The position numbers were made by a program, and so were the translations under genes. The notes beneath the pieces are model-generated. The model had not been told where the DNA came from. It saw only the letters and a list, made by a program, of their open reading frames with translations, and made no database searches. From Deltaproteobacteria bacterium HGW-Deltaproteobacteria-6 (GTDB lineage Bacteria > Desulfobacterota > Syntrophia > Syntrophales > Smithellaceae), in the NCBI GenBank assembly GCA_002840435.1, contig PHAT01000005.1, positions 1 through 36,459 of the forward strand: 36,459 nt of DNA, read 5' to 3'. Of this stretch, positions 1 to 36,459 are shown piece after piece (positions within the stretch are counted from its first letter, which is position 1; each line of letters starts with the position of its first letter).

Positions 1-231
1 CAGCGCCATCAGCATGGTGTAAAGGGCAAAGGCGCCGACCACTTCCGCCGTGTACATCTTGTCATACTTCCGCTTTAAAGAAACCAGGATCAATCCGCCC
101 ACGATCAGGCATCCCAGTTGAAAATACGGGAAATTCGCCGCTCCCGCCGCCGCGTATTCCGCAAAACCGAATGTTGCTGTTAAAAGAACAACTGCCGCTG
201 CCGCTACGATGGTTCCTAATGTCTTTTTCAT
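1..231 (-). CDS. Small membrane protein of unknown function (partial)
   Basis: The reading frame starts at an ATG at 231 and runs off the left edge, giving 77 visible residues. A good ribosome-binding site (AGGAGG, 241-246) lies 9 nt upstream of the start. The N-terminus is signal-like: MKKT, then an Ala/Val/Leu-rich hydrophobic stretch to about residue 22. A second hydrophobic segment is at about 35-46, followed by a basic loop (SLKRKYDK) and the start of a third hydrophobic stretch. This suggests a small inner-membrane protein with two or more transmembrane segments. I do not recognise the family. It is transcribed divergently from the Mla operon. Confidence 0.7.
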   Translation of the reverse strand, partial: MKKTLGTIVAAAAVVLLTATFGFAEYAAAGAANFPYFQLGCLIVGGLILVSLKRKYDKMYTAEVVGAFALYTMLMAL

Positions 232-281
232 GATCTGCTGCCTCCTGTGTTTGTTTAGGGTTTGCACCCGTTGTTTGTTTA

Positions 282-334
282 GTTAAACTTCAATTTTAAA
301 AAAGCGCCGCTTTTTTGGAATTTGTTAGTTTAAC
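282..334. promoter_or_regulatory. Long imperfect inverted repeat
   Basis: The outer arms are GTTAAACT (282-289) and AGTTTAAC (327-334). They enclose AAAAAAGCG and CGCTTTTTT arms separated by one base. The structure sits 50 to 100 bp upstream of the minus-strand gene starting at 231. It could act as a bidirectional terminator or as an operator; the sequence alone does not decide. Confidence 0.45.
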
Positions 335-339
335 TTATC

Positions 340-413
340 CCGCAAAGCGGAGGGCTGAAAGCCCGTGGTTGCCTTTATACTAATGAAAAGACCGTGCCAT
401 CTTTTAACGGCAC
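340..413. other. Cluster of hairpins in the 5' intergenic region
   Basis: Three stem-loops occur in series: CCGC-AAA-GCGG (340-350), GGGCT-GAA-AGCCC (352-364) and GTGCC/GGCAC (394-398 with 409-413). They lie in the 434-bp gap between the divergent genes at 231 and 666. This may be a structured leader, a small RNA or a terminator. It was compared by eye with c-di-GMP riboswitches and not assigned. Nothing else recognisable was seen in 414-578. Confidence 0.35.
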
Positions 414-578
414 ACGAAAGATAATTGTAAATATCGGATACTCATCATTATTTAACGATTATCCCACTGGCTGCCCCACGCCATAAATCAGTTACTTCCA
501 TCTTTCTTTCAATGAAATGTTCAATCGGCTTGAACGAAATATGAAAAGCAATTTAATATTCATGATCTTCAATTTTCA

Positions 579-607
579 TTGACAAGCATCCGGCATCCGG
601 CTTAAAT
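579..607 (+). promoter_or_regulatory. Sigma-70-type promoter of the Mla operon
   Basis: TTGACA (579-584) and TTAAAT (602-607) are separated by 17 nt, 59 bp before the first Mla gene. The -35 box is perfect and the -10 box matches 4 of 6 positions. The spacer contains a tandem CATCCGG repeat (588-601). Confidence 0.55.
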
Positions 608-665
608 ACCCGACATAAATTAATGATTTTCTTTATGGACGCTTTCAGCCAAACAAATAAAAGAC

Positions 666-1952
666 ATGGCGATGACAACAGCATTAAAGGAAAATTGCCC
701 GGACTCTTATCAGATTTCTTATAAATTAGAGGAATCGAATCTCCTGATTTTTCTGGCGGGAGAGTTCGGCCTTAAAAATCTGACCGTTTTCACAAACGAT
801 ATGAGCTGTCAACTCTCCAGTCAATATTTGAAAAACATCACCATCGACTTCACACAAGTCTGTTATCTGGACAGCGCGGCGGCTCTGGCCTTTGTTCAAA
901 TTGAAAAGTGGGCAAACGGTAAAAACATTCAGTGCCGTCTGATCAACTTAAATGACGAATCGAGGGGAATTTTCAGTGTCATCCACAAAGTCGCGCTGAC
1001 TGATCTGCCTTCGAAACCGGATAAACCGCCGGATCGTTCCGGATACTCATTGGTGGACCGGCGCAAATCATCTTCAAAACCGGATAAGACGCAAGACCGT
1101 TTGACATACAGATTGTTTGAAAGGCGGGGCGGGCCTTTACAATCGGCTAAACCATATGCCGCATTTATACGCCAGGTTGGTCAATCGTCCTTGGCTATTG
1201 CCGGTGAATTCAGAAATTTCGTTACATTTATCGGTGAATTGCTGGTTGCTCTTTTCTATACCTTCCGGCATCCTAAAACCTTGCGGGGGCAGGATGTCCT
1301 TTTTTATGTTCAGCGGGCAGGCGTGGACGGTCTGCCGATTGTGGCCATGATCGGCGCCCTGATGGGATTAATCATGGCCTTCATGTCTTATCTGCAGTTT
1401 AAACAATTCGGCGCGAACATTTATGTTCCCACCCTGGTCAGTTTTGCCATGATCAAAGAACTGGGACCTATCATGACGGCCATTCTGGTCGCGGGACGTT
1501 CCGGCTCCGCTTTTGCAGCGGAAATCGGCACCATGGTGGTTAATGAAGAAGTCGACGCGCTGCACACCATGGGCTTTGATCCGATTCGCTTTCTGGCTGT
1601 TCCCAAAGTTCTGGCGGCCGTCATTGTAGTGCCGATCCTGACCATATACGCCGACTTGTCGGGCATAATCGGCGGTATGATCATCGGCATCACCAGCCTG
1701 GACCTGACGTTAAAAACCTACATCAGCCAGTCGATCAAAACCATCCAGGCGTTCGATGTTGTCGCCAGTTTGATCAAGGCCGCCGTATTTGCGGGCCTCA
1801 TTTCCGCCATCGGCTGCCAGCGGGGATTTCAGGTGCGGGCGGGAGCTCAGGATGTCGGTAAATTCACCACATCCGCCGTTGTCACGTCGATTTTTCTGAT
1901 CGTGCTAACCGATTCCATTTTCGCCGTTATGCTGTACTACATTAAAAATTAA
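666..1952 (+). CDS. mlaE: STAS-domain/MlaE fusion, phospholipid ABC transporter permease
   Basis: This is the inner-membrane permease subunit of an Mla-type ABC transporter, a family that moves phospholipids or other hydrophobic substrates between the inner and outer membranes. Residues about 20-115 form a STAS-like domain: a beta-rich region with a DFTQVCYLDSAAA core. A charged linker (about 115-165) contains two similar SSKPDK(T/P) stretches. Residues about 175-428 are the MlaE permease, with FAMIKELGPIMTAILVAGR and FAAEIGTMVVNEEVDAL, both hallmark stretches. Stand-alone E. coli MlaE has about 260 residues and its STAS protein (MlaB) is separate, so the two functions appear fused here. The ATG at 666 has only a weak upstream RBS. 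It is the first gene of the operon with mlaF 16 bp downstream. Confidence 0.93.
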   Translation: MAMTTALKENCPDSYQISYKLEESNLLIFLAGEFGLKNLTVFTNDMSCQLSSQYLKNITIDFTQVCYLDSAAALAFVQIEKWANGKNIQCRLINLNDESRGIFSVIHKVALTDLPSKPDKPPDRSGYSLVDRRKSSSKPDKTQDRLTYRLFERRGGPLQSAKPYAAFIRQVGQSSLAIAGEFRNFVTFIGELLVALFYTFRHPKTLRGQDVLFYVQRAGVDGLPIVAMIGALMGLIMAFMSYLQFKQFGANIYVPTLVSFAMIKELGPIMTAILVAGRSGSAFAAEIGTMVVNEEVDALHTMGFDPIRFLAVPKVLAAVIVVPILTIYADLSGIIGGMIIGITSLDLTLKTYISQSIKTIQAFDVVASLIKAAVFAGLISAIGCQRGFQVRAGAQDVGKFTTSAVVTSIFLIVLTDSIFAVMLYYIKN

Positions 1953-1968
1953 TAAAGGAGTTCCCGTT

Positions 1969-2763
1969 TTGGAACCATCGGAACATCAACCCATCATCAT
2001 TGTAAAGAACCTGACTCAGCGGTTTGGCAATAACACCGTTTTCGAAGATGTGAGCTTTGAGGTCTACAAGGGGGAAGTTCTGGTGATTGTGGGCGGCAGC
2101 GGTTGCGGCAAATCAACGTTGCTGAAAATCATGATCGGCCTGCAAAAACCTTATGCCGGGCAGGTTTTGTATCAGGGAATGGACATTACCCGGGCATCCG
2201 ATGAGGACTTGAACGATTACCGGCAGAATATCGGTGTGCTCTTTCAATCCAGCGCCTTGTTCAGTTCGATGACGATTAAAGAAAACATCGCGTTGCCGCT
2301 TTCTGAATACACCGATCTTGATCCGGGAACTATTGACAATATTATCAAAATGAAACTGGGCATGGTCAACCTAGCCGGGTACGAAGATCATTATCCATCC
2401 GAACTTTCCGGCGGCATGAAAAAAAGAGCGGGCATCGCCCGCGCGATGGCGCTCGATCCGCGCGTGCTTTTTCTGGACGAACTGTCTGCGGGCCTTGACC
2501 CGATCACCGCGGTGGAACTCGACGACCTGATCATCAAAACCAATGAAGCCCTGAGGACAACCATGGTGATCGTCAGTCACGAATTGGAATCTATTTACAA
2601 AATTGCCCATCGGGTGTTAATGTTGGATAAGGAGGCCAGGGGAATGATTGCCGAAGGCAAACCTTTGGAATTGAAAGAATACTCTGCAGACCCGCGGGTG
2701 AAAAGCTTCTTTTTACGCCAACTGCCTGTAGATCATGATGAACAGAGGCTTTATGTCAGCTAA
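1969..2763 (+). CDS. mlaF: Mla-type ABC transporter ATPase
   Basis: This cytoplasmic ATPase powers the MlaE permease. The Walker A motif GGSGCGKST is at residues 42-50. The signature is LSGGMKKRAGIARAM and Walker B is VLFLDELSAGLDP; the proline usual in DEP is a leucine here. The H-loop lies in IVSHELES. The start is a TTG at 1969, chosen because AAGGAG (1955-1960) lies 8 nt upstream and no nearby ATG fits the conserved N-terminus. The 264-residue length is normal for the family. The 3' end overlaps the likely mlaD start, so translation is probably coupled. Confidence 0.95.
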   Translation: MEPSEHQPIIIVKNLTQRFGNNTVFEDVSFEVYKGEVLVIVGGSGCGKSTLLKIMIGLQKPYAGQVLYQGMDITRASDEDLNDYRQNIGVLFQSSALFSSMTIKENIALPLSEYTDLDPGTIDNIIKMKLGMVNLAGYEDHYPSELSGGMKKRAGIARAMALDPRVLFLDELSAGLDPITAVELDDLIIKTNEALRTTMVIVSHELESIYKIAHRVLMLDKEARGMIAEGKPLELKEYSADPRVKSFFLRQLPVDHDEQRLYVS

Positions 2764-3685
2764 AAGCTCAAAATTTTTAATCGGTCTTTTTGTCATTGTC
2801 GGCTTATTGATCTGCGCGGGAATCATCATCTGGGTGGGCGCGGCAAAATTGTTTGTCAAGGGCTCTCTCTACACGGTATATTTTGATGAGTCCGTCCAGG
2901 GATTACAGGTGGATTCGGCCATTAAATACAGAGGTGTGGAAATCGGGAAGGTCCAGAGCATCGACGTGGCGCCGGACTACCGTCTGATTGAAGTCAATAT
3001 GAAAATCGATCTGGAAGGCGATCTGCAAAACCAGACCATCGCCTCGCTGAAAACAGCGGGAATTACGGGAATCGTCTTCATTGAACTTGACCGGATCAAG
3101 GCCGGCGAATCAGCCAATTCGCCGAAACTTACCTTTCAACCGGATTATCCGGTTATTCCATCCCGCAAGTCGGAAATCAGCAAGTTTCTGGCGGACACCA
3201 GCGTGATCATGGAAAGCATCAAGGCTATCGATTTCAAGGGCATTTCCGATCAAACGAAAAACACCTCTCAAGCCATAGAAGGATTTGTGAAGGGCAAGCG
3301 GATCAACCATATCATGGCTAATCTGGAATCCACCTCCGCCAATCTGGACCATACCATTGCCGCAGTCAACAAAATGGTTTCCGAAGGCAAAGTGGATCGG
3401 GCCGTAACAGAATCACTGGGCATATTAGCTGATGCCCGCAAGCTGGTCGGACAGGCAAAAAGTGAAATCGACAGCCTGAAACTGCGTGAAAAGGCAGAAC
3501 AAACTGATATTCTTCTTAAAGATGTCGCCAAAAAAACAAACACCATTACCGGCGATCTTCAGGACATCTCGGAAAATCTGCGGGTCACCTCGGAAAATCT
3601 GCAAAAGCTTTCCGAAAGCTTAAACAGAGATCCATCGGATCTGATTTTCACCAAACCGCCGCCGCCGCGAAAACCCATGGAATAG
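2753..3685 (+). CDS. mlaD: MlaD-family (MCE domain) substrate-binding protein
   Basis: This is a membrane-anchored periplasmic lipid-binding subunit. An N-terminal transmembrane anchor (about residues 7-30) is followed by one MCE domain (about 35-115, with FDESVQGLQVDSAIKYRGVEIGKV). A long, mostly helical tail ending in a proline-rich stretch follows, as in many non-E. coli MlaD proteins that have a tail after the MCE ring. The ATG at 2753 is preferred because an AGAGG-type RBS precedes it and it gives a basic MSAKSSK N-terminus; an upstream ATG at 2735 is in frame. It overlaps mlaF by 11 nt. Confidence 0.92.
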   Translation: MSAKSSKFLIGLFVIVGLLICAGIIIWVGAAKLFVKGSLYTVYFDESVQGLQVDSAIKYRGVEIGKVQSIDVAPDYRLIEVNMKIDLEGDLQNQTIASLKTAGITGIVFIELDRIKAGESANSPKLTFQPDYPVIPSRKSEISKFLADTSVIMESIKAIDFKGISDQTKNTSQAIEGFVKGKRINHIMANLESTSANLDHTIAAVNKMVSEGKVDRAVTESLGILADARKLVGQAKSEIDSLKLREKAEQTDILLKDVAKKTNTITGDLQDISENLRVTSENLQKLSESLNRDPSDLIFTKPPPPRKPME

Positions 3686-3701
3686 TGAAAGGAATCAAGC
3701 T

Positions 3702-4388
3702 ATGAAAAATATTTTATTACAACCACGATTTTTCCGTAAACGGCGGCCGGGCTTTTGTTTCCTCATGTTGGCTGCTTTTCTCCTACTGATCGCCGGATGC
3801 GCCACAAGCAGCAAGCCGCAATATAATGTGGAAAACTACCTGTTGAATTATCCGGCCCCTTCCTGGACCAAACCCGAAAAGCTTGCCGCGTCCGTTAAAC
3901 TGAACCGGTTTTCCATCGCCGCCGCCTATAATTCCACTCATATGTTTTTTCGCAGCGACGCTTACAGCATTGATTCCTTCAATTACTCCCGCTGGGCGGT
4001 CAACCCCGCCGACATGACCGGCGACAACCTTCTTCGCGACATGAGAGCAAGCGGCCAATTCCTCGCGGTCTTTTCCCGGCATGAAACAGATGAAAGCCGG
4101 TTTATCATTTCGGGCGGCATTGAAGAATTTTATCTGAGGACGGACAACGGCAATAACAAGGCGGTCATCGGCATCTCCATATCCATGCAGGACTCGCGGG
4201 AAAAAGAAACCGGCAAGAGGATGATGTTTCAGAAGAAATATTTCCGGGAAGAACCGCTGAAAGAGTCGTCGCCCAGGGGCTATTGCCAAGCTGCCAGCAG
4301 GGCCATGGAAATCATCTCCCGCGAGATCATCAGTGATATTTACGCGGCTGTTAAAAAAACCGTCCAATCAACACCGGGGTCTCCATGA
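3702..4388 (+). CDS. ABC-type transport auxiliary lipoprotein
   Basis: This is a predicted lipoprotein with a basic N-terminus, a hydrophobic signal (about residues 18-31) and the lipobox LIAGC, which places the lipidated cysteine at about residue 32. The mature part contains SVKLNRFSIAAAYN and DNLLRDMRASGQF, matching the pattern of PqiC/ABC_trans_aux-type lipoproteins that accompany MCE transporters. These are thought to anchor or cap the transporter at the outer membrane. It lies 16 bp after mlaD in the same operon, with an AAAGGA RBS. The family assignment is by pattern and position; the role is inferred. Confidence 0.8.
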   Translation: MKNILLQPRFFRKRRPGFCFLMLAAFLLLIAGCATSSKPQYNVENYLLNYPAPSWTKPEKLAASVKLNRFSIAAAYNSTHMFFRSDAYSIDSFNYSRWAVNPADMTGDNLLRDMRASGQFLAVFSRHETDESRFIISGGIEEFYLRTDNGNNKAVIGISISMQDSREKETGKRMMFQKKYFREEPLKESSPRGYCQAASRAMEIISREIISDIYAAVKKTVQSTPGSP

Positions 4389-4783
4389 AGGAAATTTCCA
4401 TCCAAACCCATTCGCGCTTTGAAATGCTGGACATCACGGCGGCAATCCAAAAAGCGATCCGCGAAGAAAAAATCGAATCAGGCATTTGCCTGGTTTACGC
4501 GCCCCATACCACCGCGGCCGTGACCATCAATGAAAACGCCGACCCGGATGTGCCGCGTGATATCCTGGCGGCGCTGGACCACGCTGTCCCGCTTTCCGCA
4601 AACTACCGGCACTCGGAAGGAAACTCCGCCGCGCATGTCAAATCATCGCTGGTCGGCGCATCAGAGATGGTCATCATCGAAAACGGCCGTCTGGTTTTAG
4701 GCACGTGGCAATCGATCTTCTTCTGTGAATTCGACGGCCCGAGAACGAGGAAAGTGATTGTAAAGTTTTTACGTGACGCGTGA
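4385..4783 (+). CDS. yjbQ: YjbQ-family protein (UPF0047)
   Basis: This 132-residue protein matches the YjbQ/UPF0047 family. Visible family features are YAPHTTAAVTINENADPDV near residue 40, the conserved HxEGNSAAHVKSSLVG segment (about 76-92), and the C-terminal LGTWQSIFFCEFDGPRTRKV. Family members have weak thiamin-phosphate-synthase activity, but their physiological role is unsettled. The ATG overlaps the preceding stop codon (ATGA, 4385-4388), so it is translationally coupled to the lipoprotein gene. Confidence 0.93.
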   Translation: MKEISIQTHSRFEMLDITAAIQKAIREEKIESGICLVYAPHTTAAVTINENADPDVPRDILAALDHAVPLSANYRHSEGNSAAHVKSSLVGASEMVIIENGRLVLGTWQSIFFCEFDGPRTRKVIVKFLRDA

Positions 4784-4880
4784 AGCGATGGTATTACTGA
4801 TTTTTACCAAGTGCCTTTATCTCCGTACCCTTAGTGTATTGCAGGGTAATATAAACAAACCTTGAGTTATGCCTTCGGTC

Positions 4881-4901
4881 TTCAGCCTTCAGCCTTCAGC
4901 C
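4881..4901. repeat. Three perfect 7-bp tandem repeats at a gene end
   Basis: TTCAGCC occurs three times without gaps (4881-4901), preceded by a degenerate copy (4874-4880). On the minus strand the array runs across the stop codon of the inositol-monophosphatase gene (4889-4891). Because the stop lies within the first unit reached, gain or loss of a unit would not change the protein. Confidence 0.7.
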
Positions 4902-5668
4902 TCTTTAAAAACCTCCATCATCTGCTCCTGAATCAGACCATTGCTGGCCAGAAGATCGGGTGATTTCAACCGCCACGGTCCGCCCCTCATATCGGAAATA
5001 GTACCGCCCGCTTCCGTAACCAGAAGACTGCCCGCGGCGGTATCCCACGGTTTGAGCTTCAATTCCCAGAATCCGTCAATCCGCCCGCAAGCCAGATAAG
5101 CCAGGTCGAGAGCCGCCGCACCCGGCCGCCGGATCGCCTGCGCCTTTACGGCCATTGCACTGAAAAAATTAAGGTTGTTGTCCGGGCTAACGCGGATGTC
5201 ATAAGGAAAACCGGTAGCCAGAAGGCTGCGCGACAGATCATTGACAATGGAGACCCGCAGTTTTTTGCCATTGAGATAAGCGCCACAAGCCCGCGAGGCC
5301 GCAAACAATTCATCTCTGACCGGATCGTAAATAACACCAAGCACCACAGCGCCTTCCTTCTCCAAAGCAATGGAAACGCAAAAAAAAGGGAATCCATGTG
5401 CGTAATTGGTCGTCCCGTCCAGCGGATCAATAATCCAGCGCATTTTTGCCTGCTCATTTTTTACGGCCGATTCCTCGGATAAAATTCCATGATCGGGGTA
5501 TAGGCGGCTGATTTCCGTAAGAATCAGCTCTTCTGACATTTTATCAGCTTCCGTCACCAGATCGATCGTTCCTTTGTAATGGACCTGATGCTGCTCAGTT
5601 AATTTCGAGGCGAGCAATTTTCCTGCCTCACGCGCCATTTTTTGGGCAAAGTCCATGAACTCCGTCAT
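4889..5668 (-). CDS. suhB: Inositol monophosphatase family protein
   Basis: This is a Mg2+-dependent phosphatase of the IMPase/SuhB family, hydrolysing inositol-1-phosphate or similar sugar phosphates in the cytoplasm. Metal-binding motifs are visible: the SEES region, WIIDPLDGTTNYAHGFP (DPxDGTxN), and LKPWDTAAGSLLVTEAGG (WDxAAG) near the C-terminus. The ATG at 5668 is chosen because GGGAG lies about 10 nt upstream; a TTG at 5689 is an in-frame alternative adding 7 residues. The resulting 259 residues are the usual family size. SuhB in E. coli also acts in rRNA antitermination, but no such role can be read here. Confidence 0.93.
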   Translation of the reverse strand: MTEFMDFAQKMAREAGKLLASKLTEQHQVHYKGTIDLVTEADKMSEELILTEISRLYPDHGILSEESAVKNEQAKMRWIIDPLDGTTNYAHGFPFFCVSIALEKEGAVVLGVIYDPVRDELFAASRACGAYLNGKKLRVSIVNDLSRSLLATGFPYDIRVSPDNNLNFFSAMAVKAQAIRRPGAAALDLAYLACGRIDGFWELKLKPWDTAAGSLLVTEAGGTISDMRGGPWRLKSPDLLASNGLIQEQMMEVFKEAEG

Positions 5669-5808
5669 GAAATGCAAACTCCCTGTCAATATTTATTTCA
5701 GGGGTTAAACCATAAAGCAGGCCAAAAAGTAAGCATAATCTTAGAAGTTGCGCTGTATAAAAAATAGTGCTAAACAAAACAAAAATAATGATTATTTGTG
5801 ATAGGTTA

Positions 5809-6708
5809 ATGACGACAGAACAAAATGCTGATTCCTTAATAATTGATTTAAAAGCAGCTCGCGAAAAATCAGGGTTGACCCTGAAAGAGTTATTTGAGCG
5901 TACAAGAATCAGTGTGGTCAATCTTGAAGCCATCGAAAATGGCGATTATCATTTACTGCCTGTCCCGATATACACGCGAAACTTCATTAAAACTTATGCC
6001 GATGCTCTAGGCGTGGATGGAAAATCCGTTTTGCGGCGCTACGAAGAGTATCTGCAAGCGCTGCAAGTAAGGGAAAGAGAAGAGATCATTGAACAACCCC
6101 ATGACGCGCCTCTGATCGTCATTCTTGCACGGTACAAAGCCTATCTGTGGGTTGTATGCATCGTCATTGTCGTTGCCGCCATATCCTTTTTTGTAAGCAT
6201 TTATAATAAGCCGTCTCTGGAAGCGCCTCTAAAAAGCGAAACTGCCCCCAAAGCCGTGATTACCGAATCACCGGCCCAGGACAAAACGCTGCCGGATAAT
6301 CTTCCCATCGACGTCAATCTGCCCAGGCCCGAAAATTTAATCACGGCAAGCCAGACAAGCGACGGGCAAACACAACCGGCGCCGAAGGGAACGGAAGTGC
6401 AGAAATCCGACGCTCCGGCGCCCGCGGCCGCGCCCAAAAACAGCAAAGCCAAAACAGCGGCACTCTCGGAGGATGAAGAATCGTCCGTCCTCGTTGTTCA
6501 CGCCACGGAAAAAACATGGCTGCGGATTCAGGCCGACAACCAGGAATCTTTTCAGGTTTTACTGAACCCCGGAGAAACCATATCACGCAAAGCGGCTCGT
6601 TTTAACATGGATATCGGTAATGCCGCCGGAGTCAGGATACAGATTGATGGAAAAACCATAGAAAATTTAGGCAAGACGGGACAGGTCATCCACCTGCGCT
6701 TACCATAA
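5809..6708 (+). CDS. rodZ: RodZ-like protein: N-terminal HTH, one TM, C-terminal DUF4115
   Basis: This is a membrane-anchored cytoskeletal adaptor candidate. Residues about 10-80 are an XRE-like HTH_25 domain (AAREKSGLTLKELFERTRIS, then IYTRNFIKTYADALGVD). A basic region and a single transmembrane helix follow (about 112-135, VVCIVIVVAAISFFV). Next come a Pro/Ala-rich periplasmic linker and a C-terminal DUF4115 beta domain (KTWLRIQADNQESFQVLLNPGE). This order is that of RodZ, which links MreB to the elongation machinery. The ATG at 5809 is preferred; GTG (5767) and ATG (5788) upstream are in frame. A TATAAA at 5756-5761 could be part of a promoter. Confidence 0.85.
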   Translation: MTTEQNADSLIIDLKAAREKSGLTLKELFERTRISVVNLEAIENGDYHLLPVPIYTRNFIKTYADALGVDGKSVLRRYEEYLQALQVREREEIIEQPHDAPLIVILARYKAYLWVVCIVIVVAAISFFVSIYNKPSLEAPLKSETAPKAVITESPAQDKTLPDNLPIDVNLPRPENLITASQTSDGQTQPAPKGTEVQKSDAPAPAAAPKNSKAKTAALSEDEESSVLVVHATEKTWLRIQADNQESFQVLLNPGETISRKAARFNMDIGNAAGVRIQIDGKTIENLGKTGQVIHLRLP

Positions 6709-6735
6709 AACATTTAAGATGAAAGAGGTAATATT

Positions 6736-6918
6736 ATGTTTGGAATAGGAATACCGGAACTATTGATTATATTGGTTATCATCCTCATTATTTTCGGCGT
6801 CGGAAAACTTCCCGAAATCGGTTCGGCATTGGGTAAAGGAATAAAAAATTTCAAGAAATCCGTTTCCGATAATCCCGACACTACCGGCACTCCGGTGAAA
6901 AAGGAAGAAGACAAGTAA
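6736..6918 (+). CDS. tatA: Twin-arginine translocase subunit TatA/TatE
   Basis: This 60-residue protein has one N-terminal transmembrane helix ([16 protein letters not shown]), the conserved [22 protein letters not shown] amphipathic helix, and a short charged tail. It forms the channel part of the Tat system, which exports folded proteins. AAAGAGG lies upstream of the ATG. It is 27 bp after rodZ and is followed by a strong terminator, so it ends the operon and marks the left edge of backbone sequence. Confidence 0.95.
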
Positions 6919-7054
6919 TCCCTGTTTTTATTAATAGTTTTCGATAAAGATTAATAACTTCAGGAGAGAATCTATCGCCAAGACCGGCACCGGCCATTGT
7001 TTTCTGCCGACCTGACAGAACAACCCGAATGTTCAAAAAGCAAACAAGAAAAAA

Positions 7055-7086
7055 GCCCGGCAGAATCAAAGCTGCCGGGCTTTTGC
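7055..7086 (+). terminator. Rho-independent terminator after tatA
   Basis: A perfect 9-bp GC-rich stem GCCCGGCAG/CTGCCGGGC with an 8-nt loop is followed by TTTT. It lies 136 bp downstream of tatA and is the last backbone-like signal before the island. Confidence 0.88.
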
Positions 7087-7249
7087 ATGTAAAACCATTC
7101 AGGCAGTCGCTAGAACGGTTATGTTTACCTATAAATTGTATACATCCAGTAATAGCCTTGAATTTGTTCATAATTGCCTAAAATAAATCATGACCAATTT
7201 GTTTTTTTGTAAACTTCTGCATTTAAAAATGCTTTCTCAAGCAATTTTT

Positions 7250-7260
7250 GTTTACACTTT
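7250..7260. repeat. Candidate left attachment core (11-bp direct repeat)
   Basis: GTTTACACTTT occurs here and again at 30952-30962, enclosing the whole accessory region from before the first module to upstream of the recombinases. A reverse-complement TGTAAAC lies nearby at 7208-7214. This is suggestive but short; it could be coincidence in AT-rich DNA. Confidence 0.3.
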
Positions 7261-7264
7261 TTTT

Positions 7265-7300
7265 AAAAAAGCTTATTTTATTGACAACAGGATGTTGTGG
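7265..7300 (+). repeat. Interspersed repeat, degenerate copy D
   Basis: AAGCTTATTTTATTGA is shared exactly with copy B (14203-14374), followed by the core ATTGACAACAGGATG (7280-7294). The outer parts are not clearly alignable. It precedes the first module on the same strand as the other copies. Together with the AT-rich 7180-7260 stretch it fills the gap between the tatA terminator and the AlbA gene. Confidence 0.5.
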
Positions 7301-7313
7301 CTTTTGAACAATA

Positions 7314-7357
7314 CTTCTTAAATTTAAGAAGACAAAAAAATATCACATCACTGTGAT
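7314..7357. promoter_or_regulatory. Two palindromes upstream of the AlbA_2 module
   Basis: CTTCTTAAATTTAAGAAG (7314-7331) is an 18-bp perfect palindrome. ATCACA/TGTGAT (7342-7357) is an inverted repeat with a 4-nt spacer. They lie 50 to 90 bp before the GTG start at 7406 and are the size of dimeric-repressor sites. TTGACA at 7281-7286 is a possible -35 box, but its -10 partner is poor. Confidence 0.45.
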
Positions 7358-7405
7358 TTTCGCTTCGGCACGTTTCCAAGAATAATATGGCTGAGAGAGG
7401 AAGTC

Positions 7406-8008
7406 GTGACCTCAGAGCAACTGCGCACAGCTATCGCGCTCGGCAGGGAGCAGCGGAATACTGAATTCAAGGGCCCTGGAGCGCGGAGCGACAAACCGTT
7501 TCTGGCAAAGGTCGTCCGCGCCGTGCTGGCCATGGCAAACCGGTCTGATGGTGGTGTTGTCGTTATTGGTGTGGATGATGACGGGGAATCTCTAACTCCT
7601 ACCGGCCTCACACAGACCCAAGTGGCAACCTGGCGGTATGATGACCTGCAGTCAAGTGTCACGAACTATGCAGACCCAGCAGTTGACATGGACGTGAACG
7701 TCGTAAGTCTGGATGGCCACGAATTTATCGCGATCACCGTCTCGGGGTTCTCCGAGCTTCCGATCCTGTGCAAGAAGGACTATTCGGGCATACTCCGAAA
7801 CGGGGCGCTCTATGTACGCCGCTATGGTAAGAATGAAAGCGTGGAGATTCCTTCTCACATTGAGATGCGGGAAGTCATCGAGCGCGCCGCCGAGCTTGTT
7901 GCGCGTAAGATGGTCAGGACTGCGACTCGCCTTCAGCCGTACCTCGAACCCTCGGCGTCAGGTAGCGCACGTCAGAAATTCGATAGGGAAGTTGAGGATC
8001 TGCTGTGA
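7406..8008 (+). CDS. AlbA_2 (Schlafen-type) putative ATP/nucleic-acid-binding protein
   Basis: The 200-residue protein has an AlbA_2 domain over about residues 8-140: TEFKG near 20, then AMANRSDGGVVVIGVDDDG (about 42-60), then the beta-rich FIAITVSGFSELPIL and LRNGALYVRRYGKNE. The last is the conserved 'g.yyvR.g..t' end of the domain. AlbA_2 proteins are found as regulators and in Schlafen-like and defence-associated proteins. Here the domain stands alone with a C-terminal helical extension. The start is GTG with an AGAGAGGA RBS. It overlaps the next gene by 4 nt (GTGA), so the two are probably co-translated. It is the first gene of the island. The family is moderately sure; the function is unknown. 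Confidence 0.75.
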   Translation: MTSEQLRTAIALGREQRNTEFKGPGARSDKPFLAKVVRAVLAMANRSDGGVVVIGVDDDGESLTPTGLTQTQVATWRYDDLQSSVTNYADPAVDMDVNVVSLDGHEFIAITVSGFSELPILCKKDYSGILRNGALYVRRYGKNESVEIPSHIEMREVIERAAELVARKMVRTATRLQPYLEPSASGSARQKFDREVEDLL

Positions 8009-8685
8009 GCGTCGCCGACATGGTCAAGACTCGTGGCTACTGGGTTGTACGCATTATACCGGAGGAGTATCCCGAAAAGACTCCGTTTACACTGCAGGTG
8101 CTTGAAGCGGCTGTCAAAAACAGCTCCGTCGCCATCCGCGGATGGGATTTTCCGCACATCGATACCCATAAATCGCCAATCCGAGCGCCCAATCACATCG
8201 AACAGCCATTTGATTGGCAACACTACTTGGAACTCTGGCGGGCATACCGAAGTGGCCAGTTTGTGTCACTGTGCGGCCTGTGGAATGACTGGCGAGATAA
8301 GTCCACGTTCTGGCCACCCGACTGTACGTGGAAGAGTGGAACTCTGCTCGGTGTAGAAGACACCGTGTTTCGTGCCGTTGAGATCTATGAATTCGCGGCA
8401 CGCTGGTCAACGGCTCTAGGGCTCACAGGAAGACTTACCATCGATATGAAGCTGCAAGGGCTCACCGACCGAGCCCTCGGCCTAGGGCCGAACCGTGTTC
8501 CATTTATGCATCCCCACGTCTGCTCCGTTCAGGAATGGACATTCTCGGAGTCATACTCCGCAACCGCCCTACTCGCTGAAACGAGGTCTCTCGCAGTGCC
8601 ACCGGTGATCTCCCTATTTGAGCTCTTTGGATGGGATGTCAGCAAGGAGAGCATCCGTGGCATTCAAGCAGACTTCCGGAAGTGA
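8005..8685 (+). CDS. Unknown protein coupled to the AlbA_2 gene
   Basis: This 226-residue protein starts with GTG inside the stop codon of the previous gene. It is rich in Trp and aromatic residues (GYWVVRI, FDWQHYLELWRAYRSGQF, LWNDWRDKSTFWPP), with no signal peptide or transmembrane helix visible. I do not recognise a family. The strict coupling suggests it works with the AlbA_2 protein, perhaps as the effector or sensor of a two-gene system. No terminator is evident before repeat copy A. Confidence 0.7.
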   Translation: MSVADMVKTRGYWVVRIIPEEYPEKTPFTLQVLEAAVKNSSVAIRGWDFPHIDTHKSPIRAPNHIEQPFDWQHYLELWRAYRSGQFVSLCGLWNDWRDKSTFWPPDCTWKSGTLLGVEDTVFRAVEIYEFAARWSTALGLTGRLTIDMKLQGLTDRALGLGPNRVPFMHPHVCSVQEWTFSESYSATALLAETRSLAVPPVISLFELFGWDVSKESIRGIQADFRK

Positions 8686-8781
8686 TCCGGCGGCGCGCTC
8701 ACGTCTCAACGCTAAACGGCAAGGTGTTACTAGATCACGATCCGTAATGCCCACTTTTGATAACCTACCGTCATCAACGCT

Positions 8782-8955
8782 TTGTAAGTGACTTCAACTT
8801 CCGTTCAAATTTCATTTTTTTATCGCACCCGTGCAATTTCAAATACAAATGGAGAATTTAGGTGATCTGAGCGGATTAATGATAACGGGTTGAAACGTGC
8901 ATATGTTTAAGTCCGGTATTTTCAGGATAACGAGGTATTTGTGTCTTCCTGAAAT
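8782..8955 (+). repeat. Interspersed repeat, diverged copy A
   Basis: This copy aligns end to end with copies B and C with no net change in length (about 174 bp). It begins TTGTAAGTG as in C, shares TTTCAAATACAA in the middle and the core AATGATAACGGGTTG (8878-8892), and ends GTCTTCCTGAAAT. It lies between module 1 and the NTPase-glycosyltransferase gene. The remaining 8956-9116 holds a possible promoter. Confidence 0.65.
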
Positions 8956-8975
8956 CGATAACCCTATTGATCTTA

Positions 8976-9005
8976 TTGACATACTGGACTTCAATCGAAA
9001 ATGAT
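8976..9005 (+). promoter_or_regulatory. Possible promoter of the NTPase-glycosyltransferase gene
   Basis: TTGACA (8976-8981) and AATGAT (9000-9005) are separated by 18 nt, about 110 bp before the ATG at 9117. The -35 box is perfect and the -10 box is moderate (4 of 6). Confidence 0.4.
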
Positions 9006-9116
9006 GATAAGTGTCACACCAATTAGAAAAGCAACTACACGTTTCACCATGTCTGACGGGCTTACCGGGATGAAGGGCTACGCCGTTGGCAAATCGGTCC
9101 ACTGGAGTGCCGAACC

Positions 9117-12100
9117 ATGTCCAATAATCCTTTCGTTGTTGATCGCATATGGATTCCGAGAGGCGCTAAGATTGAATTCAGCCACGATTTCTTCGAGTCA
9201 GAAGAGGTCGCCGCTGGTGTTACACCACAAACTTACCTCAGAGGTCTCAATCCTGATATTCCGTGCATAGTTCTACTAGGTCCTCCCGGTATTGGCAAGT
9301 CAACAGAATTCGATCGAGCTGTTCAGAATGCCACTTCAATCAATTGTTCTATTGCACAAACACCGCTTCGCGGCATATCAACGTTTGATGACTTGCGCAC
9401 AATTGCCCAGTCCTTATTAGACACAACAAAAGGCCGGACGCTGTGGTTTCTCGACGGGCTTGATGAAAGTCCAGTTTCAATGCCGGTTGCGCAGCAGTGG
9501 CTGTTACAGACATTCACTTGGGCACAAGAACGATCGCCTGGCACCTTGCTGCCACGAATGAGTGTCAGAACGGCAGACTGGTCTTCCCAATTTGAAGATC
9601 AATTGCGTGAGTTGTGGAGCCGGGAAGGCGTCGAAGTCTTCGAACTGACGCCATTCACGGAATCGCAGGTACAGGCTTACGTCACTGCCACGACGCCCAG
9701 CGCGGACAGGTTCTGGGAGGCTGTCCAGGAAAGCGGTGCCACTCCTTTCGCAAGCCGTCCTATCACGCTACGAATGTTGCTGGCCGGCTTCCTACAGCAA
9801 GGTTCCTTAGCGCAAGACAAGATTTCCTTATATCGCAGAGGAATCCTTGCCCTCCTCGATGAATCAAATCTCGCACGACGCAAACTCGGTATTTATGGCG
9901 AGTTGGACGCCGACATGCGATTTGCCCTCTCGTGTCGTATAGCCGCCGCATCCGTGCTCTCGACAAAAACCCTAATTTGGGACGGCCTATATTGCGACCC
10001 GATTCCGGCCAACGCTGTCACGGTTTCTGAACTATCAGGCGGAGTCGAGCAAACACTTGGCGAGAAAGTCAATGCAAGCTCGAAGCACATTCGAGAAACA
10101 CTGAAAACCGCGCTATTTCGGCCGGTCTCTGAGGACACGTTCGACTGGAGCCATAAATCATTCGCCGAATTCCTTGCAGCGCAATACATTCGCGCTGGCA
10201 AACTTACAACCGCCGAACAGCTTGCGCTCATACGCTCTGGCCTCCCGGGCAATGATCGGATCGTTCCACAACTAAGGGAAGTAGCTGCATGGCTATGCGC
10301 CTCCAATCACGACCTTTTCCGTATATTGGTCGAAACTGAACCGGATACACTCCTTTCGAGCGACATTGCCTTAGAATCAGATATGGATCGCTTCGCTCTC
10401 GTTGCGCATTTGATCGAGAGACTCGACAGAGGTGACGCTTACGACAAATCTGAGTGGCGGGACTACTATTCTCGCCTCGACCACCCCAGATTGGCTGAAC
10501 AGATCGGCTCCGTTATCACAGCGCGTTCCGGAAATATCATTTTACGACGAACCGTCATTGACATCGCGGAAGCTTGCCTTAGAAGAGATCTATTACCGCA
10601 ACTGCGTCGGGTCGCGTTTGATGAATCCGATAACGCCCACATTAGAGCTCGAGCCACTCATGCATTAGCAAAAATCTTGAGTGATCAGGAGCGGCACGAG
10701 CTTGTTCCGCTGGCAATGAATCCGCAAAATGATCCTGATGATGAAATCAAAGGCTGGGCGCTTCAAAGCACTTGGCCGAAACATCTTTCAGCACACGAGT
10801 TGTTTGAGGCGCTTACTAAACCCCAAAATGAGTCGTTAATAGGCAGTTACGCATTCTTTCTATATCACCTCGATTTCGGCCAGCTGAACCCAGAGGGCGC
10901 ACTGGCAGCGCTCCAGTGGATAGAAGGCCAGGACCTCAAGAAGAACATATACCACTCGTTTAGGAAGCTTATTCCAAAAGCCCTAAGTGAGGTGTGGCGA
11001 AACAGCGATGATGATAGTGTTTTAGCGCGCTTGGCAGGATTTATATTGAGCAACGAGCACACTCGATCATTACTTCGCCATGAGACCGAACTTAAAAGAT
11101 TTCAAGATGAGTATCTAACAGCAGAGCCAAAGCGTCGTCAAAGACTAGTGAAAGAGGTTTTAGCTCGCGCGCCCCAAAACTGGAGTGGCGCGCGAGTGCT
11201 CACTTTTTTGCCTTGGCAAATGGTTGTTAGGTCGGATCTAACTTGGCTCGTAGACGACTTGCTACAGATAACTGGTGATGAGGATAAGCAAAAACATGTC
11301 ATCGAACTAATCGTCGCGTTAATCGACTGGCAACATTTCAATGAAATTGAATTCGTATGGGATGCTTCCGAGAAGCACCAAGGCCTAAAAGAAGCACTCA
11401 GTGCGATTTCGGCAATCTCTCTTGATTCCGACTACGCGAAATTGCAACAGGAAGATAGTAAGCGAAGCAGGGAACGAGCGAAAGCCAAACCCGAACGCGA
11501 CGCAAAGACAGTCGCCCGAGAATTGCTCAACCAGGTCGAGGGGGGTGACCTTGATGCGTTTTGGCGTTTAAACCTTGTCCTTCTCAAAAATGAGAATGGT
11601 CAGGTCGATGAGTTCACCGGCGTGCTAACCTCTGGAGCTATTTGGCCGACGTTGGAGGCCGGTGAAAAGCAGCGGGTGGTTGCAGCGGCAATCTCTTATC
11701 TCAATTCTTATCCGCTAACGCAAAACTATTTTGCCCCAAACACCCATTATAGACCTGCGGCAGCAGGGTATCGCGCTTTACGCTTACTACTCTCCGAAAA
11801 CATTGACGCCTATAGTGCAATCGCAGCCGACACCTGGGCGAAATGGGCTTTACCGATCATCAGTCTTTCGTCCAACGACAGCAACAGTGAGCGCAAAAAC
11901 CAGCAGCGGATCGCTCAAGATTGCTGCAAGCATGCACCGGCGGCGTTCCTCTCGGCACTCTCGGCTTATTTAAAAAACTCCAGCGATTTTTATCAAGTTA
12001 CCAACTTAATTGAAGACTGGCCGAACACATCGGTTTTCGATATCGTTTGGTCCGCGCTCAAGACGGCCAAAGTCGATAAGAGTATTTTCGAAAGGGTTTT

Positions 12101-14051
12101 ATCGCAGCTTCTGCCAAATTATCTCCCGGCGCTCGAAGCGGCAAAAGCTGCGCTTGAAGGCTTGAGTCCTGACTCGGACGAGTTAGCTATAACCGCCGCC
12201 GCCGAGCTGCTCAGAACGAACCCTCGCGAACATTGGGGTCGGCTGCGCGAAATAGTCTCGGCCCAGCCAGATATTGCCCGTAAGCTTATAACTGCTTTTG
12301 GCTCTGACTGGAGAAGAGATCGAGATGGAAGTGAAGAGGCTCTCCCGACGCCCATGCAGCAAGGCGAAATGTACGTATGGATCGAACACTTATTCACGCG
12401 CACACCGAAGGAGAAAGGTGCGCATTGGGTAACACCCATCGACGAGGTCTTCAATTTTCAGAGTGCTTGCTTGCGTGTGCTTACAGCATCCAGCACGAAT
12501 GAGTCCGTTAAAGCCATAGCCTGGATTACTGAACAACTACCGAGCGTCGGCTGGTTGAAATGGAGCCTTGAAGACACAAAGGAAAATCAGCGGCGACTCG
12601 GGTGGGCGCCGCTGGCTCCTAAGGCCGTTCTGGAACGAATACGACGCGAAACGATTGAGGCGCAACCGAGCAGTGATAAAGAAAAGCTTTTTGAGAAGGC
12701 GGAGGATGTCAGTCCCGAGGGCACGGCGCCGATTTTAAACGTCGTCAGTTCCTTGCCGTCGGTTGTGCCAATGCCTGAGCCAAAGGGACCTAGTCCGCAG
12801 CAACCCGAACCACTGCTCACTTTCCTCGTGGTAAACGATGAATGGTTCTCCGGCCATGGTGGAGTTTCTACGTTCAATCGTCACTTGTGCATCGCTCTCG
12901 CAAAGTTGGGTCACCGAGTCGTTTGCTTTATCCCGGAAGCAAAGGACATCGAAATTGACCAAGCGAAGAAATATGGCGTCGAAATTGTTGCCGCGTTGAA
13001 ATCACCTGGACTGACTGTTCCTCAGCTTCTCGCCATTGGGCCAAATGGAAACTTATCGCCGCCTCCTGATGTCGTCATCGGCCATGATCAAGTAACGGGC
13101 TCGGAGGCACTCGCACTTGCGCGGAGGCGGTTCAATTGTCCTTACTTGCACTTCATCCATTCGTCACCTGAAGAGCTTGAGCCCGTGAAGAGCATGGCTG
13201 GAAGTGTCGATTACCTGAAAGCCAGTAAGAAGAGGGAGCTTCAAAAATCCGTATCGTTATCATCAGATGTGGTACTTGCTGTAGGCCCATGTTTGTACCG
13301 CCACATGAGGACCGCCTTAGTTGGTGGGAATGGCGCAGCAAACGTTATTGAGGTCATACCGGGGCTAAACCCCGATCTTTTGACATTTTCGCGTCCGCAA
13401 GACGACGGATTTCAGTTGCACTGCCTACTTTCAGGACGGCTCGACGAAATAGGGGTTAAAGGAACTGAGCTATTCGTAAAGATTGCTGGCTCATTCCAAA
13501 TGCAATCTACGATTAAGGGCGTTCGTTTCATAATGCGAGGGTTCTCCGCAGAAACTATGAATTCCACTGTCGAGGAGCTACAAAAGCAGTGCGGCGCGAA
13601 GCCTTACAACATCTTCGCTAGAGAATTTACGACGGACGAGAAAGCCCTTCTGGACGAACTTAAATCTGCGACAGCGTTTCTCATGCCTTCAAAAGTTGAA
13701 GGTTTTGGTCTTACAGGTCTCGATGCCATTTCAGCCGGTATACCTATGATAGCGAGCGCAGCCAGTGGCCTGGCGCAATTGCTGGCGAGACATGCAAAAA
13801 ACTTCTCGGGAGACCTTGAACGCATCGCAATGGATGCGGTCTTGGATGTCGAACCGGATGGCGATGATGTGCTTGATAAATGGTTTGATCGACTAAAGAC
13901 AATTCTGACTAACCCAGAAAAAGCGCTTATTGAGGCTGATGATCTTCGTAAGGCCCTCGCACCGAAGGTGTCATGGACCCTCGCGGCACAAACCGTAACC
14001 GCGGCTGCGCGAAATGCATTGAAGGCACCGGGTGGCGTATTAGGCGCGTGA
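9117..14051 (+). CDS. NACHT/STAND-like NTPase fused to a C-terminal GT4-type glycosyltransferase
   Basis: This 1644-residue protein appears to have three parts. The N-terminal NTPase has Walker A GPPGIGKST (55-63), Walker B LWFLDGLDES (109-118) and the NACHT-type FDWSHKSFAEFLAAQYI (342-358). A long alpha-helical, HEAT/TPR-like region (about 360-1200) is the likely sensor or scaffold. A Pro/Glu linker leads to a GT-B glycosyltransferase (about 1232-1640) with HGGVSTFNRHLCIALAKLGHRV, LLSGRLDEIGVKGTELF and PSKVEGFGLTGLDAISAGIP. The last is the GT4 E-x7-E site with Asp at the second position (E1528, D1536). By analogy with bacterial NLR/STAND immunity, recognition of an invader would trigger NTP-driven assembly and activate the effector, here possibly a sugar transfer. 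GGAG precedes the ATG by 9 nt. Domains are seen; the immune role is inferred. Confidence 0.88.
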   Translation: MSNNPFVVDRIWIPRGAKIEFSHDFFESEEVAAGVTPQTYLRGLNPDIPCIVLLGPPGIGKSTEFDRAVQNATSINCSIAQTPLRGISTFDDLRTIAQSLLDTTKGRTLWFLDGLDESPVSMPVAQQWLLQTFTWAQERSPGTLLPRMSVRTADWSSQFEDQLRELWSREGVEVFELTPFTESQVQAYVTATTPSADRFWEAVQESGATPFASRPITLRMLLAGFLQQGSLAQDKISLYRRGILALLDESNLARRKLGIYGELDADMRFALSCRIAAASVLSTKTLIWDGLYCDPIPANAVTVSELSGGVEQTLGEKVNASSKHIRETLKTALFRPVSEDTFDWSHKSFAEFLAAQYIRAGKLTTAEQLALIRSGLPGNDRIVPQLREVAAWLCASNHDLFRILVETEPDTLLSSDIALESDMDRFALVAHLIERLDRGDAYDKSEWRDYYSRLDHPRLAEQIGSVITARSGNIILRRTVIDIAEACLRRDLLPQLRRVAFDESDNAHIRARATHALAKILSDQERHELVPLAMNPQNDPDDEIKGWALQSTWPKHLSAHELFEALTKPQNESLIGSYAFFLYHLDFGQLNPEGALAALQWIEGQDLKKNIYHSFRKLIPKALSEVWRNSDDDSVLARLAGFILSNEHTRSLLRHETELKRFQDEYLTAEPKRRQRLVKEVLARAPQNWSGARVLTFLPWQMVVRSDLTWLVDDLLQITGDEDKQKHVIELIVALIDWQHFNEIEFVWDASEKHQGLKEALSAISAISLDSDYAKLQQEDSKRSRERAKAKPERDAKTVARELLNQVEGGDLDAFWRLNLVLLKNENGQVDEFTGVLTSGAIWPTLEAGEKQRVVAAAISYLNSYPLTQNYFAPNTHYRPAAAGYRALRLLLSENIDAYSAIAADTWAKWALPIISLSSNDSNSERKNQQRIAQDCCKHAPAAFLSALSAYLKNSSDFYQVTNLIEDWPNTSVFDIVWSALKTAKVDKSIFERVLSQLLPNYLPALEAAKAALEGLSPDSDELAITAAAELLRTNPREHWGRLREIVSAQPDIARKLITAFGSDWRRDRDGSEEALPTPMQQGEMYVWIEHLFTRTPKEKGAHWVTPIDEVFNFQSACLRVLTASSTNESVKAIAWITEQLPSVGWLKWSLEDTKENQRRLGWAPLAPKAVLERIRRETIEAQPSSDKEKLFEKAEDVSPEGTAPILNVVSSLPSVVPMPEPKGPSPQQPEPLLTFLVVNDEWFSGHGGVSTFNRHLCIALAKLGHRVVCFIPEAKDIEIDQAKKYGVEIVAALKSPGLTVPQLLAIGPNGNLSPPPDVVIGHDQVTGSEALALARRRFNCPYLHFIHSSPEELEPVKSMAGSVDYLKASKKRELQKSVSLSSDVVLAVGPCLYRHMRTALVGGNGAANVIEVIPGLNPDLLTFSRPQDDGFQLHCLLSGRLDEIGVKGTELFVKIAGSFQMQSTIKGVRFIMRGFSAETMNSTVEELQKQCGAKPYNIFAREFTTDEKALLDELKSATAFLMPSKVEGFGLTGLDAISAGIPMIASAASGLAQLLARHAKNFSGDLERIAMDAVLDVEPDGDDVLDKWFDRLKTILTNPEKALIEADDLRKALAPKVSWTLAAQTVTAAARNALKAPGGVLGA

Positions 14052-14202
14052 CCGCTTTTGGTGAAACCAGCCATTAGCGATCATGCCCTTAAGGCACACA
14101 CGCCAACCAACGGCGGCCCTAAGAACGGCGTTGGCGCGCATCAAGCAAGACGTCCCTTTTAACCTTAATCCGCAGAATTGATGAATGAATCCGGCTGAGT
14201 TG

Positions 14203-14374
14203 TTGTAGGTGGATCAGCGTTCTGACAAATTTCTTTTCTTAATTGCGCCAGCACAACTTCAAATACAAGTATTAACCTTCGTTAATAAGCTTATTTTATT
14301 GATAACGGGATGTAAGGCGCAGATTTTTTAAAGTGCGTCTCTGGAAAGGCGCTGGCCTGATGTCTTCCTGAAGT
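14203..14374 (+). repeat. Interspersed repeat, copy B (about 172 bp)
   Basis: About 93% identical to copy C; the last 57 bases are identical. It contains the core ATTGATAACGGGATG (14298-14312) and a stem GGCGCA/TGCGTC that keeps pairing through a G-T wobble where copy C has GACGCA/TGCGTC. It lies just after the NTPase-glycosyltransferase gene. The preceding 14052-14202 shows no gene. Confidence 0.85.
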
Positions 14375-14431
14375 AGTTATTATTGAGTCTTTCCCGGATA
14401 TTCAACAGTTCAAATGGAAAGAGGTAAGGTG

Positions 14432-14453
14432 ACCGGAAAAAAATAAGTCCGGT
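14432..14453 (+). terminator. Weak hairpin with T-rich end
   Basis: ACCGGA/TCCGGT with a 10-nt A-rich loop is followed by TTT. It could be a weak terminator for plus-strand transcription out of repeat B. No gene was seen between 14375 and 14610. Confidence 0.3.
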
Positions 14454-14610
14454 TTTATCCGGCCTTTTGAATGTCCTGTATTGGGCGTTACGTTCACTAA
14501 CAAATGTTTAATGGCGTGCAGTTGTCGGGATTGATGATTACGGATGGGAAGAGAGCACTTTCAAATCAATCGGCCTACATAAAAGCCACGAAGAACGATT
14601 GATTGCAGAG

Positions 14611-15105
14611 CTAGGCCCACTTGGAAGATAACCCATGGATCGTCGCAGAGAGAAAACGCAACAACTCAAGCAAGAGTTGAATATCAAAGGACTTAGCTTT
14701 CCCCTCAAAGATGTACCTCCAATTCTGAAAGTCGCCATCATATGCCTGCAACGCCTCGATCAATGTCTTTGGTTTGTTCCGATATTGTTCTTGGGCGAAA
14801 CAGTTCTCCAGTCCATTTTTAATGTTTGCGTCTAGGGCGCAAAAAAGCTTTGAAGGCATATGGCCGGTCTCCAGCGGCACCTCTCGAACACGACCAAAAG
14901 CGGTAAGACCGGGCATGATTTCGGTAGGTTCCTCACAACTAAACTTAATGTTTAAAGACTTGAGGAATATTTCAAGGGCAAACGTGGCATTTACAATGGT
15001 TGGGACCGACATCCGTGAGTCTGAGAATTTATTCAAGGCTTGAGCTGCTTCATAAAAAGAGTCCGCAATGTTGAGAACGCCAAGATTAGGTATTTGCCGC
15101 ATCAT
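14611..15105 (-). CDS. HEPN-like hypothetical protein
   Basis: This is a 164-residue all-helical protein. The segment VPTIVNATFALEIFLKSLNIKF (about residues 33-54) resembles the first helices of HEPN-type proteins, where an ALExxLK pattern is common. A clear catalytic RxxxxH is not evident, so it may be a non-catalytic HEPN or only superficially similar. The ATG at 15105 is chosen because AAGGA lies 9 nt upstream; a TTG at 15111 is the longer alternative. HEPN proteins are common toxins and RNases in defence loci, but function here is inferred weakly. No antitoxin partner is visible next to it. Confidence 0.6.
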   Translation of the reverse strand: MMRQIPNLGVLNIADSFYEAAQALNKFSDSRMSVPTIVNATFALEIFLKSLNIKFSCEEPTEIMPGLTAFGRVREVPLETGHMPSKLFCALDANIKNGLENCFAQEQYRNKPKTLIEALQAYDGDFQNWRYIFEGKAKSFDIQLLLELLRFLSATIHGLSSKWA

Positions 15106-15135
15106 ATGCAATTGTCCTTTGTGAGTGGGCTGCTG

Positions 15136-15167
15136 AAGGAAGGCCGGAGCGGCCTTCCTTTTTTTTA
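15136..15167 (+). terminator. Strong rho-independent-type hairpin
   Basis: A 10-bp stem AAGGAAGGCC/GGCCTTCCTT with a 5-nt loop is followed by T8 on the plus strand. No plus-strand gene ends nearby, so it either ends an unannotated transcript or serves as a leader structure for the minus-strand HEPN-like gene, whose start is 31 bp away. Confidence 0.6.
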
Positions 15168-15399
15168 TTTTCGTATTTCTTGAATATTTTCTTTCACGGG
15201 AATCCTCTCAAATAACATGGGGATGTCTTTAATTCTTCTTTAAAGTTCTGTCTCTTGACTTTGAGGCGTGCGATGTAGTCCGACATTAAATGCGACGTAT
15301 ACCTTATACCCTTTCTTCAATTGTTTAATTTTCCTCTAGATCAAGTGTTAGTTTTTCTAGAAAATTCTTAAAAGGATTCCTGCTATGTTCCTTTTGTTC

Positions 15400-16419
15400 T
15401 TACTGTTTTTTTAGGCGTTCCTTTTCTTCTTGCTGTCTTTTATAACGTTCCCAGTTTTCATCTGCTATTTTTTTACTTTGAATTTCTTTTTTTTGTTTTT
15501 CTATTCGTTGAATTTCATCTTGCTGTTTTCTCAATTCATCTTGCTGTTTCCTCATAAGTTCTTTTTTTTCTTGCTCTTTTCTTATCCGTTCTTTTTCTTC
15601 TTGTTGTCTTTGATGTTCACTTTTTGCTTGTTCCCTTATTACTTCCTCGATTTTTTCTTTTGAGCAGACTTTTTTTAGTAAAATCATCTCCGCTGACCTA
15701 TCTTTTACGTTCGTAGGTACAATATTCGTATCAATCGTGTTTTCATATGGATTATATTCGGCTTTATAGAAAATATTTCTTACTATTTTATTAGTTTTCT
15801 TAGAACAGTTTATTTCATTCAATAATAACCATTTTACTTTGCCAAAGTTAATTTCCTGTTTACTCCAAACTTGTATAACATTGGAATCGAGCATCTTTAT
15901 ATGTTTATTATCGTAAGAGTATTTACCACTATCATCCCTTTCATAAGCAATCCATTCTCGTCCAAGATTCGCTTCTTCTTTGAGTAATCTTTCTTCTTCT
16001 TTAGCTATTCTTTCTTTTTCTTTAACTATTCTTTCTTCTTCTTTTTCAATTACCTTTTTCCGTATTTCTTCATCTCGTTTTTCTTCCTGACATAGTTTCA
16101 CTACGATTTCTTTGCGAATATAGTAATCATTTGTAACCCATTCACCCCATTTATTCTTTATTTGATTAGCCTCACGATCAATATAGAAACGTTTGTTTGG
16201 ATTGCTATCACATGAATACGTTACTCTTAGCATCACCGGTCTGTTAGTAATACAAACACCAGATGAACATGTAATGTACGGCGTACCTATTCTTATAATA
16301 TCATTGCTCTGATTTTGGAAACTAAGACCATTTAAGGGAAAGACGAAACTTATGGTCATTACAAATATAAAAAAAAATTTAATAGACTGGTTATTTCTTT
16401 TCATTCTCATTGTATTCAT
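15400..16419 (-). CDS. Exported coiled-coil protein with a surface-adhesin-E-like domain
   Basis: The 339-residue protein has an N-terminal signal (basic start, then FFFIFVMTISFVFPLNGLSF). Next comes a Cys-containing beta region (YITCSSGVCITNRP). A highly charged Glu/Lys/Arg coiled coil (about 113-150) is followed by the segment EWIAYERDDSGKYSYD to EINCSKK, which resembles surface-adhesin-E-type domains. A second Gln/Lys/Glu coiled coil ends the protein. It is likely periplasmic or surface-associated. Base composition is very AT-rich compared with module 2. Its ATG follows the stop of an upstream remnant by 1 nt (TGA-A-ATG), indicating former operon structure. Function is unknown. 15168-15399 shows no gene. 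Confidence 0.65.
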   Translation of the reverse strand: MNTMRMKRNNQSIKFFFIFVMTISFVFPLNGLSFQNQSNDIIRIGTPYITCSSGVCITNRPVMLRVTYSCDSNPNKRFYIDREANQIKNKWGEWVTNDYYIRKEIVVKLCQEEKRDEEIRKKVIEKEEERIVKEKERIAKEEERLLKEEANLGREWIAYERDDSGKYSYDNKHIKMLDSNVIQVWSKQEINFGKVKWLLLNEINCSKKTNKIVRNIFYKAEYNPYENTIDTNIVPTNVKDRSAEMILLKKVCSKEKIEEVIREQAKSEHQRQQEEKERIRKEQEKKELMRKQQDELRKQQDEIQRIEKQKKEIQSKKIADENWERYKRQQEEKERLKKQ

Positions 16420-16420
16420 T

Positions 16421-16612
16421 TCATTTTCCCTTTCGGAGCCAGGGCAACGGCGTTATGAATAGAGCTACTTTGTGGACTCGGATTTTCACTGTAATTACCA
16501 AAGTTTTTCCGGATAGTCCAGCAAGATCATGGTAAGAAATAGCATTGGGAAAATGTATGGTAACTTCTAAGGAACCATTTTTAAAGATTTCTTCCCGTAA
16601 TTCTTGGCGGAT
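16421..16612 (-). pseudogene. C-terminal remnant of an unknown gene next to repeat C
   Basis: An open frame of about 63 residues has coding character (REEIFKNGSLEVTIHFPNA, then LSGKTLVITVKIRVHK) but no start codon. Its TGA is 1 nt before the ATG of the coiled-coil gene. Reading upstream, the frame meets a stop at 16613-16615, only about 20 bp from the left edge of repeat C. The most natural reading is a gene whose 5' part was lost at the repeat boundary. Confidence 0.45.
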
Positions 16613-16634
16613 TTACATGCTTGCCACCGAACAT

Positions 16635-16807
16635 TTGTAAGTGGATCAGAGTTCTGACGAATTTCTTTTTTCTTATTGCGCCTGCACAACTTCAAATACA
16701 AGTATTCACCTTCGTTAATAAGATTATTTTATTGATAACTGGTTGTAAGACGCAGATTTTTTAAAGTGCGTCTCTGGAAAGGCGCTGGCCTGATGTCTTC
16801 CTGAAGT
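16635..16807 (+). repeat. Interspersed repeat, copy C (about 173 bp)
   Basis: This is the partner of copy B, about 93% identical with a perfect 57-base 3' end. It contains the core ATTGATAACTGGTTG (16731-16745) and a perfect 7-bp stem AGACGCA/TGCGTCT (16748-16754 with 16767-16773). It lies 421 bp upstream of the second giant NTPase. The region 16808-17227 is AT-rich with no gene seen. Confidence 0.85.
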
Positions 16808-17227
16808 CAATAAGGGAGGTCCGACTTCCTTCTTAGTTTATTCACAAATTGACAATCTTGACGAAAATTCTTGAAATAAACACAATTCAAGACCGCCAAG
16901 CACACCGGTACGAAAACTCACATTTTGCAGCCAATTTTCCATTGACATATGAGATCGTCCGGTCCTATATGTCTTAAACAAGACATGCATTTTCAAATGT
17001 AGCATAGGTGCTGCCTAGAAAATGCTTTATTTTATGTATCACTAGAGCAAAATATACCTAGGTACTTTCAATGGACAGACATCATTGAACACAATGCTTT
17101 GGTTCAATGATTGAAAAATCATATTAAAATATAAAATGGCGAAGACTTTAATGAAATAACAGAAGATAATCATATAGAACCTCTACTTATAAACGCAACG
17201 CTGGTTGAAAAAAGGAAGAAGGTGCAT

Positions 17228-20200
17228 ATGGAACCTGTCAAGTCGCATGGCCTGTCTCTAATTTCCCCACATGAGGCAAACAACGCTCAAAATACAGAGC
17301 TTATGGATCTGACTAAGATTGCTTCTACTTTGCCACAAATTGAGAATCCAAGCATCCGGCGAGAAAACATTATCTCTACGCTTGCAGAAATGCTTAGCGC
17401 TGATACTGAGGTGATTATTGTTGATGGTCCCGATGGCATTGGTAAGACAACGTTACTTGCCCAGTTTGCTCGTGAATATCCTGATCACACTTTTAGCATT
17501 TTCATACGTTCGTGCAGTCGTTATGCTTACGACTCGGGAATGCTTATGCGAGACCTTTGCGACCAGATTGGCTGGGTTCTCAAGAAGGAGAATTATCGTG
17601 CTGAGAAGGAAGTTGATCCTACCCAGTTATTAAATACACGTCTCTATGATCTACAGCGGCACGCGAACTATGAACGCTCAACGTATTACTTTCTAATTGA
17701 CGGATTGGAAGAGATTCCTCAAGAGGATTGCCATGAGCGCGACATGATCCTTAAACTTTTGCCGTTCGGAATCCCGCGTTTCCGTTTCATCCTATCTGGT
17801 CCACAGGAGTCTCTGAATAATCTTACAAACAAAATCCGCAGAATTAGTCCTTTCAGATTAGTTGGGTTCAATTTTGAGGAAACCCGTCAATTCTTGAACG
17901 ATTTTGTAACAGAACGTTCAACATTAGAAGTGATTCACAAGATCTGTAAAATGGTGCCAGGAAATCTAGCGAGTGTCCGTCGTTTGCTGAAGGCAGGTAC
18001 AGCCATAGAGCAATTGCTGGATGAATTTCCTGATCATCCGCCAGATTGGTTTGAGGTTGAATGGCGGGTGGTAGAGAACGAAGATTATTTGCTACGCCAG
18101 GCACTTGCCATCCTTGCTTTTGATCGACGTTATCATTCAATAGCCTCACTTTCTCATCTCTGTAAAACAGAACCTGCGGAGCTGGATAAAAAATTAACCC
18201 GCTGTACTTTTGTTGAACGGAGAAACAATGGACAGCAGGTCGAGTTCGTTCATGATGTGTTTAAGCGTTTCGCTGCAAACCGTTTGTCCTCACTGAGACG
18301 AACTATCTTCGATATAGTTATCTCGGACTTATTGAACACGCCGGAAAGTGATGATGCCTTGACACACTTGCCCGGTTTTCTACAACAGGCAGGACGCTAT
18401 GACGAGTTGCTGAATTATCTGTCTCCGGAGCATATTGGCAATTTAATTGATTGCGGGGATTCTTGGATACCACTTCATCAGAAAGCCGAGCTTGGTGTAG
18501 AGACTGCCTTTAGCCTGGACCGCGACGGCGACTTACTAAGGTTTGGCCTTCAGCGAGCTACGATTGCGAGCATCGAGAGTTCTGAGTCGTGGCGTTCTGA
18601 GATCGAAGCATATGTTGCACTTGATGATTTTTCAGCAGCATATGCGTTAGTACAGCGAATGGTTACGAAAGAGGATCGTCTTCAATTACTATCAGTAATT
18701 GCCAGAGCAAAGAAAATCAAGAAATTGCCGATTGAGATAGAGTTGAATGACCAGATAGAGCAACTCTACCGCATGATTGACTGCGGAAGTCTAGGTGATC
18801 GCGGTATCGAAATTGCTTCAGACTTGCTTTATACACACCCAGAATTGGCTGTTGAACTTGTTCAAAAGTGCACTAATAAGGGGAATACTGAGGACAATAT
18901 TGATCTTGCATTGGGTATGCTTTCTTTCAGGGCGTTTGTGGAAAAAGGTAGTGGTATGTCTGGAATGGCATCAACTCAAGATGCCCTCCGCGCGAAGGTG
19001 AAAGATCCAAAGATTCAAAAGTTTATTAATACGATATCAATCTTATTTGGTGAATACAGTGCTGAAGGCGTAATAGCCGATGTCGATAAGTGGGAGAAGG
19101 CCGCCGACCGTATTTTTGTATTAAGGACATGGGCGGTCACCAACGTAAAACGACAAGATTCTGTAACAGTTATAGAATATGCGCTGAACACCATACTTCA
19201 AACAACAACGTACACTGCTAATGCCAAAGTCTACCAAGAACTGGCTTTGCCATTAATATATATTTCTGACCTTGAACGAGTGAAAGCGATCATTGGCAGG
19301 CTCGACGGATTGAAAGGCCTCATTCAATCGGCCGGTCCAACGGTGGAATATGTTAAACTTCAGGGTACGTTGGCAGAGGCCGAGGCACGTTATGACAAAC
19401 ATACTGCCATTGATCGTCTACTAGATTTATTCGTCTACGTAGATGCTCTGACAGAGCCTAGCACAAAACTAGTTGCATTTGCTGTTTTATCCCGAACTTT
19501 AAAGATAATCGACGAGCACAAACTGCTCGAGGTGGAAAGCGGTATACATGCCGCTGTGCTTGACGGGTTAAAGGCCATTGTTGAAGAAATTTTAACGAAG
19601 ACAGCAGATCATTATAAAGCTATCCGTCCAGCAATTGAGGCGTTGACACGTAGCGATACAAAAATTGCCTTGGAAGTTATTGACAGATTAAACACATTGC
19701 CACGAAGGGAGGCCGCGCTTGTCAGATTTATGAAAGCGATGGCAACTGAGTCTCCTTCTAACGCAAACTTTGCTGCCCTAAAGGAAGCTTATGGCAAGAT
19801 CAAGACTTCTCTCCTACGGACAAAAGCAACCCGTGTAACAATACGCGGATTGCTAAGTCGAAAGAATGAATTGGACTCATTTATTCATGAGATCATCTCA
19901 CTGCATAAATGGGTTACGGATATTCCGGATGCCGAGAAGAAGTGCCAGACAATATGCATGTTTTTTGATATTCTCTTCTATAATAAGAATGCTACTGATT
20001 CATTACGGGATACACTCCTAAAAGAACTTAGTGATACTTGGGACAAGATTGACGAGGGTTGGTCTAAGGTAGAATCTGGTTTCAAGATTGTCTCTATAAT
20101 GGCGAAGTTTTCTCAAGAAATAAGCCGTAATTTTCTGGCCAATACTATGAAGGCGCGAAATGATATTATTTTGGATTCAAATAACATGGCAATTAGTTAC

Positions 20201-22228
20201 ATTAGCTGCGTCCAGCTTACTATTCGCTGTTTTGGAGGCTTGATTAAGCGTAAAGTTTATATTGACGAAGACTTTGCAGATCTTCAGGTAATCATAGATA
20301 ACATACCATCTCTCGCTATTCGCGCGGTTGTTTGGAGTGACATTGCGTTAAAGTTTTTCGTCGCGCATGACATGGAACATGGGCAAAAAATCGTATCAGA
20401 GCGGGTTCGCCCCATCTTTGATTTTGACGTGCTTGAAAATGAAGAGATTCGCTGGCGGACTGTCACCACTGTTGCAGTGGCACTATACAACGCACACCAT
20501 AGTTCAGCAATACAATTAATTGACAACCTACCCATGCCTTACCGGGACGCTGCTTATGGAGATATCTGTTCATTTCTTATTGAGAACAAATTACCTTCCG
20601 AGCGTTATGATTCAGCAAGTAAACCTATATTTAAGGTCAATTATTTAACCTTTATAGATGTTTATGAAGTTCTGCAACACATGGAGGCGGACGATGTAAT
20701 ATACTGGTACTTAAAGTCTTTAGTTGATAACATCCAAAAACGTTTGCGGAGTGAATTCAGTAAAACTCAGATTTCCGAGATTATGCAAAAACTTCGAAAT
20801 CTCGTCGACGTGAAGTTTCAAAATCCCGACTACATTAAACACGAGGGTTATAAAATTCTGGCCGAGGCCCAAATCGCACGATTGGAACGCGACAAGAATC
20901 CATGGGAGGCTTTATCGTCGAGGGCGAGATTAATTCCCAATATAGCGGACAGTGCTCTTGTCCTGATGGGCATCGGTGAGGCAATGTCAGCGAAAGAACT
21001 GATTAAAGCCATTGCTTTGTTTACGGAGGCAAAAGCTTTAATCTCCCAAATATCTACTTTTGAGGATCGCTGTAATCACTATGAAACACTAGCCAAATTA
21101 TGTGCGGACATTGATAAGCCTCTAAGCAAAGATTGCCTAAGGGAAGCATGGAACGAGACATTGCCAATGGATGCAACAGAACTTCCAGAAACTCGACGCC
21201 GTATTATTGATTTTGCTCACAGAATAGACCCAGAATTCGCAAGTAGTTTAGCATCAGAAACCGATGATGATCCTGGACGGGAGTTTGCACGGGAACAGAC
21301 CAAGCAGCGCATTGAACTTCTTAAACGGCGTGAGCAGGTTGTTTCAGGTGAACACGATGCCTTGAAACCAGAAGAAAATAGTGCACAGCATATAGAATTT
21401 GCAAAGATGATGTTGGCTGGGCTTAACTCAAATCGGATCAATCCTTTTCATATTGACTTTACAAGACAGTATATTAAACAAGCTAGTCAAATGGAACTGT
21501 CCGGCGCTTTTGAGGTGCTCTCTTGGGTAATTGAAAATGCTGTCCGCCGATATTCAGATACTGATCAGGCAAGTACTTTGATACGACCTCTCTACGAAGC
21601 TTCACGCCTGTCGGCTGAACTTGCCTTCAGGATCGCGGCTCGTGTAAGGTCAAACATTGATTCAGGAATTTCAGCAGCGCGTCATACAGAAGCATCGGGT
21701 AATAATCTGATCCACTATGGAGAACGGGAAAAGGCATTGGCTATTCTCGAAGCTTTTGCATCCAAAGCAACTAATTTTATCAAGATCACCGATCCTTACT
21801 TCGGCCTCGAAGAATTGGAGTTGGTTAAATTGATTCGCGGAGTAAATTTAGCTGTTCCAATCTTCATCCTTACAAGCCGGAAACATCAACAGGATACCCG
21901 TATCCAGCAAGCATGGGATGATACATATCAATCGTATTGGCGTATGACTGTTTCCGATTCCGACCCCGGTGAGGTGACTATTATTATGATTGGCAAAGTT
22001 CCGACAGGTCAACACCCAATTCATGATCGATGGTGGTTGTCTGAAAATGGCGGACTCCGAATAGGTACTTCCGTTAAATCCCTAGGCTTCAAGCGCATAT
22101 CCGAGGTTTCTCCCATTTCAGGGACTGATTCGGCACTGCTTGTTACTGAGGTAAATCAATACATCAACGGTAGCGGAAACCTTAAACATAACGGTGACCT
22201 TTTGAGACTCTCATCCTTCAGGCTATGA
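17228..22228 (+). CDS. STAND-like NTPase with a C-terminal PLD-like domain
   Basis: This is a 1666-residue protein. The NTPase has Walker A GPDGIGKTT (67-75) and Walker B YYFLIDGLEE (153-162), with a winged-helix-like segment to about 380 (VEFVHDVFKRFAANRL). A very long alpha-helical repeat region follows (about 390-1500). The C-terminus has ITDPYFGLEELELV (about 1520), IFILTSR, HDRWW (1599-1603) and GLRIGTSVKSLG. The 'DPYF ... HDR ... G-S-x-x-x-x-G' order is that of PLD-like phosphodiesterase domains with a non-standard HKD motif. A STAND sensor carrying a C-terminal nuclease-like or lipase-like effector is the likely reading. The ATG at 17228 follows AGAAGG; a GTG at 17222 is in frame. Defence role inferred. 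Confidence 0.85.
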   Translation: MEPVKSHGLSLISPHEANNAQNTELMDLTKIASTLPQIENPSIRRENIISTLAEMLSADTEVIIVDGPDGIGKTTLLAQFAREYPDHTFSIFIRSCSRYAYDSGMLMRDLCDQIGWVLKKENYRAEKEVDPTQLLNTRLYDLQRHANYERSTYYFLIDGLEEIPQEDCHERDMILKLLPFGIPRFRFILSGPQESLNNLTNKIRRISPFRLVGFNFEETRQFLNDFVTERSTLEVIHKICKMVPGNLASVRRLLKAGTAIEQLLDEFPDHPPDWFEVEWRVVENEDYLLRQALAILAFDRRYHSIASLSHLCKTEPAELDKKLTRCTFVERRNNGQQVEFVHDVFKRFAANRLSSLRRTIFDIVISDLLNTPESDDALTHLPGFLQQAGRYDELLNYLSPEHIGNLIDCGDSWIPLHQKAELGVETAFSLDRDGDLLRFGLQRATIASIESSESWRSEIEAYVALDDFSAAYALVQRMVTKEDRLQLLSVIARAKKIKKLPIEIELNDQIEQLYRMIDCGSLGDRGIEIASDLLYTHPELAVELVQKCTNKGNTEDNIDLALGMLSFRAFVEKGSGMSGMASTQDALRAKVKDPKIQKFINTISILFGEYSAEGVIADVDKWEKAADRIFVLRTWAVTNVKRQDSVTVIEYALNTILQTTTYTANAKVYQELALPLIYISDLERVKAIIGRLDGLKGLIQSAGPTVEYVKLQGTLAEAEARYDKHTAIDRLLDLFVYVDALTEPSTKLVAFAVLSRTLKIIDEHKLLEVESGIHAAVLDGLKAIVEEILTKTADHYKAIRPAIEALTRSDTKIALEVIDRLNTLPRREAALVRFMKAMATESPSNANFAALKEAYGKIKTSLLRTKATRVTIRGLLSRKNELDSFIHEIISLHKWVTDIPDAEKKCQTICMFFDILFYNKNATDSLRDTLLKELSDTWDKIDEGWSKVESGFKIVSIMAKFSQEISRNFLANTMKARNDIILDSNNMAISYISCVQLTIRCFGGLIKRKVYIDEDFADLQVIIDNIPSLAIRAVVWSDIALKFFVAHDMEHGQKIVSERVRPIFDFDVLENEEIRWRTVTTVAVALYNAHHSSAIQLIDNLPMPYRDAAYGDICSFLIENKLPSERYDSASKPIFKVNYLTFIDVYEVLQHMEADDVIYWYLKSLVDNIQKRLRSEFSKTQISEIMQKLRNLVDVKFQNPDYIKHEGYKILAEAQIARLERDKNPWEALSSRARLIPNIADSALVLMGIGEAMSAKELIKAIALFTEAKALISQISTFEDRCNHYETLAKLCADIDKPLSKDCLREAWNETLPMDATELPETRRRIIDFAHRIDPEFASSLASETDDDPGREFAREQTKQRIELLKRREQVVSGEHDALKPEENSAQHIEFAKMMLAGLNSNRINPFHIDFTRQYIKQASQMELSGAFEVLSWVIENAVRRYSDTDQASTLIRPLYEASRLSAELAFRIAARVRSNIDSGISAARHTEASGNNLIHYGEREKALAILEAFASKATNFIKITDPYFGLEELELVKLIRGVNLAVPIFILTSRKHQQDTRIQQAWDDTYQSYWRMTVSDSDPGEVTIIMIGKVPTGQHPIHDRWWLSENGGLRIGTSVKSLGFKRISEVSPISGTDSALLVTEVNQYINGSGNLKHNGDLLRLSSFRL

Positions 22229-22669
22229 TTGATAAATTTGGCTCAAATAAGATGGATACTCAATTTGTAACGTCTTGACTTTTCAATGTCGTTTGTTAGG
22301 TAGGTGAATGATGTAAATAAGACCGATACGGAAAAAAACATCGATGATGACTTTTTCCGTAATGTTCTTCCTGAAAGAGAGAATACTATTTTCTCAAATC
22401 ATAATCATCAACTTTTATAAATGCTAACCATCAAACAGTGGTAGGTGGACACGATAGCCAGTGCAGGTTATTTTCTTAAGTAGTACCGGTTGAACTCTGC
22501 GACAAAAAAACATCAACCTCGCTTGTTCACTTCAATAAATAATGGATAATCTCTCAGGACAATCAAAGGCGTTTACTCATAGGTGAATGCGGCAATTTTG
22601 CTACAAGGAGCAAAGACTCAATTTGGACTTGATACATATTTCCGGGTAAGGCCAGTTGGATTATGCTAT
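22229..22669. other. Gene-free spacer after the second NTPase
   Basis: No convincing gene was seen. An inverted repeat ACGGAAAAA/TTTTTCCGT (22328-22360) lies 100 bp after the NTPase stop and could be a weak terminator, though no T-run follows it. A repeat copy was looked for here; only the short ATTGATAA at 22226-22235 and TTCTTCCTGAAA near 22365 recall it. Confidence 0.4.
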
Positions 22670-22882
22670 ATGATTAATATGAATAAAGACGATCTTAATT
22701 ATGAAAGGCTGTTACAGAGAGCCATCGATGTTTTTGGTGACGAAGAAAAAGCAAAGCAATGGTTTTCTTCTCCCCAAAAAGCACTTGGCGGAAAAACGCC
22801 CCTTGAATATTCAGAAAGTGATGTTGGAGCGCAGGAGGTCGAAGATCTTCTAGGCCGTATAGAATGGGGAGTATATTCATGA
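22670..22882 (+). CDS. Short MbcA/ParS/Xre-type antitoxin (toxin-binding domain only)
   Basis: About 70 residues match the C-terminal toxin-binding domain (DUF2384) of MbcA/ParS/Xre antitoxins: RAIDVFGDEEKAKQWFSSPQKALGGKTPLEY, then DVGAQEVEDLLGRIEWGVYS. The usual N-terminal DNA-binding part is missing. The start is uncertain: ATGs at 22670, 22679 and 22583 are all possible and none has a strong RBS. These antitoxins neutralise RES-domain NAD-degrading toxins, but no RES gene is adjacent. It may be a free-standing short antitoxin or the leftover of a degraded pair. Confidence 0.75.
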   Translation: MINMNKDDLNYERLLQRAIDVFGDEEKAKQWFSSPQKALGGKTPLEYSESDVGAQEVEDLLGRIEWGVYS

Positions 22883-22962
22883 TCATTTTCGGCGCGCCGA
22901 AATCGGGGAGTGTTGCTTATGAACCGGTGGATGATTTCCACCAGTTCCCCTTTGAAAGTTAA
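22879..22962 (+). CDS. Possible 27-residue ORF overlapping the antitoxin stop
   Basis: An ATG overlaps the previous stop (ATGA, 22879-22882) and opens a short frame beginning MIIFGAPKSGSVAYEP and ending at 22962. The overlap is what would be expected of a coupled partner gene, so this may be the start of a toxin gene cut short. Equally it may be chance. No family is recognisable. Confidence 0.25.
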   Translation: MIIFGAPKSGSVAYEPVDDFHQFPFES

Positions 22963-23008
22963 ACATCCTGCCGCTTTTACAACCGTGTTTGCCGGCACAG
23001 GATAATTT

Positions 23009-23478
23009 TCAGACTGCACCTGCGCGTTTCTCAATGACGGCCATTATCTTTTCAATGATTCCGAAGCTTCCGTGCGCTTTTTTGAAATCGTCCATCAGGA
23101 CTTGCGCGGCCGGAATGATGTCGCCGGACATTTCCTTCAATGTTTTTAAAACAAGACTTGATTTGATAGCGACGGCTTCACCCAGTTTCTCCCAGTGTTT
23201 CTGCCGTATCCAGGACGGCCTGTTCTCGCCGCCTATCCTCATTGCCGACTTCTCAGCCAAATCCGGATAGACCTGTGTGCAGATCAGATCGTAAAAGGGC
23301 GCGAGGCGCGGGCCTCGGTCAGTAAATATCATGGCCAGATTCTTGGCGTGTGCATCGGCGTTGCCAATCAGGAAGTTGAAAATCGCCCATTGCAACAGGG
23401 CCATACGGTCGGCGGCGGGGCGTATGCGATGGCTTCAAGCAATAGTTCATCTTGTGAAACCTTTCCTTTTTTCCCCAT
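23009..23478 (-). pseudogene. hipA: Broken HipA-family kinase remnant
   Basis: Residues read from 23404 to 23009 match the C-terminal lobe of HipA Ser/Thr kinases: FNFLIGNADAHAKNLAMIF (the catalytic/metal-binding N-x-D-x-H-x-K-N segment) and LAPFYDLICT. HipA is about 440 residues; here about 130 remain and the N-terminal kinase lobe is missing. Upstream, an ATG at 23478 with an AAGGAG RBS (23485-23490) opens a different frame (MGKKGKVSQDELLLEAIA) that runs into the HipA part out of frame. This indicates an internal deletion with frameshift. A non-functional toxin is the likely result. Confidence 0.75.
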
Positions 23479-23499
23479 TTATTTCTCCTTCATTGCGCT

Positions 23500-23540
23500 T
23501 TTTATGCAATCTGAATTTTGAACTTGCAGATTGCATAAAA
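23500..23540. promoter_or_regulatory. 14-bp inverted repeat upstream of the hipA remnant
   Basis: TTTTATGCAATCTG (23500-23513) and CAGATTGCATAAAA (23527-23540) are perfect arms with a 13-nt spacer, directly upstream of the RBS at 23485-23490. A smaller palindrome ATACTT-AC-AAGTAT follows at 23565-23578. hipBA promoters carry inverted-repeat operators for the HipB repressor, so this is probably a surviving operator of the lost toxin-antitoxin pair. Confidence 0.5.
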
Positions 23541-23651
23541 CTACATAATCACATATGATATTGAATACTTACAAGTATGCTGCGTTTGAAACGTTAAGAA
23601 CGCCGACTTTTAGGGGTGGATAATGAACCTGGAATCCTCACCTTGAAAAAA

Positions 23652-23705
23652 GCCCCTAGGCTCGGACATACCCTGAATAAGTTGGGTAAGCGTACTGCCA
23701 GGGGC
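23652..23705 (-). terminator. Terminator of the minus-strand short antitoxin gene
   Basis: Read on the minus strand, GCCCCTGGC pairs with GCCTAGGGGC, an inner TACCC/GGGTA stem is present, and a T6 run follows (plus-strand A6, 23646-23651). It lies 11 bp after the gene ending at 23717. Confidence 0.65.
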
Positions 23706-23716
23706 GCTATAAACCA

Positions 23717-23905
23717 TCAAGATACGATACCGTGCTCGATTCGTACAAGTTCCGTCAAGACCAAATCAATACCGATATCGGTTTTCATCATTTCCATGGG
23801 TGTCTTGCCGCCAAGGGCTATGACTTCCGAGTTAAGCCATTCTGTGCAGGCATTGGGATCTTCAAAAACTTCTTCGCATCTTTTCATCACATGAGTAATA
23901 TCCAT
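23717..23905 (-). CDS. Second short MbcA/ParS/Xre-type antitoxin
   Basis: This 62-residue protein has the toxin-binding domain signature (VFEDPNACTEWLNSEVIALGGKTPMEMM, then DIGIDLVLTELVRIEHGIVS) and clearly resembles the protein encoded at 22670-22882. It has its own promoter, a good RBS (AGAGGA) and its own terminator, so it is a complete single-gene transcription unit. It lacks the HTH needed for DNA binding and no RES toxin gene is adjacent. A free antitoxin that neutralises toxins encoded elsewhere is a reasonable hypothesis. Confidence 0.82.
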   Translation of the reverse strand: MDITHVMKRCEEVFEDPNACTEWLNSEVIALGGKTPMEMMKTDIGIDLVLTELVRIEHGIVS

Positions 23906-23936
23906 GTTAAATCCTCTTGCTGCATTAATTTTCTGT

Positions 23937-23964
23937 ATTATAGCAAAAACTGAGATTACTTCAA
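23937..23964 (-). promoter_or_regulatory. Promoter of the 62-residue antitoxin gene
   Basis: On the minus strand, TTGAAG (23964-23959) and a perfect TATAAT (23942-23937) are separated by 16 nt, 31 bp before the ATG. Confidence 0.65.
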
Positions 23965-24025
23965 ACTAAATTAGCTTGTGTTTAAATAATCGGCGCCGAA
24001 GGAATAATCTCATTTTACCATTGCA

Positions 24026-24142
24026 TCAGCTGCATGGTTTTGGGTCACAAACATCGCCAATACCATCTTTGTTGCAGTCTCTATACACCGTTTTACATTG
24101 GCCTAATGGGATTAAAAGTATTGCAGGCAGTTTTTTTCGCAT
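24026..24142 (-). CDS. Micro-ORF with a thrombospondin-type-3-like motif
   Basis: A 38-residue frame begins MRKKLPAILLIPLGQC and contains DCNKDGIGDVCDPKPC, which closely matches the calcium-binding type-3 repeat pattern (DxNxDGxGDxCD). The N-terminus looks like a short lipoprotein signal. No RBS is visible. It is probably a shrunken remnant of a larger secreted protein rather than a working gene. The rest of 23965-24277 shows nothing. Confidence 0.35.
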   Translation of the reverse strand: MRKKLPAILLIPLGQCKTVYRDCNKDGIGDVCDPKPCS

Positions 24143-24277
24143 GTAACACTGTGGCTGTCTCAATCAGTAGCTTTTATTTTACCCGTGTAGACGTTGGGGC
24201 TGAAAGATAGAGGCATACAAGTATTCCAGTTAGTAAGGACGCTCACTCGAACAGATTATGTAGCATTTCGAAGTTTA

Positions 24278-24619
24278 TTAAATATGCGGATAAAGTCCCC
24301 GAAGGACAAAGAATAATTGTCGCAGGTCATCCTCTGATATACCTTTTACAATTTTCGTCATTCGGGCTTCAATATCTTTTCGATTTGTAGATTCATGTTC
24401 AAAACGGAACAACTCATAAAGTTCAACATCCAGTGCTTCAGCAATTTTTTCCAGTGTTTCAAAAGAAGGATTTTGCAGACCGCGTTCAATTTCACCCACA
24501 AATTTATAACTGATGTCTGCTTTTGAACCTAACTTTTCCTGAGTCAAGCTTTTCGAAATTCTTATCTCGCGAATCCTCCGGCCAAGAAGTGATCTTTTAT
24601 TATTTCGTTTATTTTCCAT
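24278..24619 (-). CDS. XRE-family transcriptional regulator
   Basis: The 113-residue protein has an N-terminal XRE/Cro HTH (about residues 11-68: LGRRIREIRISKSLTQEKLGSKADISYKFVGEIERG, then PSFETLEKIAEALDVE). A short C-terminal helical tail (ISEDDLRQLFFVLRGLY) follows, probably for dimerisation. This SinR-like layout is typical of small regulators of mobile elements and toxin-antitoxin loci. A perfect inverted repeat 44 bp upstream of its start is the likely operator. It is divergent from the gene at 24837 and may control both. Confidence 0.88.
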   Translation of the reverse strand: MENKRNNKRSLLGRRIREIRISKSLTQEKLGSKADISYKFVGEIERGLQNPSFETLEKIAEALDVELYELFRFEHESTNRKDIEARMTKIVKGISEDDLRQLFFVLRGLYPHI

Positions 24620-24662
24620 TTAGGAACTATAGAAGGTCTTTTATTCATGATAAACCCTATAA

Positions 24663-24691
24663 TGGTGTTAATTTATCTTTACATAACACCA
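24663..24691. promoter_or_regulatory. Probable operator between the XRE gene and the 24837 gene
   Basis: TGGTGTTA (24663-24670) and TAACACCA (24684-24691) form a perfect 8-bp inverted repeat with a 13-nt spacer in the divergent intergenic region. The spacing of arm centres is two helical turns, as expected for an HTH dimer. On the right side TTGAAC (24789) and TATAAA (24810) may be the promoter of the plus-strand gene. Confidence 0.55.
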
Positions 24692-24836
24692 ATAGTAGTC
24701 TTTAAAATATAAACACATAATAAACATGGTAGGTCTTCGATTCAATACACTGAATGCCAGGGCTAAATATAAAAATCGATACCGTAGGTTGAACTGTAAA
24801 TAACCAGTATATAAAAAAGCATAAGTAGGAGAAAAA

Positions 24837-25286
24837 ATGAAAATTTTTTTTGAGGTTCAAAAGAATTGGGAAATTAATAAATTCCATTTGGGAGGCACGG
24901 AAATACTAAATTATCTGCTCGTCGAAATTAGTACAAATGGAAATATATTTCTCATTGATGCAGAAATTGAATTAGAAGACGGTGAAACTCTTGTGAACAG
25001 ATATATTTTAGGTTCAGTTATTGACACCCTGAATTTTATTAATCAACCTGGAATAAAGGATAGCAAAATAGCTCTTATATCTACACGTCGCGATAACAAA
25101 GGTGAATATGGAATTTCTGATTTGGTAGAAATCATTGAGGCTAAAGACAAAACAGGCAAGATTGCTCATGTTCTGCGCTGTAAAAACGGAAGAACATATA
25201 TAGGTTCTCTACTTGAAAATATTGACGATGAACTTAACCTAACTGACCATAAAACGATTTACCAGAAAATTCTGACAAAAGAATAA
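24837..25286 (+). CDS. Unknown protein
   Basis: This 149-residue protein has a good RBS (TAGGAGA) 4 to 10 nt before the ATG. It has mixed alpha/beta character, no signal peptide and no transmembrane segment. Segments that stand out are NYLLVEISTNGNIFLIDAEI and HVLRCKNGRTYIGSLLENID. I do not recognise a family. The codon use is AT-rich like the neighbouring XRE gene, and the shared intergenic operator suggests it is regulated by, or is a partner of, that regulator. Confidence 0.65.
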   Translation: MKIFFEVQKNWEINKFHLGGTEILNYLLVEISTNGNIFLIDAEIELEDGETLVNRYILGSVIDTLNFINQPGIKDSKIALISTRRDNKGEYGISDLVEIIEAKDKTGKIAHVLRCKNGRTYIGSLLENIDDELNLTDHKTIYQKILTKE

Positions 25287-25323
25287 AAAGATAATAATGC
25301 TTTTTGAGCAGATAATATTAAAG

Positions 25324-25473
25324 CTACTGTTCGATTAATTGTCCATTTTCCTTCAGCCAAGCTTTTGCTTTGCCTTTTCCATTGCTGGTATCTGAGCCCC
25401 AGACTTGATTAGACACTGTCTGTCCGGTCAAGCTCGGGGGACACCCTACACCTTCTGTGATCATGCAGTCCAT
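25324..25473 (-). CDS. Small ORF downstream of the recombinase operon
   Basis: A 49-residue frame starting 12 bp after the TnpC-like stop. It begins MDCMITEGVGCPPSLTGQ and ends GKGKAKAWLKENGQLIEQ. The Lys-rich C-terminus with a Trp reads like coding sequence and loosely recalls H-NS-type C-termini. No RBS is visible. It could be a last gene of the mobility operon or the 3' remnant of a gene at the element's insertion point. Confidence 0.4.
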   Translation of the reverse strand: MDCMITEGVGCPPSLTGQTVSNQVWGSDTSNGKGKAKAWLKENGQLIEQ

Positions 25474-25485
25474 CGGCGACTATTC

Positions 25486-25923
25486 TTAATCAAGCTTTTT
25501 AGATAAAATAGTCTGTCCCCGGTTAACACCTGGTAGTGGATGGCTTAAAAATTCATAATCTAAGCCACGCGCATGGGCGTTGTAAGCCCACGCCGCGAAT
25601 TGCTCAAGTAGTCGCTGATTTTCCGATTCCAAACGTATGTTTTCTTTTTTTAATCGTTCAATGGTTTCCAGTGCAACCTTTAGTTCTGGTGAAGATATAA
25701 CAATCTGACCGCCAACCCTTGATAAATTTTTCTTTTGGACTTCAAACGCATTACGAATTCGCTCATGTTTGAAAAGCGTCTGCCGTGTATAGCGATAAAA
25801 TAAACTCAATTCTATCGCATTAATCAATAATCCCCATGTAAGTTTTCCGAGCCAACCATCGAGAATTTCAACTATCTGCTTGATGTCAGCATCCGATAAA
25901 TTTTTAGCTCGTCTTTTTTTCAT
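25486..25923 (-). CDS. TnpC-like accessory protein of the recombinase module
   Basis: This 145-residue protein has an N-terminal basic HTH-like part (KRRAKNLSDADIKQIVEIL, then YTRQTLFKHERIRNAFEVQKK) and a leucine-zipper-like coiled coil (ALETIERLKKENIRLESENQRLLEQ). The layout is that of the small TnpC/DUF6262-type proteins that close Tn554-like recombinase operons and modulate recombination. The ATG at 25923 is 1 nt after the recombinase-3 stop; ATGs at 25950 and 25953 would overlap that gene. Assignment rests on layout and position. Confidence 0.72.
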   Translation of the reverse strand: MKKRRAKNLSDADIKQIVEILDGWLGKLTWGLLINAIELSLFYRYTRQTLFKHERIRNAFEVQKKNLSRVGGQIVISSPELKVALETIERLKKENIRLESENQRLLEQFAAWAYNAHARGLDYEFLSHPLPGVNRGQTILSKKLD

Positions 25924-25924
25924 T

Positions 25925-27964
25925 TCAATTCTCTTTTCTTTCAATATCATCATTAACCGCCTTTGAAATGACTGCAGAATTGTGAGCATTCGGGACTTTT
26001 ATTGATTCATTTAATCGCTTCGTACTACTCTTTGGCGAAGCCAACTGGATTATAGAACCAACTGGCACATCAGGATTATTCATAATTGAGCATAGTTCCG
26101 TCAAACGCTTAACCGCGGAACGGTGGTGTTCCAGCCACCTATCGCTCCCCGCATACCCCTCTCCGACTGCATTTTCAGCTCTTTTCAATAGCTCAATAGA
26201 TTCGTCCAGTCGTTTTTTCAGACGTTCAGTCTTCTCTTCATCACCTTTGAGACAAATCAATTCAACGCAATGGATACAATCCATACAAACCTGACAGGGT
26301 GACATGGTGTAGTCATGGAGACAGAAACCGAAGTCCGTTGTATGGGCTGTCGGAACCATTAGACGTGCGAATTCATCACGCAGGATGAGAACCCTTTTGG
26401 GTATTTTTGCCAGAGGACCGAAAAACTTGCTTTCGTTTCCGACAGCATCTCGTATTAGCATGAGCATGTCGTCAGCAGTTACATGATCATAGGCAGCGTT
26501 CTGGCGGATATCCTGGCGACCCGACCATTTTGCGACGTCTAGCTGGCTCATGCACCCACTTTGAGCAAGTGTGTTGAGATAGTGTCTGAACTGGTGGGTT
26601 GTAATTTTTATTGGACTGCCATCTGGTTCAGCAAACCCAAGGCGGGAAAAAATGGATGCAAACCCATAAGCAGATCGTCCTCCCAGACCATCATTGATCT
26701 GGTCAATGCTAATTGGCTCAATCATCCAATTGTATGAGGCTTTTCTTTTCCCTAATTCATCAGTTCTGCAAATAAATAGAGCATCACTGTACTTCAGTCC
26801 CGTGTCCGGATCCAAGACAGGAAAACCTTTTGGAAGCATATTAACTACAGCATTTTGAACATCTTCAAATCGTACATGTCTTGATGCATTTCTTTTAAGT
26901 TTAAGACCTGAACACCATCGGTAAGCTCCAGCCTCACCTTTTAAACCGATTATCTTTCTAACTTCAGCCATCGATAGCCATTCCTGGCCACGAATATTTT
27001 CCAGATCGCCTGAAAGATAGATGCATCCCGGATTATCCTCATACCATTTCGCTACGCGCCGAGCTTCGGTTGTAATAGTTTTTATCTTACTTATTGCCTC
27101 TTTCACTACACTAATCCATGAGGGCAGTATCCATTTCACCATAGGACCAGCACCTTTGGCGGCCGACCACCGCAATCCGTAAGCTTCATCTTCATTGTCT
27201 CTCTGTTTCTGGCAGACTTCACAATTTTCCGGCAACATGAGAACTTCACTTATCCGAGAGGGAGATGATAACAGAATTGCCACCACTGATGAGACTATTA
27301 CATCCACTGGTTCAGTGGCCAGGCAAAAAACCTTAGGCAAGGCGTCCAGCGCGGCCTCTGACGGCAGCTTTGATTGCCTTCGTTTGTCGAATTCTTTCCC
27401 TACCCTCACCGTATCACTGGGCCGTTTCAAAAAGTTTCTCCATAGAACAGGCACGATAGTCAGTCGGTTTTCAGTCAAAAACTTGGCAAACATTTCAAGA
27501 TGGCCGCCAACACGGTATGCAACAACTTCCGTGTATTTTTTACCTACTATTTGTGCCGCACGATTTAGTATCAAAGCATCGATTCTAACAGGATCGGGGC
27601 AGCCAGCATTTTCCGACAAAGCATCATTTACAGCCCTAAGGCCAGTCAAACGTTTCGCGTAATCCATAATGGGGTGAACTCCGTGCATATACCTCATATA
27701 TGATTTTGCAAAAGACAAAAATGGTTCAGGCATTGATGTAGGTAATCCGTCGTTTACACTTTCCAGTCTACTAAACACAAGCCTATGCCGTTTGTTTCCA
27801 AACCCCTTAATATTGAGATAATCTGTTATATCCCAACTATTATCATCAAATTGTAGTTCAGAACCAAAGACGGTCAATTTGTTTCGACAGAGGTCGATAA
27901 AGCCTTTTAAATTACTCCCGGCATCAAGTTCAGCCTGCGGCTTAAAGTAAAAAATATCAGCCAT
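25925..27964 (-). CDS. Tyrosine recombinase 3 with a C-terminal Cys cluster
   Basis: This 679-residue site-specific recombinase probably cuts and rejoins DNA at the element ends. The catalytic core is visible: Arg in LLSSPSRISEVLML, HQFRHYLNTLAQSG (H-x-x-R-H), WSGRQDI, and the nucleophile Tyr in AAYDHVT. After the core, CLHDYTMSPCQVCMDCIHCVEL is a likely zinc-binding cluster, followed by a coiled-coil-like tail. The ATG at 27964 is chosen because GGGGAG lies 7 nt upstream; longer in-frame starts exist up to 28009. It overlaps recombinase 2 by 8 nt. It is larger than most integrases, as is Tn554 TnpB (about 630 residues). Confidence 0.88.
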   Translation of the reverse strand: MADIFYFKPQAELDAGSNLKGFIDLCRNKLTVFGSELQFDDNSWDITDYLNIKGFGNKRHRLVFSRLESVNDGLPTSMPEPFLSFAKSYMRYMHGVHPIMDYAKRLTGLRAVNDALSENAGCPDPVRIDALILNRAAQIVGKKYTEVVAYRVGGHLEMFAKFLTENRLTIVPVLWRNFLKRPSDTVRVGKEFDKRRQSKLPSEAALDALPKVFCLATEPVDVIVSSVVAILLSSPSRISEVLMLPENCEVCQKQRDNEDEAYGLRWSAAKGAGPMVKWILPSWISVVKEAISKIKTITTEARRVAKWYEDNPGCIYLSGDLENIRGQEWLSMAEVRKIIGLKGEAGAYRWCSGLKLKRNASRHVRFEDVQNAVVNMLPKGFPVLDPDTGLKYSDALFICRTDELGKRKASYNWMIEPISIDQINDGLGGRSAYGFASIFSRLGFAEPDGSPIKITTHQFRHYLNTLAQSGCMSQLDVAKWSGRQDIRQNAAYDHVTADDMLMLIRDAVGNESKFFGPLAKIPKRVLILRDEFARLMVPTAHTTDFGFCLHDYTMSPCQVCMDCIHCVELICLKGDEEKTERLKKRLDESIELLKRAENAVGEGYAGSDRWLEHHRSAVKRLTELCSIMNNPDVPVGSIIQLASPKSSTKRLNESIKVPNAHNSAVISKAVNDDIERKEN

Positions 27965-29510
27965 TCTCATCTCCCCGACTATCGCGAATAATCTGACACT
28001 GCCTAACAACTTCCGCCACAGCTACAATTGTCCGATCATTAATTGAAGAAATGCGCAAATCACTGGAAATCAACAGCCGTTCACGTTCAGCAATCAGGTA
28101 ATTCAACACCATTTCATGAGGGGCATCTAGCCAGGGACGGAAACTCCGACACGTATAGCAGGCAATAGGCGCCATCGATCCGCAGAAGCCATGTTTTCCA
28201 CAACTGCCAATCGGTTTCATTGTGGGATCGAAACGCGGATCACAAACCCGATGCGAAGGATCTCCTGCATAGGGAGCCTCAGATTCATCGGCGATTATGA
28301 CACCAGCAAATGCCTGCGCAAGCGGCGCCAAACGAAATGCAACTGCACGGTCGATTCGTCTGATAATCGCCGGGTCAGCCTCGACATAAACACCAACATT
28401 TTGCGTATCCGAGTGATCCAAAAGTTCGGCAATTTCTAACTCACCATGGCCCTCAACGGCGGCCCTGGTACCCACAGTCCGACGGAAGCGATAAGCATTA
28501 ATATGAAGAGGCTTGCCGGTACGCTCTGACATCACATGCAACCGGTCGATGATTCCCCTTAAAGTCTGCAAAAGGCTGTTGGAGGTTCGGTGAAACTCAA
28601 AACCAGGAGGTACCCTTCTGCGTGTTATTTTTTCTGGGAACAAGGGGGCTTGATCAGGATCCCCCAGTATACCTTTAAAGCGTTCTTTCACTTCGGCGGC
28701 GTGCAGAAGAAGCTTTTCACCAATATGCTCAATCAAAAGGCGATCCTTAAATTCAGATCGTGCAAGCTTGTTCCGTTGCTTAACGCGGGGGACACGAAGA
28801 GTATAAACTACCGATCCACTTTTTGACTGCCCGCTCCCCACATCACTGACTTTGAGGAGGGAATACTGGATAGGGCGCTGTCCCAATGCCAAGAAGAGCC
28901 AAACCAACACATATTCACCAAGACTAATGACTTTGTCCTGAAAAGCTGCCTTCAAAACAGACAGAATGCCCTGAAGCTCAAGATCGGAGTAAGGGCCATT
29001 CACCGGATCCATTGTGAGAACTGCCTCTCCCTTTACATTCCCTTTTATTCTGAATTGCTTCAGAATTGCTACTGCATCGTCTTCGATCCCCGGATAACTC
29101 ATCTCGTGCCATCTTTTCAGGAAACCAGACATATAACCTAGATAATATTGATTTTTTTTGCTTAATGTTGAATAGTAGTTAATAATTTGATGCCCTGTAA
29201 TCGATGAAACAATTGTTGCCTGTTCTGAATGAATAAATTTTAAAAATCTTTTTAAATAAAAAAATTGATTTTCTGCGTAAAAAATTGATTTATTTCTCAA
29301 AAACCAAATAAATGTTTTCTTGAGCGCCAATTTCATTTCCGTGGTTATCGGTAACTTGCCAAAATCAAGATTTACGATTTTAGAGCTTTCGCAACAATTC
29401 CATATATCCAATTGAGGGTCAAATTCCGCACCTCCACGCGTCCGGACTTGTGATGGTAAGTTTAAATTGCCAATTTTCGATGATTTATGATGTAGTGTTA
29501 GACTATTCAT
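27957..29510 (-). CDS. Tyrosine recombinase 2 with a C-terminal Cys cluster
   Basis: This 517-residue integrase-like protein has an N-terminal SAM-like core-binding region and a catalytic domain: GQRPIQYSLLKVSDV (first Arg), NAYRFRRTVGTRAA (second Arg; the usual first His of HxxR is not at its normal place), LLDHSD, and Tyr in VGVYVEAD. A Cys-rich stretch follows (CDP, SCGKHGFCG, ACYTC), likely zinc-binding. The ATG at 29510 is preferred (GAGG about 8 nt upstream); it overlaps the recombinase-1 stop by 8 nt, the same spacing as at the next junction. The altered His suggests a changed role within the trio. Confidence 0.87.
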   Translation of the reverse strand: MNSLTLHHKSSKIGNLNLPSQVRTRGGAEFDPQLDIWNCCESSKIVNLDFGKLPITTEMKLALKKTFIWFLRNKSIFYAENQFFYLKRFLKFIHSEQATIVSSITGHQIINYYSTLSKKNQYYLGYMSGFLKRWHEMSYPGIEDDAVAILKQFRIKGNVKGEAVLTMDPVNGPYSDLELQGILSVLKAAFQDKVISLGEYVLVWLFLALGQRPIQYSLLKVSDVGSGQSKSGSVVYTLRVPRVKQRNKLARSEFKDRLLIEHIGEKLLLHAAEVKERFKGILGDPDQAPLFPEKITRRRVPPGFEFHRTSNSLLQTLRGIIDRLHVMSERTGKPLHINAYRFRRTVGTRAAVEGHGELEIAELLDHSDTQNVGVYVEADPAIIRRIDRAVAFRLAPLAQAFAGVIIADESEAPYAGDPSHRVCDPRFDPTMKPIGSCGKHGFCGSMAPIACYTCRSFRPWLDAPHEMVLNYLIAERERLLISSDLRISSINDRTIVAVAEVVRQCQIIRDSRGDENG

Positions 29511-30786
29511 CGTTTTTGTCCTCTCCAAGCATGTTTTTTTGCATTTCCAGAGATATCTTATTAGCTGCTTCGCGAACATGACGGCGTGTATATATAGCTG
29601 CTGTTCCCGATGTGTCCAGCCAACCCATCAAATATGAACGCATTTTCTTTTCTTTTCCTTCGTTAATTTTCTTTTTATCCATCTTTTCTGAAAATCGCTC
29701 ATTCCAAGTATGCCGCATGATATGTGGATAAAGTTTAGGCAATTCCGGGCATTTCATGCTCAACACTGTAAAAACTTTGTTCAATGATGAAATTGACATG
29801 GGCTTACCGGAATTTGAAGCGACAAAAAGGAAATTATGCTTTCTCGCACCGGGCAATGCTATTCGGTGAGACATGATGTAGGCTTCAGTCATATCACGCA
29901 ATCCTGGAGACAACCGAATTTTACGCGCTCTGGTCTTAGCGTTCGGCTGATTCCGGCGTGGATCCTGAGGATCATCCGCGCGCCTTGCCACAACAACCGT
30001 ACTTTCTTGAAAATTGATATCCGAGATCCTGATGCCCAGCAATTCTCCCCTGCGCAACCCATGATAATACAGCCAATGCATGATGAGAGCATTTCGATAT
30101 CTGGAATATTCCTCCATCCAAGGGTTATCTTCTGAATCAGGCTCAATTACCTCCAATAATTTTTCCCGGCTTTTCTGATCCAGCCCTTCGCGATCATCAA
30201 GGCAATCCGAGGTGCATACATCAGGCATCATGGAGTTAATAGCCTTTACAATCAGCTGTTGAGCCTCGCGAAGAGACTCAACATGGCAGCTTTGTTTTTT
30301 CTGCTGTGATGAACGGACTAGTGACAACCAGACAAGGTAGTCACGTACTATGCGAAGTCGATTGGCTGCTGATGCCGGTAAAACCTCCTTCCTGCTAGTT
30401 TGATCAAATCTTTTTCTGTATTTTTCCAGTGAAGTTGTGACCGGTGATGGCAACACGCCCTTACTCTCAACATAAAGGCGTGATGATATCTCGGCCATTG
30501 GCAAATGGCAAAATTCAACCAATGACTCTATTTCTACCAACGATAGCAATTCTCCCTGCTGTAACCTCTCTATTATATTTATCTTATGAATATCGAGGTA
30601 AATATAGAGAACCATTATCGATCTCAAAGAGCTTTCTATCGTATTTGCTGCACGATTTCTCGCTCGCAATTGCGTAAGGGAATACACTGTAACATCAAAT
30701 AACGGCATTCCCTCGAAATCCAAAAACATCGGCAATCGCTCACCTGATGATAACACTACCATTCTTATTTGATATCTCCGCTTCAT
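29503..30786 (-). CDS. Tyrosine recombinase 1 (TnpA-like integrase)
   Basis: This 427-residue tyrosine recombinase is the first gene of the minus-strand trio. Its catalytic residues are complete: Arg in YYHGLRRGELLGI (about 245), Lys in TRARKIRLS, HIMRHTW (H355, R358, H359), GWLDTSG, and Tyr399 in AIYTRRHV. The ATG at 30786 is preferred over GTG at 30792 because AAGGGGG lies 5 nt upstream of it. With recombinases 2 and 3 and the TnpC-like protein it forms a Tn554 or RIT-type mobility cassette. It probably catalyses integration and excision of the island or of a smaller element within it. Confidence 0.92.
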   Translation of the reverse strand: MKRRYQIRMVVLSSGERLPMFLDFEGMPLFDVTVYSLTQLRARNRAANTIESSLRSIMVLYIYLDIHKINIIERLQQGELLSLVEIESLVEFCHLPMAEISSRLYVESKGVLPSPVTTSLEKYRKRFDQTSRKEVLPASAANRLRIVRDYLVWLSLVRSSQQKKQSCHVESLREAQQLIVKAINSMMPDVCTSDCLDDREGLDQKSREKLLEVIEPDSEDNPWMEEYSRYRNALIMHWLYYHGLRRGELLGIRISDINFQESTVVVARRADDPQDPRRNQPNAKTRARKIRLSPGLRDMTEAYIMSHRIALPGARKHNFLFVASNSGKPMSISSLNKVFTVLSMKCPELPKLYPHIMRHTWNERFSEKMDKKKINEGKEKKMRSYLMGWLDTSGTAAIYTRRHVREAANKISLEMQKNMLGEDKNDE

Positions 30787-30826
30787 TGTCACCCCCTTGT
30801 GTTATTTTAAAAAGGGCACAAAAAAA

Positions 30827-30866
30827 GGACGCAAAAATAGCTTTCATTGAAAGCTATTCAGCGTCC
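30827..30866. other. Nested hairpin upstream of the recombinases
   Basis: GGACGC (30827-30832) pairs with GCGTCC (30861-30866), and inside lies ATAGCTTTCA/TGAAAGCTAT, an almost perfect nested stem. It is 40 bp upstream of recombinase 1. It may be a recombinase-binding site near the element end, or a transcript structure limiting recombinase expression. Confidence 0.5.
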
Positions 30867-30951
30867 TCCATTAGCGTCAATTCCCTGTGTCGATCTTTCT
30901 TACGTTTTACAACACATATTGATTGGCATCAAGAGAAAATATGAGTTCACA

Positions 30952-30962
30952 GTTTACACTTT
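30952..30962. repeat. Candidate right attachment core (11-bp direct repeat)
   Basis: GTTTACACTTT, identical to 7250-7260, lies between the recombinase operon and the ssb terminator, exactly where a right junction would be expected. Confidence 0.3.
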
Positions 30963-31018
30963 GCGATAGGTACACATTACTGGATAAACACAACATCATA
31001 TATTTCATACATGTTAAT

Positions 31019-31052
31019 AAAAAATGCCCGTAAGGTTAATATCTTACGGGCA
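31019..31052 (-). terminator. Terminator of ssb
   Basis: A perfect 10-bp stem TGCCCGTAAG/CTTACGGGCA with an 8-nt loop is followed, on the minus strand, by T6 (plus-strand A6, 31019-31024). It lies 30 bp after the ssb stop and marks the right end of backbone sequence. Confidence 0.85.
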
Positions 31053-31081
31053 TTAGTTAACAAATTTTATTTAGGTAGATA

Positions 31082-31480
31082 TTAAAAAGGAACATCTTCC
31101 ATCGGCGTGCCGCCGCTTTGCGCGGAAGACGCCATGTCGTCAGCCTTGCCTTGCCCCTTGGAATCAAGCATCTTCATGTCGCTGGCCACGATTTCCGTCG
31201 TGAAGCGTTTTACACCGTCCTTATCCTCCCATGAGCGGGTTTGAATACGGCCTTCGATAAAAACCAGTTTGCCTTTCACCAGATAATTGCCGCATATTTC
31301 GGCCAGTTTGCCGAATGTAACAATACGATGCCATTCTGTTTTCTGAACTTTTTCCCCGTTTTTATCCTTCCACTGCTCATCGGTTGCCAGATTGAAATTG
31401 GTAACCATTGTCCCGTCCGGTGTATATCGAACTTCCGGGTCTTTGCCCAGCCTGCCGATCAATATCGCCTTGTTGATCAT
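31082..31480 (-). CDS. ssb: Single-stranded DNA-binding protein
   Basis: SSB coats single-stranded DNA during replication, repair and recombination. The OB fold covers about residues 1-105 ([23 protein letters not shown], then [38 protein letters not shown]). A short Gly/Ser linker leads to the acidic tip MEDVPF, the partner-binding end found in all bacterial SSBs. At 132 residues it is on the short side but complete. A GGGGGAG-type RBS precedes the ATG. It is divergent from lysS and has its own promoter and terminator. It seems to be the host gene rather than part of the island. Confidence 0.95.
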
Positions 31481-31511
31481 TTATTCTCCCCCCTGCTTAT
31501 AAATTCGCTGC

Positions 31512-31540
31512 ATCATACATAACAACCGCCCTATAGGCAA
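31512..31540 (-). promoter_or_regulatory. Promoter of ssb
   Basis: On the minus strand, TTGCCT (31540-31535) and TATGAT (31517-31512) are separated by 17 nt, 31 bp before the ssb ATG. Confidence 0.55.
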
Positions 31541-31597
31541 ACACATTTTTCGTTCCCGTGCTGCCGAATGCGCCGTGCGCCAAAACGACAATCATGC

Positions 31598-31624
31598 TTG
31601 ACTAATCATTAAAAAAAATATAGT
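31598..31624 (+). promoter_or_regulatory. Possible promoter of lysS
   Basis: TTGACT (31598-31603) and TATAGT (31619-31624) lie 30 bp before lysS. Both boxes are good, but the spacer is only 15 nt. Confidence 0.35.
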
Positions 31625-31653
31625 CAGATTGACTTTAAAAAAGTGGAGAAATT

Positions 31654-33135
31654 ATGGAAGACAATGATCTTTTAAAGGTTCGCCTGGAAAAAATCGCGGC
31701 CTTAAAAGCAGCCGGCGTGGATTTATATCCCAATGATGCAAAGCCCCAAAATACAACCGCTCAGATCATGGCCGAGTTCGGTAACACCGATGGCGAAGCC
31801 CTGGCACAATTGACACAGAAATTTTCGGTTGCCGGGCGGCTGATGGCCATCCGCAGCTTCGGTAAAGCGGCCTTCGTCAAGATGCAGGACCGTAAAGGTC
31901 AGATGCAATGCTATATTGCTAAAAACATCTTGAGCGAACAGGATTTTTCCATCTTTAAAAAGATGGATATCGGCGACATTATTTACGTTTCAGGAAAGCT
32001 TTTCCGGACCAAGACCAATGAGTTGACCATCGAAGTTGAATCGTTGCGCCTGATGGCCAAATCCATTCACCCCCTGCCGGAAAAATGGCATGGCCTGACG
32101 GACATTGAAACCCGCTATCGCCAGCGGCATCTGGATTTAATATCCAGCCCTGCCGTCAAAGAAGTTTTTTACCGGCGCAGCCTGATCATCAAACTGATGC
32201 GGCAATTCATGGACCAGCATGACTTTCTGGAAGTGGAAACACCCATGATGCAATCGCGCGCAGGCGGCGCCGTTGCCCGCCCTTTCAAAACGCATCATAA
32301 TGCGCTCGACATGGATTTGTTTCTGCGCATCGCCCCTGAGCTATACTTAAAACGTCTCGTAACCGGCGGGCTGGAAAGAGTCTATGAGATCAACCGCAGC
32401 TTTCGCAATGAAGGGATTGACACCTTCCATAATCCTGAATTCACCATGATGGAGTTTTACTGGAGCTATGCGACTTACGAGGATTTAATGACTTACACGG
32501 AAGAGTTATTCGGATTTATCGCCAACCATATTTTCGAAGGACTCCGGTTCACATATCAGGGCACCGAAATCGATTTGACGCCGCCCTGGAGAAGGCTTTC
32601 CGTCAAAGATGCTCTTTTACAAATAGCCGGCATGACGCCTGCCGACCTGACGGATCCGGCCAAAACCATCGCTTTTGCCCGAAAACTCGGCTGTGATGTT
32701 AAGGAAACCGACCCTCTGGGGAAAATTCAGATGGCCATTTTCGACGAAGTGGTCGAAAAAAAGCTCATCCAGCCGACCTTTGTGACCGATTATCCGGTTG
32801 CGGTATCCCCCCTGTCCCGAAGGAATAACTCCGATCCGGAGCTTGTTGACCGTTTTGAACTCTACATTTGCGGCCGGGAATTTGCCAACGCTTTTTCCGA
32901 GTTAAATGATCCTGCCGATCAGCGCAGTCGATTCGTCCAGCAGCTCAAAGAGCGGGAAGCAGGCGATGATGAAGCCCACGAAATGGATGAAGATTATATT
33001 CACACGCTGGAATACGGCATGCCGCCGACAGCGGGGGAAGGAATCGGCATCGACCGGCTGATCATGCTTTTTACCGATTCCGCGTCTATCCGGGACGTGA
33101 TATTGTTCCCGCTTTTAAGAACCAGGCAGGAATGA
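31654..33135 (+). CDS. lysS: Lysyl-tRNA synthetase (class II)
   Basis: This enzyme charges tRNA-Lys with lysine using ATP. An N-terminal anticodon-binding OB fold (about residues 55-150, VAGRLMAIRSFGKAAFVKMQD) is followed by the class II catalytic domain. The visible motifs are motif 1 (FLEVETPMMQ), motif 2 (YEINRSFRNEGIDTFHNPEFTMMEFY) and motif 3 (GEGIGIDRLIMLFTD). The length (493) is normal. A GGAG RBS precedes the ATG. It heads the right-hand plus-strand backbone genes, 61 bp before the Lol permease. Confidence 0.97.
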   Translation: MEDNDLLKVRLEKIAALKAAGVDLYPNDAKPQNTTAQIMAEFGNTDGEALAQLTQKFSVAGRLMAIRSFGKAAFVKMQDRKGQMQCYIAKNILSEQDFSIFKKMDIGDIIYVSGKLFRTKTNELTIEVESLRLMAKSIHPLPEKWHGLTDIETRYRQRHLDLISSPAVKEVFYRRSLIIKLMRQFMDQHDFLEVETPMMQSRAGGAVARPFKTHHNALDMDLFLRIAPELYLKRLVTGGLERVYEINRSFRNEGIDTFHNPEFTMMEFYWSYATYEDLMTYTEELFGFIANHIFEGLRFTYQGTEIDLTPPWRRLSVKDALLQIAGMTPADLTDPAKTIAFARKLGCDVKETDPLGKIQMAIFDEVVEKKLIQPTFVTDYPVAVSPLSRRNNSDPELVDRFELYICGREFANAFSELNDPADQRSRFVQQLKEREAGDDEAHEMDEDYIHTLEYGMPPTAGEGIGIDRLIMLFTDSASIRDVILFPLLRTRQE

Positions 33136-33196
33136 ACTGCACACCCGATTTTTACGAAGCGGTAAAATCAACTGTTTCCCGACAGGATATTGATTA

Positions 33197-34483
33197 ATGC
33201 CTTACGAATTCTTTATCAGCAGACGGTATATGAGGGCGAAACGCAAACAGGTTTTTGTTTCGATCATTACCTTTATATCGATTTTCGGTATTTTCCTGGG
33301 CGTGGCGGCACTGATTGTTGTTCTTGCCGTCATGAACGGCTTTGAAGAAGATCTGCGTTCCAAAATTCTGGGCATTCGCTCACACATTGAAGTAACAGCG
33401 GATATGACCGGCATCATGAAAAATTACCCGGCTCTTCGCGAAGAAATCGATAAAACACCGGGCGTCGTCGCTTCCACGCCTTTTATTTACACGGAGGCCA
33501 TGATGCGCAGTCAAAACGGCGTCACCGGCGTTATCATCCGCGGCATGGATACCGAAAGCGCACCTAAAGTAATTAATCTGGGGAAAATCAGGCAGGGCAA
33601 TATCGAATACCTCAATAAAATTCCCGCCGATGTATTAAAGGATCTGGCCGCCGAAAACAGAAACCTCGCGGGAATCATGATCGGCAAGGAAATGGCAAGA
33701 AATCTGGGAATTTTCCTGTATGATTCCATTACGATCATTTCCCCGTCCGGCGGCATTGCCACCCCGATGGGCATGGTTCCCCGCATGAAAAAATTTATCG
33801 TGGTCGGAATTTACGAATCGGGATTTTATGAATATGACTCCAAACTGGCCTTTCTATCGCTCAAAAGCTCCCAGGAATTTCTGGACATGGGCGACGCCGT
33901 TTCGGGCATTGATATCGTCGTCAAAGACATCTACAAAGCCGATGTAATTTCCCGCACCCTTCAAAACAAACTGGGCTTCCCCTACTTCGCGCAAAACTGG
34001 ATGCAGATGAATAAAAACCTGTTTTCAGCCCTGAAACTGGAAAAGCGCGTGATGTTTATCATCCTGAGTTTAATAGTGCTGGTGGCCGCTTTTAACATCA
34101 TCAGCGCGCTCATCATGATTGTTATGGAAAAAAACAAGGATATCGCCATTTTGAAATCAATGGGCGCCACCTCCGCCACCATCATGAAGATATTTATCTA
34201 TCAGGGACTGATTGTCGGCGTGATCGGAACTTTCCTGGGCTGCATTGCCGGCCTCACCATCGCGCTGAATTTGCAGAAAATTTCTCTCCTGGTGGAGAAA
34301 ATTTTCAACTTCAAAATTCTGCCCGGTGATGTGTATTACCTGAGCGAACTTCCCTCGAAAGTGAATTATGGCGACGTGGTCGTTATTGTCATCGGTACCC
34401 TGCTGATTTGTTTTCTATCAACCATTTACCCGGCGCTCCGAGCCTCCAAACTGGATCCGGCGGAAGCCCTGAGATACGAATAA
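33197..34483 (+). CDS. lolC: Lipoprotein-releasing ABC transporter permease (LolC/LolE family)
   Basis: This inner-membrane permease of the Lol system extracts lipoproteins from the inner membrane and hands them to LolA. The N-terminus (YEFFISRRYMRAKRKQVFVSIITFISIFGIFLGVAALIVVLAVMNGFE) is the family hallmark, with TM1 at about 20-45. A large periplasmic domain (about 50-270) is followed by the FtsX-like C-terminal three TMs (from about 275), with the MEKNKDIAILKSMGA cytoplasmic loop. The length (428) suits LolC, LolE or the single LolF of species that have only one. AGGA lies before the ATG. lolD follows 14 bp later. Confidence 0.93.
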   Translation: MPYEFFISRRYMRAKRKQVFVSIITFISIFGIFLGVAALIVVLAVMNGFEEDLRSKILGIRSHIEVTADMTGIMKNYPALREEIDKTPGVVASTPFIYTEAMMRSQNGVTGVIIRGMDTESAPKVINLGKIRQGNIEYLNKIPADVLKDLAAENRNLAGIMIGKEMARNLGIFLYDSITIISPSGGIATPMGMVPRMKKFIVVGIYESGFYEYDSKLAFLSLKSSQEFLDMGDAVSGIDIVVKDIYKADVISRTLQNKLGFPYFAQNWMQMNKNLFSALKLEKRVMFIILSLIVLVAAFNIISALIMIVMEKNKDIAILKSMGATSATIMKIFIYQGLIVGVIGTFLGCIAGLTIALNLQKISLLVEKIFNFKILPGDVYYLSELPSKVNYGDVVVIVIGTLLICFLSTIYPALRASKLDPAEALRYE

Positions 34484-34497
34484 TAGCGACGACTGAT

Positions 34498-35166
34498 ATG
34501 ATCATACTGACCAATTTATCCAAAACTTTCGTAAAAGACGGCAACAAAATTGAAGTCTTGCGAAATTTAAATCTGGAAATAAAAAAAGGCGACTCTCTGG
34601 CCGTCGTGGGCGTTTCCGGGGCCGGTAAAAGTACGCTGATTCACATTCTCGGAACGCTGGATCATCCGACTTCGGGCACACTTTTCATGGCCGGCCATAA
34701 TGTTTTTGAGTGGAGCGAGAAGAAAATTTCCGCTTTCCGCAATAAAACGATTGGCTTTGTTTTTCAATTTAATAATCTGCTGCCGGAGTTTACCGCGCTG
34801 GAAAACACCATGATGCCGGCGCTCATCAGCGGGCTCGCCAAAAAGCAGGCGATAGATAAAGCCTCACAATTATTACAGGAAGTGGGTCTGGAGCATCGCC
34901 TGAAGCATAAGCCGGGGGAACTCTCCGGAGGAGAGCAACAGCGCGTGGCCATCGCCCGGGCGCTGGTGATGGAACCGGAAATTTTGCTCGCTGACGAACC
35001 GACAGGAAACCTTGACACGGAAACAGGAAAAAAGATAGAAGACATCCTGGTTAATTTAAATACCATGAAAAAAATAACGCTGATCGTTGTCACGCACAAC
35101 AAACTGCTGGCAGACAGGATGTCCGGCAGAATCGGTCTGCGGGACGGGGAAATTTATGATTTTTAA
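34498..35166 (+). CDS. lolD: Lipoprotein-releasing ABC transporter ATPase LolD
   Basis: This 222-residue ATPase drives LolC/E. Walker A is GVSGAGKST (38-46), the signature is [15 protein letters not shown], Walker B is [12 protein letters not shown], and the H-loop is in VVTHNK. The ATG at 34498 gives the normal N-terminus [11 protein letters not shown]; the longer frame from 34408 overlaps the permease gene and adds unrelated residues. It overlaps the following bamA start by 11 nt, which couples the two genes. Confidence 0.95.
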
Positions 35167-36459
35167 TAAAAAAACATTGCAAATAGTCATCCCGCTGGTT
35201 CTTTTCATTCTCTGTTTTCTTGTGGAAGCTCAGGCGCAGGATCCCAGGAAAATATGCATTCTGCCTTTTGACGTCCACACCAACGTCGGGAGCAGCGCCC
35301 TGCAGGAATCCGTTTACAAACACCTGATCGGTGAATTGCAGCAGGAAAAGAAAATTCAAGTGATACCGGCGGGTGATTTTGCCAAAAGCAACGTGGTTCT
35401 CAATAAAGAAAAGGCCATCAGGGCCGGAAAAACGCTCGGAGCGGACTATGTGGTTACAGGCAGCATCTCCCAGTTCGGGGAGACGCTGAACGTAGACGCA
35501 CAAATTATCGATGTTGCCCGCGGAACAATCTTACCTTCCGTGTCCGTCCAGGGCAAGGGATCGGCAGGCTACGAGGCGCTGGCCGGTCAGTTAAAAACGG
35601 AAATTCTGGACCGCACGGGACTCTTGGAGAAAATTGTGCGGATCGATATTGCGGGAAATCGCAAAATCGGAGCGCCGGCCATCACGGAGAAAATCAAAAG
35701 CAAAGTCGGCAAACCTTTGAATCAGGCGGATGTCACGGACGATATTAAAACGATTTACAAAATGGGGTTTTTCCTGGATGTCAGTGCCAGCGTTACAACA
35801 GAACCAGAGGGCAAAGTACTGACCTTTACCGTTGCCGAAAAAGGGCTGATATCCGAAATCCGGCTGATTGGCAACAAGGCATTGGACCGCGACGACATTC
35901 TGGGCGCCATGACCGTCAAAACCCGCCAGAGCCTCAATCAGGAAAAAATTAAAGGCGATATCCAGAAAATCAAGGAGCTTTACGACACCAAAGGCTATTA
36001 CAACGCCGAGATAAGCGACCGCCTGGAAAAGGAAGGCACAAAGGATATTGTGCTGGTTCTGGAAATTAAAGAGAACAGCCGGGTCTATATCCGTTCCATC
36101 ACATTTGAAGGAAACGACTCTTTTTCCACAAAAGAACTGGTCAACATGATGACCACGAATACGCGAACCTTGCTGGGCTTCATTACCGATTCAGGCATCC
36201 TGAAAACGGATCAGCTCAAGCAGGATGTTCAGAAATTAACCGCTTTTTATTTCAACAGCGGTTTTGTCAACGCCCAGATCGCCGAACCGGTCATCACGCA
36301 TGACGACAAAGGCATCTATATCAAAATCATTGTCAGGGAAGGCAAACGATTCAAAATCGGAAAAGTTGAAATTTCCGGTGATTATCTGACAAAAACCAGA
36401 GACGATCTATTCGCGCTTTTAAAATCAAAAACAGGAAACTATTATGATCGGGAAGCGAT
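35156..36459 (+). CDS. bamA: Outer-membrane assembly protein BamA, 5' part only
   Basis: The frame opens at ATG 35156 inside the end of lolD and runs off the window; about 434 residues are visible. A signal peptide (about 1-28, ending AQAQ) is followed by an extra domain (about 30-155: ICILPFDVHTNVGSS, then ADYVVTGSISQFGETLNVDAQIIDV) that looks like the TolB/FlgO-type nucleotide-fold domain. POTRA domains follow at about 160 (IVRIDIAGNRKIG), 232 (SEIRLIGNKALDRDDI), 308 (VYIRSITFEGNDSF) and 399 (FKIGKVEISGD). BamA inserts beta-barrel proteins into the outer membrane. The beta-barrel itself lies beyond the window. Confidence 0.9.
   Translation, partial: MIFNKKTLQIVIPLVLFILCFLVEAQAQDPRKICILPFDVHTNVGSSALQESVYKHLIGELQQEKKIQVIPAGDFAKSNVVLNKEKAIRAGKTLGADYVVTGSISQFGETLNVDAQIIDVARGTILPSVSVQGKGSAGYEALAGQLKTEILDRTGLLEKIVRIDIAGNRKIGAPAITEKIKSKVGKPLNQADVTDDIKTIYKMGFFLDVSASVTTEPEGKVLTFTVAEKGLISEIRLIGNKALDRDDILGAMTVKTRQSLNQEKIKGDIQKIKELYDTKGYYNAEISDRLEKEGTKDIVLVLEIKENSRVYIRSITFEGNDSFSTKELVNMMTTNTRTLLGFITDSGILKTDQLKQDVQKLTAFYFNSGFVNAQIAEPVITHDDKGIYIKIIVREGKRFKIGKVEISGDYLTKTRDDLFALLKSKTGNYYDREA

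Follow-up and report, generated by a model that had tools for sequence, protein, structure and literature searches.

The question raised by this locus is why two intergenic stretches, copies B and C, whose starts lie 2432 bp apart in the same orientation, should be so alike, and what they are doing between the genes of a genomic island. The sequence-only reading of the window (the whole stretch of DNA analysed, 36,459 nt) had put their identity at about 93% and their last 57 bases as unchanged. Both figures hold: identity is 93% (92% over the 148-base ungapped part), and 14318-14374 is identical to 16751-16807. With copy B as query, copy C is recovered from its own genome (4.09 Mb) at E = 1.2e-68, so the likeness is not a matter of chance. 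There is also a third, diverged copy (A), full-length at 8782-8955 with E = 2e-11 and extending over 8836-9004 with the full model. A partial match at 7266-7295 reaches E = 1.7e-4 in the genome and E = 0.45, which is not significant, with a three-copy model. The three copies are positioned between the cargo modules of the island, and the span from box to box, as defined below, is 115-116 bp in each:

7266-7295, + strand: an uncertain partial match of 30 bases, corresponding to the middle of the repeat and lying close to the left end of the island
7406-8685, + strand: module 1, an SLFN_AlbA_2 protein (7406-8008) and a 226-aa protein (8005-8685)
8782-9004, + strand: copy A, diverged; boxes 8838-8848 and 8945-8953
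9117-14051, + strand: module 2, a 1644-aa protein with a C-terminal GT4-conflict domain and weak NACHT and HEAT matches
14203-14374, + strand: copy B of the putative junction repeat, by sequence comparison, with a tail containing TTCAAATGG to about 14420; boxes TTCAAATACAA at 14258-14268 and CTTCCTGAA at 14364-14372, 115 bp box to box
14316-14321 and 14334-14339, + strand: copy B stem, GGCGCA/TGCGTC, which the family does not conserve
14611-16419, - strand: module 3, flanked by B and C, with two ORFs (14611-15111 and 15400-16419) on the other strand from the sites
16635-16807, + strand: copy C of the putative junction repeat; boxes 16691-16701 and 16797-16805
16748-16754 and 16767-16773, + strand: stem in copy C, AGACGCA/TGCGTCT
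17222-22228, + strand: module 4, a 1668-aa NACHT protein
25486-30792, - strand: ginABCD-like operon (29503-30792, 27957-29579, 25925-28009, 25486-25989)
31082-31480, - strand: ssb; the island adjoins its 3′ end

The reading proposed here, to which we give a probability of roughly 0.68, is that a mobile gene-cassette system uses B, C, and 8782-9004 as its junctions, in the manner of integron attC sites though of a different family. What was observed in its favour is a repeat family whose members mostly lie 3′ of genes and point the same way, together with break points within copies that fall mostly at the boxes, and a gene module found in two bacterial families.

A model based on sequence only, built from seven copies, finds the repeat in 74 of 155 genomes from the order to which the window belongs, frequently with numerous copies per genome; plain DNA search found homologues in 8 of the 155. 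Numbers per genome are lower bounds because at most 23 candidates, often of hundreds, were scored in each; they run up to at least 23, and to at least 35 in G154 when it was searched with just two other genomes. (The totals are 155 genomes for the repeat model and 154 for the integrase and YR279 searches discussed below, with 154 used in the association test; matches to the family, to IntI, and to YR279 by locus are those among the matches listed.) Aligned copies read (G)ACTTCAAATACAA in the left part, TTGA.TAACGGGTTGAAA in the centre, followed by a variable stretch, and GTCTTCCTGAA(A/G)T in the right part; many have a tail ending in TTCAAATGGTAATCA, which by eye resembles the left part. Numbered by model position (m), the boxes occupy m11-21 (left) and m118-126 (right). 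Copy C has no match at E 0.01 among plasmid and phage records, and a plain DNA search of 395 genomes across the phylum returned only its own genome at E 1e-4; the sensitive model covered the order.

The carrier in the window is a GInt-like island, marked by its ginABCD-like operon. The ginABCD operon of GInts consists of three genes resembling tyrosine recombinases plus a fourth, small one, and the islands are flanked by 10-17 nt direct imperfect repeats, according to the sections of their description drawn on here (Bardaji et al., 2017; PMC5385486). The window operon agrees in gene order and size; only its first two genes are named as integrases by Pfam, the second below the Pfam cut-off. The closest plasmid matches to its GinC are 54% identical, in Pseudomonas aeruginosa loci ordered ssb-ginABCD, and there is a match to ssb upstream of ginA in 50 of the 80 relatives' loci kept by a scan of genome contigs. 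The island sits at the 3′ end of ssb, a site that is empty in relatives: tatA adjoins ssb, about 50 to 400 bp away, in 21 of 29 loci from relatives in the window's own family, and 24 kb lies between the two in the window. A search for 10-17 nt direct imperfect repeats found no clear attR copy of the ssb end, and a GinC scan of viral contigs gave no match to the pattern. Self-repeats are present in some of 74 other gin loci. The SLFN, GT4-conflict, and NACHT cargo suits a role in defence; PADLOC gave one weak match only among six cargo proteins.

If islands had inserted at ssb one after another, the repeats might be remnants of the GInt's own 3′ end inside the present island. This was the explanation initially favoured, given that the island is GInt-like, that tandem GInts exist (Tepidimonas has a 14,994-bp exact repeat), and that the partial match lies near the island's left end. 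It is largely refuted by distribution, and is now rated highly improbable: the family occurs in 74 genomes, but a GinC search of 154 genomes matched G000 alone, and 86 other gin-bearing loci (1.64 Mb) contain no family match at E 0.1.

The layout of the copies was surveyed in 134 loci chosen for having them (1.42 Mb and 232 copies in all). Of 96 pairs of neighbours separated by 0.3-6 kb, 89 have the same orientation; a hand count among the matches listed in the genome searches gave 18 of 21. By crude ORF calling, a gene lies no more than 700 bp upstream of 83 of 94 copies, and in 67 of the 83 it shares the strand of the copy; 77 of the 94 have one downstream, 63 of them on the copy's strand. 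(The pair and box counts exclude gapped, indel-bearing, and duplicate copies.) Co-oriented arrays of this kind, with the upstream gene usually on the strand of the site, are what attC-like sites would form. The genes between copies encode WD40-caspase, CHAT, caspase, SIR2, restriction, helicase, and metabolic or transport proteins, with more than one gene in some intervals. Two features count against the cassette reading: module 3 in the window is oriented opposite to what is usual for genes beside the sites, and none of the window modules has a match in the remaining 133 loci (thresholds of 75% identity and 250 bp).

One competing explanation is a dispersed intergenic repeat of the MITE or BOX type, about 115 bp long with terminal inverted repeats ACTTCA/TGAAGT, which inserted 3′ of genes and allowed homologous recombination between copies to swap what lies between them. 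It would account for the many copies per genome, the inverted end boxes, and the modular halves, but not readily for a shared orientation in 89 of 96 pairs or for sites that follow the gene strand in 67 of 83 cases; overall it is considered unlikely. Further evidence on both sides comes from the points at which shared DNA ends.

When the 134 loci were compared all against all, 75 segments of 250 bp or more proved to be shared at 75% identity or better, with 133 ends that are not ends of loci. Thirty-six of these fall at a copy in one or both loci, against a chance level of 2.9% for a random position and about 6% for a pair; the other 97 are away from any copy. The break lies within a copy on both sides in 17 of the 36, and 19 have a copy in one locus only. 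Ten of the 17 two-sided break points fall in a box or overshoot it by at most 12 positions, with six at m13-33 and four at m119-136; the other seven are at m47, m72, about m95, m93/m110, m104, and m161, with one pair that disagrees. The boxes where breaks are most frequent, TTCAAATACAA and CTTCCTGAA, are about 115 bp apart. Alignments break off abruptly at TTCAAATACAA, inside it or a few bases away, in L190/L251, L254/L268, L249/L285, and L176/L302, and likewise at CTTCCTGAA in L291/L297 and L292/L295; that of L318/L319 continues for about ten bases beyond CTTCCTGAA. Others begin at (TT)CAAATACAA (L015/L183), at CTTCCTGAA (L186/L230), or between the boxes, at the TTGA.TAAC motif (L180/L242).

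The L015/L183 pair shares a module of 4,030 bp, 90% identical between genomes of two bacterial families (G034, of the window's genus, and G154, of another family), consisting of an SIR2-like gene with an SIR2_2 domain and a 946-aa partner. Genes for TniQ, TniB, and an rve/Mu-type transposase lie about 15 kb from it on the G034 contig. In the window itself, the matching of B and C ends directly after CTTCCTGAAGT, with C diverging from B at TGAAGT, the same point as the break in L291/L297; because the matching stops there, module 3 can be read as having been joined at that point.

No copy in the 134 loci has both flanks shared in another locus, whether with the copy present or absent (0 and 0), so that within this set shared DNA reaching a copy ends there. 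For the MITE or BOX explanation, the seven break points inside copies and off the boxes are what homologous exchange would give, and the 19 ends with a copy in one locus only also fit. Against it, other breaks are sharp at the boxes while the site beyond them differs, a pattern that insertion alone does not produce, and no empty-site pairs were seen, which is a weak test here because the loci were fetched for having copies. As a counterpoint to the cassette reading, neither an excised circle nor an empty array was seen; the 97 ends away from copies, the 19 with a copy on one side only, and the seven two-sided breaks off the boxes also weigh against it.

The hairpin that first drew attention to B and C can be considered in this light. 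The sequence-only reading had described the two stems, related by an A-to-G change that leaves a G-T wobble, and took them together with the unchanged 3′ block as a sign of selection on structure, either in a single-stranded recombination substrate or in an RNA. The stem sequences and the wobble are as described, and the link to recombination stands, in that the copies mark sharp break points between exchanged genes. Selection on the stem is not supported: a single compensation is weak evidence when it consists of one wobble between two close copies, and the stem falls in the variable stretch of the family alignment. The covariation test that the same reading had suggested was run on 46 members (a list of 130 copies plus copy C and one copy from G077, with gapped, indel, and duplicate rows left out) and yielded five scores that were reached by 46-141 of 500 shuffles. 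For the B/C stem itself, 51% of cells pair as against 50% in shuffles, and its covariation score was reached by 51 of the 500; an alternative stem register did no better. Distant copies had seemed by eye to keep the stem, but the counts disagreed, and a covarying hairpin was rejected.

Folding gave a similar picture. RNAalifold, run on 122 members after removal of gapped, indel-bearing, and duplicate rows, returned no consensus structure, and an alignment of six copies gave a weak consensus stem with a covariation term of nearly nil. When 77-nt stretches of B and C were folded on both strands, only the - strand of C was unusual (z -3.4; the other three, -0.6 to -0.9). A structured small RNA or 3′-UTR element, for which the position of the sites 3′ of same-strand genes and the local folding of the B/C hairpin might speak, is given very little weight: there is neither covariation nor a consensus fold, an Rfam scan of 13900-17300 found no RNA family (one chance-level match, off the copies), and gene swaps break inside the copies. 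The "invariant 3′ block" is better explained by the break-point motif at its end, CTTCCTGAAGT, than by a conserved fold.

The ends of the site are another matter. In 65 copies with both ends, the outer hexamers (ACTTCA and TGAA[A/G]T) are 71% complementary in register, wobbles included, compared with 25-38% when slid; covariation between them is weak (reached by 25 of 1000 shuffles). The outer bases in the window are ATTTCA/TGAAAT in A and ACTTCA/TGAAGT in B and C, one paired change, and the box ends pair in the folds of B and C but not in that of A. This pairing does not decide between explanations, because both a single-stranded attC-like substrate and the terminal repeats of a MITE would show it. 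An inverted recombinase core with a 6-nt spacer at m31-56 was considered and rejected, its best axes being about 2 sd above the mean and its covariation unconvincing; no convincing inverted core around a short spacer was found in the 148 copies.

Integron attC sites have core boxes RYYYAAC (R″) and GTTRRRY (R′) at their ends, and a normal attC cassette keeps the whole site on the 3′ side of its gene. That the repeats are ordinary attC sites, or integrase-less attC clusters, belonging to chromosomal integrons of the order is suggested by the array layout, the co-oriented genes, and the inverted end boxes, along with an IntI over the cut-off in 60 of 154 genomes. The box consensus, ACTTCAAATACAA and CTTCCTGAA(A/G)T, is however not RYYYAAC/GTTRRRY, and breaks occur at both boxes. 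There is no association with IntI: the repeat is in 29 of the 60 genomes (odds ratio 1.0), 30 IntI loci with 1.5-kb flanks contain no significant copy, and the repeat-rich genomes G154, G151, and G130 have no integron integrase over the cut-off. Box sequence, lack of association, and the IntI loci led to the idea being dropped as very improbable.

A different candidate enzyme recurs among the ORFs of the array loci: a tyrosine recombinase of 279 aa, here called YR279, 78-90% identical in G063, G076, G082, G130, and G154 (four families), with a second form at 55% in G154. Its best model match is XerA_Arch (119 bits), below the cut-off, as with every NCBIfam model it matched; it scores 63 bits as an integron integrase against a cut-off of 265, and it matches solved XerC-like and XerA proteins. 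At E 1e-40 it is found in 22 of 154 genomes, or 20 at 53% identity or more once two at 43% are left out; five of the 20 (G116, G121, G133, G150, and G152) have only a fragment. With fragments included, the repeat is present in 18 of these 20 genomes and in 56 of the 134 others (Fisher p = 5e-5); with all 22 genomes it is present in 18 (p = 9e-4), both values being optimistic because the genomes are related. A copy or half copy at E 0.01 accompanies 19 of 30 YR279 loci, and in some the left half precedes the gene and the right half follows it, as an autonomous element of the MITE kind might be arranged. The window's genome gave no match to YR279, and among the 74 genomes with the repeat 56 lack one at 53% identity or more; the window copies may thus be passengers, or depend on another enzyme.

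From the exchange pattern observed in the alignments, we infer a reaction and an enzyme for the cassette system as follows. The site would span about 115 bp between a left box, TTCAAATACAA, and a right box in inverted orientation, CTTCCTGAA, and be bordered by conserved sequence. Either box would serve as a cutting point for a site-specific recombinase, allowing a gene and its flanking part-sites to move into or out of an array, perhaps excised as a circle and with a particular use of strands. The acting recombinase would most likely be YR279, XerA/XerC-like and encoded in some of the arrays. In the window, the junctions would divide the defence-type cargo of the GInt-like island, which could carry cassettes between cells.

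It is conceivable, at somewhat short of even odds, that this is a second, independently evolved cassette system, in which genes found across the order are exchanged at two-box sites by a small XerA-like or other enzyme in the place of IntI. Its cargo would include caspase-like, CHAT, SIR2-like, and restriction modules, and its cassettes would be carried from species to species by GInt and Tn7/Tn5053-like islands. No published description of a comparable cassette system was recognised, judging from titles and the beginnings of abstracts. To our knowledge, no other well-known system besides the integron stores individual genes and reshuffles them at sites reserved for that purpose; if a counterpart with different sites and a different enzyme is real, the principle arose more than once. 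Such a system would also supply a recombinase and a site that are new and can be tested, and would shed light on the assembly and transmission of defence genes in this order, in which IntI does not track the arrays. Finally, it would be relevant to the way GInts acquire cargo, a question on which the authors who described them had, in the sections drawn on here, no empirical evidence (Bardaji et al., 2017; PMC5385486).

Several known systems invite comparison. With integron attC sites the repeats share co-oriented gene arrays, a length of about 100 bp, inverted end boxes, exchange at the sites, and diverse or defence-like cargo; they differ in the box sequences, in breaking at both boxes, in having no link to IntI and correlating instead with a XerA-like enzyme, and in that several downstream genes seem, by eye, to have promoter-like sequences of their own. 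BOX and MITE repeats are likewise short, modular, and dispersed, with terminal inverted repeats, but do not have the strong shared orientation or the gene swaps with breaks inside copies. The carrier in the window resembles GInts, as far as those sections describe them (PMC5385486), in its four-gene operon, its place at the ssb 3′ end, and a cargo that fits defence; GInts are whole islands, however, whereas the repeat family is separate from them, being absent from 86 gin loci and found without gin genes. Among recombinases, those of the XerA/XerC type are nearest to YR279, which falls below the cut-offs of the NCBIfam models it matched and is a candidate for the enzyme.

Within the window's GInt-like island, a short repeat lies inside a gene of module 3, between junction repeat copies B and C, where it encodes a glutamate/lysine-rich stretch of the product; a pair of proteins in the window recurs on a contig of G034, a comparison genome of the same genus, with identities of 89% (XRE regulator) and 71% (unassigned 149-aa protein); and an antitoxin-domain ORF with a HipA_C fragment may be what is left of a toxin-antitoxin locus.

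Window 15972-16051: 21-bp coding repeat, inside ORF 15400-16419 (- strand)
Window 22583-23404: ORF with an Xre/MbcA-type antitoxin domain, plus a HipA_C fragment
Window 24278-24619 and 24837-25286: XRE regulator and 149-aa protein
G034:C390 22005-23003: counterpart of the XRE/149-aa pair

The gene for YR279, the 279-aa XerA/XerC-like candidate recombinase for the junction repeats, is flanked in many of the loci listed (L329-L358) by an inverted pair visible by eye, CCCCAAAGACCTC before and GAGGTCTTTGGGG after.

Repeats of other kinds occur in GInts elsewhere. A Janthinobacterium GInt locus (L097) has three direct repeats of about 100 bp, at 10606, 11440, and 12562 (spacing 0.8-1.1 kb). These do not belong to the junction repeat family, with which the gin-bearing loci were searched; they are possibly another cassette-like array.

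In Tepidimonas fonticaldi (NZ_VJOO01000006.1, L070/L071), two GInt copies form a direct tandem, 21.7 kb from start to start, the second beginning within CCGTTCTAG of the ssb end. The two share an exact repeat of 14,994 bp; at such a length, an assembly fault is another possible source.

The GInt on a Citrobacter plasmid (L028) contains a small gene twice, at 27255-27446 and 35476-35667 (71% over 192 bp). Judged from other plasmids, the second copy looks like plasmid backbone from past the island end, as if this GInt had captured flanking DNA.
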